Below are positions 1-64,000 of a stretch of DNA of 64,000 nt, piece by piece (within the stretch, counting starts at the first letter, position 1; each line of letters opens with the position of its first letter). The position numbers were made by a program, and so were the translations under genes. The notes under the pieces were generated by a model. It did not search any database, was not told the DNA's origin, and worked only from the letters and a program-made list of their open reading frames with translations. Origin of the DNA: Eunapius fragilis (lineage: Eukaryota; Porifera; Demospongiae; Spongillida; Spongillidae); contig OY811981.1 of NCBI GenBank assembly GCA_963681505.1, positions 5,425,727 to 5,489,726 on the forward strand, in the 5' to 3' direction.

Positions 1-296
1 TAAAAATATGATTTTTACTTGTGCCCTCGGAGCGTGAGTTATACGTATCAAAAGTACCAAAACCGAGCATAAGCCCATATATTTCCATAGTAAACCGAGC
101 ACCAATATGGCGGACAATAAAGCAATTAACGCAATTAAAGCCCACGCGTCATGTGACCCTGAAAGAGCTCTATTATAGGAACTACTAACGTAGTTCCTGA
201 TACCTAGGGACCTTCGGTGTTTGCAATTGGCCGCCAGCACATCACTACAAACCGAAAGTTCGACATTAAAATTTACCTACGGCAGTCCCTAATCCT
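1..296. other. No supported gene
   Basis: I see no credible coding region here. The only structure is a short palindrome near 176-199 (AGGAACTACT, then ACG, then AGTTCCT). A very similar palindrome recurs near 1700-1735, which may mark remnants of one small repeat family. Confidence 0.5.
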
Positions 297-562
297 ACAA
301 GTAAAGAAAAACATTCTCTGACGAGAAAGTTGGTGGGATATAGGAATTGGAGGGGAACAAGGTTTTGAGTAAAGGGTAATGAGACAAAAATCCTATATTT
401 AGCACATGTAAATGTAACAGAACCAAAAGAAGTGCTAAATATAGGATTTTTGTCTCATTACCCTTTACTCAAAACCTTGTTCCCCTCCTTTTTACACCAC
501 CTTTGCCTCCAATTCCTATATCCCACCAACTTTCTCGTCAGAGAATGTTTTTCTTTACTTGT
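297..562. repeat. Foldback (hairpin) element, copy 1
   Basis: Two inverted arms start with ACAAGTAAAGAAAAACATTC and meet near 412-435 at CCTATATTTAGCAC. The arms are almost identical, but the left arm lacks about 21 bp that the right arm keeps (the part containing TTTTTACACCACC). It looks like a non-autonomous foldback transposon. Diverged half-copies of the same family lie at 60327-60446 and, inverted, at 61187-61272. No clear target duplication is visible. Confidence 0.8.
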
Positions 563-624
563 TTTCTCCATTTTTTAATTATCATTTTTCATTTTATTGT
601 CGATTATTAATACTGGCAAGTGCC

Positions 625-625
<1 letters not shown>

Positions 626-663
<38 letters not shown>
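626..663. repeat. 38-base poly(C) tract
   Basis: An uninterrupted run of C. Other long C or G runs in the window are at 2082-2097, 2339-2358, 10171-10194, 10984-10999, 12539-12566, 25869-25893 and 49368-49386. Several sit inside or at the edge of transposon-like repeats. Exact lengths may be unreliable because such tracts are hard to assemble. Confidence 0.95.
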
Positions 664-667
<4 letters not shown>

Positions 668-1980
668 CTTCAATTACCGTCACGAGGCGGAACGCGAGAG
701 AATTCTAACTCCTCGTCTCGACTTTGAAGGTATTCCGCTCGTTGTTTAGCTCTCCTCTTTTGATGACGCAAAGGCATTTTGAAGAAAACAACTTCGCTAG
801 CCAAAACTGGTGAACAAAACTGCTCACCAAAACTGTTTATAACGCTGCTAAATACACGTGAATATGTCGCCATGGGAGCGGTTAAATATAGCACTCCATA
901 TTACGTAATGATTACGTATATCAGTTTTATGCTTTATTCATATATCTGATACCTGATGATGTCCTTCCAGGAGATTCTAAAGCGATTGGTATAACTTGCG
1001 CTCTTTAAAACCATTCCTATACCGAGTTGTACTCGGGCGAGAAGAATTAGACGACTACGACGACGACGACGGAGAAGAATTGGTCTGGGGACGAGTACAA
1101 ACACGAGCTTTTTTTGTTCTCTTAAAGCAAACAATTTGAAGACTGGAACAAAACATTAAAATGACGATCTTTGCCTTCTGGATCGATAGGAACAAAGAGC
1201 TACACTATCCGTTTCTTGTTACGTGAGTTATACGCGGGTAGCGTTTTTTAATGATTTCACGACCCGGGTCAATTCCCTCGAAACTCTTAAATAGAATAAA
1301 AAATAGAATTTAAAAAAAAACTTTAACATAGAATATCGTGAAAACCGCGTTTCTTTGAGACGTCCAGTGCACAGATATTGTATACAGCATCACACAGATT
1401 CACACTACAAATAGAATCCCAAACACAAATGTTAAGAGCGAAATTAAAGCTGCAGCGGAACAAAGGCAGTGCGATTACGGGGATACATAGATGGTAAAAA
1501 TTTGTTGCTTTTATCCTATGCAATAGAATAAAATAGAGGTGGACGCTAGTATAATTTATGCTTTTAAAGTGTAAGTGGCTTAACTGAAATGAGATTATAG
1601 AAATAGCTGTTCAGCATTGGGTAATAATCACACAGTATGTAGAATAACACGCTCAGCTATTATCCCTAGAAACCTGCAAATAGAAAATAGAATGGGCTAG
1701 GGATATAGGAACTACTACTACTACCGTAGTTCCTGATTTCACGTCATTTGACTGTCACGCGATTGCTTCGTTAACAACGCAATTTGTCTCCAGAATACAT
1801 CGGTACTCAATCGTATGTTCTTCCATTCGCAGCTTTTTTCATTTCTGCAGATATTTTCTCCATTTTCCTCTTTCCGCCATCACTCGTTTGAATTCAATAA
1901 TTATTATTATGTTTGCAATTAAAGATCTCATTGTACATGCAGGGTACTAAATTAAAAAGAAAAAAGTTAGAAATTAAGTC
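664..1980. other. No supported gene
   Basis: Short open frames occur on the minus strand (670-894, and an Arg-rich one at 934-1134), but none has a recognisable domain, a splice context or a consistent codon pattern. I leave them unannotated. Confidence 0.45.
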
Positions 1981-2075
1981 ACGAAAGCGGATAGGTTAAA
2001 TTATAGTGGGGGCAGATTGGAGGGACACAGAGCCAGAGCGTCAATTATTAGCTCACGTATTAATGCGCCCTCATT

Positions 2076-2364
2076 GGCTAACCCCCCCCCCCCCCCCTCC
2101 CCCCTTTTTCTTGACCCGCAGAGTGGGCCTTACCTACCTAGTACCTGCCTTCCCACCACCACAACTGCAGAGCTCGCGGGTTTGCCGTCGTGCATATACA
2201 ATAGTCAGAAGCAATGCATGTGATGTACACCGCTTGAGTTGGTGGGTTGGCCTGCCAAATTATGCGCGCAGTCCATTCTTATGCCACGTCTTCTCCTTTA
2301 AACACATGCAATCGCACTACCGCGGTCGATGCATTGAAGGGGGGGGGGGGGGGGGGGGCTAACC
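2076..2364. repeat. Short segment bounded by inverted C-run and G-run
   Basis: The left border reads GGCTAA followed by 16 C at 2082-2097. The right border is 20 G at 2339-2358 followed by CTAACC, so the two ends are an inverted repeat. The Pro/Gly-rich open frame between them results from the homopolymers and is not a gene. It may be a small non-autonomous element, but no target duplication was identified. Confidence 0.5.
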
Positions 2365-2496
2365 GCCGACAATTTCCATAATTGTATTTCAGTCCCTCCT
2401 ACCGGGGTCTCACATCATAATGAGGCTGGAGTTGTGGTGAGGAGGTACAAAAGAAATGACCGTCGCTTTATAAGACCTGTCTAACGCACGCTGTTA

Positions 2497-2652
2497 CACA
2501 GCAAAAAAAAAGACGCAAATCATATTTTGATTCCACAAGTGATTTGTTTTTTCATATCTGTATCAAAACTGTTATCATTTTGGTACAGGTATGAAAAAAC
2601 AAATCACTTGTGAAATCAAAATATGATTTGAGCCTTTTTTTTGCTGTGTTAG
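2497..2652. repeat. Foldback MITE with ~70-bp arms
   Basis: ACACAGCAAAAAAA at the left is mirrored by TTTTTTTGCTGTGT at the right. The arms pair through the ATCATATTTTGATT and AAGTGATTTGTTTTTTCATA segments and leave a loop of about 15 bases near 2565-2582. No coding content. Confidence 0.8.
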
Positions 2653-2689
2653 AAAGAACATGACCGTATGTAACACTCCGGAGTAAACA

Positions 2690-2910
2690 GCTAACAGCTG
2701 CTGCGCTCTAAATTTTCCCTCCTCTCCGCTCCCGCGTGCTTTCTTTTCTCTTCTCCCTTCATTCACACTTCTCCCTACGCCGCCATAAAAACCATATTCC
2801 GTACCCACTCACCCGTACACCTTCAGAGTTACCCATACAGCAAGCATACATACCTTGCTGGTCCATCGTATTACGTGCAGCTGACGAACGGTAACAATTT
2901 CACTCTTCGC
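2690..2910. repeat. Dispersed repeat, copy 1 (partner at 22660-22912)
   Basis: Both copies share, in the same order, CGCGTGCTTTCT, TTCTCCCT, GCCATA-AAAA and ACCTTGCTNGTCCATCGTA. The shared block contains a TATA-like string (CCATATAAAAAG in copy 2), so it may come from an LTR or promoter-bearing element. The class is unknown to me. Confidence 0.55.
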
Positions 2911-4334
2911 GTCAATGACGTCGTGTGAGACCTACATTCCCTATATAATGACGTTACTTATAGTGATATCATATTTTTCTAAAGCGCGTGCATGTATAAT
3001 TAATTGCATGCTATGCCATAAAGACAAGACTGATGCACTGGACCTGCATGATACAGCATTAGCTAATGATTTCAAAGAAGCCAATGAATAGGGTTAGACG
3101 GTTTTGAACTTTGCGGCGGATATGCTGTCCTGTTTAGCTCCATTTTATTCCCAATCAATTCTAATTTGTTGATCATAGAACCATGCAGGGAAAAACATCC
3201 TCCACCCATCCCATCTTACGGACCTTCTCATCCGCCACTGTTGTTCGAGGGGTCAAAAAGGGTATAATTAGATCAAGGTTCCTGCGAACCGGAATATGGC
3301 TCATTAACTACGAACTCTGAAACTATTTTTTGTTAAACTGCGATCTAAAGCAGTTGTACAATGAGACCAGCCGCACACTCCTCCTGTACAGATTTCTACC
3401 AAATATAGATAATGTTAGTGTTGTTTTCAGTGCTAAAATATATTAATAACATAGGCATGTGCAATCGATGCGGGAATACCCCCGCGTTGTTTGAATTCAC
3501 TGCAAGTGTCGGGAAGTTTTCCAAGAACATACTAAACAGCATAACATTCTGGTGTCATTGTACCATACATCAAGGTTGGTTTCTGAGTGGCTCTGTTATT
3601 ATTTACGTAGTTTGTTAAACCCAAAAAGTGTGTTTCGCCGCTGATGGAGTTCCACCAGACGTATATGAAAAAACACTGCCGAGTATGCGCCTCCCCCGGC
3701 CCGTTTTCACATGCGATGACAAAAGGAAGTTCCTTGCGTTCCACTGACCTGAATTCATGTTTTGGACTTGACGTAACAAGGGACGAAGTGCAAACCCACC
3801 CAAAGTCATTCTGCAAGCATTGTTAGTGATGCAATGCAACGCAAATTAAGTGCTATAACTCCGCAGCTTCGTCCCTTCGAGAGCAAAATTATTCCATTTG
3901 AACGGGAACCCCCATGTGATCAATGCGAGGTAGGAATTTATAGTTCTAGTCAAATTTTAATTGGGCTAAAACATGCAATGCAGGTGGGTGATCATTTTAG
4001 TATACATTCGTGGCGGAAGACTCGGAAAGGTTATCAAACAGTTTGGTTGACCACTTTGTGCTATATATGTACTCCAATCAAAATGCTCATAGAGCATATA
4101 CAATGTCTTGCACCATACACTGACAGCACACGAATTGATACACAGATTGCAACTGGTCAATCACAATCCAGAAATGGCCCATACATAGGCGGTCATTTTG
4201 CTTTTTAAATTCAATTTGAATTTTAACCCACTTTATAATGTACTATAAGCAGATCTGATTATGATGTATGTACTTCAAAAAATTATTCCATTAACCATTC
4301 TTTAACTAAAATCAAGACGAAACCATATCCGTTA
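2911..4334. other. No supported gene
   Basis: Overlapping open frames occur on both strands at 3530-3840 and one of 124 codons on the plus strand at 3834-4208. I recognise no domain in any of them. The 124-codon frame contains CDQC but nothing else diagnostic, so it remains unassigned. Confidence 0.4.
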
Positions 4335-4608
4335 TAATTAATTCGCGGTTTAATATTTTCCCATAGACATGTATGGGGTACTTCAATACCAACACGCCAG
4401 ATTTTCCTCAGCATTTGCCATGAGGGATTGTTAGTACACTACATTTGCCATGATTTTTAGTCCATATATTTCCTATTTAAGGTGGCGCTTCCCTAGGAGT
4501 GTCTTATCAATGTCCTCGACCTGGCGTGCTTGGTATTGAAGTACCCCATGCATGTCTATGGGAAGATATACGGGAATATTCGTTGATTCGCAAACTGCGA
4601 ATTAATTA
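4335..4608. mobile_element. Foldback MITE
   Basis: Inverted ends AATTAATTCGCGGTTT at the left and AAACTGCGAATTAATT at the right. The strongest pairing lies between 4362-4402 and 4521-4562, around CCATAGACATG and GGGGTACTTCAATACCAA. The centre near 4410-4520 is unpaired. No coding capacity. Confidence 0.75.
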
Positions 4609-4657
4609 CTTCTGACTTTTGACCGCTCATTTCCGGATATGATCAGCACTGGACAAG

Positions 4658-7310
4658 TTGAAATGCTCTATCTGTGTGTGGCATCTTGAACAGGTTAATT
4701 CATTACCTTGTGAGGCCATTACATGCACAGACTGTCTTGCATGGCACTTGGTACAAAATGAAGGTCTTAAATGTCCGTGTATGTATTGCAAAACCTCATT
4801 GACTGTCACTTCAGTGAAGCAAGCTCCTGGAATATATTTTAGTATGCTTGATGACATACTTTTGCACTGTAGCTCTTGCAATTGAGACATAAGGGCTGTG
4901 TCTTACCGGAGTCATAATTGCAGTACAACTACTGATGGTAACCAGACATTGCAGATTCCACAGTCAGCACTGTCTTTACCACTGTCTACACAATCAACAG
5001 TGTCTCCACATTCAGCAGTGTCTCCACATTCAGCAGTGTCTCCACATTCAGCAGTGTCTCCACATTCAGCATTGTCTCCACATTCAGCAGTGTCTCCACA
5101 TTCAGCAGTGTCTCCACATTCAGCAGTGTCTCCACATTCAGCAGTGTCTCCACATTCAGCAGTGTCTCCACATTCAGCAGTGTCTCCACATTCAACAGTG
5201 TCTCCACATTCAGCAGTGTCTCCACATTCAGCAGTGTCTCCTCAATCAACAGTGTCTCCACATTCAGCAGTGTCTCCACATTCGGCTGCAGTGCTTCAAC
5301 AATCAGCAGTGTATCTACAGCCAACAATGTCTCCACAATCAGCTGTGTCTTCACAATCAGCAGTGTCTCCACATTCAACAATGTCTCCACATTCAACAGT
5401 GTCTCCACAACCAACAGTATCTCCACAATCAACAGTGCCTCCACAATCAGCAATGGCTCCACCATGCACAAAGGCTCAGTCAGTACCATTAAGCCAGAAT
5501 TCACCTGAGAACTACACCAGATGCAGTTATCCGAAGAATGCTGTCCTCAGAGCCCAGTATCATCAAAATTCCTACAGGTGGATGAGTAAGTTACATTTTC
5601 TATTGTTCAGTGTAGTGATAATGCCATTTAACATGAATTTTTAGCCCTTGACACTTGCATGCATCACAAGATCTAAGTATCCTGTAAGCAAAACTAGCAG
5701 GAAAACACGTTATCATTCCAAAAAACCGTCTAAACGATTACATCAAGTACTCACATGCAATGATATATCATCCACACTTCTTCATGAGGAAAACAGGAGC
5801 CTTAGTAAGAATGAAAGAAGTAAGCTTCTAAAGGTAGCAGAAGCAGTGATAACATTTGAAATTATACCTTAGCTATAAAGGCTGATTTTGTATTGCCATG
5901 AAATAATTTAAGGATCATAAGAAGGTTGGTTTTGCCATAATTTACTCACAACATACATAACGAATGTACAGATGCTGAAGGGATCTGGCATTTCACTCTT
6001 GATCCAGTGAGAGAAATCAGCATCAGCTTGCTAGCACTCTGGTTGGTGATAACATGGATTCTGAGGTTGCCCCCTTTTCTTTTGTAACTGCTAATAAATG
6101 TGAAGAGATCAGAGGAGCCCCACATGTGTTTATCCCTAATCTTCAATAGATGTGGTAGACTTACATGGCACAACGGAAAAATTCACAAACAGAGATTTGG
6201 GTTAAAGTGGGTGGAGGCAAAGTTAGAAATTCATTTAAAATGAATTTTCAAATTGTCATCACACCCACCCAACTCTGTTCAAAACACATGTGTGTTTTCC
6301 TTTTTTGAGGCAAGTGACACTGCTACTGATCTGCATGTGGCACTCGACCGCTACAAGGCTTAAATTGAAGCTCTTGAAGGCTTAAAGTGGAATCTAGTGG
6401 AGATGCTAAACTGGTTAAAGAATTCATCTCCATATCTTTTTTGATCACCCTCCATCACAGGTATGCATATGAATCACATGCTTATTGTAGTGTATAGAAC
6501 ATCATTTTACATAGGTCTGATCTGCTTGCCTGGTCTTCACATTAGCCAGGGTATATTCTAAAGCTATTTGAGCTTCTAGAAGATGCTTGCCATGAGTTAG
6601 ACCTATGCACCATGTCACAACAGGAAAAGAAGATACAAAGCTATAAGAGGAAGATGTCAAAATAGGCTTTGCATCAAAAGAAGGGCTTTTTGTCAAAACA
6701 ATTGACTTAGCCCTTCAATCATTTGGAGAACGCCATCAGAACTATCACGGTGGTGCATTTGTGGTAAATCATGTGCACAAGACACTTGAGGTGTGTATAC
6801 ATAACAGTACATCCTTTGCTACCAGTTTAAAACAATGATAAACTTGTATGTTCCAGCACAGCCCACAACATGGAAACCCTGTTCTCATGCATCATTGCAG
6901 TAGCCCAAAGTGATCGAGGCACCCATGCACCCTTTGGTTGGTAGCTGAAAATCTTATCAAAACATTCAAGGAAACTTTTTCACTGTTTGGCAAGTGCTAT
7001 TTCCTTTACAACCGAAGCTATTTATCTGAAGCAGGATGCAATGATTTAGGTATGAGACAAGCACAATCACATGCATCCTATAGTATTATTATATGTCCTT
7101 AGAACTTGCCATTTCAGCTTTCATGGCAAACCTTCCGGGATAAGAGTATTCTAATTAAAATGCACATGCTTGAGGATCATGCAACAGATTATGAACCAAA
7201 TGATGGGATTTGGGTTGATGGGTGAACAAAGTGCAGAGTCCATCCATGTCAGATTCAGCAGGCTATACTCAACATACTGCACAGTTTCATCTACTATCTA
7301 AATTGAAGTA
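4658..7310 (+). pseudogene. Decayed transposase-like gene with RING-like N-terminus
   Basis: The first part (4658-4885) encodes a Cys-rich RING-like fold: CSIC, then C-x4-CTDC, WHL, then KCPCMYC, ending in HCSSC before a stop. A hexapeptide tandem repeat follows. Further on, the plus strand can be read in short frames broken by stops, shifts or unannotated introns. The pieces are KWVGGGKVRNSF (6210-6260), FEASDTATDLHVALDRYKA (6306-6362), LKLFELLEDACHELDL (6560-6607), LALQSFG and YHGGAFVVNHVHKTLE (6700-6790), LFGKCYFLYNRSYLSEA (6970-7035), HMLEDHATDYE (7166-7200) and GEQSAESIH (7222-7250). I associate this ordered series (a GGDKGG-like block, a YHGG..NHVH block, a GEQ..ESIH block) with an abundant DDE-transposase-like family in sponges and cnidarians, but I cannot name its superfamily. 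Multiple stops make it non-functional as read. Confidence 0.6.
4992..5460 (+). repeat. 18-bp coding minisatellite (VSPHSA hexapeptide)
   Basis: About 26 tandem units of GTGTCTCCACATTCAGCA. Because the period is 18 bp, all frames stay open on both strands. The plus frame that follows the RING-like segment reads Val-Ser-Pro-His-Ser-Ala. Later units vary (CCTCAATCAACA, CCACAACCAACA), giving VSPQS(T/A) forms. The array lies inside the decayed transposase-like gene and may have been its low-complexity linker. Confidence 0.9.
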
Positions 7311-8190
7311 CATCATGAAAGTGCACTTAATTACTTAGTATATCCCCCACCCTCATTTCAGCCAGACCACCTCCTTGCAAGAAGGCCAAATCACAGCAAC
7401 CAGTATACTATAACCTTCCATGCACATGCTGATTATTTACATATGATCAGCTATTGTGTGCATTAGAGGCTTGAGGTCTTCTATGCTTCATAATCAACCT
7501 GTTCGCCATTCAGTTGGGTTAGTCATTGTGCTGGCCTCTGCAGTGGGTAAAATTTGCCTTAATTTATTTATTTTATATACATCTATAGCACTAGCTAGGT
7601 TTAACTATTATCACAATATGCATACTTTTATTTCCATTATTAATAAAGGAATGCATCCCTCAGTCACATGTTATTGATAAAACAGGACTGCATGTAGTGA
7701 CATGCATTACATTTGATCTCACCTACAAAAGTACACAGTGTTTCTTACTAAAGTGCACATGTAGGATGTTGAAGTTCCAATGACCTGGCTTGATGAGCAT
7801 ATGCATGATTTCCATATCTCTTCCATCAGCAGGTATCCAAAAGAAATCTATCATCACATATCATGTGGTGGTGATGAAGTGGCTACTGCAGCTCCATGTA
7901 GACCTCATAAATTCTAAGGCACCTCAACCAGGCCTTCTCTCCTTTGAGGATATGTGCCTCATCAACTTCATTCCAACAAATTCCAGGCCTGCCTCCCTTG
8001 ATCCAAACCCCCTATTTGTCATCTGTCTTGACATTCCCTAGAGAACACACAGAGAAGGTGTGGACCCACAGTGAGTTCTTATGTACAGGACACCACGATA
8101 AGCTCCTAACATTGGACATCCTGTGCAGCGTGTGGGGGACTGGTAATAAGTTAGGATCTCATTGGAACTTCACCAGAAACATAGCCAATA
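7311..8190. other. No supported gene; probable tail of decayed element
   Basis: Short plus-strand frames (7456-7677, 7790-8041, 7944-8201) have no recognisable domain. Their position suggests further decayed sequence from the upstream transposase-like gene, but nothing proves it. Confidence 0.35.
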
Positions 8191-8191
8191 T

Positions 8192-8812
8192 GATCCCTTG
8201 ACATGGGACAGGGTACGCCCACATGATCCCTTGACATGGGGCATGGTAAGCCTGCATGATCCCTTGACATGGGGCATGGTAAGCCTGCATGATCCCTTGA
8301 CATGGGGCATGGTAAGCCTGCATGATCCCTTGACATGGGGCATGGTAAGCCCACATGATCCCTTGACATGGGGCATGGTAAGCCTGCATGATCCCTTGAC
8401 ATGGCGCATGGTAAGCCCACATGATCCCTTGATATGGGGCATGGTAAGCCCACATGATCCCTTGATATGGGGCATGGTAAGCCTGCATGATCCCTTGACA
8501 TGGCGCATGGTAAGCCCACATGATCCCTTGACATGGGGCATGGTAAGCCGACATGATCCCTTGACATGGGGCATGGTAAGCCCACATGATCCCTTGACAT
8601 GGGGCATGGTAAGCCTGCATGATCCCTTGACAAGGCGCATGGTAAGCCCACATGATCCCTTGACATGGGGCATGGTAAGCCTGCATGATCCCTTGACATG
8701 GGGGCATGGTAAGCCCACATGATCCCTTGATATGGGGCATGGTAAGCCCACATGATCCCTTGACATGGCGCATGGTAAGCCCACATGATCCCTTGACATG
8801 GGGCATGGTAAG
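8192..8812. repeat. 33-bp minisatellite
   Basis: About 19 units with core CATGATCCCTTGACATGG and GGCATGGTAAGCC. The most common variable positions are CCCACA versus CCTGCA and GGGGC versus GGCGC. The period is divisible by three, so several long open frames appear on both strands; these are artefacts. The LTR retrotransposon at 8813 inserted inside this array, since one further unit survives on its far side at 19766-19797. Confidence 0.95.
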
Positions 8813-8922
8813 TGTAACAGTGTACTGATATTGCGCAGGCGTATGTATGCATGATTTAATGAATTTTCCGTGGTGTGCGGTAGCGTAAGATCTGCCCTGC
8901 TCGTGAATCGGCCTACTTTACA
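8813..8922 (+). repeat. 5' LTR (110 bp)
   Basis: Begins TGTAACAGTGTACTG and ends CTACTTTACA, the usual TG...CA ends. It matches the 3' LTR (19658-19765) except for a few substitutions and small indels, for example GTATGTATGC versus GCATGC. The short length is unusual for an LTR. Confidence 0.9.
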
Positions 8923-8924
8923 TT

Positions 8925-8942
8925 TGGCGTAGTCGGCAGGAT
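8925..8942 (+). promoter_or_regulatory. Primer binding site, tRNA-Ser type
   Basis: Two bases after the LTR comes TGGCGTAGTCGGCAGGAT. Its complement is the 3' end of animal serine tRNAs: CCA, a discriminator G, then the acceptor strand pairing with GTAGTCG, the 5' start of vertebrate tRNA-Ser. All 18 positions fit my memory of that tRNA. This marks where minus-strand DNA synthesis was primed. Confidence 0.8.
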
Positions 8943-8950
8943 TTAAGACG

Positions 8951-9486
8951 ATGGCGAAAGAAGAACTGGCTCCAGTGCCGTCTGAATTATGCAAGAAGCG
9001 TGGTCCTGTCGCACAGCCGTGCGAGTTTTCTGGTACGGGAGATTCTGGCTCGGTTCGATCAGGAAATTCAGGGGACTTGCAAAACTGTATGAATGGGATG
9101 AGGAGGAAAAAATCATCTGGCTGGATTGCAAGTTAACAGGGCAAGCAGCTTTTGCGCTCGAAACACTGGCGGAGGATACGCGTCAGGCGAGGGTGACCGC
9201 ACTGACGGAAAGGTTCGAACCGGAAGCGAAGCGACTCCTGTATCAAGAGAAACTTTTCCCGTATCAAAAGAAGAAAGGGGAGGACTGGGCTACCGTAGCC
9301 GAAAATGTGAAAGAACTGGCGACCCGTGCTCACCCGCATTCCAGTGACCTGGCCAGTGGGTTTGCAATGTCGCGCTTCCTCACATTGTTAGAGAAAAACA
9401 GCTCGCTCGCGATTGGGGTCCGCAAACGCAGCCCGAAACACTTCAAGAAGCTGTGCAGGAAGCGATCCGCCTTGATTGATCAATGA
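8951..9486 (+). pseudogene. gag (capsid-like) of the gypsy element
   Basis: An ATG at 8951 opens a frame that must shift into the frame of 8989-9486. The latter contains YEWDEEEKIIWLDCKLTG, RFEPEAKRLLY and GEDWATVAENVKELA, which are characteristic of the capsid-like domain of animal gypsy Gag proteins. The frameshift between the two frames and the early stop at 9484 show it is broken. Confidence 0.75.
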
Positions 9487-9679
9487 AGCCGTCCGTAGGG
9501 CAAGGAAGGTGCACGTTAGTGCCCCAGTAAACGTAGACAAAGATATATCACCCCACACAGAAAATAATGGAAGGTATAAGGGCGTTGAAAGATTCCCAGG
9601 AATCGAACGTTACTTCTGTTAAGGACGCGCTCTCTGACCATGATAGACGCGGTTTGTGTAGCAGCCCGTCAGTACCAGA

Positions 9680-9951
9680 AAACCAGCGGACGAACCTGTT
9701 TTGCGTGTGGACAAGCGGGTCATTTAGCAGCGTAGGGTGCATTATTTATCGCCTAAGGGTGGCGGTGAGCATGGTTCAAACTATACCAGTCAACAGAGTG
9801 CGAGAGACTCACCGCCCCCAGTAGTAGTTAGGAAAGAACGACACTGTCGTCCTTACAATTCCCAGTAGAGGACTTGGAAATTGAGGGATTTCTTGTGGAT
9901 ACACTAGTTTGCTTCTTGTTAGACACTGGGGCTGATGTATCGACGACATCT
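9680..9951 (+). pseudogene. gag zinc knuckle and start of retropepsin
   Basis: CFACGQAGHLAA near 9699-9734 is a CCHC zinc knuckle that has lost its last Cys. The active-site motif LDTGADVS follows near 9920-9943. The reading frame is interrupted between them and then cut by the hAT-like insertion at 9952. The rest of the protease resumes after 12604. Confidence 0.75.
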
Positions 9952-10428
9952 CAGTGCCGAATTGTTAGCAAAGGGGAGGGGGGGAGGGGAGGGGGAGGGG
10001 GCGGGGCGGCACAGGTGAGGGTGTAGCAGGGGGTGGGGCGAAGCAGAGGCGGAGCCGACCCGGGGAGGTTGCAGGAGGGGGGCACCCCTCCCGCCCAGCT
10101 AGGGGGTCTGGGGGAGCGCTGTAAGCTCCCCCCAGCGTGGTCTGGGGCCGCAACGCTTTTTGCGCTGAAACCCCCCCCCCCCCCCCCCCCCCCCTCCCAA
10201 AAGTACATAAAAACTGCACCAAAAACGCAATATTCTAACTAAATGTAGTGGCCTACTTGCATGTATACTTGTCAACCGGCCAGGCCAAGTATGACTATGA
10301 CTGCATCTACTGTGGTAGCTACCGATATCTAAACTCTATTATCTCTGCATTTGCATATATACACGTGTACACTTTATATATGGGTACATATTATACTTAG
10401 AGCTAGCTATAAATATTGTGTCAGTTAT

Positions 10429-10847
10429 TCAATGTACAATGACCGAAATAAACGGCGGGGATTCTTCCTGACAAAACGTTCCTCTATTCAGTTCATCTCG
10501 TCGATTGGAATATCGTAATTCATGTATGTGCATCAGACTGAGTGAAGCGAGGCGATCTTCTTTCATGCTGTTTCGAGTGCACGTTTTTAGCCATCGCAGC
10601 ACTGAAAATGAGCGTTCTGCCTCGGCACTGGTGACTGGAAGATGCATCCAATTTCAGTAAGTACCCTTATGATTGGAAATACATCTTCATCAGCATGTGG
10701 AAGGCAATGGATTAGCTTGTCAGGAAGAGTGACTTCTCCAGATGCAACCTTGTGCCACCAATAAAACGTCCATTGATGTATTTCAGAGGTTAAGGATGCA
10801 AAGGAGGGAACTAAATTGAAAGTTAGCTGTTTTAGGCTCCCTGTCAT
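10429..10847 (-). pseudogene. hAT transposase C-terminal fragment
   Basis: Two overlapping minus-strand frames together read CLPHADEDVFPIIRVLTEIG (10587-10847 frame), then PVTSAEAERSFSVL and MKEDRLASLSLMHIH (10429-10647 frame). This is the hAT dimerisation (hATC) signature, with S.AERSFS and RL..L....H. A shift between the frames, within about 60 bp, breaks it. It is most likely the remnant transposase of the surrounding hAT-like element A. Insertion of element B at 10941 separates it from any N-terminal part. Confidence 0.8.
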
Positions 10848-10940
10848 AGCCCTAACATAGGCCTACCTGCAGTGCTAATAAAAGCTGGCGATAGATTTGA
10901 CTTGAAATATTTGTACTCAGTCACTGAAAGACACGAAGAT

Positions 10941-12348
10941 CAGGGGCTGATCCAAAGAGGGTGGATAGGGTGGCTAGCCACCACCCCCCCCCCCCCCCCT
11001 TCCTCAAATAATTATGATTGAGAACTATCAGCAATTTCTGTTTGAGGGCTAATAGCATTTCTGTTCAACAGCTTCCATTTAGGGGTGAAAAAATGATGAT
11101 GCATGATGTTTTTTTTTTTTTTGTGTGTGATCAGATGTTTATTTTGATACATGCATATTAATTGTGACTAGTAATAGCACAAAAGAAAAATCAATGTAAG
11201 CATATAGTTGCCAGTGCACATTTTAAAACTGCATGATAATACTAAGTTACCAAATATGTCAATCATTTACATAAGAACATCATATGAAAGTTGTGATTTA
11301 TTCATTAAACCTGGACCAGTTGCTGTCCTATGGGCAATGCAACTTCTGTTTTGGGGACAATGAAGTTGGACAATGCATGAAGATGAGGAGATTTTGTGTG
11401 TGTGAAATTGTTGTATGGCTTAACTTACAACTGAACCCTTTAGAGTTTCAAACAGCCATACAGTGGTGGCTAGGCAGTTTTTCTCACCATGCTATACTTG
11501 TCCTGGGCACGTGGTCGCCTGCCTAAACAGGCTTTGGGATGTTTTTGTGGAGTCTAACTGGAGAGCTTGTGTTGGTGTTCAGGTAGAGGTGGGGAGTGGA
11601 TATGGACTTCATGAGCACAGCAAATGACCAGCGGATGTTCTTGCAGCAAATTGGATGCTGAGCACATCATCGCTAGTTTCTATAACAATTTACCCGAAGC
11701 GAATGTGACAGCATGCGGGGTCTGGAGCCTTTGCCACCGAGGTATGCAAGCATAGGTCCAATGATGCCAAATGTGTTGAACTTCGTTGACTGTCTATCCC
11801 ACTTGCAGTGGAGACATATGACTCCTGGGGTACAAAAGCTAACCACAAGACAGAACGGCCCAAGTGCATACCCACTGCAGCTCTAAATGGGAGGCTGAAC
11901 CTGACCCTTGTTAGGGCAAATGTCAGGGCAATCCTATTCCTTAGCATAGCATTCCAAGATCACCTTAAATGATAGTTATGGTATTACATTTGTTTACGAG
12001 TGTATGATATTTTTTTTATAATCAATATAAGGAATATAGTTGTATCTTTATATTGCATGAGAAAGTTACAATACTCAGCTATAACTGATAGATCTAGTCA
12101 TATAACGCCAATAAAATGCGTACAACAATCACGAATCTGATAAAATGAGGGCAATTTACAATTATGGTTGTTAATAATCCATTCTTACCTGTCCGTGATC
12201 AGTCGGGCGTCCTGGTCGGATTTGCTATAGAAAACACGTTTTCATGCATAAGATATCTATACCTTCAGTGATCCCCCTCCCGCACCCACCCCGTTTTATT
12301 AACCCCAGGTCCAGCCACCCCCCTCCAAAATTCCTGGATCAGCGCCTG
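10941..12348. mobile_element. Non-autonomous hAT-like element B nested in A
   Basis: Inverted ends are CAGGGGCTGATCC at the left and GGATCAGCGCCTG at the right. The direct repeat AAGAT is at 10936-10940 and 12349-12353. A C16 tract lies just inside the left end, and a second C-rich stretch inside the right end (12320-12326). I see no transposase inside; open frames at 11284-11526 and 11690-11947 have no recognisable domain. Like A, it made a 5-bp duplication. Confidence 0.75.
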
Positions 12349-12604
12349 AAGATCAATTCCAGCTGTCGCGGAAGTTATAATTTAGAGCACGTGTATGCCT
12401 GTCCGATGTGGTAGACTGCATGGCGCCGCGCCGGCTGGCACGCAACCTGTGCCTTTGCACGTATATTTAATCGTTTTCGCACGTACTATTAATCGTGTAA
12501 GGCACCGCCCCTTAGCTACGAATATTTACTTTCTATGTGGGGGGGGGGGGGGGGGGGGGGGGGGGGCAAAACCCAGTTGCTCCCTCGTATCCGCCACTGC
12601 ATCT

Positions 12605-12860
12605 GGTTTGAAGCAGGGGGTGGAGAACTTGGGCATGGTGAGGACAAGAACGGCTTGTCAATGCGTCAGAGCAAACAATGAAGGTTATAGGGATGAAAGA
12701 AGTCATTATCACACTTGGAGAGGGAGAGTTTACACGTGCAGTGGTGGATGATCTCCCAATGGAAGCCCTTTTGGGGATGGACTTTATTCTCTTGAATGAG
12801 TGCATACTCGACCCAGCCAAAGGAAGGATGGAAATAAGGAGCAAGCAAGGAATGACGGTG
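12605..12860 (+). pseudogene. Retropepsin C-terminal half of the gypsy element
   Basis: The sequence resumes directly after the hAT-like insertion. It encodes a flap and C-terminal part with EALLGMDFI near 12761-12790, the conserved G-(hydrophobic)-D/N-F block of retropepsins, but needs a frame change relative to 9951. It then joins abruptly to the middle of reverse transcriptase near 12865. The N-terminal RT motifs are absent, so an internal deletion has occurred. Confidence 0.7.
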
Positions 12861-12861
12861 G

Positions 12862-13867
12862 TTTTCCACACTGGATTTAGCAAGTGGGTACTGGCAAGTT
12901 GAAATATGCTCTGAAGACAGGGAGAAGATAGCATTTTCTACACAGGATGGCCACTTTTAATTCAATGTATGCCATTTGGGTCTGCAATGCCCCAGCAACA
13001 TTTCAGTGGTTCATGGACTTGGTGCTATCGGGACTGCAGTGGTCATCCTGTCTTGTATACTTGGATGATGTTATTGTCATGGATCAATCATTTGAGGAGC
13101 ACATATATAAGCAACCTACAAAAGGTATTCTCTAGGATACAAGCAGCGGGATTGAAGCTAAAGCCTGAAAAGTGTATTTTCTTTCTAAAGGAGGTGCTGT
13201 ACCTGGCACATATTGCCTCAGAACATGGGGTTATGCCTGATCCAGGAAAGTGTACAAAGGTTGTTAACAGGCCCACCCCAAGCTGCCTTGTGGAGTTGCA
13301 GGGATTTCTGGGTCTGGCAAACTACTACAGACATTTTATCCATGGCTTTACTGGAATTGCTAAGCCTCGGCATGAGTTGTCTAGGAAAGGAAGTGACTTT
13401 AAATGGTCTGTGGACTGTGAAATGGCTTTTGCAGAATTGAAAATGAAACTCACCACTCCCCTCATTCTTGCTTACCCAGATTTCTCAAAACCCTTTATAC
13501 TAGACACAGATGCCAGCAATCATAGTGTAGGGGCAGTTCTATCCCAGCTCCATGAAGGGAAGGAGAGAGTACTCAACTAGTGTACTATGACAGCAGATGG
13601 CTAAGCAAGGAGGAGAGGAATTACTGTGTAACCAGGAGAGAACTTTTGGTAGTTGTAGTGTTCACCAATAAATTCCATTCTTACCTTCTAGGCAGGCATT
13701 TCTATCTGAGAACAGACCATGGCTGCCTCTTATGGTTACACAACTTTAAGGAGCGTGAGAGGCAACTGGCTAGGTGGATAGAGAAACTGCAAGAGTATAT
13801 GTTACAGTCACATCAAGGGCGGCACCACAACAATGCAGATTCTCTCACTCAAATCTCTTGTAACTAG
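12862..13867 (+). pseudogene. Reverse transcriptase and RNase H of the gypsy element
   Basis: The block DLASGYWQVE starts near 12874 and the catalytic YLDDV is at 13059-13073. KPEKC and LGLANYYRHFI follow in a second frame (12969-13580), with RNase H signature DTDASNHSVGAVLSQ near 13503-13547. The frame breaks at 13578 and continues at 13580-13867 with the second RNase H part (YCVTRRELL, LRTDH). The fingers of RT are deleted and at least two frameshifts are present. Confidence 0.85.
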
Positions 13868-13899
13868 CGACAATGCCCTATCCACAACACAGTCACAAT

Positions 13900-15058
13900 A
13901 AACCCAAGTAGAGTGGGCAGCGACACATGATATAGTACCTGAGGATGTTTTTGCCAATAAAGATATGCCAAGCTTACAACTTGCAGATCATGAGATTGGA
14001 CCTGTACTGAAGCATTACTTGGAAACGCTGGATCAACCAACAAGTGATCAGACTAAAGGGTTGAGCCCAGTTTCTCGCAGTTTGTTTGAGCAGTGAAGTC
14101 AGCTGGTTGTTCAAGATGGAGTTCTCTTCCGTTGGTTTGAAAGTCATGATGGAAACTCCTACAGATTTCAACTGGTTGTCCCTAAAGCTCTGAGAGAGAA
14201 AGTACTGAGACAGTTACATGAAGAATTAGCTGGGGGCCACCTTGGGGAAGAAAAAACCCTAGACAAACTGCGTGAACGGTTCTACTGGCCTGGGCATCAG
14301 AAGGATGTCATTAGCTGGTGTCGCACATGCAGAGATTGTGCTGCCAGAAAGTATCCTGTACCAAAGAGAAAGGCTCCACTAGTTCCTATTAAAGTTGGCT
14401 CCCCACTTCAATTTGTGGCAATGGATTTTCTTGGACCATTGGTCGAATCAGAAGATGGAAACCGATGCATTTTAGTCATTGGAGATCACTTTATCAAGTA
14501 TATGCAGTCCACCCAAACCAAGAAGCTAAGACAGTAGCTAGAACCCTTGTAGAAGTACTTTTGTCAGAATGGATTCCCAGAGCAGCTTCACTCTGACCAG
14601 GGACCACAATTTGAGGCTGAAGTTATCCAAGAGTTGTGCAAAATAATGGGCATCCAAAAAACCAGGACATCCCCTTACCACCCCTCTGGTAATGGAGAAG
14701 TAGAAAGGTTCATTAGGACACTTTGTGACATTTTAGCCACATCCTTGAACGGCCTGCATTTCAATTGGGACCGGCATATCAAGATGGTCTGTTTTACTTA
14801 CAGTACAAGTGTGCATGCTTCAACTGGCTATACCCCATTTTAACTTACGCATGCTCATGAGGCTCGCCTTCCGGTGGATATCCTATGTGGACGCCCTAAC
14901 CAGGAGAACCTTTCACATTGTGAATATGTGGCCAACATGCAGAAGCGCTTAGGGCATGTTTTTGAGAAGGTGCGTGACAAACTGGTCAGAAACAAGTACG
15001 ACAGAAAACATACTATGACAAGAAAACCCACGGGGAGGTTTTACCTACTGGGAGCCTG
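13900..15058 (+). pseudogene. Integrase of the gypsy element
   Basis: An HHCC zinc domain (HEELAGGHLG, then CRTCRDC near 14324-14344) precedes a catalytic core with DDE residues in AMDFLGP (14422-14442), SDQGPQFE (14595-14618) and NGEVERF (14693-14713). In-frame stops occur at 14095, 14535 and 14843, and at least one frameshift. The C-terminal part is interrupted by elements at 15068, 16011 and 19003. Confidence 0.85.
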
Positions 15059-15067
15059 GTATGGTTG

Positions 15068-15943
15068 TAGTCTCGTACCCAGATCCAGATTCCCAACAGC
15101 TGCGGGTGGATTACATCACCGCTACGTATACATGGAAAGTGGGTCTGGAGAAATGCCTAGCAAAAGTCGTTCCGAGTGCGCGAGATTTTACGCGCCCAAT
15201 CAGAATATGCAGTGCTACGTGACGTCACAGATGAATTCAAAATTGGCTTTAAATTACGTAAAGTGCTGAATGGCCACTGTCGCGGCTAGACCTACTTTAA
15301 CCTTAGACAAGGCCCCCTTTTAATGCCCTATATACTTTCTCATGCTGCATCTAATTATAAGCAGGGGGTAGGTGCACAACCATTCGGCCCTTTATTAAAA
15401 CATTAAACATTGTTTACTCCCTAAACAAAAACACTTTAATACTTCTATAATAAACCTTTAGTTCTACCGAGAAAAAGGTGACTCTTTAATCAGTTTCTTG
15501 ACATTCTTGGACATCCATATCTTAAACTTTGCTCTATTCATGTTCACTTCATTTCATATTCATGTTCTTTCTGCACAGATACTCTGATTCGAACTCATTC
15601 TTAGTGTCTCTCGCTGATAGCCTGCATTCGCGCGCTAGATCGATCAGTACTGCTCTGTAACGCTCACATGATGGGCTAGCAAGCTGCCTTCTGTTTTTGC
15701 CAACCAAGACGGGAGCAACGCAAAGCTTACAGCGATTCATTTCGTTGTATTCCGAATAAACTGACACCATGACGTCATCACGCTGACGTAACCTAGCCCC
15801 GTGTGGCGTTGTTCAATTCGATTGCGTAACATCAAATGGTGCTCAGAACGACTTTTGCTGGGCACTTCGCCAGACCACTTTCCACGTAGCGGTGATGTAA
15901 TCCATCAGCAGCTGTTGGGAATCTGGGTCTGGGTACGAGACTA
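15068..15943. mobile_element. Mutator-like TIR element (876 bp)
   Basis: Inverted ends TAGTCTCGTACCCAGA and TCTGGGTACGAGACTA extend through GGATTACATCACCGCTACG, giving terminal repeats of at least 60 bp. An exact 9-bp direct repeat GTATGGTTG flanks it (15059-15067 and 15944-15952); 9-bp duplications are typical of the Mutator superfamily. Removing the element restores the gypsy integrase tail. A 74-codon minus-strand frame inside (15549-15770) starts with CKLC and ends with LC, but is of unknown meaning. A second copy lies at 19003-19130. Confidence 0.85.
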
Positions 15944-16698
15944 GTATGGTTGTGGAATCCGGCTGTGCCTCGAAGGAAAGGGTACAACTGCAGAAAGTTG
16001 CACCAGGCCTCACTGTGCAAATAGTTTGTTATACGATCCTTTATACTTTGGACTATACTTGAAATATACGCCGGATCAGTACATTTGAAATATACGACGT
16101 ACTATATTTCAAGAATGCACAACCGCACTTGCGTCACAGTTTACATAGGCAGCCATTAACATGTAATGACCATGCAATAACCCGTTGTGCGCTTATTACA
16201 CTTGCAAATTTATTGGCCACAGCTAAAATGCTCTTCTCATCTTACAGGCTAGTGTAGCCACACTTTAGTTTGTGCTCCGGTTATAACTATGGCCGGTATG
16301 GGAGGGCCGGTTAATGCATACGTCAGGGGGTCATAACTGATTTTTTTTTCCCTCGGGGAATAAGTGGTCCGATTAAAACCGTACCTTGTCCTATAATCAT
16401 ACTTGTTTACAGATGCTGACATGATCATTTTAACATCCTTTTAGCGAACAAAAGTCAAGCTCTAGCCACTATCGGTCGACGAATGGAGCACTCCATGTAT
16501 ATATACGTACTGGTTACTCGAAGCTATCCCCTATCAAATTTTTTACCACAGCTACTTGCGAGCGTGAGTATATGTGTATTGTACTGGTACATGATCGCAT
16601 GTTAGCTGTATACTAAATTGTGTATACAGCAGCATAATGCATTTATACAAATAAAAGATATGTACTTTAGGATTAGAAGTAATTTCGTTTCCGCAATG

Positions 16699-16833
16699 TC
16701 AGATCCTTAGGCTAGTAAATATGATTTCGGGTTCTCCAGTAATCACATCAATTCCATCGCTTCCTTGCATGGTAACAGACATGCTATGATTCATTGTGTT
16801 GGTGATGATCTTCTTTGGTGCTCCTTCTGACAT
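16699..16833 (-). CDS. Small ORF (44 residues) inside the CACTGTG element
   Basis: An ATG at 16833 opens a frame starting MSEGAPKKIITNTMNHSMSV and ending at a TGA at 16699. Composition is ordinary and it is not low-complexity. There are no recognisable motifs and no known family. It could be an exon or a chance frame, and nothing else supports it. Confidence 0.2.
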   Translation of the reverse strand: MSEGAPKKIITNTMNHSMSVTMQGSDGIDVITGEPEIIFTSLRI

Positions 16834-16914
16834 GAGCGATGGTGTAGGGCTGCTCCAATAAGGAATGTGGTTTGCTTACGGCACGTGACTTGTAAATTTT
16901 AGGCGGGCTATTTC

Positions 16915-17760
16915 ATTGCCGCATAGATTTTTTAGAGAGGGATTTGAAGCTTGTCACGTGAGCGCATCAGTAGTTCTATACAGACACTCCGTGATACGGT
17001 TGTTCACACCTTCAATTTTGACAAAAGAGGCGGAATTCTGGTTCTAGCGATCTACTACTTGTAAGCGTTTTATCATTTCTTCTACATAACCTCGAAAGCA
17101 TTGTGAGTTTTGCCATCCTTTTTTTGTTGTTCAAGTATCATTTACACACGATAAGCGGCGTATTTTCAAACCTGCAGCATGCCTATCACTTCAAGTCCTT
17201 AACAGTTTGAGATACGCGTTTTTTTGAAGTTGTTCTTGTTAGGTTAATGATTTCTGCGTGCCATGATGTATTTTTTATTATTGGATGACCTTCCGTTGAT
17301 GTAAAACACATAGTTGAACCTCAGAAGGTGACGCGAGAAGTTGAGAGGAGTCACACCTTCCGAAGGTTCAACTAACATCAACGGAAGGTCATCCAATAAT
17401 AAAAAATACATCATGGCACGCAGAAATCATTAACCTAACAAGAACAACTTCAAAAAAAACGCGTATCTCAAACTGTTAAGGACTTGAAGTGATAGGCATG
17501 CTGCAGGTTTGAAAATACGCCGCTTATCGTGTGTAAATGATACTTGAACAACAAAAAAAGGATGGCAAAACTCACAATGCTTTCGAGGTTATGTAGAAGA
17601 AATGATAAAACGCTTACAAGTAGTAGATCGCTAGAACCAGAATTCCGCCTCTTTTTGTCAAAATTGAAGGTGTGAACAACCGTATCACGGAGTGTCTGCA
17701 TAGAACTATGCGCTCACGTGACAAGCTTCCAATCCCTCTCTAAATAATCTATGATTGCCG
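16915..17760. repeat. Near-perfect ~0.85-kb palindrome
   Basis: The left arm (about 16915-17330) and right arm (about 17352-17760) are inverted copies with only scattered differences, such as TTTTTTAGAGAGG versus TTATTTAGAGAGG near the outer ends. The loop is about 20 bases (ACGCGAGAAGTTGAGAGGAG). It lies wholly inside the CACTGTG element and could form a very stable hairpin or produce double-stranded RNA. The 77-codon minus frame at 17468-17701 mirrors the other arm and is not convincing as a gene. Confidence 0.9.
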
Positions 17761-17970
17761 CGTGTTGATTGCTTTTAATGTGAACACTCTGAAAATGGAC
17801 TCTTGAGATCAGCGTATTGTTTGAATGGTAAGACTAAGTTAACGAGAAATAGTGTTACTAATCACCTCTCACTATTTGCACCAGTTTGGCATGTCCCAAG
17901 TGTTCCCGTTGAGCAACCGAAACTGGCACAACGGAGCACGGTAGAAAAAGGTATGTCATTTCTTGTTTAG

Positions 17971-18604
17971 CGAAGTGCTGCTATACTCGTCCATTTTTCT
18001 AAAGTTGTTCGTGTAACTGGCTATGTGTTGGATGAATGCGGACACTTTGACAAGTCGGGTATTATCCGACAGTTTCATCGTGATTTGTTGCTGACAGGTC
18101 TGGTAGGCGTTGAAACTCTTTTACCTTTCCCAACTGTTCACAATTTTCTAGATCAAACGTGACTAGTGTGATAGAGTCCGTTATCGCGCCCACGACGCTC
18201 GCCGTATTGCGCCCAGGATACTTCAACTTATTCTCCTCTCAATTGCACAGCGTGTACATATTTATACGCGACTAAGGTTGAGAACCTTACACCTCTCTAT
18301 GGAGAGTGCGTAACAATTACATAAACTATGCACACCAACAATAATGTTCTGAATCACTTGAATAGGGGTTGCTCCCGCCCGACATTCAGCGTGTGAATCG
18401 TCTCATTCACCTCCATGGAAGACTGGGCTTCCACACTAGAAAGGTAAGCGTTGCTCATTTCAATGTCTCTGTTGTATCAACACGACAGTTCGTAAGGATA
18501 CATATGCGGTGAGTTAAATAATTTTGATGATAAGAATTCACAGTTGTTGTTCTGTACAGGCGACTTGGAACGAAGTTATGCTGAATGCCACCTCGGACTG
18601 TTAG
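17971..18604 (+). CDS. Three in-phase exons of unknown gene inside the CACTGTG element
   Basis: Exon pieces 17971-18102, 18366-18443 and 18560-18604 have lengths 132, 78 and 45 bp, all in phase 0. They are bounded by TTTAG/GTAGGC, GAATAG/GTAAGC and TACAG, and end in TAG. The joined 84-residue tail contains GYVLDECGHFDKSG, RLIHLHGRLGFHTRK and ATWNEVML. I recognise no domain. An upstream exon must exist because the first exon starts at an acceptor; a GTAAG donor near 17827 is a candidate. It may be the element's own protein or a captured host fragment. Confidence 0.45.
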
Positions 18605-19002
18605 TTTGTTCTGTTGCACTTGTGCAAATTATTAAAATTTCAATTGGATTCTAAATTGGATCGGGAAAGAGGGGTGGGAGTAGGACAAATACACGGAATA
18701 TGAAGCGCTTAGTATACGGTGACCGACAAGATAGCCACAAAGTGAATTCAAAGGCTTGCTAAGCGACCATGAATGTCACGTGATCGGTTATATTTCAATA
18801 TACGCACCCGTGTATATGGTTCTATACACAGGTGCATATATTTAAGGGGTGTATTCAAATATACGCTATAGAATACACTATCGTATAACAAATCATTTGC
18901 ACAGTGGGCCTGGCGGGGGCCATTTGAAATAGTCCAATGTCTTTCAGATGTCACTTACAGGATACGCAACCCAACTAACAGCTAGGAGACAGCGCTTGGT
19001 GG

Positions 19003-19130
19003 TAGTCTCGTACCCAGACCACACTCGCAGCCGCGGATGGATTACACCACCGTAGTGGATTACATTACCGCTACCCGTAGCGGTGATGTAATCCATCCGC
19101 AGCTGCGAGTGTAGTCTGGGCACGAGACTA
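19003..19130. mobile_element. Mutator-like MITE (128 bp)
   Basis: Inverted ends TAGTCTCGTACCCAGAC and GTCTGGGCACGAGACTA belong to the same family as 15068-15943. The exact 9-bp direct repeat GCTTGGTGG flanks it (18994-19002 and 19131-19139). It is almost entirely terminal repeat, so it folds back on itself. Removing it restores the VVHFDRLKP block of the gypsy integrase tail. Confidence 0.9.
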
Positions 19131-19657
19131 GCTTGGTGGTACACTTTGATCGCCTGAAGCCATGTAACCCTGATGTTCGACTCGATCAGGCAACGTTGGC
19201 AAACAGCAAGTCAGCAGTTTGTGACCCAGCTCCTGTTGAGAAACCAAACAGTAATGTTACATTGGTTGATGAGGATACCAACACTGATGATATGAACCAT
19301 ACAAGGCAAAGAGTGGTACCCCCACCTTCAGTAGCAAACTTAGGGGATCGAAGAAAAGATGCAGATAGTAATGCAGGTACTCTAATGGAAGAAGCTGTTA
19401 AACTGCAAGGACAGCTACAAGAGTATATTGAGCCCCCTTTTGTTGAACCTATATACCCACAGAAGAGGTACAAGAACCACTTCAAGTGACTACTGGTGAA
19501 GATCACGTTGCCCAGGGTATAGCTGCAGAAGGCACACCTGCCGCCATTGTAAAAAATCGGAGGTACCCTGTGAGGGATCGAAAAGAACCTGACTGGTATA
19601 GCCGATTTGTGAGGCATTGAATGGATACGAGGATGTATCCTATCAGAAGGGGAGCAG
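19131..19657 (+). pseudogene. 3' end of gypsy pol and polypurine tract
   Basis: HFDRLKPCNPDV (19143-19178) marks the end of the integrase chromodomain-like tail. It is followed by an acidic, Ser/Thr-rich stretch to a stop at 19487, with a further in-frame-looking block RRYPVRDRKEPDWY (19558-19599). The purine tract AGAAGGGGAGCAG (19645-19657) directly abuts the 3' LTR and would prime plus-strand synthesis. Confidence 0.7.
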
Positions 19658-19765
19658 TGTAACAGTGTACTGATATTGCGCAGGCGCATGCATGATTTAA
19701 TGAATTTTCCGTGGTGTGTGGTAACGTAAGATCTGTCCTGGTCGTAAATCGGCCTATACTTTACA
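19658..19765 (+). repeat. 3' LTR (108 bp)
   Basis: Starts TGTAACAGTG and ends CTATACTTTACA. It differs from the 5' LTR at several positions and small indels, so the insertion is not recent. It is followed by GTTAG and one leftover 33-bp minisatellite unit (19766-19797). Confidence 0.9.
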
Positions 19766-19984
19766 GTTAGCCCACATGATCCCTTGACATGAGGCATCAC
19801 ACACCCTCACACCATCCCACATACCCACAAACATGCATGTGCATGCACACGTAGCATATTTACAACAGTAAATTTGTCGCTTTGCTTTACGGGTAGCTGT
19901 GTGACTGTGTATTTTTTGAGTGCGAAGATGCATGCATGGCAATGTTAATATCTGATCAGCATACATAAATATACATTGGGTTGT

Positions 19985-20135
19985 AATGAAAGACCTTCTG
20001 TTATATGAAGGCCAATCAGGGTATACTTCCCTCTTAAGTAAGGCCAATCATCAGAGTATATATATTTCCCTCTTAAGTAAGGCCAATCATCAGGGTATAC
20101 TTCCATCTTAAGTAAGGTTGATTATGATATACTCT
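19985..20135. repeat. Short tandem repeat of ~45-bp unit
   Basis: About three and a half copies of a unit containing CTCTTAAGTAAGGCCAATCAT and GGGTATACTTCC, with divergence increasing at the edges. No coding content. It lies just downstream of the 3' end of the CD225 gene. Confidence 0.75.
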
Positions 20136-20463
20136 CTTCTTCAGTATAAGACTGATTCACATGCATAAGTAGAAAAACTTCTGAGGCTGTGCTGCAGCCA
20201 CCACCAGCAGACCCCATATAGATGTAGCTAAATAGGAGAAGGGACCTCTGGACCACAGTCACACTCTCTCCTGGACCGGCTCATGATCCGTATTATCCTA
20301 TCTCTATTTTCTACAGATCATAACAACCATGGCAAACATACTGGTTTGACAAATATACAACCACTGATAATAGTCTTTACTGTCTTTATGATAGTATGCT
20401 CACTATACAAAATCTATAGCAGCTGCAATCTTGCCTCTTACAGAGGCAGTTAATGACATAACA

Positions 20464-21707
20464 TTAGTAACAGCGGTAGCTGTAATAATAGTATGAATAG
20501 TAGCAATAACTAGAACTGTAGCCTGCGGACACAGCTCCGGCAATCGCTCCAATGATAACGATGTACAGCACGATACCGATTATGATGGCTGTGATGTTCA
20601 GAGCAAGGGCGACACATCCCTTCTGCTGTGCTGAATCCAAACGGCCTCGGCCTGCATCTTCTTTGGCCTGGGGAGGAGGAAGCAAATCGTGACAGCTCCG
20701 CTATTACGACTTAAAGTCTTAGGACCTACTAGATATGCCGAACTGATTAATTATACATATTTGGTTATGTTCAAGTTTAATGTGGGGTATTTACAACTCC
20801 ATCGTCCAGCTTAGAAATGGTACCAAAAATGACCATGTGCATGTAATGGCACAACATTTGGCACAGGTTTTCAAGTTGAAGAGGATATCCAATAAAGATT
20901 ATGACATTTCATGTGTTTAGTAACGGCACAGGGTGTTTTCCTTGCACGTAGATGGCACCAAGTCACACGAGATAGTCACCGTTATTTCAAGTTTTTCAAT
21001 TTATTCTAGGTCCTCTACAACTTCTTTCTTTTTCTAATGATATGTATTTGTTTTGTAACTAGCTTTGAATCTTTTGAAGGCTTAGTATGCCAGGAAATAT
21101 ATATTCTGCATGCAAACACTGGTATTCCACTCAGCATGTCCAACTGTTTAACACAAATCACACCAGGACCTACCGACATAGCCACAACAATTGCAGGGAT
21201 TGTGCACAGTAGTGAGGGCAGCCCAAAGCACATGAAGCATATGACGGTCACCACAATGGACATGGTCAGGTAGTAGTCACCAACATTAACACGGGTAACC
21301 GTGGTAGACACTGCAGTTGGTGCCTGGACAACTACCACATTTGTTGAGGTCTGAGAAAATGATATAGGGTGAGGATTGGAAGAAAAGCCCCCATTGGTTG
21401 AGCAAAGTGAAGGTGAAGAGATAGAGTTAAACTTTGAACCTACTTGCTGTGAGGCAGCTGTTTGGAAATATTGTGGTGGTGGTGGCTGTACTAGTGGTGG
21501 ATAGAAGTCAGGCCCACTGTAGGGAGGTGGGTATGCTTGAGGTGGATATCCTTGAGGTGGGTATCCTTGAGATGGGTATCCTTGAGATGAGCACCCTTGA
21601 GGTGGGTATCCTGGAGGTAAGTATCCTGGAGGTGGGAATGATAGTTTAAAGCCAGGAACAACAAAATAATAATGCATGGGCACGTGCTTCTGAACCCTCA
21701 ATACCAT
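20464..21707 (-). CDS. CD225/dispanin-type membrane protein with Pro-rich N-terminus
   Basis: Two exons are clear: 21174-21707 and 20464-20667, joined in phase 0 by GTAGGT...CCCCAG. The first encodes about 12 Gly-Tyr-Pro-Pro-Gln-type repeats (PPGYPPQG), then DYYLTMSIVVTVICFMCFG and a first membrane helix. The second continues after the splice with AKEDAGRGRLDSAQQKG and a second helix (NITAIIIGIVLYIVII), ending in a Tyr/Ser-rich tail. The order DY..hydrophobic helix, CF.G, short Ala/Lys loop, second helix is that of the CD225/dispanin (IFITM-like) domain. Joined length from the first Met is 245 residues, but the true start may lie in an upstream exon because the segment before the repeats looks like intron (TTTAAACTATCATTCCCACCTCCAG). 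The family acts at membranes in trafficking; the specific role here is unknown. Confidence 0.8.
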
Positions 21708-22331
21708 CTTTCAATACTTTCACCCATGATCAGCAGCAGCGATGTTAGGGGTGGCCTGGATCATGCTATCAAAACTGACCTAGCTGGATTAGGTATTAAA
21801 AATTAGGTATACCTGATCACTTCGATCATGTATTAATGAGTATGTCTGGATAATATGCTGTCCCGTGTAGCTGTTGGTATGCCATTGTATATAGAGGGGT
21901 TGCCATGACATACTGGGAAAGTTCAGGCTGACCCATGTTTTTTGGTGTCCTGAGTCATTTTAATAACGGCATCAACCTGGGGACGCAACAGATCAGTCTG
22001 GTCCCCAGACTGCTGATAACTATGTATTGGTTATTATTGTTATGCATTTATTCTTCATCGTTAATGATGCCTTAAATTAAGGTCTGCATAGAGAAATTGC
22101 ATTGACGTCACGCGTGTCTTGTACTACGTTAACGTCATTGTTTAGTTACTATAAATAACCGCATGTCGCTATATATAATCTAAACATGTACGTGAGATGA
22201 TCCCCGCCTTCTTCTCTCCGTCTCTCTCGTCCGCTGATTGTTTTCTCGTGCCCACATGATGCAAGACGCGCATGACGTCCCATGGCAAGTGCGAGGTTAC
22301 GTGGCGAGCTGCGTGCTCTGCTAAGTTGGTA

Positions 22332-22514
22332 CAGTCTACCCTCGATAGTGTCCGCTTCGATGCAGTCCATCCGCGATAATGTCCGCTATTTTTCTTGCCA
22401 ACTACTAACCCTTCGTAAGCTAAACTTCGCATCGCTAATAGCCTGTTATCCGTTTGTCCTACAGTCCGCTAGTTTGGGGGTTCCCGTAGCCCGGACTATA
22501 TCGAGGGTAGACTG
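22332..22514. mobile_element. pogo/Tc1-like MITE (183 bp)
   Basis: Inverted ends CAGTCTACCCTCGATA and TATCGAGGGTAGACTG are flanked by TA on both sides (22330-22331 and 22515-22516), as expected for Tc1/mariner and pogo relatives. There is no coding capacity. Confidence 0.85.
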
Positions 22515-22659
22515 TAATAACGAACCCACTTGAACAATGCAATCCGATTGGGCTGCAATCCCCGTTGCAGTAGAACAAACCTTGGTATAACGTATAGGCT
22601 TACAACCCGACATGCAAACGCGGTAGTCGGGCCACGCCCAATTTATTTAACTATCGAGT

Positions 22660-22912
22660 GTAACTGCAGCTGCGCACAATTGAAGATCCTTTCCCCCTCC
22701 GTCCCCGCGTGCTTTCTCGGCTCCCTCTATCGCTGTAGACCTTTCATCCACACTTAATTCTCCCTCCGCCATATAAAAAGCGAAGTTATGATGAGCCGAT
22801 CGACACTGCTCACATACATGTACACTGCTCATATTTTACTAGCACCCGGCCCATGCTGCAAACCTACGTACCTTGCTTGTCCATCGTAGTACGTGAGTTG
22901 GTGATCAGTAAC
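22660..22912. repeat. Dispersed repeat, copy 2 (partner at 2690-2910)
   Basis: Shares ordered blocks with the first copy, ending in ACCTTGCTTGTCCATCGTA. Contains CCATATAAAAAG, a possible TATA box. Confidence 0.55.
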
Positions 22913-23267
22913 GATTTCAAGCTTATCAGCAGTTGCAAATGCAAAGTCAACAGTACCTTATCAGTATAATTACTCAAGGGAGTCACGGGGATGTGAATTT
23001 GGTATAATACGGTATGAATTCATGCAATGAATGCATAACATGTTCTTCGGATAAGCATTATGTATGGTGTAGGTGACAAAGGTTGCATGTATGTAGATAG
23101 CTCACGTTTTGACTTGAACGCCTCAGGGGCAGAGGCAGGAATAAAAGGAAGGGAGAAGCACGGCGCGCGCCGTATACATTATGTCATTGTTCACAGGAAG
23201 GCGGGGGGGGTCCGGAACCTCCCCCCCGTAAATCCGCCCCATTTGCTGCGCTGTTTAATAAAAACAA

Positions 23268-23402
23268 ACGAGACCGGAAAATTTAAAATTCAATACTGAT
23301 AAATAGAATGATCAGTCCGACTGATCGACGTCAGGTGTCGCGCGGTCAAACAGACGAGACCGGAAAATAAAAAAATATTATAATGATAAATAGAATGAAC
23401 AG
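23268..23402. repeat. Tandem duplication just downstream of SBNO
   Basis: GAGACCGGAAAAT...ATGATAAATAGAATGA occurs at 23269-23313 and again at 23356-23400, about 86 bp apart. It lies in the 3' flank or 3' UTR of the SBNO gene. No clear AATAAA signal was found on the minus strand near the stop codon. Confidence 0.7.
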
Positions 23403-23404
23403 AC

Positions 23405-24016
23405 TTAGGTAGAAGGTGAATGTGAGGCCTTTTCAAGGCTTAGGCACAAGTCAAGATGCTGGTTTAGGGCAAGGTTAGTCAGCATCACCAGCTCTTTGCC
23501 ACATGCAGGACACACAGTTGTGATGCCAACTCTGGCAGGCTTAGCAGCATTTGTCTCCACAACTGTGCCACTCTTCCCTTTGAACTTCTTCAGTTTGGGG
23601 AACAAGTTTGCAGGATCCTGTAAAGAGCCCCTCTGTTGCATAGATGGTTTCTCCGTGCATGTACTGTAGTCATCAATGACAATAGGGCTATCTGGAGTAG
23701 TTGGTGCTGCCACTCTGAAGTCCAATTTCCTTTGCTTGTTGCTCTGTCCAACAACAGACCGCTTTACCCCTCCACAAACCGACCTCTCAGCGGGACCTGT
23801 CCCCACATCAGAGGCAATGCTGTGAACACCATCAGGAGCAGAGGTCAATATTTCCTCAGTACCGGATGGCTTGGGTTGGAAGAAGTGACGTATTGTGATA
23901 GGAGGATTAAGGGCTCTAGACAGAGCTTTCCTGTTGATAGCAGTCTCTGGTTCGACCAACAAATCTTTAGAAACTAAAGGAAGGCAGGAATCCTCAATTT
24001 CCTCATGTCCACCTGC
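23405..24016 (-). CDS. SBNO: SBNO exon 29: C-terminal extension with UBZ4 zinc finger
   Basis: The exon starts after TTTTGTAG and is in phase 0 with exon 28, encoding 203 residues to the stop. Near its start is PITIRHFFQ, close to the PCNA-interacting pattern (x-x-x-I-x-x-F-F) but with Pro instead of Gln. In the middle is SPIVIDD, a SUMO-interaction-like motif. Near the end is CPACGKEL...HLDLC, with C-x2-C-x14-H-x3-C spacing as in UBZ4 ubiquitin-binding fingers of DNA-damage proteins (RAD18, SPRTN type). Vertebrate SBNO proteins, as I remember them, end without such a finger. Confidence 0.85.
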   Translation of the reverse strand, partial: AGGHEEIEDSCLPLVSKDLLVEPETAINRKALSRALNPPITIRHFFQPKPSGTEEILTSAPDGVHSIASDVGTGPAERSVCGGVKRSVVGQSNKQRKLDFRVAAPTTPDSPIVIDDYSTCTEKPSMQQRGSLQDPANLFPKLKKFKGKSGTVVETNAAKPARVGITTVCPACGKELVMLTNLALNQHLDLCLSLEKASHSPST

Positions 24017-27000
24017 CTACAAAAGCAGTGAGTTCAAGGGAACACATTTAGGTGAGGGAGCAACTGGGCATAAGTGAGGAGCTTACCTCATTTGACTGCT
24101 GCACACGATTCAGGGTGCCAAGCATCAGCTCCACCTCACCAATCAATGGGAGGGGGTAGCGCACCCCAATGATCCTCTGTCCCCCCTCTGCCTGGACGCG
24201 GACAACTCTCAGAGACCTTGCATCCCTCGGGAGCTCCAACTTGGATGCATTCCTGGACAGAGTGACCTCAAGGAGGGACAGCAGTGGCAGGATCCCACCA
24301 GAGAGAAGGTGAATATGAGTAAGCCTGGACCCAACTGGAGTAACACAAAGGGATGTTGTATTTGTGCATGAGTGTGGGAAGTGTCAGAATACAATTGGAT
24401 ATGACTGACTTGTGCAATCAGGTGCATTTTTGCAACTAGGACCATGGATACAGCGATCTCTGGTGCTCTCATACTGTGTTCTCCAACCAGGTTCTGACAC
24501 AAGGCAACGAATGTACATGTATGTATAAAACAGTACGAGTAATGATATACCAGCTAATTCTGCTGAGATAGGGATGTATTTGAGCAAAAGGTCGGATTTA
24601 CTTTCTTCATAAAAAGATTGACCAGTGTTGGGTCTGTTGTGGAGGTGCGAGAATACGTGAATATGTAAGAGGGTTAGTTAGACACATAACACATGCCACA
24701 TAAATAAGTAGAATTCAAAGTGCTACCTAATGATATTGAAGAGATGAGGAGAGTTCTCCTTTTGAATAGCAAGTAGGTGCAAATAATGATGGTACTGTTC
24801 CCGCTTGGAGTGATAAAATCCACTGCCCTGTCCACTGGCATTCCTGGCCATCTCCATTGCCTCCTCCCAGCTCACACCTCGGTCTGCAACAACGTGCGTG
24901 TGGCTAGAATGGAACACAAATGACTCAAAACCTCTCTCGTTGGTAGGAGCTAAGGCGAGAGAGAGAGAGAGGACTCACTAAGTTGGTATGTGAGACAGCC
25001 TGTGCTTGGTGAAGACCTCCCTTGGTGTCCCTACCAGCTGGATTGACTTTGCTACAATATCAGTCACCCCTTCATTGAACCGTCCTTCCTTCTTGGCGAT
25101 ACTAATAACAGCTGCAAGGCACTCAGTGAAGTATGAGAATACCTGTATAGAATAACAACACCATTGAATGCAAATATTCCATACAATAGCCTCGTTTTCA
25201 GGCCGTATTTTTTAAAATTAACATTGGGGGGTGGGGAATAAGACCTGGTAGCGATTGGCAATGTTTTAGTGCGCATTGGCTAGGTCACTACCAAGAAACT
25301 TGGTAATCGTATACTGCAGTAATTCTGTCTATAAATTTTCAGTATGCTACTTTCTCAGAGGTAACTGTTCCTGATCCCAGGCCATCATGCATGTAGAATT
25401 TCATAGTGCTCCATTTCGAATACACACTGTGCACACAAAAATAGATTAGTTACATGTACATACATGGTTACTAGGAAAATGCTCGTGTAGAAATCCAGAT
25501 AGCTGGTTCATTTAACTTTAATAAAAAATACAGCCTGGGAATGAGGCTAACAGGGAACGTGCGAGCGTGTATTCCCTTAGATCGCTAGCTCATATATAGT
25601 ATGTTTCTGTACATGGTTCTTGGAGCCGGGAATGAACCAGCTGCCTATGGATTTCATCACAAGCATTTTCCTAGTAACCATGTATGTACATGTAACTAGT
25701 CTATTTATTTTTGTGTGCACCATGTGTATTTCAAAATGGAGCACTATGAAATTCTACAGGCATGACAGCCTGGGATCAGGAAAAGCTAGTGCTGAGAAAG
25801 TAGTATACGGTAAATTTACAGACAACATTACTACAGTATACGGTTACCACACTACCAGGCCATATTCTCCCCCCCCCCCCCCCCCCCCCCCCCAACTTTA
25901 ACTGGATCCACACGAGCACTAAAAGAGTAGGACTAAACACGTTGAGGTTGCTATCTCATCGATGGTAATGCTACACCTCAGAAGATGGACCGATCTCGCA
26001 CTCCTAGGAAGGATCAGCTATCCGCTTCATATTCAGTGTGGAGATCATTACCCTGCGCATGCACAAAATGGCCCAGACAAGTTATGAAATTGATCAGAAA
26101 ATGTCTGATGTCCAACTGTTAACCTCTGCAACGAAAGTAGATGGTGCGCTGGTTTAAGAAGCCTCAGTGCGTTGTTACTCACGGGTGATCCAGCTTACAG
26201 CCTGACAGATTAGGACACTGTCATGCCAGTACTCTGGTATCTCTTTATGCTTACAATGATAAGGTCCACTAAGCTGGTTTCAGCAGTAATTTCATTATTT
26301 CCCACTGTTTGGAGTGGATTTCATACATCCCTCATGCAGTTCTACACAATGTATATGACGTCAGTGAGGCGTACAAAGCCTGTTACGGTTAGCATGTACT
26401 ATCCTCTAAGGTCCGGAAATGTCTAGATCGATGCCCGCAATTATCAAATTTCTTACCAGTTATAGCATAACCCATATGCACACAAATCAGAATAATATAC
26501 AACATATACAATACAACACATTTACGTAATATAACCACAATGTTATGCTACTTATAATATCCCATGCACGTACCAGGTTTTGCTGATGAACCTTCAGTCC
26601 TAGTATGCGATTGAGGAATCTGCTCACATCTCCCGCCTCTTCTCTGACAAGGTTTCCTTGCAATGTATCAATCTCTTGCAAGCTATCCTGTGCAAGGTTA
26701 TTAAGCAATATTAACTACCCTAAGCCAGATGACGGGTGGGACCAACCCGTATCCAGGAATTACAAACGTCTAGAGAGAGATCAGGAGAGAGACCTGCTTC
26801 ATCAAGCACCTTACCAAACCCAACTCCTGCAAGCAACTCTCCCTGAAAATGGTGGCATCATTGATGAAATTGTTGCAACGTTCACAGTTCCACTTTCCCT
26901 CACCTTGACAACAGCATTACACATATGCCTCAGGGCAGCACGTCCATACGTAGTGTCGAAGTTAAATTCTTCAAATTCAACACCAGTTGCTGCTCGACGA

Positions 27001-27794
27001 TCCCCTTTTGTAAGAGCACCTGAGAATTGCAAAAAAAGTTGAGGTCAAATATAATATAATTTCAACTAAATTGCTATCGTCCATTGTTGCATTCATTAAT
27101 GGTTTCTCATAAGCAGGATATGCACACACACATGTACATATGCATGAGTTAGGTATATTTGGTGACAGCAGTACGATCCAGCTGTATAAAACAGTTGTTT
27201 TTTACAGGACTGCAATTCCTAACTTCAAAACCTGTTATTTAAGGGTCAACATAAAGCCCCAGGAATTCAGCACTTGCTGTGAACCATTTATTGTGTGGGT
27301 TTCTGTGCAAGAATTTTTGAAAACATAAGTACACCATGTTATGCCACAAATCAAATGAAGTGTTAATCTCATCTGGTTGGATGACAGGAGGTATCTTCAA
27401 TCTCCTTCACATTCAGATTAAAGGCACCTTATTCAGATGCAACCTCTTATGACCAGGAACTATGACCTTAACAGGCTTGTTTGGACTTGGTTTGGAGGAC
27501 ATGCTTGCCTGCATAGGCCTTCCTGTAGCCTACTAAACATGATTTCTTATCTCAAATATGGTGATCTCATTTACATCTAGGAATCATGCACTGATACAGA
27601 TGGTAAGTATAGTGTTTACATCTCACGTGAATACGGTATATCAAGGCTCATCCAACAACTCACCCAGTGTTTGTAGTCGTTTGGCTACTGCTGATGCAAA
27701 CCTTCTCTCCCCTCCAAGATTTGTAGTCACCAGTTGGTACAAAGGGCCACTGAGACATTAATGTGTTCATGTTTGTGTGCAAGAGCACACATGT

Positions 27795-27855
<61 letters not shown>

Positions 27856-30800
27856 CATGCGTGTTTTTCAGGTGCATAAGTTATGTTAATTCCTCCTTCA
27901 CACATACATGCAACTCACCAAGCCTGATTGGCTCTATGTGTCCTGCCAAGTTGCTGTACGGCCTTATCTGCACTCCAGGGTAGCTCCATAGTGAGGTGGA
28001 GACGTCTGCGCTGATTGACTACATTGAGGTCCGCATGTAAAGAGATACCTGTGAAGCAAACACAGGAGGTAAAAGAAGAAAGGAAGAAAAGATAACAATG
28101 CTTTTAACACCGGATCCGTGAAAATCGAATACGTTTTTGTCAAACCCCAACTTTGGGAAAATTAGTCGGAAAAGAGCAATTGCCAGTAGAAGTATGTATA
28201 TAGATAGTTCAATCATCACCAAGACGATTGGCGTTGTTTCCTGCCGCGTACCTACATGTATAGTGGACCCTAAGCTATACCCATTCTAAGTGACGCGGTT
28301 ATAAATTTATCGATCTCAAAACGGTGCCGAGTACACTTTTTCCAAGGACATTTCGTGCAAGTATATTATGATTCCTTTCTGAACGAATGAGGCCACAACT
28401 GGAGTTATGCTTTCAGTTGGCTTAGTTCATGTACAAAAATCCAGCAAAACTCACATGTAGCTATTTTTGCCTCGTGCCCAGACAAGAAACAAGTGACTGT
28501 AATTGATTTCAGCCTGCGGACTAGCAGGTCTGGGTATGTGACTATTGTCCCATGTAGTAGCATGCGAAGAGCTCCACATAGTTTAGATGAGAAGAATGCA
28601 TCGGATAGATGTCTTTACAAGATGTAAATGGCCTGAGCTGTATATATTGTTTACTTCCCATTTCTGTGAAAAAAATGTGACTGCGACTTGGGAGATTTTC
28701 AAAACGAAGCTACTACTGGGTAGTCCACTACTACTGGGTAGACCACTACTTGGATTCACTGCTTTATCATGCTACTGTCAAATAGCGTCCATATTGACTC
28801 GGCTCTGGACCCCAATATGGGGCCTGCGCACAACCAATATTTGGTTCTGGAGTCAAGATGTAAGGGAGATTAGTTCTTGTTTCGTCACTAGTATGATAGG
28901 ATATTGCCAGAATTTTATCAAGCCCTATTATCTATCCTAACCAGGTGAGCAAGCTTATGTTATTTATCAATGCTGAAACGTTGTGAAAAAAATGTCCCAT
29001 TTCCAGTAACGGGTCTTACCCTGTCGGCCGAAACGAACGCTGGTTCTAAACGGAAGTAGTTACAAGGCTAGAAATAGCTCCAAACATCGCATGGAGTTGT
29101 ACTCTAGCAAAATAAGTATTTGTGGTCAAAACCCTTCTGACTAATTTTCCAAAAACTTGAGTTCAACAAAATAGGCGAAAAAAGTATTGGATTTTCACGG
29201 ACCCGGTGTTAAATGGATGAATTTCCCCCCATAGAATTTCCCCCCATACATAGGTAAGGTAAACAGCCACATTAGAACGGGTTGTCCTTCATGCACTTAA
29301 TGCATTGTACATGTGTGTACATACATATATATTGGTAGGAGTGAAATTAGTGCATATCTGAAATGTATAAGGTAAGCTGCCGTACTAGAATGGGTTTTTC
29401 AACAAACTGAACTGGCCAAATGCATTGTTGTTCCTAAAACACCATGTGTCACTACTGATGGACACATTGTTTTAAAGGTTAGTTGAAACAAATTAACTAT
29501 TTAGGGGCGTAGTGAAAAAGGGTATCATCAACTGTGGCTATAGACTTGGAGGGAGGGGACAGACAACAAAAAGAAAAGAACTCCACCTGTTCCAACGTGA
29601 CATATCACTAACACCACAGCTAACAAGGAATTTATGTACAATACCACAACCAATGCCACATACAACAAAACATGAAGTTTTTTTATTTTCGTTTTTAAAA
29701 TTTGGGGATGGGGTGGGGGGTGGGGCATCCCCTTGTCTCATACGTGGCTTAAGATGCCAGCTATTGTTACTAATGCAGGAGTGTTCCTTTGTTATATTAA
29801 TATGACCTTCCCTCATGCCCTGCTATAAATATGTAGTCTAAATGCAGACCTCATTTGCACACAAAAATCATAATAAGTGTTGAAAGGTAGCGTTAATTGC
29901 TTATGACGCTCCTTACAATATTCTAACATTAGACGTGTTTGCTGGCATAATTGCCCTGTCTACAGGACCTTGCATACATTAATTGTATATTATTGTAGCT
30001 ACATGTATTACACCGACACACTCACTGTACCTGTGCTGGCAGCATCTGATATGATTGCAACTAGCTTTTTCCCACTCATAAAGGATGAACGCTATGTTGA
30101 ATGATAAACACAATAAATATTCGTGCAACAGTGAAGCCAGGTGATAGACAACACAAAAGGGGAGAGTGATGACTTGGGAGGGAGTCTAAATTACGAGGCA
30201 AGTCAAGGCAAAGTACGAAGGCAAAGTAAGGTCATGATATTCAGTTTGTATACAGATGTACAGTATGTGAGATAGACCAATAGAAATACAAAATAAACAC
30301 ACCTAAATGAACAGAGTATGTTATGTTGTGCCACACCTCAAATGTTCCCCCACCTTTGAATAGCCCAACCATCTCAGAACTATCAAACCATATACCTCTG
30401 TGTTGTTAAGACTTTCTAAAGCTTCCCCATCAGAGTCTCTGAGCTCATATTTCAGTTTTGAATCTTGCTGTCTCACAATCCTTCCTTTTCGACCAGTCAT
30501 CTCAGCAACACAATCCACTCCCCCTAACTGGTCTATCAAGTCATCCAATGGACTGATTGAAAAATTACAGCCATTGGTATTCAAAAATTCATGTACGTGT
30601 ACGACACAAACCTGTTCGGCAGATCCATCTTTGTTACAAACTCACTCAGCATGTCTTTGGCTGCAACACACCACAAGTCCTGGAGCTGCACAGGCTAAAC
30701 AGCTGGATCAAAGCAGTGCCATGTGTCAGACATGTCACAATACCTCCATCTGGGCAACTGTAGGAAAGTGCTCAGTGATGAACCTCAAAAGCATCTCTTT

Positions 30801-31277
30801 TGTAAGTGAGACAAATCCATTTATGTCTCCATCCTTCTGCAGCAGTTCATTGTCGAGACTGGACTGTAGAGGGAAACACAGGTATAAACAATGCAAGCAT
30901 CGGAGCACCAAAGGCAACAGCTGGTCTGACCTCCCCTGTAGTCTGGAGTCCTATTACCACACACATATCGCTCTCAAGGGCCTTCTTGGCCTCTGCCACA
31001 ATAGCAGGTACCTTCATACTCATACTGAAGGATGATAAGGATGATATGCAGACCCACAGTTATTAAAATGCCACAAACACTAGTGAAGGACAAACTGAGG
31101 CGACAAGAAAGGAGACATAACAGCACTTGAAGGGTACAAAAGCCGAAAAACACTTCTTCAAAGGTAAATATTTATTAATGGGTGTGCGAAACCAGCAACT
31201 CTCCATGCTCTATTTTTAATAGACATGCTTGGCCTGGTGGATTTGTAAACACACACAAGTACACACACACACACACA

Positions 31278-31323
<46 letters not shown>

Positions 31324-34300
31324 ACACGAACAACACATACTACCTACCATAACTGTTTGAAGAACCTCTGATGTGCACCCCAGAAAGTAGCCCACACACG
31401 AGCATTTGGAGCAGCCACCTTTGTGAGTGCAACAGCAAGGGACTTCTTGAGCTCACTCCTGCATGTTGTGTACACACAACAAACACTACACATTCACCAC
31501 CTCTGCACACATCACACCCTCACCAAACATGAGCAGCTGTGTCATACACCTGAATCTGTTCCTTCGAAAGTACCACCTTGAGGGAACTGAACTGATGGAA
31601 GATAGAACTGTGTATACATGTACTAATGCATACAGGTTACACATGTACACAGATCGTGATAAGGTGGCGGAGGACAATGATCATGGCCATGATGAGGTGG
31701 CAGAGGACAATGATCATGGTCATGATTACAAGGTCATGATGATGTGACAGACTACCCACCTCAGCCTGTCTGAAGCTTAACCCTCTCGACACATACACCC
31801 CTGCAGACTTCATCTCCATGGCAAGCATCTCAGCCGCACCCAAACCCCTCTGTGTGATTGTGTCAAGGAATGCTTGGAAGGTCTTGTACGCCATCCCTTC
31901 ACCCCAGAGTCCCAGTCGCTCCATGTACGCAAGGTTCTTGACATCACTCACACCAGTAGCGCTGCAGTAGACTACTCGTGCCTTGGGAAGTAATCTATGC
32001 AAAAAATGAAAATAAAGGTGGATGAAACAGAATGCATCACACTTCTAGCATCAGCACCCACCCCCATCAATTGGCCAGTACATGTAGGTGGTGGGCTTAG
32101 CACCAGCACCCACCCACATCAATTGTGGTGGACTTAGCACCAGCACCCACCTCCATCAATTGGCCAGTACATGTAGGTGGTGGGCTTAGCACCAGCACCC
32201 ACCCCCATCAATTGTGGTAGGCTTAGCACCAGCACCCACCTCCATCAATGGTGGGGTTAGCACCAATACCCACCCCCATCAATTGTGGTAGGCTTAGCAC
32301 CAGCACCCACCTCCATCAATGGCGGGTTAGCACCAGCACCCACCCCCATCAATTATGGTAGGCTTAGCACCAGCACCCACCTCCATCAATGGTGGGGTTA
32401 GCACCAATACCCACCCCCATCAATTGTGGTAGGCTTAGCACCAGCACCCACCTCCATCAATGGCGGGGTTAGCACCAGCACCCACCCCCATCAATTATGG
32501 TAGGCTTAGCACCAGCATCCACCTCCATCAATGGTGGGGTTAGCACCAGCACCCATCCCCATCAATTGGCCAGTAGGTGGTGGAAGTGTCGTGCACGTAC
32601 TGCAAACTTTTGTAATGGGTACTGAAGCAGAAAAGATTAACCTGCTCCTTAGAAGCATGCAGGCAATGGAGGAACAACCGAAAGTGATGTAGAAGAGGCA
32701 GGAAGAAACTTGCATGCGGTTGGCCAGGCAGTCAACAAGGACTCTTAGAAGAAAGGCAATGAATACCAATTTAAGGCCAATGCCCAATAATGAGAAAAAG
32801 ATCAAGAAAGCGGAGAAAGCAGCAGAGTGCAAGCTGGCAAAGAGGATTAAGTCAAAAGAATCAAAACAATGAAAAAAGATGGCAACACGCCTCATTTCTA
32901 GTCAACAGGATTCATGCTCGAACACTGGAGAGAGAGTTAAGTTAGCATCCATGGGAATGGCAAACATCGAACTAACTTTTGATATGGATGGGAATTGTCA
33001 TGAAATCCTAACTAATGCAATGAAAGGCTGTGGTGGATTTACATTGTTAGTCCAAATAGGTGGTCAACTAATAAATATTATTACTGTTAAATTCTTGAGA
33101 GATGTCAGGGGATATTAGTGCAATTAGTTCGAGTTTATGATATATGGATTTGTAGGCCTATCAAATCCAAGTTTATATTATTATAATGCCCCAAAGTAAC
33201 TAACTAGATGTAAGTGGCTGCTATTGTTCAAAATGAAGAAACCAAAGAATGGGCTTCTTTGCTATTTTGCTTGTAACATTTGAACTGTTTCGAATACTTG
33301 CAAGGCAATAGGATTTTCACAGCCATCATTTGTGCACAAAAAGTTCTAATTCAATTATTATTATTGAAAGTGAGCAATGAGTGGTACAATTCATTATTAC
33401 GCTATGTGAACAATATATTTGTTTTATTACATTATCACAATTGTATGTCATTCATTTTTTCCTGTCCGATTATCTTACATTTCTTATTCTTACATTTCTG
33501 TTCTTTATCGGAAACCTTGAAACAGGTATATGTTACTTTGCATAAAATACTATCACATGTGGTGAATATTCATTCATTGGAATGTCTGACCGCGCACTCA
33601 CAACCATATTCATTCACAAAGCAATGCTCCTTGTTGCCACTGCAACGGTAGGAACACTCGATGTAAGTCTCGTATGTGTGAGAGAGAAACGAACGTGCAT
33701 TAACTGCCTTCCAGGAAAGCACGGCTGCTGTTTCAATGAGCCTCGCTGCAGCAGTACCAGCAGCAGTGCAATTCATTCACAAGCAGTATCACCCCAAAGT
33801 GAAGCAGGATCGCAACGGTTTGACTCACAGCAGCAGCTGTCTTTATCGCATGTGCATCCACAGCAGCTGGAAATTTCTCCGCTTGAACCTTCTGCATCTG
33901 CTACCGAACCTTACTTTTCATCAGATCCATTCATTCAACCTCCCACTTACAAAGCCTTGCTGTCTTCAGCTTCCTATCCACCACCACTATCCCAGCTAAC
34001 ACCACTTCCTTCACAGCCTTCTTCCTCTCAGTCACCAACTTCAATCCTTTACAATACACTCCAGCAATCATCCTACCCTCAACCTTCACTGCATTCTACC
34101 ATCTTCATCACCATGTGCTAACCACCCATGATGCCACATTTCAGCAATCAACCTCTGGTCCTCTACTTAACTGCATCTTGTCCATCACTATCCCATACAC
34201 AATCTCAGATATCTCTATCACCTTTAGTTTCTATTCATCAGACCAACCCCAACTGTCAACATCTAGCCTGCTACCAGAACCACCAGGTACCAGGTCCCGT

Positions 34301-37300
34301 CAAAACTTAATCCTTCAAGCTCCCGCTCTACCCGGAAGAAATACCTCGTTCCAGGGTGCACGACACTCATAGCTCCTATCATGTGGCATTCACAAATGTC
34401 ACTTCATGCACGTGGGATGTCCCTAGCTCTTGGCTGCTTGATCAGGACCTCTCTATCTGCACTTCTCGCCACCAACTCGTGTCCAATTCTAGAACTGTTT
34501 CACATCGTTGTTGCTGTAGATTCAGAGCAAACACTCCAGATGAAGTACTCCCTCCCACTATCTTGTGGGATAACTCCACAACCAGCCACAGTCTTCCATA
34601 TCTTGAAGAGGTTTTTCAGCTTCGCTGCCACACCCTGCATTTTGTTCCAGCTAGATCAAGGCCAGCCTTTGCTAGAATGCTAGCAGGCGCCCTTAGATCA
34701 GTTGTAAGAAAAAGCATGGCTAAAACTGCCAAAGTGTGTACTTCCTTCAAAAAAGGGCAAAGGCAGTCCAGTCACTTCAAGCACACACTCATTAACTTCT
34801 TATGTGACTTGTGGTCCAAGAATAAACCTAGCACACTTTGGAACCTTGCCAAAGGACGTGCTGTTCCTGTGACACATGGTTCCCACCAATGCCATGAATA
34901 TGAAAAGAGGCAATTAGAATCAGTAGTTTCTATGGCCAGGGCTGGTCTTTTTGGGAAGGCTAGCCATACTCCTGTCTTCTGGACTAGCTCCCAATACGGA
35001 TGTCACATGGCAGCTTTTATCATCCTAACACTCCAGTTGCCCGCCCTCCTGTAGCTCCATTGACACCATCCTCTCCTACCAAAATTGGCCCAGATTTTAA
35101 TATGTTGGCTATTCCACATGAATTCCTTTCCCAAGGATACTGCAGCAGGTCCTTCATGCTTAAGGATACAACACCTGCTCGATGCTGCCACTATCCCTTT
35201 GCCCACATCCATCTACTCCACACTCCGGGATGTTGTCAACATCATGGCATCAGGTAAAGTACTCTCTCAAGTGTCCACCTTCCTGGTCGGGGGCTCTCTG
35301 ACTGCATTAAATAAGTTTAAGCCCGTTTGTCCACCGGACATTAGACCCATCACAGTTGGGGAGACGTTAAGGAGGTTGACGGGGAAATGCCTGTGTGTGG
35401 TTATCAAGAACAAGGCACCTGAGCTTAATCACCCACTTCAGTTTGGAGTAGCATGTACTGCGGGATCAGAGAAGATTGTCCATGGCTTGAGGAAGCGCAT
35501 CGAGGATCACTGGGATGATGAGGATTTCGTGGTGCTCGAGGTACATGCAGACATGAGGAATGCCTTTTAATTTGGTCTCCAGGCAAGCCATCCTGGATGA
35601 ATGTGCTTCTTTTCTTCCCTGAACTCCTACCTTGGGCAGTATGGTGCTATAGTGCACATTCAGCACTGTGGCATCCTTTGGGTCGCTTGTATCAGAATTA
35701 GTGGCTCAGCAGGAGGATCCATTAGGCCCTTTACTTTTTGCACTTGTGCTCCAAAGAATCATCTCTGTGGTTGATATGGATAATGAATGCTTGGAGCTGC
35801 TCATATCGTTACGACTGAAAAGCTCACATTTAGCAAGGTTGATGAAAATACCAAGAGGAGGACCTAATTCTTCAATCAGGTGTATTGCTCGGCATACTGC
35901 AGATTTAGTACCAGCTAGCACCCCACCATCGAGGAACCATGCATGGAAAAGCATTCAGTTACTACCAGCAGTTGGGTGAGGGACACGCTGGCCAAGGCAG
36001 GGTGGGTGTGTAATGAGGTTAAGTCTACCTGGTTCCTACCCGTAGATTGGAATAGGTTAGGGTTTACCTTGGGATCTACACGTTGGTTGTATATCAGTAC
36101 CTGATAAGAAGATTGATGCCCTGCATGGAAGGTTGCAGACAGCCATGGAGCAACCAATGCTTAGGGTGAGGGCTATAGCAAGCTGAATGCCAGTGCTGGG
36201 GGGGGGGGGCCTGGTTGTGGTGGGGACCACCTTGCTACAGCCTGCCCTGACACCAAGCCGACACCTGTGTGAGCTCCAGCAAGCCCACACACTCCTACGA
36301 AGCTCTACTTTTGAGCAAGAATTAAGGAATCATCCCCCAACAAAGCCTGGGTCTCAAGGGTACTCATTGGCATTGACAGCAGTACATAATAGACCTCGTT
36401 TTCCCCACACAGCATTAATTTAGCATCTGCACTCAAATACACCGACGTTATTGACACATAGCTGGTCATCATACACTTGTCTGCACCCGAAGGCACCAGC
36501 ATCAATGATTAGGAAGACTTTGTCATCCACTACGCAAAAGTAGAGGTACATTTAATTATTAATTCCTTTTTCTTTAGATAAAAATGTTTACCTACAAAAC
36601 ATGTGCGCGAGTACCTGTGCAAGGCGATCAAGCATTCGGTGGTGGTGGTGGTGGATGTGTTGTCAGAAACGCCGGAAAGGTCCAGAAGGTTTCTCAAACA
36701 CTCCTCAATTATCATTCAACCATGACATATCTGCCAAACTTGCCACCGTGCAAACCTGCAAACTCAAGTTAACAATACCAGTCAACGCTAAGATGGTCTG
36801 ACGTGGAGGTGGAACGATTCAAGGAGGCGGTTAGGAAGATTGGGTGGAAATATAACAAGGAATTGGCCAAATTGGTGGGAATGAGGTCCACGTCACAAGT
36901 GGCAGCGTTTAAGACGTGCTTCGCCCGCAACAACCCTTTGTGGGTAATGGAGAATGTACCAATGTACACGCCTCCCCAATCCGCTTCCACCAGGAGTTCT
37001 GGACCCACTACACCTTCGTCTGTCTCCAGCTCCATCGGAAAGCGTCGGGAGGACGTGGTAACACCCGAACTACCATTCCAACCACCACCCCTCCTACTCC
37101 CCGCTGGGCCTATGGACCCTACACCATCCCCCTCTGGATGGGACCTAATCATGAGGCAAGGAGACCCAGTGAATACATCACATAAGGTAACAAAGCTGGT
37201 AGGTCAGGGTCAACTGGATATACCCAATCCAGCCACGATTGCAGCAGGTGTCCAGCAAATGCCCACACCAGGCCCGGATAGTTTACCCACACCAGGCCCA

Positions 37301-40300
37301 TCAAGTGCAAATCAGCAAGGTAGTTTACCCTATGGTTGGGGCCAAGCATTTGACATGGTATCATTGGGAATTTGTTGCCGTTACAGTCCCATTAGCTGTT
37401 TTTCAAAGACCTACAATGTTGTTATAAGTGATACTCCAAAATTAACGTAATGGCTGTATATTCGATATTATACATGTACATACTATTAAACCATCCAAAG
37501 TTTTTATATGTACATCACAGCAGTGAACATAAAATTCCTGGCACCTCTTGATTGTCATTTTCGTAGCTGATGTATGAGTTTCTCTTTGCAGGATGGTCAG
37601 AGCACAACCACAAAGAAGAAAAAAAAAGTGTGCTACATCCTCTGAAAGTCTACTGTGTTCTGTGTTGTTTTTTTCTTTTTTTGGTCACAAATGTTGCTTG
37701 TGCAATATTATGTAGATAGTGTTTACTACATGCGCAAACACAGCAGTGTTAGTACACAAAAGTAAACATGACGTAAAGGTCACGTTAAAATAATCTGAAT
37801 TGTTAGCCCCTTCCTGTCGGTTCCTGCGATTTTTTTGTACTTTGTACGTATCAAAGAGAAATCACCTCTTGCAACGTATGTGCATTGTAGTGGACACTCC
37901 CTCAATCTTGTAATTAGTCATTCTTGTGCTTTACCGGAGGTACGAAATATGCTTGATAATCTGAAGGTTTGTGCTTTATTTTTTGATAATAGCCCGAAGC
38001 GAAGTAATCTTCTACAATTCATTGTCGACGATAGACTGAAGGATCATCCTACTAAGCGCAAAGCTCTTTTGCAGCTGTGCAAGACCCGTTGGGCTGAACG
38101 TCACAAGGCATTCCAGCACTTTTATCAAGCATACACTTTCATTCCATCAAGTGCAAATCAGCAAGGTAGTTTACCCACACCAGGCCCATCATGTGCATAT
38201 CACCTGGGAAAAACAGAACCATCAAGTGCTCAATATCCGAGTACACCAGATGGAGGTCCATCATATTTTCAGGCTCAAAGACCGCCTTCATAAATGGATA
38301 CAAGGCAGCCATCAAGTTCTCAAAGCATCTCATTTCTCCAATCCCCTCATCAGGAACTAAGAGAGTGTTTGGGTACAAACGATGGTGTTCAAATGTAGCC
38401 ATGACAGATGAGAAGGGTGCAGTTACTGTCAGCAGCTGGGTGAGGGACACGCAGGGTGGGTGTGTAATGAAGTTAAGTCTACCTGGTTACCTACCAGTAG
38501 TTAGGGTTTACCTTGGGATCTAGAGGTTGGTTGTATATCAGTACTTGATAAGAAGATTGATGCCCTGCATGGAAGGTTGCAGACAGCCATGGAGCAACCA
38601 ATGCTTAGGGTGAGGGCTATAGCAAGCTGAATGCCGGTGGTTGTGGTGGGGACCACCTTGCTACAGCCTGCCCTGACATAAAGCCGACACCTGTGTGAGC
38701 TCCAGCGAGCCTACACACTCCTACGAAGCTCTACTTTTGAGCAAGAATAAGGAATCATCCCAACAAAGCCTGGGTCTCAAGGGTGCTCATTGGCATTGAC
38801 AGCAGTACATAAGGGACCTTGTTTTCCCCACACAGCATGTAATTTAACATCTGCACTCAAATACACCGACGTTATTAACACGGAGCTGGACATCTTGCAC
38901 TTGTCTGCACCCCTTCGAAGGCACCAGCATCAATGATTTCATTGATAAGGAAGACTTCGCCATCCACTACGCCATCCACTACGCAAAAGTAGAGGTACAT
39001 TTAATTATTAATTCCTTTTTCATTAGATAAAAATGTTTACCTACAAAACATGTACGCAAGTATCTGTGCAAGGCAATTGAGCGTTCGGTGGTGGTGGTGG
39101 TGGATGTGTTGTCAGAGATGCCAGAATTTTAAAGGTCCAGAAGGTTTCTCAAACACACTTTTTAGATCGGTCAAACTCTGATCTGTTCACATGAAGGTGT
39201 ACGTCGTCGAACTGGTTTTGAGGACACGTTAAAGTACCCCACAAACGAGACTGCCGTATTTAAACGGCCCCAATGTTGAATGTCGGAATCATGAGCAAAT
39301 ATAATGGCTGGTATGTTCCTGCATTAATGCTACGTATGTATATAAGTCCCGACGCTCACTTATTTACACAGCGAAGTGGTATGCTGACGATGATGTGGAT
39401 TCATTGATACCCGAACTTGTGCCGGAGAACTCTGAACGGACCGATCTCGAGGACGTCGTAAGTGTGTTCTTCTCATAATGTAATGACAATGTTTACTCAA
39501 AACGTGGGGAGGGGAGGGGGAGGGAGGATAGTGTGTAAATTATACGTTGAACGTGCAAATTATGTCTTTCTCACTTGACCATGATAGCATAGCAATATAT
39601 ATTTGACTAACCATAATTGTCATTTTTAATCCTCCAGCTCCAACCATCAACATCAATATTCAGGTGGTTAATTTTTGTTGCTAACACAAAGTTCTCCAAA
39701 TCTACATTTATCTGCCTATTGAGCATTTATACACACATCCGAATCCCCTAATGCAGACCTCCAATTGATGCTGATTATGGCTTTGAGGTGAATTTGACTT
39801 CATATGGTCGAAATACATCACCAAAGTCCAACAGTCACACAGTAAATGACATTAACTTTAAAAACAGGATGTACATGATATTGTATTTTCTCCAGTACTC
39901 AAAGGATCTGAACAAACTGTATGTAAAGCAGTGTGATGACTTACCAATACAATTCAAATTCAAAGGTATGTATCGACACATGTCCTTGCATCGGGATTAA
40001 TCACTTCATTGCACAGGGATCACAGATGGTCAAGTCTCAATTAGGGCCACATGTTACTTCCTTGAGAACCAAACCATTCCTGTCCTCTGCTCTCAACGTC
40101 ATCGTGACACTTCAAGACCAGAATGCATGGGATCAAATATTTTTATTACAGTGCCACACCGCAGGGATGCATATATAACAGTAGACCAATCTGGTCACCT
40201 GTCTCTAACAGTTCCAGGTAAGGTTCCCCCCCCCCCATGTCACTACATGGAGACCACACCTCTTTCTGTTCACATGCAGTCCATTCCTACCATGGAGATA

Positions 40301-43300
40301 CAACTGTCATCACGTACAGCTATCCCTGTTATACATCTGATATAACAAAAGATGGTGTGATTGAAACTCTTTTTAGTTTAGAGAGAGATAGGTATGCCTT
40401 AAGATGAAAGGTATGAAAGTAATAGAGTTTCTGTTTTGTAGCAAAGTACTTGCACAGTGTGCGACCCAAATTAGGGTTTGTTACTCTCCTGGAAGAGATA
40501 GATGCACTGAAGAGACAAAAGTAAAAGGTCCAATTGTTGGAAAAAAGAGGAGTCAGTTGTTATATAGTTAATTAGCTGCAATAGATGTATATCATCAATA
40601 ATCGTTTCTACAGAGACCTCAGATGATAGTGAGGCATCCAGCAAATGCCCACACCAGGCCCGGATAGTTTACCCACACCAGGCCCATCATGTGCATATCA
40701 CCTGGGAAAAACAGAACCATCAAGTGCTCAATATCCGAGTACACCAGATGGAGGTCCATCATATTTTCAGGCTCAAAGACCGCCTTCATAAATTGATACA
40801 AGGCAGCCATCAAGTTCTCAAAGCATCTCATTTCTCCAATCCCCTCATCAGGAAATAAGAGAGTGTTTGGGTACAAACGACGGTGTTCAAATGTAGCCAT
40901 GACAGATGAGAAGGGTGCAGTTACTGTCAGCAGCTGGGTGAGGGACACGCTGGCCAGGCAGGGTGGGTGTGTAATGAAGCTAAGTCTGGTTAGGGTTTAC
41001 CTTGGGATCTACACGTTGGTTGTATATCAGTACCTGATAAGAAGATTGATGCCCTGCATGGAAGGTTGCAGACAGCCATGGAGCAACCAATGCTTAGGGT
41101 GAGGGCTTAGCAAGCTGAATGCCAGTGCTGGGAGACCCTGGTTGTGGTGGGGACCACCTTGCTACAGCCTGCCCTGACGCCAAGCCGACACCTGTGTGAG
41201 CTCCAGCGAGCCTACACACTCCCACGAAGCTCTACTTTTGAGCAAGAATTAAGGAATCATCCCAATAAAGCCTGGGTCTCAAGGGTACTCATTGGCATTG
41301 ACAGCAGTACATAATGGACCTTGTTTTCCCCACACAGCATGTAATTTAGCATCTGCACTCAAATACACCGACGTTATTAACACGGAGCTGGACATCTTGC
41401 ACTTGTCTGCACCCAAAGGCACCAGCATCAATGATTTCATTGATAAGGAGACTTCGCCATCCACTACGCAAAAGTAGAGGTACATTTAATTATTAATTCC
41501 TTTTTTCATTAGATAAAAATGTTTACCTACAAAACATGTACGCAAGTACCTGTGCAAGGCAATTGAGCGTTCGGTGGTGGTGGTGGTGGATGTGTTGTCA
41601 GAGATGCCAGAATTTTAAAGGTCTCGAAGGTTTCTCAAACACTCCTCAATTATCATTCAACCATGACATATCTGCCAAACTTGCCACCACGTCAACCTGC
41701 AAACTCAAGTTAACGATACCAGTCAACGCTAAGAAGCCGTGCCTTTCTCAAATAAATTAAGTTATCGAGGAAAGGGCCAAGCATATAAAAGGGTGCCAAA
41801 AGAGGAGGGGCATTATTGATTTGCAATCCTGGGGCCGCCTGTTTTACCATTAGCGTACATTGTAGATTACGCTTATTAATTGGTTCACACTTGTTTGTAA
41901 AACACAGTTTTCACACATATGGTTCATAGGAGTGCAACATATACATAAGTCCTGCTCCAAAAGGTGGTCTCAAACTCCTTAGTTCCCTCCCACCCACCCC
42001 CACCCCCTTAAACCACATTAGGGGTGGCTCCACCCCCTCGAACCACGCCCAAAATGGAGTCAGTTCTAAGCAGGAAGACACCCCCTCCGAACTCCGGACA
42101 AGAATCCAGACGCAAATCCCACTTCAGAGATTCGACCAAGTAGCCACCAAACTGGTTAAGACAACACATCATTTCATCCTCCTCACGCAAATGCTACAAT
42201 CGAAGGTCCTATCCAGAGTATTCACTATCGATATGCACGGTAGGGGGATTTAAAAGGCTCGTACCTGCAAAGGGAGGCAGTCCTCCAGGCAAAGCCGAAA
42301 GATAAAGAACTATCTCTCACCGCCAGAAGCTGATCTGGATCACCGACCGACCAGAGTACGTGTGGGTCGTAGTATGAAGACGACCTCGCTACTAACTTTG
42401 ATGATGAGAAAAGGCTAGAGAAGGTAGAGCGGAAAGGTGGCGGCAAAAAGGAAGCGGCGGGATAAGGACTTATTTCTTAGTTGCTATTTTCTAAGATTGG
42501 GCATGAGGACAGGGGAAGGGTTCCTATGCATATTCGCCGTTGACAGCATGACGTCATTTGAAGCTATTGAGTCGTATCTCTCACTTATAACGGCTCTGGT
42601 GACATCAGTGCCATCCCCGAGGCCTGCGTTAAGTGGCGACGCAGCCACTTCAAGGCCACGTGGGCACATCTTCTGGTATCAGTGCGGCAAGCCTGGTCAT
42701 GTGAAACGCACGTGCACCAAGAAGCCTTCGTCAGCCCCCACTGTGTATCCTCCCACCTTAGTGTGTGCCTGTTGTGACGAGGGTTCTGTAGGTGAAGGGG
42801 AACACGATGAAGTAGTTAATAGGAGGTGCTGGGAGTTCCAGGGCGTACGACCAGTTGGAGGTCACTGAGGAGACATTGGGTGATAGTCATGAACCTAGTA
42901 AGTGGCTTCAATCTGGAGCAAGTTATCGTTATCTTTAAAGGCTATGCCTATAATACAGCTTGAAATGAGTACCAGTACTGCTAAAAGCATTGCAGTACAG
43001 ACTGGCAAAGCTCTGACTTACATGCATAGCAGGAACCCTAGAGTTATTCATCATGACATCAAACCATCTGACATCATGGTAAGAGGTTATGTTAAAACTT
43101 AAAGTCCATGCATTCACTGTCACTGGAGAAAAAGAAAATGAAAACAGCACCTCTTTCGGGACTGCCCAATAAATCTATTTTCTCCAAGGTCAAAAGGTTT
43201 TCCATTGATCTTTTTGTCATAGATGGCTTTCTGTGTTCTTTGTTTCTTTGTTCACCTTTGCAGTGCTCTCTCACTAAGGCATATGCATCATGGAGAGTTG

Positions 43301-46300
43301 ACTTGAGTTCACCCATGGAAAGGCCCCTGAAGTGGTGGAGCGATTTGGGGAGTCTGTGTATAAATTAAGGGTCAGAAGGACTATCAATGTGTGCACTTTG
43401 ACAAGTTGAAACCGTACCAAGGAGAAAATGAAAGCACCCAGTCTGATGAAGCCCCACTCACACAACGGTTTGCGAAACAGCAACAAAATGCTCGAGACCA
43501 GCCTCCACACATCCCTTCAGCAATGGAGTTGCTGGATGATGACAAAGAAGAGCAAGAGGGTAATGCGAACAAAGATCAGCCTGAAGATGCGCCCGCTGTG
43601 GATCCTCCAGCTGTGCCCGCTGCCGACCCACCTGCTCGCCGGTAGCCTGGTAGAGAACAACACTGAGTCACAGACTGCTACAGACCGCACATTGAGTTTT
43701 GAAAGGAGGGAGTGGTGTAATGTAATAGTGACATCATGAACTGCACATACAAGAAATGCATCAAGTCTGACCCTTGCCCCCTAGCTCATGTGACTGAACA
43801 GATATACACGTAAGTACCTATATTTTTTGTATTTTGGCATTCTTGTACACGTGTTTCTGATGTTGCCATGATTCTTGTGCTCGTGTCACACTTGTAATTG
43901 CTAATGCCAGCCAATTAATGCAACAAAAAAAAACTGTGTTACAGTTTTGTAACAAAGCTGGTAAGTTTGTGCAAAACATGCTGGGTGGAAAGATTTGAAG
44001 CATTTGACAACTACATAGATTTATTAGAAGCAGTAGCAACAACTTGTGATCTTATTGTTTATCCATATCTGTGATGTACATGATGCAGATTTTAATGAAT
44101 TGGATCAGGAGAGCTGGGATTGGGATGCTGATACTAAAACCAGAACACAAGGTATTTTAGCCGTTATACGAAATTTTGAATAAATTAAGTGACATTAAAG
44201 TATGTCCTGGAGTCATTACATGAAATTATAGCCAAGCTTAAGGAACGAGATTTAGATATATATGAAGCATTCTGCAATATACATTCTGCCAGTGACAATG
44301 TGACATCAAGTCCTCTGAATATGAATATGAGATACCCAATCTGGTATCAGGCAGTTGTAGGTCATGGCTGGTCCACAACTGTGCGCAAAGGGATGCCGAC
44401 TGTGTTTAGTCAAGCTTAGCTATTATTTAAGCTTAGCTATTATTCATAATACACATCCAGAGATATCCAGAGATACATGCACATCCAGAGATACCCAGAG
44501 ATATATGCCTGGTGGATACTAATGGCGGCAATGGCTGCATACTCGGTGACAACCAATAGTGAGTCTGCTGGTGCTGGTAATTATCTTGTGACGTGCTCAA
44601 GCACGTTTGCTATGGAAAAAATTAATACACACACGTTAGCAGATTGCATTAGTCGTATTGTGGACTATGATGACTAGCAGTTGGTGCCTGAGATATTCTA
44701 TTGGTGGGGACCTGGTTTGGAAGTGATTACAATGGTAGTACTAACAAGAAGTACCTGGGAGCCTAAAGGAGATGGAAGACCTGGACAGGGAGTAGGCAAG
44801 GTGTACCTAGTTACCCTGTACAGGATGTTCACCAGGCACTCTACCTGCACAACTTAAGTGAGTCAGTAGAGCCTAAGGCAGCAGCAGAGGAAGCAGTGCA
44901 TGCATGCTTGTTGCCATTTGCAGGATTCCTGCGTTGCAGTGAGTTAATAACACTTTGGTGCCAGCACCTCAAAGAAATACCTTGGTACCTATCAGCAATG
45001 GAAGATTTGCACAGACTCTAAGGGGTGCCGAGCTTCGCCGTAAAGGAAGCTCACATGGTGCTGTACTTGCAGCACCTCAACGAGTCCACAGGGTCTAAGA
45101 CGCTTGTTAGGGAGGAAGGTGAGGACGACGTACATGTAGAGGATGGCATTTCTGCACCAAAAAAGCGGTCAGTGATGGTTAAAACGGTAGAAAAGTGGAT
45201 GGCAAAGAATGACAAGGATTCGGATACGTCGCTTTGGCTGAAGTACGTGAAAGATGGATGAGACACGGTTGGGCTATTGAAATGCGCAGCTTGCATAGAG
45301 TTTGAAGCAAGGCTGGTTAGAATGCGCAACTTTCATAGTACCTAATCTGCGCAATATGAATTTTAAAGATCACGCAAAAAGTGAGATGCACGCATGTGCA
45401 ATGATGCTTTTATAAAAAGAACCGAGTAATGCCAGCAACTGTCCACCGATTATACAGCTGATCCAAAATCTTGATGCAGAAACTGAAATGAACACTAGTG
45501 TTGTGAACGTCAGTGCACCAAGAAAAACATATTTTCAAGCTTATCAGATCTTACGAAGAACTGCCCTAGCACATAGGGATGGTACCACTTGCATAGTACA
45601 TATGAACACATAGGGATGGTACTACTAGCATAGCCCATATGAACACATAGTACATATAAGCAAAATCTTCATCGAATCATGTCTGAACAATTAAACCATA
45701 TGTCTGGTCAATTTTGTTCATGTTCTGACATTTTGTCAGAACACTTATTGCTCCTTATCGGAAACCCTGGAAGGTGTTGTGGTGTTCACTAATCTGTTTC
45801 GACTGGAGTGTTGAAATGTGTGACAAACGTATTCAACTTGGGTGGGATTTGAACCACTGACCATTTCGACTGACCGTTTCGACTGGGTGTTGAAATGTGA
45901 TGATTCGTGTCAATGTATGCAACCCAGGTGCCCTAACCTTCCCCTGACCTAGTAGGTACGATCATACTGGTGTTGCCCACTCACCATACCCACTACCTCT
46001 CAAGCGATAGGGTCGTTCTGTATGCCATTTGTTCATGTACTCCATATGGGGTTACAATTTGGCAGAACCTTTCGGGCTTCTACCCTGACCAACCACTTTA
46101 ACCCCATGACTGCATCAAGGTGTGGCACATCTGGTCGCACCCGAGGCATGATTCAGCATCACCCCTGGTCGCAGGTCGGTCAGTGGTGAGGACCTGGGCC
46201 AGCGCTACCTTGGTCCTCCCAGCCTTGTCCTGATGGCCACACCCCATCATCAGGTTGCCACCTAACCCTTTTTTGTTAACTAGTATAGACACATGACGGG

Positions 46301-49300
46301 GGACGCGTAAGTCAGATATACTTTTTACACATTACACAGGAGTGTTCATACAGCATTATCCCAACTCTTGCAGCATGAAACAAGCACGTAGGAAAAACCT
46401 ACATTTTTGCACGCGTACTACAATGTCCCATAATTACAGGTTTCACTAAGCCTTTCCTCCCTTATTGCTTACCTCTGGATGGTGATAACTGCCTGAGCTA
46501 TCTTTGTGCTTCTGTTCTCATTGCCTGGTACAAAATGCTTGGCCTTGTGGCATTCATCGAAGACCAGACAACCGTTGAAATCCGAACCTCCACTCCAGTC
46601 ACTGAGCTGTTGAAGACGACTCTTGCTGTGCCCGCCTGAGGTGTGTAAAGCAAGAGTAGAATAACAAGTAGGCTTATTGCACTACCTGTGCTTACACAGA
46701 TAAATATGTAGTGACACGCGACTGCAATAGACATGTATCATCCACTACACTGTGCCCTTTCAACAAGTAAAAGTTAGGGGTTCAACAGTTGAAACAGAAC
46801 TTATAAGCACCCAGGTCATTCCACATCAATTGGGCCCACTCTTATTTTTTAAAATCATTATGAGCTAATATAAATTTCCAATTCTCCTTATAGGTATGTA
46901 CACTTTCACTTGATATATGTGTACACAAACCTCTTTGTTATGAAAATATCGAGCACTGATTATTTAAATACCATCACGAACTTTCATACTTTGCATTTGA
47001 TTTACCTACTTCCTTGTGGGAATTTGCATCATTTTTGAATTAACTAAAGATCTGTATGATATTAAACTGTTTAACAAACTTAAAATTATTCATAGGGTTT
47101 ACAGGATTGGCCATTATCAATGTTTTATGTTTTAGAAGTAAATTATTTCCAAATGACACCATAAAAATGGGGTTGCTAGATTGTATCAGGATCACCTTAG
47201 TTTCCAAATCTGGTTCTGGGTGAATTAAGGGTGTGGCCATTACACCTTACTAAACTTGTGACTTAATCTCTTGATCACAACAAAGATGGCTTTAATGTTT
47301 AATCTCCAGGGAAAAATTAAGGATGTCATTATCCTTAAATAAGGATCATCTTTTACATTGCATATTTTTGCTAACCAAGTAAGTAAGATAAAACAAATAG
47401 TATTGGTCAATTGTATACTGATTAGCCTCCATAACAAACGTTAAATGATGTCAATATGATCAATGACCATGTGGTAAAACAGGGAGGAAGTGGCACATCC
47501 TTATTTAAGGATTGACACCATCCTTAAATAAGGATCACAACAGTAGAGATTATTGACCATAAAAACCATAATCATTTTAAAACTCTTGATTTTCTCTGAT
47601 AGCCAGTTGATCCAGCTATACTCACAGCCAGATTCGTCGAAGAAATAACTTGTGGTTAATAAGTTATGCTTATTTACACCATAACCACTTCAAAATTAAT
47701 AATACCAAGCATTTGTATAATGACGTGTACTGATGTAGATGCTCCCTCCTGCTCAAACGCCAGCGTGCAGGACGTACCTTAGCCTCACTGAAACCCCGTG
47801 CACTGCATGTGGTTGTTCTGCCGCCATTCCATCGAACAGTGTGCTTTCTAGTCCTATCATTGAGTACAATACCATGTAGAATGGTGTGTTGGGGGGTATG
47901 GGAAATCTAGGAAGCGTTGTCAATTGGCATACGATATGTGTTCGAGCTTAGTGGAGCTTAGCCCCAATTAATCAGACTCGAGAGGAGACCACGCCATTGC
48001 CTAGGCCTACTGTTGCTGTCGCTGTAACTGTCAATTGACGAATCATGCAGTGCTGCCGCTTTGGTCACTTGCATGGGCCTACATGTATGTCATCCATCCG
48101 TACTGAGGAACTACATCCGTCGCTTTCTGTGGCTCCCCTCGGCATCTAAGCAGGGTTGCTTAGCTTGACACTTTCGAGTGTATGCAATCGCTTCGATCAT
48201 TGGAAGCACTGGCCGGTAAGTGAGCGTACATTGTCGAGGCCGCAGATATTGTTCCACAGATCACATCTGACAGTGTACAAACTACTCCTAGAGCTACCAG
48301 AAACCTGTCCTTCCTTGCCATACGTCGCTCACTACTATATCGCCAGCGGCAAATGGCGGTTTCGCCGTATTTACACTGTAATACCGGTTTTTGAGCAAGC
48401 CAAACCTGTTTTAATTGCGGCAGTATTGCTGATCTGCATGATCTTGAATCTAGTGAATCACTAATATAAAACAAAGCATCAAGAGTACATCATTCTTTTA
48501 GAAAGTGGTCATCATCCTTATTTAAGGATGGCCATCCTTAAATAAGGATTGCGGGAGATTAAACATTAAAATATTAATGGGCCTATATGACCACAAGTTT
48601 ACTTTATGAACAGCCTGTTCCATTGGTCAACTATAAGGAGAATTTGGAAATTTATATTAAAGTTCGCGACACCATCGAGGAAGTAAACGTTAATGGCTTC
48701 TTAATGAATAACATTAAATTCATGCCCACAATGTGTAGAAATCTACCAGCTATGTTGGCTATAAAAATGAACCTTGTGCAGCTTAATAATTAGTCAAAAA
48801 TTTCAAGTTAACAGTGGGAACTTTTTAAATATTATTCAATTCGACCATAATTTTTACCGCATCCAAAATAAAGAATCATATTTTGATTCTACATGTATTG
48901 ATACCTCTAAATATACAATATCTCATCTTCTGCTTTTACACTGTCTGTTTGATTTTCAAGAATACATTCCTTATGTTTTAGCCTCATTACTGGCGCCACC
49001 TTTAGACTGTGTAAACAAACAGTTCTCGCTAAAATAACTGTTCTGAACCATAGTTTGCTTAGTGTTATATAAGGGCCCAGAGGCCATTTTGTACATGACT
49101 ATTGTGTTTTCTGTGAATTTCATTAGTGGCCACACGCGCTACTTGTTAACTATCGTGAATAATAGTCTTGCTCATTAGTATTCAACTCACTGAATTTTTT
49201 AAAAATAATACGAGATGGTCTGCGGAAAATAATATGTCTAACCTATTTTTTTGACCCCACAGACACCTTTTATTTTTTAAAAAGTGTGCATAATTTTTAC

Positions 49301-52300
49301 TTCCTCGATGGTGTCGCGTACTTTAGTTCTTATTGTGCAAAAAAGTGGGCCCAATTGATGTAGAATTCCCCCCCCCCCCCCCCCCCTCTCGCCCTTTCCA
49401 CATGTTTAAACGTGCACATCTCCATAGCCACAAATACCTCTACAAACATATTCAAGAAAATAAATGGTATCTGTACATGAGTCACTTCTTATTGAAGGGG
49501 GAGAAAGGGGGGGGGGGCTTGAATATAGTCAACATGCCTTCTGCCAGCTGACCAATGAAATCAGTTTTATGATCCACACTCTGCATGGCTAGCAATTCCC
49601 AGTATAATAACAAGCAAAGACATTCATCAAAATGTACTTACTCCCCCATACCTTAACCCTCTCCTCTCCCTCCTTCCCATCTGACCTCACTGCATCCTTA
49701 CCCCTCATAACAGAGCTGACCAAGGTAGCATAAGTTGAGAAGATGATGCCTTCCTTGAAATCCGATGACAGCCCAAATACCCTGTGCACAAGGGCAAAGC
49801 CAAGACTTAAACATAACACCCACCACTCACAATATATGATGTAACACTATTATTAGCGCAATCTGATTGGATTGTGAAATGAAAATGTACAGACATATCA
49901 ACACTTTTTAGATTAAAACGTTCAAACTCAATAGTCGAACCATAATATATTCATACTTACACATACTGACTGCTACGCACATACAGACTCCTACACAGTG
50001 TAGACTTCTACACTGTGCAGACTTCTACACTGTGCACTGATACACACATACAGACTCCTAGACTGTGCAGACTTCTACACTGTGCAGTGCTACGCACATA
50101 CAGACTCCTACACTGTGTAGACTCCTACACAGTGTAGACTCCTACACAGTGTAGACTCCTACACTGTGTAGACTCCTACACTGTGCAGACTCCTACACTC
50201 CTACACTGTGTAGACTCCTACACTGTGTAGACTCCTACACTGTGCAGACTCCTACACTGTGCAGACTCCTACACTGTGTAGACTTCTACACTGTGTAGAC
50301 TTCTACACTGTGCAGACTCCTACACTGTGCAGACTCCTACACTGTGCAGACTCCTACACAGTGTAGACTCCTACACTGTGCAGACTCCTACACTATGCAG
50401 ACTCCTACACTGTGCAGACTCCTACACTCCTACACTGTGTAGACTCCTACACTGTGTAGACTCCTACACTGTGCAGACTCCTACACTGTGCAGACTCCTA
50501 CACTGTGTAGACTCCTACACTGTGCAGACTCCTACACTCCTACACTGTGCAGACTCCTACACTGTGCAGACTCCTACACTGTGCAGACTCCTACACTGTG
50601 CAGACTCCTACACTGTGCAGACTCCTACACTGTGTAGACTCCTACACTGTGCAGACTCCTACACTGTGCACTGATACACACATACAGACTCCTAGACTGT
50701 GCAGACTCCTAGACTGTGTAGACTCCTACACTGTGTAGACTCCGACACTGTGTAGACTTCTACACTGTGTAGACTTCTACACTGTGTAGACTTCTACACT
50801 GTGTAGACTCCTACACTGTGCAGACTCCTACACTGTGCAGACTCCTACACTGTGTAGACTCCTACACTGTGCAGACTCCTACACTGTGCACTGATACACA
50901 CATACAGACACCTAGACTGTGCAGACTCCTAGACTGTGTAGACTCCTACACTGTGTAGACTCCTACACTGTGCAGACTCCTACGCTGTGTAGACTCCTAC
51001 ACTGTGTAGACTCCTAGACTGTGCGGACTCCTACACTGTGTAGACTCCTACACTGTGCAGACTCCTACACTGTGCAGACTCCTACACTCCTACACTGTGT
51101 AGACTCCTACACTGTGCAGACTCCTACACTGTGTAGACTTCTACACTGTGTAGACTCCTACACTGTGTAGACTCCACAACTGTGTAGACTCCACAACTGT
51201 GTAGACTCCTACACTGTGTAGACTCCACAACTGTGTAGACTCCTACACTGTGCAGACTCCTACACTGTGCAGACTCCTACACTGTGTAGACTCCTACACT
51301 GTGTAGACTCCTACACTGTGTAGACTCCTACACTGTGCAGACTCCTACACAGTGTAGACTCCTACACTATGTAGACTCCTACACTGTGCAGACTCCTACA
51401 CTCCTACACTGTGCAGACTCCTACACTGTGCAGACTCCTACACTGTGCAGACTCCTACACTCCTACACTGTGCAGACTCCTACACTGTGCAGACTCCTAC
51501 ACTGTGTAGACTTCTACACTGTGCAGACTCCTACACTGTGCAGACTCCTACACTGTGTAGACTTCTACACTGTGTAGACTTCTACACTGTGTAGACTCCT
51601 ACACTGTGCAGACTCCTACACTGTGCAGACTCCTACACTGTGCAGACTCCTACACTGTGTAGACTTCTACACTGTGTAGACTCCTACACTGTGCAGACTT
51701 CTACACTCCTACACTGTGCAGACTCCTACACTGTGTAGACTCCTACACTGTGCAGACTCCTACACTGTGCAGACTCCTACACTGTGTAGACTTCTACACT
51801 GTGTAGACTCCTACACTATGCAGACTTCTACACTCCTACACTGTGCAGACTCCTACACTGTGTAGACTTCTACACTGTGTAGACTCCTACACTGTGCAGA
51901 CTTCTATACTCCTACACTGTGCAGACTCCTACACTGTGCAGACTCCTACACTGTGCAGACTTCTATACTCCTACACTGTGTAGACTCCTACACTGTGCAG
52001 ACTTCTATACTCCTACACTGTGCAGACTCCTACACTGTGCAGACTCCTACACTGTGCAGACTCCTACACTGTGTAGACTTCTACACTGTGTAGACTTCTA
52101 CACTCCTACACTGTGTAGACTCCTACACTGTGTAGACTCCTACACTGTGTAGACTCCTACACTCCTACACAGTGTAGACTTCTACACTGTGCAGACTCCT
52201 ACACTGTGCAGACTGATACACACATACAAACTGTAAATCACTCCACACCACAAAATAAAAGATGTATATGGCCACCCCAAACTATTTTTTATTTATAAAG

Positions 52301-55050
52301 ATTGCCAAAATAGTATTAGCAGCATTAGTCACATGGCCAGTGCGTGTTTTAAAGGGCAACCACATGTTTATAGTATCACAGGTGTCCCTAAATAGCTCCA
52401 GCAAGACTGGACTGTAGCAGTTCTATTATGACATCAAACGATATGTGCTAAGTAAATTAAGAACATGCCAAACCAGAATGAGCCATGTGCCAAACTCATC
52501 TACGTCGAAATGGATACATCAGAACACAATAATAAATAATGCAACACACGACCCACTTTGTTTCCTTATCAAGTTGTTGGCAGCCATCAATCACCCTGAT
52601 GTAGCAACCAAGGTCCTTTAGGTCTCTGTCAATTCCAAATACAGCACACCATTACTAATAAAGGGTCTGTTCACACCCACCCACATACCTCTCTGCGTCC
52701 ATCTTTAGGTCATGTGACACACTGAACCAGATGTGTTTGCATCTTCCCCGAGCGTAGTTATCCAAAATTATTGCAGCAATCTGTGTGCAGTACCCAAAAG
52801 TATTGCAGCAATCTGTGCATGCTCACATGTGCACACATGTACTCATATGCCAGGGTACTGGTATTCACATTACCACACAACACAGGATAATGGTAGTTAC
52901 TAACTTTTGTGCAATGTAATTTTAAAATGTACTCCTTGTTTACTTATTTTTTGATTCAGTACATTCATTGATATGCAGAGCTCCAACATGTGTATGCAGT
53001 GTGTCTTAAAACAGACACATCTCAAATGGGGAGCACGTCACACCAGATCAGAAAATGATGACACGTTAAATGTTTGCAATCAAAGGCACAGAAATTAACC
53101 ATGCACACATACAGACCACACACACAGATACACACATATATACACAAGTACACAGATATACACACACAGATACACATACAGATATACAAAGTACACATAT
53201 ATACAAACTTATACACATATATACACAAGTACACAGATATACACACACAGATATACACACAGATATACACACGCACCTGCCGTCCCTTTCCAACTCCAGC
53301 ACCATCTCCAATGAAGAATCCCGCTCTGCTACCATCAGGCAGGAGGGTTAAGTGACGTTGACACTAATTGCGACATTAGAGTAACATTCTTTTAGCATGT
53401 TAAAATCTGCAATGTATGTTACCGCATGAAGGACACCTTCCAATTGAAGACTGCTCAGTTTTCCTACAAGTCCAAACATGGCAGTTGTGATTCACAATGA
53501 CTCATACAATATAAACATTCAACATACATGCACACACACACACACACACATACACACACACACATAATACATGGGAATTACTGGATTATACCATTGCGTT
53601 GGGTATCGCACAGTGATGCCATGTTATATGCCTGACACAGTTACACCATTCTCCTTGACTCAGTTTTCTCGTCTTTCTGGAGGGTCCCGATCTGTGTTTA
53701 TTAGCTTTAATCATCAAAAAGCCCAACTCAACTTATACAGTTCTTCGTGTCCAAGTCTAACTTTAAGCATAAGTAGTAGTTTAATAAGCGCTTGGTAAGC
53801 AGAGGGGAAATGAGTTACTTGTGGAACCATCCCATGCTAAGCACGTTGTAGGCCTATTCTGAAGCTTATTAATAAAAGATAAATGCTTGGCTTGTATGGT
53901 ACAGTTCAGGCGTAAACTGTGAGTTTTTCTAACAGAAATGATTTGTAGCATTAATCTTCATTGGCTATGAGTGAGTGAGCACTGTGTGTCGTGGAATGGT
54001 AGGATGTCCGGGAAAAAAGTTTCTACCAGTACCAATCTTCTCATTGCTAGTTTCATCACCAAACGTTTTCTCAAGGCCAACATTAGCGTGATGGCAAAAA
54101 ATTTAAATTCACTTGGAATGTACTTCTGTTAAGAAAAACTATTTTCCCCTCACTCTTGAAAAATTTCTTAAACCCGAGTGTTCCCCTAAGCAAGGGATCT
54201 TCAAGTATTCCGCCATAAATGCTTTATAATGTGATTGTGTCAAGCATTGAACCAATTTTTTTCTGGGGCATTTTGCATCACATAATAGCAGCACTTGCAT
54301 GTAACCACGTACACTATTATTACCTGTCAACAACAACCCTTCAGGAAGAGACTGCCAAAGGTCGTAGTGAGCAGGTGGCAGAGGCACATCCTGCAGTAAT
54401 TGAAGGTGAGAAGTGTTAAAATACAAATATGTTGCAAGGAAAAACAGTGACTTACAGCCAGAGAAGCAGCTTCCACAACATCTGCAGGATGGGGTAGGGC
54501 TTTTGAAAACACAGGGTTGGTGTTCAAGTACTGCATGAACACCTGCTTACTGAAAGTTCCCACGATATCTGACTAGCACATATCAGTACACACCCACCGA
54601 CACACCCACACCCACATACCACACCCACATGCACACCCACACACACACCTCACCACTCACACACACACACACACTCACACACCACTCACCCACACACACA
54701 CACACACCTTGTGGCTTGATGCACCTCCTCCTTGGCCATCTTACTTATCTCCTCCTGCTCCGGTGTAGGCGGTGCGGTCGCCTGGACTCGTTGAAGTAAG
54801 ACCTTTCCCGACGACGTAACCGTCAGGTCGGAGCGCGGGTGAGATGCGCTTCCCGCTCCTCCCATGGCCTTGGCCAGCTGCTGAGCTTTAAGCATGCGGT
54901 TAAGGGCCTGTATCTGGCGGGTTCGAGTGTCTGCTGGGAGGGTAATGAAGAGGGTAGAACTGGTTCTACCTCACATCGAGTGGGCTTACCGTTAACAGCG
55001 GAAACATTCTGACTCGAGCTCGGGACTTGACTCGAAGGCAGGTCAGACAT
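23405..55050 (-). CDS. SBNO: Strawberry notch homologue (SBNO), helicase-like transcriptional regulator
   Basis: Twenty-nine coding exons were traced by splice sites and phase (exon 1 first): 54990-55050, 54706-54933, 54456-54568, 54324-54390, 53423-53463, 53277-53363, 52689-52780, 52557-52625, 49642-49781, 46473-46635, 31760-31994, 31524-31591, 31348-31458, 30931-31024, 30744-30863, 30612-30685, 30396-30552, 30031-30091, 27919-28048, 27664-27749, 26904-27019, 26810-26842, 26574-26687, 24979-25142, 24727-24903, 24551-24633, 24410-24493, 24087-24334, 23405-24016. They sum to 3,828 bp, giving 1,275 residues and a stop. The order follows animal SBNO1/2: Walker [15 protein letters not shown] box, SAT motif, motif [10 protein letters not shown], and the SBNO C-terminal domain. 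SBNO proteins are nuclear superfamily 2 helicase-like co-regulators acting downstream of Notch and other signals. The oddities are a 14.5-kb intron 10 and a UBZ4-bearing last exon. Least certain borders: the exon 2 donor (inside a GT run) and exon 22 (33 bp). Confidence 0.92.
24087..25142 (-). CDS. SBNO: SBNO exons 24-28 (C-terminal SBNO domain)
   Basis: Exon 24 (24979-25142) reads [12 protein letters not shown]. Exon 25 (24727-24903) has [12 protein letters not shown], exon 26 (24551-24633) RPNTGQSF, exon 27 (24410-24493) a Cys-rich [13 protein letters not shown], and exon 28 (24087-24334) [15 protein letters not shown] and [11 protein letters not shown]. Each block has a counterpart, in order, in animal SBNO1. 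All intron phases match, and introns are short (57-91 bp) apart from those of 145 and 75 bp around exon 25 and its neighbours. Confidence 0.88.
25302..25848. mobile_element. Foldback element in SBNO intron 23
   Basis: Arms of about 210 bp, starting GGTAATCGTATACTGCAGTA at the left and ending TACTGTAGTAATG... in reverse at the right, are inverted copies with roughly 10-15% difference. The centre (about 25520-25618) contains CCTGGGAATGAGGCTA, which looks like the end of a Mutator-like MITE inserted in the loop. A C25 tract lies just outside the right end (25869-25893). Confidence 0.75.
26574..27019 (-). CDS. SBNO: SBNO exons 21-23
   Basis: Exon 21 (26904-27019) has [13 protein letters not shown] and [13 protein letters not shown]. 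Exon 22 (26810-26842) is a 33-bp exon, [11 protein letters not shown]. Exon 23 (26574-26687) has [14 protein letters not shown]. These match the SBNO blocks GALTHGDRRA, the GVG segment and FLNRILGMEVHQQN. Exon 22 is the least certain: its donor could be five bases upstream with an extra micro-exon, but the version given keeps phase without one. Confidence 0.85.
27664..28048 (-). CDS. SBNO: SBNO exons 19-20 (helicase motif VI)
   Basis: Exon 19 (27919-28048) encodes [17 protein letters not shown] and [11 protein letters not shown], the motif VI arginine-finger region. Exon 20 (27664-27749) encodes [20 protein letters not shown]. The intron between holds a long GT dinucleotide repeat. Confidence 0.92.
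27795..27856. repeat. (GT)n microsatellite in SBNO intron 19
   Basis: About 27 GT units, with slightly impure edges. Open frames reading Cys-Val or Thr-His repeats here are artefacts. Confidence 0.95.
28108..29208. mobile_element. TTAA-flanked TIR element (piggyBac/Kolobok-like), 1.1 kb
   Basis: Inverted ends CACCGGATCCGTGAAAATC and GATTTTCACGGACCCGGTG are flanked by TTAA on both sides (28104-28107 and 29209-29212). Similarity between the ends extends about 75 bp inward (GGAAAATTAGTC). TTAA duplication is typical of piggyBac and Kolobok elements. No transposase was recognised; the 117-codon frame at 28587-28940 shows no domain. It lies in SBNO intron 18. Confidence 0.8.
28468..28545. mobile_element. 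Diverged Mutator-like MITE remnant
   Basis: CCTCGTGCCCAGAC at the left and GGTCTGGGTATGTGACTA at the right resemble the ends of the elements at 15068 and 19003 with several changes. It is nested inside the TTAA element. No target duplication could be verified. Confidence 0.45.
30031..31024 (-). CDS. SBNO: SBNO exons 14-18
   Basis: Exon 14 (30931-31024) has [11 protein letters not shown], and exon 15 (30744-30863) has [17 protein letters not shown] and EHFP. Exon 16 (30612-30685) is a short linker, [10 protein letters not shown]. Exon 17 (30396-30552) has [20 protein letters not shown], and exon 18 (30031-30091) has [16 protein letters not shown]. The order and motifs match SBNO1, but the long charged linker of vertebrate SBNO1 between FVS..HFP and DELIDELGG is nearly absent here. 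Confidence 0.92.
31258..31327. repeat. (CA)n microsatellite in SBNO intron 13
   Basis: A CA repeat with one CACCACA interruption near 31283. Confidence 0.95.
31348..31994 (-). CDS. SBNO: SBNO exons 11-13
   Basis: Exon 11 (31760-31994) carries [20 protein letters not shown] and GLWGEG, including the SAT motif and the most diagnostic SBNO block. Exon 12 (31524-31591) has [18 protein letters not shown]. Exon 13 (31348-31458) has [12 protein letters not shown]. All three join in phase with consensus sites. Confidence 0.95.
32046..32583. repeat. ~35-bp minisatellite with 70-bp higher order
   Basis: Alternating units CACCAGCACCCACCTCCATC and CACCAGCACCCACCCCCATC, linked by AATGGTGGGGTTAG or AATTGTGGTAGGCTTAG, give a dimeric repeat. 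It lies in SBNO intron 10, about 50 bp upstream (transcript sense) of exon 11. Confidence 0.9.
32879..33118 (+). CDS. Unrecognised ORF, probably transposon-derived
   Basis: A 79-residue frame contains [20 protein letters not shown]. It is preceded (32620-32875) by a charged Lys/Arg-rich frame with stops that looks like the N-terminal coiled region of the same protein. I recognise no family. It lies antisense in SBNO intron 10 among other repeat debris. Confidence 0.25.
   Translation: MATRLISSQQDSCSNTGERVKLASMGMANIELTFDMDGNCHEILTNAMKGCGGFTLLVQIGGQLINIITVKFLRDVRGY
33582..35805 (+). pseudogene. Reverse transcriptase element (RVT_1 type), broken
   Basis: The upstream part has [19 protein letters not shown] (33678-33734) and a Ser/Pro/Gln-rich stretch. 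A middle part reads [20 protein letters not shown] and [20 protein letters not shown]. The reverse transcriptase proper includes [36 protein letters not shown] and [17 protein letters not shown] blocks (35085-35570), then [18 protein letters not shown] (35707-35760). Frame changes near 34120, 35060 and 35570 break it. I associate this RT with an abundant cnidarian/sponge retroelement of uncertain class. The catalytic segment is inverted (35806-35954). Confidence 0.65.
35806..35954 (-). pseudogene. Inverted fragment carrying the RT catalytic motif
   Basis: The plus-strand RT reads to NECLELL and stops making sense. The next segment of the same protein is found on the minus strand: [13 protein letters not shown], then [20 protein letters not shown]. 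The expected catalytic Tyr-x-Asp-Asp is FLDGG here. The junction GAGCTGCTCAT reads sensibly in both orientations, suggesting an inversion at microhomology. Confidence 0.6.
35955..36790. repeat. Segmental repeat copy A
   Basis: Shares long blocks with 38160-39160 (copy B) and 40632-41740 (copy C). The blocks include CAGTTGGGTGAGGGACACG, GATGCCCTGCATGGAAGG, ACACCTGTGTGAGCTCCAGC, AAATACACCGACGTTATT, ACCTACAAAACATG and the GGTGGTGGTGGTGGATG stretch. In copies B and C one frame reads [19 protein letters not shown], which I take as the C-terminal part of the same RT element. Confidence 0.75.
36803..37450 (+). CDS. SANT/Myb-like domain ORF with Pro-rich tail
   Basis: The N-terminal part reads [20 protein letters not shown] then [14 protein letters not shown], matching the SANT/Myb pattern: an aromatic-led helix, a turn, then a recognition helix with TSQV. 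Trp-Ser-Asp just upstream (36788-36796) supplies the expected first Trp. A Ser/Pro-rich linker follows, then a [13 protein letters not shown] repeat that recurs near 38160 and 40650. It may be a transposon accessory DNA-binding protein. The sense start is uncertain. Confidence 0.45.
   Translation: MEVERFKEAVRKIGWKYNKELAKLVGMRSTSQVAAFKTCFARNNPLWVMENVPMYTPPQSASTRSSGPTTPSSVSSSIGKRREDVVTPELPFQPPPLLLPAGPMDPTPSPSGWDLIMRQGDPVNTSHKVTKLVGQGQLDIPNPATIAAGVQQMPTPGPDSLPTPGPSSANQQGSLPYGWGQAFDMVSLGICCRYSPISCFSKTYNVVISDTPKLT
37835..38130 (+). pseudogene. hAT-type (52 kDa repressor/ZMYM-like) transposase fragment
   Basis: Contains [34 protein letters not shown] and [15 protein letters not shown], blocks typical of hAT-derived proteins of the DUF4371/zinc-finger MYM group (CxxHxLNL and TRW motifs). 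The hATC domain is missing: the sequence runs straight into segmental repeat B at about 38145. A 5' truncation is also likely. Confidence 0.75.
38160..39160. repeat. Segmental repeat copy B
   Basis: Direct repeat of copy C (40632-41740), largely colinear over about 1 kb from CCCACACCAGGCCCATCATG to GGTTTCTCAAACAC. The two copies bracket the p53-family gene. All frames through the first 300 bp are unusually open on both strands (e.g. 38139-38450 minus), so I could not decide whether any of it is coding. Confidence 0.75.
39304..40571 (+). CDS. p53/p63/p73-family DNA-binding-domain protein
   Basis: Eight exons with consistent GT-AG introns of 50-180 bp: 39304-39310, 39372-39457, 39638-39663, 39757-39841, 39896-39965, 40017-40217, 40280-40391, 40442-40571. 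They total 717 bp, giving 238 residues. The N-terminus is short and acidic ([14 protein letters not shown]), like a minimal transactivation segment. The DNA-binding domain follows p53 order: [38 protein letters not shown] (first zinc Cys and His, one residue wider); [28 protein letters not shown] (third zinc Cys); LFSLERD; and [15 protein letters not shown], nearly identical to the p53 IRVC.CPGRDR block. The fourth zinc Cys and the p53 R248 region are not conserved. No tetramerisation domain is encoded before the stop. The gene lies antisense in SBNO intron 10, between direct repeats B and C. Confidence 0.85.
40632..41740. repeat. Segmental repeat copy C
   Basis: Starts CCAGCAAATGCCCACACCAG, as at 37253, and is colinear with copy B from CCCACACCAGGCCCATCATG. 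It continues beyond B's end with CTCCTCAATTATCATTCAACC, as in copy A. If the p53 gene used a donor at 40521 and an acceptor at about 40613, translation would run into this repeat for about 80 codons. Confidence 0.75.
41741..42436. other. No supported gene
   Basis: Contains short minus-strand frames (42008-42190, 42225-42446) without recognisable domains. It may be the 5' part of the decayed gypsy fragment that follows. Confidence 0.4.
42437..42868 (+). pseudogene. Second gypsy remnant: gag zinc knuckle
   Basis: Begins with a Lys/Arg-rich stretch. Near 42673-42717 it has [14 protein letters not shown], a CCHC zinc knuckle whose first Cys is replaced by Trp. Another gypsy-like segment (43380-43720) lies downstream. 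RT and integrase are missing between them. Confidence 0.55.
42959..43078 (+). pseudogene. Orphan protein kinase exon
   Basis: A 120-bp segment bounded by ATACAG and GTAAGAG encodes [21 protein letters not shown] and SDIM, the kinase helix plus catalytic loop. The conserved HRD is HHD here and the expected N after KPS is D. No neighbouring exon of a kinase is visible, so it is a captured or duplicated gene fragment lying between two gypsy remnants, antisense in SBNO intron 10. Confidence 0.6.
43380..43720 (+). pseudogene. Second gypsy remnant: integrase tail
   Basis: [15 protein letters not shown] (43390-43434) matches the integrase C-terminal block seen at 19140. It is followed by an acidic Pro/Ala-rich tail to a stop at 43643. 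A purine-rich GAAAGGAGGGAGTGG lies just before TGTAATGTAATAG near 43715, which may be a polypurine tract and LTR start. Confidence 0.5.
43740..46472. other. SBNO intron 10 distal part: transposon debris
   Basis: 44189-44419 encodes [20 protein letters not shown], weakly like hAT-derived proteins. Near 44893-44955 the sequence reads [18 protein letters not shown], reminiscent of the catalytic region of Crypton/DIRS tyrosine recombinases. 45046-45100 ([17 protein letters not shown]) fits the N-terminal helical domain of the same family but comes in the wrong order. 45580-45660 holds a short tandem repeat (ACATAGGGATGGTAC). None is intact. Confidence 0.35.
46473..46635 (-). CDS. SBNO: SBNO exon 10 (DECH box)
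   Basis: Starts after CACCTCAG and ends before GTAAGC. It encodes [20 protein letters not shown] followed by [13 protein letters not shown], helicase motif II (DECH) with the SBNO-specific KAK. It is separated from exon 11 by about 14.5 kb, yet the junction codon is intact and no SBNO sequence is missing between them. Confidence 0.93.
46871..49325. repeat. Complex inverted-repeat region in SBNO intron 9
   Basis: AAATTTCCAATTCTCCTTATAG (46874-46895) is inverted at 48631-48652, and CGCGACACCATCGAGGAAGT (48665-48684) is inverted at 49296-49315. Five copies of a near-palindromic 16-mer, ATCCTTATTTAAGGAT or its reverse, occur at 47331, 47497, 47520, 48514 and 48534, two pairs being head-to-head. 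Open frames at 48156-48474 are open on both strands and have no domain. Confidence 0.6.
49642..49781 (-). CDS. SBNO: SBNO exon 9
   Basis: Encodes [20 protein letters not shown], the SBNO block equivalent to GVIFATYSSLI, followed by a charged insert. The donor is GTAAGT at 49636-49641; an earlier GTATGG would break the phase with exon 10. Confidence 0.9.
49968..52226. repeat. 2.2-kb VNTR, 17-bp unit
   Basis: Roughly 130 copies of CACTGTGCAGACTCCTA, with variants TGTGTAG, AGTGTAG and TTCTA. A separate marker, TGCACTGATACACACATACAG, recurs near 50035, 50668, 50888 and 52206, giving a higher-order structure. A truncated TACACTCC unit recurs many times. Because 17 is not a multiple of three, open frames last only where indels compensate. 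The array lies in SBNO intron 8. Confidence 0.97.
52557..53463 (-). CDS. SBNO: SBNO exons 5-8 (Walker A)
   Basis: Exon 5 (53423-53463, 41 bp) reads [13 protein letters not shown]. Exon 6 (53277-53363) reads [15 protein letters not shown] then [14 protein letters not shown], the SBNO Walker A. Exon 7 (52689-52780) reads [13 protein letters not shown] and [15 protein letters not shown], and exon 8 (52557-52625) reads [14 protein letters not shown]. All phases agree with the SBNO order. Confidence 0.93.
53110..53272. repeat. ACACAGATATAC-type microsatellite
   Basis: Degenerate AC/AT repeats abutting exon 6's donor in SBNO intron 6. The 80-90-codon open frames on both strands are artefacts of the repeat. 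Confidence 0.9.
54324..55050 (-). CDS. SBNO: SBNO exons 1-4 (N-terminus)
   Basis: Exon 1 (54990-55050) starts [14 protein letters not shown]. Exon 2 (54706-54933) is Gln/Lys-rich ([20 protein letters not shown]), ending inside a GT repeat so that its donor is ambiguous. Exon 3 (54456-54568) has [14 protein letters not shown] and exon 4 (54324-54390) has [13 protein letters not shown], matching the SBNO blocks HPD.VVE.SSL and W. The N-terminal part before the helicase is much shorter than in vertebrate SBNO1. The ATG at 55050 is the first in frame after an upstream stop. Confidence 0.85.
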
Positions 55051-56781
55051 ATTAACCGCTCGACTATTATTAAGGCCGCACGTGTTCTGTTTAAAAATTT
55101 TGTTTCAATTAACCACTATTGTAAAGTATCGTACACTTCTGTTATGTGGTTGGATTTTGTGGGCGGGGCTAGTGTGCTTCAGCCACACATTCCTTGCTTG
55201 GAACCAATGCGCCTGTATCACCAAAGGACTTCTTTGTGCGTGAACACAGATATAGATGCCGAAAATCAAAATCATTCACTCCAGTAAAATGCATGACTAA
55301 CAGACCAGTCAAGTTTTTGACAACCAAAATTGTGAGACTATGAAATTATATTATAGCTCCAGTAACGTATATACCCAAACAGACTGTTTTTAAGCGTTTC
55401 TACTGTACTGCCATGTTTCCTGTTTTGGCATTTTCATTTTCTACCAGATCTCGGGATGGTTTGAATTTAAAACATAGCTTAGAAATACTTGAGAGTGTAC
55501 CTCCAAGACTGAGACAGTACCTGCGGGTGCCTTGTGTAAACGCACCATGCATGCTGAAACCCTCTAGATCTCCCTCTTTCGCCTAGTGTATCTGGATAGG
55601 CAAACGCCACATGCAGTTTATAATTTTATATGTATACTGATATTGGCCTCAAGCATGCACTTTTAAGAAATGATTAATATAGACCATTATATTAATTATG
55701 CGTGAGATTCTGGGGATGAGTGTGAGACAAAATGCATGAGACCTGACAGGTCTGGTCTCAACTCAGTTGCCTTCTACACTGTTATGTTTTTAAATCCAAT
55801 GTGCGAGCTCACCTCCAAACTGTCATTACGTACTACCTTTGATGCTCATATAAATGTACCGTACGAATTTGACGCGCTTATACAGCACTCATACATGAAG
55901 ATACGTAGCCGGAATTTTAACTCGACGGGTTGGCGAACTTAATTTGTACACGTGGCAACGAGAACACCAAAACGGTTCGGTTTAATAAGAGAAGAATGGT
56001 GCATGGAACACGTTTGTAAGAGATTTGAAAGAAAAGCGTGGTACGGTTGCGAAGATAATTTTTTTTACAGATTTATAACCCCGTGACTATGTAATGATAA
56101 TTTGATGAGCCCTTTACGTAGTCACGTGATATCAGTTGGGAAGCTGCTATATGACCAAATCGTAACTTGTAAGTTTTACTCTCAAACCAGATTGAGTGTA
56201 ATTACTCCAGTCTATTTTGCATATATAATTAGTGCATGTATAGTAATTCACCGCATGCGGTAAATATCTTAATTGAGCAACAGATCTAGAAGGATTGTGT
56301 CTTCAGGTAACGATAACATATATACACATTTCTGCTACACTCATGCAAAACGAGATCCGTTGATACCGCCCTCTTTTACTTGGTAGTAGTTTGTACCACA
56401 TGCCATCCTCCTATGTACGGAAGCCTCAGCTGAATGTATAGGGCATCGCCGTGTTAGTGGAGAGAAGATGGTGGGCGTGGTTGTAAGGGTCGCGCTTACA
56501 CTGCACATGAATGCAGTCTATACATCCATGAATGCGTACATGTAAGCTGAGTGATAGTTTATTCATTAATAATTATACTATGCATGGCTCGCCGCCATGT
56601 CGCTCGGAGTTAGGCCTAGTTGTTACTGGCTTACTGCTGTTTTCTGCTGTTTATATAAAATAATTATATAGTTATTCTGGACTATGTACATGTATCCTAA
56701 CCCTCAAAGCTCGTTCAGTATTACCTACACTTCAATAATGTGCACGTGTAGGCATGCTTTTACAGTTATGTACCACAGGTG
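55051..56781. other. Intergenic region between divergent genes
   Basis: Contains the presumed promoter of SBNO, with a CACGTG near 55080. It also holds a repeat block (about 55760-56080) that is weakly similar to 59590-60030 on the far side of the membrane-protein gene (shared AATTTGACG.GCTTA.....CACTC and GAAAG.AAAGCG). No gene is supported. Confidence 0.5.
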
Positions 56782-59268
56782 ATGAAGCAAGTCATTGCAG
56801 CAACAATCCTGGTTGCATTATTTAATCAAGTAGGACTTACCTTAGCCGGCACAACACAGAACAGGAAGTGCACTGGTTGTCCTAATTTCAAGTCATATTT
56901 AACATGTGACCCACACTCATGTGACTGGTTGGTGTTAAACGGGTATTGGGCTGGAAACACCAGTTTGAATGGCTCACTCTTGGCTGGAGGGTGCCCCCTT
57001 GGTTACTGCTACTTCAATCAAACTAGTGAGTACCTATGGGTTCCTGCTGACATGGTTGGAATGATTGGTGACTTTGTGTGCAACAAGACAAATCGGATGG
57101 GAGTTCTGTGTGCACAATGCCTGCCTGGCTATGCATCGGCAATAAACTCAGACCTGTTTAATTGTGTTCCATGTGACAACCAAAATGAGAGAGTAAACTG
57201 GGTCTACTATATGTTATCTTTTTACATACCTCACTTTGTGGCCTTCATTATCATCATGCTGTTTAATATACGACTGACAACTGGACCCGTTAATGCCTTC
57301 ATACTATATGCTCAGGTCATCTCTACAACCCTTAACCTCAATGCACAAGGAGGTAGCCCCCTTGGTGTTGTGTATGGTAGTTATGCTGATAACTTCCAAC
57401 GATTTTATGAAACACCATATGACCTATTTAATCTCAACTTACTGTCTCATCTTGTTCAACCTTTTTGTTTGTCAAGGAGTTTAAACAACCTTGACATACT
57501 TGAATTGAAGTACTTAGAAGCATTGTTTCCAATATTGATGATCATTTTAACAACCCTTCTTTTAAGATGTCAGAGGCAATTGAAGATCAGAGTAAACTGC
57601 TGCAACTGCCAGAAAAGATATCGGATGGGAACATCTCTTGAGCATGCATTTGCTGCTTTCATCCTCCTAGCATACAATCGATTGTGTGAAATTACAATAT
57701 TTCTGATTACTCCTGTACGAGTAGTTGATAGTAATACCCAAACGGTAGAAAGGAGAGCTTATTTCAAGGGTGATTATCTTTACAATGATCCAAGCTACAC
57801 GTTGCGTTATAAACTACTGGCATATGTGTTTCTTGCTATACTAATCCTCTGGCCTATTGCACTCCTTCATTACCCTCTGCGATGGGTAGAAAGGTTCCTA
57901 TTGTTCAAAGTGACATGGTTAAAGAGGGTGTATCCAGCCGCAAAGATGGCCATTTTGCTTGACACATTCCAAGGATGTTTCAAGGACAACAGACGCTACT
58001 TCGCTGGACTGTATTTCGCACTTCGGCTACTGCTTTTTATTGCCTTCTATTTACCTGTTTTGCAAGAGCTGCTGCTGCAGCAGGTGTTGATAACTTTCTA
58101 TATATTTCTGATTGGCTTTCTACAACCGTACAAAAACAAACTCCTGAATCTTCTTGATACTCAGGTATGTTAAGACTGGCTACACAATATTTGGAATATG
58201 AATTTTCTGCAAATTCAAACATTACAACATGCCGCTTTTCTGTTTGGGTACTTCTAGTAGCTATTATATTAATACCAAATCTTTGTTCAATGATCCCGCA
58301 AATTAATTTAATTGATAGTTGTCATAGCAACCTTAGTAATTTATTGCATCGCGCTCCGAAATATGGGGGCGTTTCTTTACGTTTTCGCAAAACCCGGGTG
58401 ATTTAATATCGTTGTTTGTGGACAAAAACAGTTACACATTGTTTCCTTGATACTGGTCTAACTATTGTGGATGGGCACAACGCAATCTAACATCGTTTGC
58501 ATAAGTTGCACAACGAAAATGATGAATTTTGTGCTTAATTTTTTGCAGTTCTAATGTTTGTCTGCAAGCGCTCGAAGCGTTTCGAAATAGTGATCAAAAA
58601 GCCTAGTATAATGATTAAATGTGGGTATCCCAGAAGTAGATGAACTGCAGAAGCATGCGAAAAACTATTCTTTTATCGCCCGGGTTTTCAATTCTAACAT
58701 TAAGTCAATTATTTCACCGTGCGTAACCGTTGTCATGGAAACAACATTATACATTATTTTCGCGTTATCACTTCAAAGTGTACTGGACATTATTAATCTG
58801 TGGTAACGTCTGTGCATGAATATTTAAGAATAAACGCTTCATTTGGCAGCCATTTAATAATTTTAAGTGTAGTCAGTCTTAACATACCTGAGTATTTCTA
58901 TCTTTGGAAATATGGCTATTATCAATGTCCTTGAATTTTATTTAACAGCCACTAATCAGAGGGAAACAGATAGTACACCTCTGAAGATCTGTGTGATTTT
59001 TGAATCGGTGCTAGTTTTCTTACCACTGATCTACCTTGTTGCCTTTCTGTCATGGAAATTAACGAGACGCTATCATGTAAATATCAGGAAATGGCTCTCA
59101 AGTTGTTATTTGAGTACAAGGAAAACTTACATACCTCCTACCAATGATGAAGAGCATTTCTTCGATGATGTGAACTATGTTATAATCACTGAACGTGCTG
59201 CTGAACTGCAAGGAAGGGGAAACGATGATAGCTCTGCTGCTAATACAACGGCTACCTCGACTCATTGA
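56782..59268 (+). CDS. Multi-pass membrane protein with Cys-rich ectodomain
   Basis: Two coding exons, 56782-58164 and 58873-59268, are joined in phase 0 (592 residues). A signal peptide (MKQVIAATILVALFNQVGLT) precedes a Cys-rich extracellular part with CTGCPNF, CDPHSCDW, GVLCAQCLPGY and C.PCD. About eight hydrophobic segments follow, with GPVNAFILYAQV, PFCLSRSLNNLDILELKY, LDTFQGCFKDNRRYFAGLY and QPYKNKLLNLLD, then a cytoplasmic acidic tail. I associate this architecture with a large family in sponges and other early animals whose function is not known to me. The intron is a TIR transposon (58160-58892). The ATG at 56782 begins the signal peptide; a GTG at 56779 immediately precedes it. Confidence 0.8.
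58160..58892. mobile_element. TIR transposon acting as an intron
   Basis: Inverted ends CTCAGGTATGTTAAGACTG and CAGTCTTAACATACCTGAG are flanked by TA on both sides (58158-58159 and 58893-58894). Deleting it with one TA gives an uninterrupted membrane-protein frame (...LLDISIFGNM...). As inserted, its left repeat supplies the donor (CTCAG/GTATGT at 58165) and its right repeat the acceptor (GTGTAG at 58867-58872). The spliced frame stays open and gains nine codons encoded by the element's ends. No transposase was recognised inside. Confidence 0.8.
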
Positions 59269-60326
59269 ACAGGATGACGACATGCACAATTTATTTATTT
59301 CTGGCATGTCTCTGTGTATAACGTTGTAGTTTAAATGCACAATTGTGTTCATTTTCAAATTCATATTTTGACTGCGATGATCGTTCCACAACTTTCATAC
59401 GTCTACATGCATGCTGCAGTCTGTGAAACTATATCTTTATTGGCATTGCTGATGACGATGCTTGGCTAGCTGGTTTGCTCATTATTTGGGATCAGTACCA
59501 TAAACGCTGCAAGTATATATTAAGAGTCCTGTAGCTATATTTAACAGTCAGATCGTTGTCACAAATGTTATCCATTACGTAGATACTGTTGTGCAAATTG
59601 AGTGTACGCTTTAAATTCCCGCTCGATTCGCGCCAATGATTTGAGCAAACCCACGACCACGTTCCATTCAATGTACGGGAGGCGTGTGCCTACGGGAAAA
59701 TGTTCATCTACTTTACACAGCTATATATACTCGGAACGGATAAAATTCGGCAAGTCAATAATCGAGCAATTAAATAGCTACAGGACTGCTCTACAAACGT
59801 ACGAAATTTGACGAGCTTAAGACACTCTTACCTGGAGATTCTAACCGGATAGTAGTGAATATTATGTCTGCTGAGTGGTGCAAAGGACGTTGGGAGCGTT
59901 TGCTCGTCGTTGTTCAACGTATTTTACTCATGACAGCAAAAATATCTAAGGTCTCAAAATCGGTGTGCATAGAAAAAATGGTGCAAGATATGGATATGTG
60001 AAACGAAAGCGCGTCGTAAGGTTGCGCGGCGAATTTATGTAATATAGCAATAAATGGGGACGAGGCATCGAAAAGGGACGTAGCGCATATTAGAGTGGAG
60101 CATCAAAGTTGACGCGTGCAATTAAAATGTACGCGTAATTAAAAATTCAAACCACAATGGTTGTTTGGTTAATTCGTTTTTACGGCAGAATGAAATAACG
60201 GCTATTATGTAGCGAATTTTAACAAGTGGGATATTGAATCGAACCCAATTTGCGGTCAATATTTTATTATTCTTGAATAGAAAAAACGAGTAAACTAAAT
60301 GGCCGAACCCATATACTATGTTCGTG
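59269..60326. other. No supported gene
   Basis: 3' flank of the membrane-protein gene, plus a repeat block (59590-60030) weakly similar to 55760-56080. Confidence 0.5.
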
Positions 60327-60446
60327 TGCTAAATATAGGACTATGACATTTTCCCTTACAATTAGGACCCTTGTTTCCTTGCTTTTTACACCACCATTCG
60401 TATATCTCACAAATTTTCTCAAGAGAATGTTTTTATTTACTTGTTT
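60327..60446 (+). repeat. Half-copy of the 297-562 foldback element
   Basis: GTGCTAAATATAGGA, CCTTGTTTCC, TTTTTACACCACC and GAGAATGTTTTTATTTACTTG appear in the same order as in the right arm of the hairpin at 435-562, with about 20% change. The facing arm is absent here. Confidence 0.7.
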
Positions 60447-61186
60447 TATACATTTTTTCCTGCTTTGCGTATATGAATACAGTTTCTCCTCTGAGGAACA
60501 TTGTATTGTAATGTGTAATTTATTAAATTTATATAACTAGCTTTATATATCCCATGCAATACCATATAATATTCTAACAGTTAGAAATGAACTAAACTGA
60601 TGACACACAATTCTACTCAGTTGCAATTCATATATTACTAATGAGCAAGCTTGAACTGCCTATAAAAATAACTTCGAACTCTTGCAAAGGATTCTATTTA
60701 TAAACGCATCGATGTAACCTGAAAAAACGAGTCATGCACATGGCTCTTGTTGTAAGAGTGTTTTCTCTAATTTTATTCGCACCTTCGATTCAAATAGGCT
60801 TCACATTCCTATTCTAACAGATTAGTGTATACCAAGTACTGTATTGGCTAAAATATATTTTCCAATTTTCATTGCAGAGGGCCCGGCCATCGAAATCATA
60901 GCGAGAAGCCGGTTCCACAACTAATGCGGGCCAGCAAAACCGGCATAAAGCTACGCCTTCAACAACTAGATATTTGTTTTTGAACTAGGTAGGTCTAATT
61001 AATCACTGCCCCAGTTTGAGTGAATCCAGTATCTTTTGAACTGCATGCCCCTTCATATCCATTCTTTCATTTAGTGTCAATGCAGGACATACGTAATGTA
61101 GAAAACGTGCACTGCTGTGTTAAGCATCATTGCCAATCGACACATTGCCAATTTTTTGTGATTAATGACACCTAATATGACTGCAA
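60447..61186. other. No supported gene
   Basis: Sequence between two oppositely oriented half-copies of the foldback family. No coding region was recognised. Confidence 0.45.
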
Positions 61187-61272
61187 GTAAATAAAAGGAA
61201 AGTCGGTGGCATATAAGATTGGAAGGCAATAGTGGTGTAAAAGAAAGGAACAAGGGTCTAATAGAAACAAGT
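61187..61272 (-). repeat. Second half-copy of the foldback family, inverted
   Basis: AAGTAAATAAAAGGAAAG, GGTGGCATATAAGATTGGA, GGTGGTGTAAAAG and GGAACAAGGGT match the left-arm orientation of the hairpin at 297-562. With 60327-60446 it forms an inverted pair about 0.75 kb apart, outer ends facing each other. Confidence 0.6.
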
Positions 61273-64000
61273 GGACAAGGACACAATCAATTGCATCAAA
61301 AGTGCTTTTGGGAGAGTCAAAAGGATTTCACTGCATTCTGAGTGACACTGCCTTTTCCACGCTCGAGCTGGTCGAATTTCTGCTCTCTCATGATGATAAA
61401 CTGATCAACAGCATCAGCACAAAGCGCCAGGCTATGGCTTAAAACCAGCCAAAGGCTGCAGCTAGAGGTGTTGTCATCAAGAGAGCCTCTTCGAATTTAC
61501 AACTCTATTAGTAAGACAGGTGATCACTATAATACTTATGAAGTGCTGTATGATCTTTTGTGATTTTACATTTGGACCCATTATTTAGTGATCCTTTTAC
61601 TATTGGTCTTACATGTAGAAATATGATTTCATTAAATAATTTCATTTCCATCCTTTCATATGATTATTATACATTATATATTATAAATTATATATTATAA
61701 TTATAATAATTTAAATTATTACATAATTATTGTATGCTATGTTTATGTCCCACTACATGTTTATGGCCTCCACTACATGTTACAGATTAATGTTCTGTGG
61801 CCTCCACTATGCTCATGTCCATATTAACCAAAACTCATTGCATAACTACCACAAGAGGCATTATATGTTGAGGCATACAAGATATTTAATTCTGGTTGGC
61901 TTTACCAGTTAGGTTTGAGGAGTAATACTGCATGAAATGCCATATAGATATGAACATGTAGCAGAAAGAGAGGGGAAATAAAGATTGGTATAAAACATAC
62001 AGAATTAAGTAGCCAAAATTCACAATAGCCTAGGGAAGTACAACTCCACTATAGGATGGTCCATGATTGATTACAATTCCATGCATGGTTGGTTGGAGCA
62101 TTAACTTGTAGGAGAAGGTATTTACCAATGAATATCTGCGGATTCAAAGCAAAGAGAAGCTTGTGAAAAAATACAATGCCTTGAGCTTATATCATCACAG
62201 GTTAGAAACCACATTCTGAATATGGCGTCATGACGTTCGGAAGTTATTTTAGATTGCTTATACAGTTTTGGAATTTGCTCATGACGCAGCACATGTGCAT
62301 GCATCCTAAACAAGTTATGTGTCGTGGATCAGGGTCCACCCTGAGTTAAATGGAAGGTCATGGAATGATAGACACATGAAAGGATGGAAGCTGGTGACGG
62401 AAAACCATAATTTTTGTCCCGCACGGGATCAGGTTCATCTTTTGATAAGGATGAACGTGTATTATATAAACAACTGGTGTAAGAGCGAGAGAAATGATGA
62501 TGTTGAGTGGAATATATGATATTCTTAAATATCAATATCTGCCGTTGATTTCATACTAAGTTGGTTTGCGCAAGCTATAAACAGTGGCGAAGCGGGTCCA
62601 TAATAGTATGGTGCATAAACATCAGAGAACACACTTTGCTATCAAGTGTCATGTCTCAATGCAGTTCATGACGTGCATAATTGGTTCACAACACTCGATT
62701 GACTACATGTAATTTTTATAATTGTCCTACTCACTCCAGCTGATATTTATTTGTGCAAACATGACAAAAATGATTTAATGTAGAATAGAATAGATCTATA
62801 AGAAATATGGAGCACTCCATAAGACACTTACTAGGAGGTACTTACATGTTATCATGAAACCTTGTATCCACCCACCCCATCGTTTCAAACTTATTTGCTT
62901 ATGATGTTCCTATGGCGGACATACAGGGGATGGGGAGGAGGGGGGGGATTGTCTATCAGAATCATCAGCTGATTCAGAATGTTCAGAATGTGAAATAGAA
63001 GCTAATTCATCAGGTGATTGCTTTCATTGCCAAAAAGATTTTAACCTAATTCACTATAAAATAAGATTGCAAGGCAATAATGGAAGAAAACAAGCATCAA
63101 TGAATGAAAAGGACCTGTATTTGTCAATAATATAAACTGAAAGGTCTGGGGATCTCCTGTTGTTTCATGGTATCCAATATTTTTCAACTTGCAGTAACCT
63201 TGCAAGAATGGCTCTGGCATTTGATCTCACTATAATAAACACACAAAACAATAAAGCTGTAACACTCCCCTAAATGCCTGCTCTTAATATTGATATCTCC
63301 AGTCACCAGTAAGAGGATGGTTTTGATTCTTTTGAATGCCGGAAAACTATTTTTACCTGTTCAATCTCTGTCAAACGTTGTTTGTAAAGTCCTGGTGATT
63401 TGTGCATTGTATAACAAAACATACATTGTAATGCCTGCTATTTCACATGCCTGCACTCATGTCACTGTTTTTCTCCTTATATTGTAAAAGAAAAATATTT
63501 TTAGCTTTTGATGCAGATAGGAAATGGATACTATTCATTTTTTGCATACAAATGTTTGTTGTGAAATTTATTGGGAATTTTTTTTCTCAATTTTATTTTT
63601 CAAGTGCCTATATATGAATGCAGGCTGATATGAGGAATATGCAAGCAGGCTACCTAAATAGCTAAATAATAATGCGCAAGCAGGCTAATCATTAAGTGCA
63701 AGCAGGCTGCTGACCTATACTGCTAAATAGAACTAAGAATGTAAATATCTCAAAAACTTAGCATTTCTGTCAACTTTTATATAATATGAATCATAATAGG
63801 TGCCATACACATGTACACAATAAGAACAAGTTTGTCACTTTGCGTAATCCCCAATCACTATCAAGTCAAAGATTCTTTGATTGCAAGGAGAGCAAGGCTA
63901 CAAATGCTTGGCGTCACAGTGCCAGTAGTGGTCCCTTGGCCATCTCTGGTGACCTCTGCTGTCCACTCATTTTTATATCTGGGATACTATCCTGCCATTC
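61273..64000. other. No supported gene
   Basis: A short plus-strand reading near 61328-61440 (LSDTAFSTLELVEFLLSHDD) ends in a stop and could be a transposase remnant, but I cannot assign it. 61670-61740 is almost pure A/T. The last 120 bases, read on the minus strand, stay open for about 28 codons but are cut by the window edge. Confidence 0.35.

Follow-up and report, generated by a model that had tools for sequence, protein, structure and literature searches.

The p53-type locus found in a 64,000-nucleotide stretch of DNA from the sponge Eunapius fragilis (hereafter the window) raises the question of whether a short reading frame without a tetramerisation domain represents a natural compact gene, as an earlier note had proposed, or a piece broken from a longer one. 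The exon structure given in that note, with its phases and its product of 238 amino acids, was re-derived: eight plus-strand exons between 39304 and 40571 join through seven GT-AG introns of consistent phase. These are exon 1 with the start codon (39304–39310) and exon 2 (39372–39457), both placed by the joined exon model and by comparison with related copies on contig C3; exon 3 (39638–39663), placed by the joined model and by C3 and paralog comparison; exon 4, in which the p53 DNA-binding domain begins (39757–39841), and exon 5 (39896–39965), both from the exon model with C3 and paralog comparison; exon 6 (40017–40217), exon 7 (40280–40391) and exon 8, which in its most likely spliced form spans 40442–40551 with a donor at 40552. 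The family assignment also stood, as the 238-residue product matched the Pfam P53 domain (PF00870) at E 1.4e-24 over residues 45–222. Against solved structures the top match was 7pc6 (E 3.2e-16), with human p53 chains matching from E 2.4e-11 upwards (best 60 of 102 matched sequences). The domain match is far beyond chance, and a chance match or misread exons were ruled out by the Pfam and PDB matches together with the identical structure of six C3 loci.

The C3 loci carry the parental gene six times within 1 Mb, each copy having ten exons and a 283-residue frame with a single terminal stop. The window shares with them only 39232–40638 (plus strand; matches of at least 80 bp), a p53-family gene fragment of 1,407 bp that is 96–99% identical to the C3 copies and has sharp edges on both sides, whereas the longest blocks shared among the C3 loci themselves reach 4,737–7,558 bp at 94–98% (blocks above 150 bp). 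Upstream of the start codon only 72 bp were copied, including a TATA-like element (39257–39264) that reads TATATAAA in all six C3 copies and TATTTAAA in the window, owing to a substitution at 39260. Downstream, the copy breaks off after the initial 25 bases of exon 9 (40614–40638); in the C3 parents exon 9 continues and a further exon follows. The window copy thus has no tetramerisation domain after its DNA-binding domain, parental exons 9 and 10 having been cut off at 40638, and the proposal of a natural compact protein is not supported, since the cut falls inside an exon that leads to 283 residues in all six parents. With these exons lost, the window copy is classed as a p53-family gene fragment rather than a functioning member of the family. 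Every intron of the model is retained in the window and in the six C3 copies, which rules out a retrocopy (processed retrogene).

We regard the feature as a DNA copy of the ten-exon C3 gene that moved recently and lost its 3' end, with a probability of roughly 0.85. The parent encodes a short acidic N-terminus, the p53 DNA-binding domain and a C-terminal segment of a strand plus a helix. A 1.4-kb stretch of it, reaching from the core promoter into the first bases of exon 9, was copied, introns included, into an SBNO intron on C11 that is rich in repeats. There it stands beside a 74-bp piece also found on C9, with a copy of a local repeat R on either side, and it probably arrived through repair-type template switching or patch insertion. 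The antisense placement within SBNO described earlier was recovered, with minus-strand matches to PF13872 (53025–53363 and 31640–32044) and PF13871 (30324–30641), the bracketing exon pair delimiting a minus-strand intron of 14.5 kb (31995–46472). The fragment is joined to the 74-bp filler (39157–39230, plus strand), which occurs at four places on C9 (97–99%), one on C6 (95%) and one on C12 (85%), and is flanked by the left (38167–39156) and right (40639–41760) copies of repeat R, both on the plus strand and 92% identical to each other. Elsewhere in the window, the frame at 56782–58167 showed at least 81 matches with E no higher than 1e-3 (8,000 candidates scored); of the six that bear a name, two are Ephydatia muelleri, three have Em codes that we take to mean Ephydatia, and one is a hypothetical protein.

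The same surroundings bear on whether the fragment was moved as transposon cargo and not by repair, an account compatible with a dead fragment. The junction of a C9-type 74-bp piece with a C3-type 1,407-bp piece, known from different places, would suit such a movement, as would the mobile-element-like frames of the SBNO intron, much of which we read as transposon debris. On the other hand, the long flanking repeat R is local to C11 at high identity, its other long copies lying within a few kb at 89–92% identity (40 of 68 candidates scored), and inverted repeats of 40 bp or more were not found in 36500–43500. Movement as cargo is accordingly considered unlikely.

The parental family extends beyond C3, with at least 15 loci belonging to a derived family that bears Asp in place of the fourth zinc Cys. 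The C3 product matched PF00870 at E 7.4e-27, the only domain returned by the Pfam scan, and no SAM domain was present in the modelled 283 residues up to the modelled stop. The same ten exons fit a C2 gene (72% DNA and 70% protein identity; 279 amino acids) with AC instead of AG before exon 7; two further C2 copies, L032 and L033, contain stops under the transferred exon model, and L034 does not fit it. At 15.493 Mb on C2 lies another remnant of exon 8, RVCSSPGRDR, which matched at E 5e-6 when that locus was compared singly. The paralog comparison covered the loci other than L026, L027, L029 and L030, at E below 5. An alignment search of 2,953 candidates yielded one protein, P0082; at 98% identity to the 15.506-Mb copy on C2, it adds no distinct relative. 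Protein look-ups of 63 candidates returned none at E 1e-3. Between the C3 and C2 genes (L029 and L031) dN/dS was 0.23 over 277 codons, with 0.20 for the 180-codon DNA-binding slice and 0.26 for the last 62 codons; the values within C3 were uneven, ranging from 0 to 1.75 over 15 pairs with few changes each, and those between the window and C3 ranged from 0.29 to 0.87. The parental genes presumably function as transcription factors of the p53 kind.

After the DNA-binding domain the parents carry a conserved tail of a strand-like SLTIN segment and an amphipathic helix, split by a phase-0 intron; human TP53 has an intron at a similar place. This tail may act as an oligomeriser. It resembles the p53 tetramerisation domain (PF07710) in the succession of strand and helix, but scanning three products with a cut-off of E 10 gave no PF07710 match. 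Similarly, the four PDB sequences that a profile built from five tails matched at E up to 10 included no p53 chain, and a PF07710 search of the sponge's own genome gave one match (E 1.55, on C19), with 1 of 14 control genomes also matching.

The zinc site of the window copy combines a feature of its lineage with a private loss. Compared with p53, p63 and p73 (PF00870), the equivalents of the DNA contacts R273 and R280 are kept in the C3 parents and in the window, where they align to R207 and R214, in agreement with what had been noted for R273. The parents retain three of the four zinc ligands (equivalents of C176, H179 and C238), and the C242 equivalent is Asp, as it is in all C2, C3, C5 and C7 paralogs whose relevant exon was read. 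The earlier reading of a kept third and a replaced fourth ligand, both in exon 7, was therefore correct. For the first pair, in exon 6, one extra residue had been counted; instead, the ligand Cys sits one residue further on, within CCQRH in all six C3 copies, and the window reads CSQRH because of a Cys-to-Ser change at codon 117 (base 40092). By alignment two of the four ligands thus persist in the window, H120 and C175, with Ser at 117 and Asp in the fourth place. The Cys-to-Ser change is confined to the window copy and is therefore a lesion, not part of the gene's design. At the R248 loop, which had been noted as replaced, loop L3 is two residues shorter in the alignment with p53 across the C3 family, and a nearby Lys (K182 in the window) probably occupies the R248 position. 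In unicellular holozoan homologs, according to PMC6981761, C176 and C238 are the only two invariant ligands of the four and positions 248 and 273 hold R or K; unlike these, the window copy lacks the C176 equivalent.

The changes private to the window amount to 7 substitutions and 10 missing bases; private bases stand, for example, at 39770, 40092 and 40499. One substitution strikes the zinc Cys, another falls in the TATA element, and the 10 missing bases are in an intron. With so few changes, the sequence gives no reading of decay. The open frame and the seven intact splice junctions weigh against a dead fragment. Nevertheless, the copy is probably non-functional and most likely a gene fragment.

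The end of exon 8 determines which products such a copy could make. The final codons of the earlier form, 40442–40571, belong to a read-through of 40552–40571 (SQLLYS and a stop). The donor place at 40552 is conserved in the C2, C3 and C7 loci and in one of two C5 loci, reading GTTAGT or GTGAGT in C2, C7 and that C5 locus, and the exons downstream of exon 8 are conserved in C2, C3, C5 and C7. As the stop at 40571 lies beyond the conserved donor, the short end corresponds to intron read-through, and 40551 is most likely the true end of exon 8. However, the donor is weak in the window and in C3 (GTCAGT), its GT is missing in the other C5 locus, and the read-through stop is common to all six C3 copies, so that an intron-retained 238-residue form could exist. 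If exon 8 is spliced to what remains of exon 9, an open frame of 313 residues results instead; its tail comes from the repeat and it ends at 40858.

Either product, the 238-residue form or the 313-residue chimera, would make the window copy a p53 reduced to its DNA-binding domain that competes with the C3 proteins or partners them. The open frame, the intact splice sites and the included core promoter would permit this, and an elephant TP53 retrogene protein with a truncated C-terminus is reported to show activity in cells (PMC9935553). Against this, the window copy has lost a zinc ligand through its private Cys-to-Ser change, its TATA element carries a substitution, and just 72 bp upstream of the start codon were carried along; an expressed product is considered improbable. 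A broader proposal would see a second, amplifying p53 lineage, characterised by the Asp ligand, the short L3 and a new type of oligomerising tail, whose relocated truncated copies serve as antagonists, DNA-binding-only or chimeric, that tune it beside a conventional p53; little credence is given to this scheme as a whole. A conventional p53-type gene was indeed detected on C13 (2.1176–2.1199 Mb), where three p53 exons lie in order and the joined piece matches PF00870 at E 2.2e-15. It shares its domain with the C3 family and the window copy but, unlike them, keeps both zinc pairs (CPKH and C-x-x-x-C). The exon-by-exon genome search with PF00870 had given no match at E 1e-3 and 12 at E up to 10, nine at derived-family copies, one at the C2 remnant and two on C13. 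The CPKH exon has further copies at four C9 sites (91–93%), and two weaker pieces lie on C9 as well (9 matches in all). Replacement of canonical p53 by the derived lineage was dropped because of this C13 gene. Finally, a self-standing compact gene with its natural end at 40571 is very improbable, for although the stop shared by the six C3 copies would allow a 238-residue isoform family-wide, the conserved donor place in C2, one C5 locus and C7, the conserved downstream exons, the low C3–C2 dN/dS of the tail and the nearly immediate stop that read-through would meet in the C2 gene all stand against it.

A known parallel is offered by the elephant TP53 retrogenes (PMC5061548, PMC9935553), which likewise comprise many p53 copies per genome, some truncated without the oligomerisation domain. 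The C3 copies differ in that they keep their introns, indicating duplication at the DNA level, six of them are open over ten exons, and the host is a sponge. PMC5793068 describes p53 evolution as not specifically studied in the sponge genome, and no account of p53 expansion in sponges was found among the listed titles and abstract openings of open-licence papers. The apparent novelties of the window copy, namely the missing C-terminal domain and the odd zinc pair, are due to the break and to one mutation, and the locus serves as a warning that eight cleanly joined exons and a strong domain match do not rule out a broken copy. More weight falls on the parental family. Six near-identical genes of the p53 type, all open and within 1 Mb, together with diverged relatives of greater age and a conventional p53-type gene, would parallel the elephant TP53 amplification at the DNA level, and they permit a direct test of whether the p53 fold works with Asp in its zinc site.

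The eight short exons read in the earlier note at 39304-40571 do join in phase on the forward strand into a 238-residue protein, which matched the Pfam P53 domain (PF00870) over residues 45-222 with an E value of 1.4e-24. Solved p53-family DNA-binding domains were also matched by this product; among the best 60 of the 102 matched sequences, the strongest was 7pc6 (E 3.2e-16), an Alvinella chain according to PMC8901663, and the human p53 chains had E values from 2.4e-11 upwards. The nested antisense position within an intron of SBNO was confirmed by minus-strand SBNO exons on both sides, with Pfam PF13872 at 53025-53363 and 31640-32044 (minus) and PF13871 at 30324-30641 (minus), and by the bracketing exon pair, which reads ..[19 protein letters not shown].. 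once spliced across an intron spanning 46472-31995. Two plus-strand frames lie in the same intron, at 37799-38290 and 36773-37447: one is hAT-transposase-like (our interpretation; no Pfam match with E under 0.048), the other Myb/SANT-like (E 0.0011, short of the cut-off). Elsewhere in the window, 56782-58167 (+) was interpreted as a multi-pass membrane-type protein; it has 81 matches in the database, where the displayed species names are Ephydatia muelleri, and the source is probably a demosponge. From the frame list only, 12915-15266 (+) was interpreted as reverse transcriptase, RNase H and integrase-like frames of a Ty3-type retroelement.

In the window's own genome, 32 matches for 39170-40600 were found. 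Contig C3 carries six copies between 7.25 and 8.19 Mb: four are nearly complete (96-98%), and the other two, whose main pieces reach 99%, are each divided by an intron insertion. The three longest matches on contig C2 reach 67-72%. The longest block shared by each pair of C3 loci ranges from 4,737 to 7,558 bp at 94-98% (15 pairs), and the window shares with these loci only the stretch 39232-40638, with sharp edges. The left edge adjoins a 74-bp piece that recurs four times on C9 (97-99%) and once each on C6 (95%) and C12 (85%). The right edge adjoins a local repeat that flanks the fragment (left 38167-39156, right 40639-41760; 92% identity in 1,014 aligned columns). Among 40 of 68 candidates scored, the remaining long copies of this repeat, at 89-92%, are no more than a few kb away on the window's contig, C11, and shorter, mostly weaker pieces are spread over many contigs. 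The retained introns indicate a DNA-level copy, and the few differences from the closest C3 copy, L029 (3/693 exon and 7/713 non-exon positions, exon 8 being taken to 40547), indicate a recent one. The observation of a p53-family gene antisense in SBNO therefore stands, and its supposed natural history does not, the window copy being a recent truncated duplicate.

The apparent natural end at 40571 was not upheld, as its SQLLYS ending is intron read-through past the exon-8 donor. This donor occupies one place across the paralogs, as GGA/GTGAGT in L037 on C5 and L039 on C7, GGA/GTTAGT in C2, and GGA/GTCAGT in C3 and the window, with no GT there in the second C5 locus, L038. In C3, the sequence past the window's break extends an exon and is followed by one more; with the donor used, all six C3 copies display an open ten-exon frame of 283 aa whose one stop is at its end, the last intron having donor GTTTGT and acceptor TAG. 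The same ten exons fit the C2 gene L031 (279 aa, 70% protein identity), one acceptor being AC rather than AG. The dN/dS of L029 versus L031 was 0.23 over 277 codons, with 0.20 in the 180-codon DNA-binding slice and 0.26 in the last 62 codons; within C3 the 15 pairwise values scatter from 0 to 1.75, as the copies differ from one another by few changes. Given the shared donor, the open C3 and C2 frames and these ratios, exons 9 and 10 appear to be genuine coding sequence of the family, missing from the window copy, which lacks its C-terminus because of the break. Since the read-through end is common to all six C3 copies, an intron-retained isoform carrying it is possible. Five tails of the family align and have in common an SLTI strand and, separated from it by an intron, an LHN helix pattern, similar in position and pattern to the p53 tetramerisation domain; Pfam searches of three products up to E 10 gave no PF07710 match, and a five-sequence tail profile against PDB up to E 10 matched four sequences, none of them p53.

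In an alignment with human and Alvinella chains, C117, H120 and C175 of the C3 protein fall on human p53 C176, H179 and C238, D179 occupies the C242 position, loop L3 is shorter by two residues and has K182 near R248, and R207 and R214 are the R273 and R280 equivalents. Residue 117 is Cys in all six C3 copies and Ser in the window copy alone (TGT to TCT, base 40092), so that the first zinc Cys/His pair, previously read as kept with an extra residue, has lost its Cys ligand; the extra residue appeared because a neighbouring Cys had been lined up. Replacement of the fourth ligand Cys was correctly seen: it is Asp, as in the C2, C5 and C7 paralogs where the exon was read, and is thus old in the derived family. 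Unicellular holozoan p53 reportedly keeps C176 and C238 fully conserved (PMC6981761), unlike the window copy with Ser at the C176 equivalent.

By protein search, the derived family comprises at least 15 loci: C3 has six, C2 four and C5 two, and C11, C7 and C20 have one apiece. By E value the second C5 locus (E 0.0036 in one search, absent from another) and the C7 locus (E 0.0017 and 0.011) are weak, but both contain several exons in order. An exon-8 remnant occurs on C2 at 15.493 Mb, and fragments on C9 and C1 match even more weakly. Two C9 loci, L035 and L036 (7.736 and 9.255 Mb), carry parts of the promoter and introns of the C3 gene at 84-89%, and no DNA-binding exon of that gene stood out within either. 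Among the more distant paralogs at C5:10.46 and 10.54 Mb and C7:7.83 Mb (L037-L039), L037 and L039 keep the C-x-x-H pair with Asp as fourth ligand, and all three keep the strand-plus-helix tail. The six near-identical C3 genes (L025-L030, 7.24-8.19 Mb) lie in long segmental duplicates (94-98%); many overlapping matches upstream of them suggest tandem repeats, and a beta-trefoil-like open frame (our interpretation) is situated downstream of one, at L026 8188-8616 (+). Given their fold, constraint and conserved contacts, the best explanation of the C3 and C2 genes is that they encode p53-type transcription factors.

Insertion of the window copy most likely took place as a break within the SBNO intron, which is rich in repeats, was being repaired, with C9-type sequence as the probable patch. 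The copy retains its core promoter, in which the TATA element is altered, and stops short of the parental tail that would follow the DNA-binding part; with the lost zinc ligand, these features make a dead fragment the probable reading, at roughly 85%. Were it expressed and spliced normally, the product would be a chimera of 313 aa, its tail derived from the repeat (stop 40856-40858), and a truncated elephant p53 retrogene, described as active in PMC9935553, suggests by analogy that such fates are possible for a truncated copy. Beside the derived family, a conventional p53-type gene (L047, L048) was read as three exons at C13:2117609-2119879 (minus; 2.1176-2.1199 Mb), containing ..VTRCPKH.., ..SYHCMTSC.. 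and ..RVCSCPVRDRR.. with both zinc pairs; joined, they match PF00870 at E 2.2e-15, and one of them has four copies on C9 (91-93%) at 5.655-5.806 Mb. The surprise is less the window copy, probably a dead fragment, than the p53 family from which it came, amplified and altered and present alongside this conventional p53-type gene.
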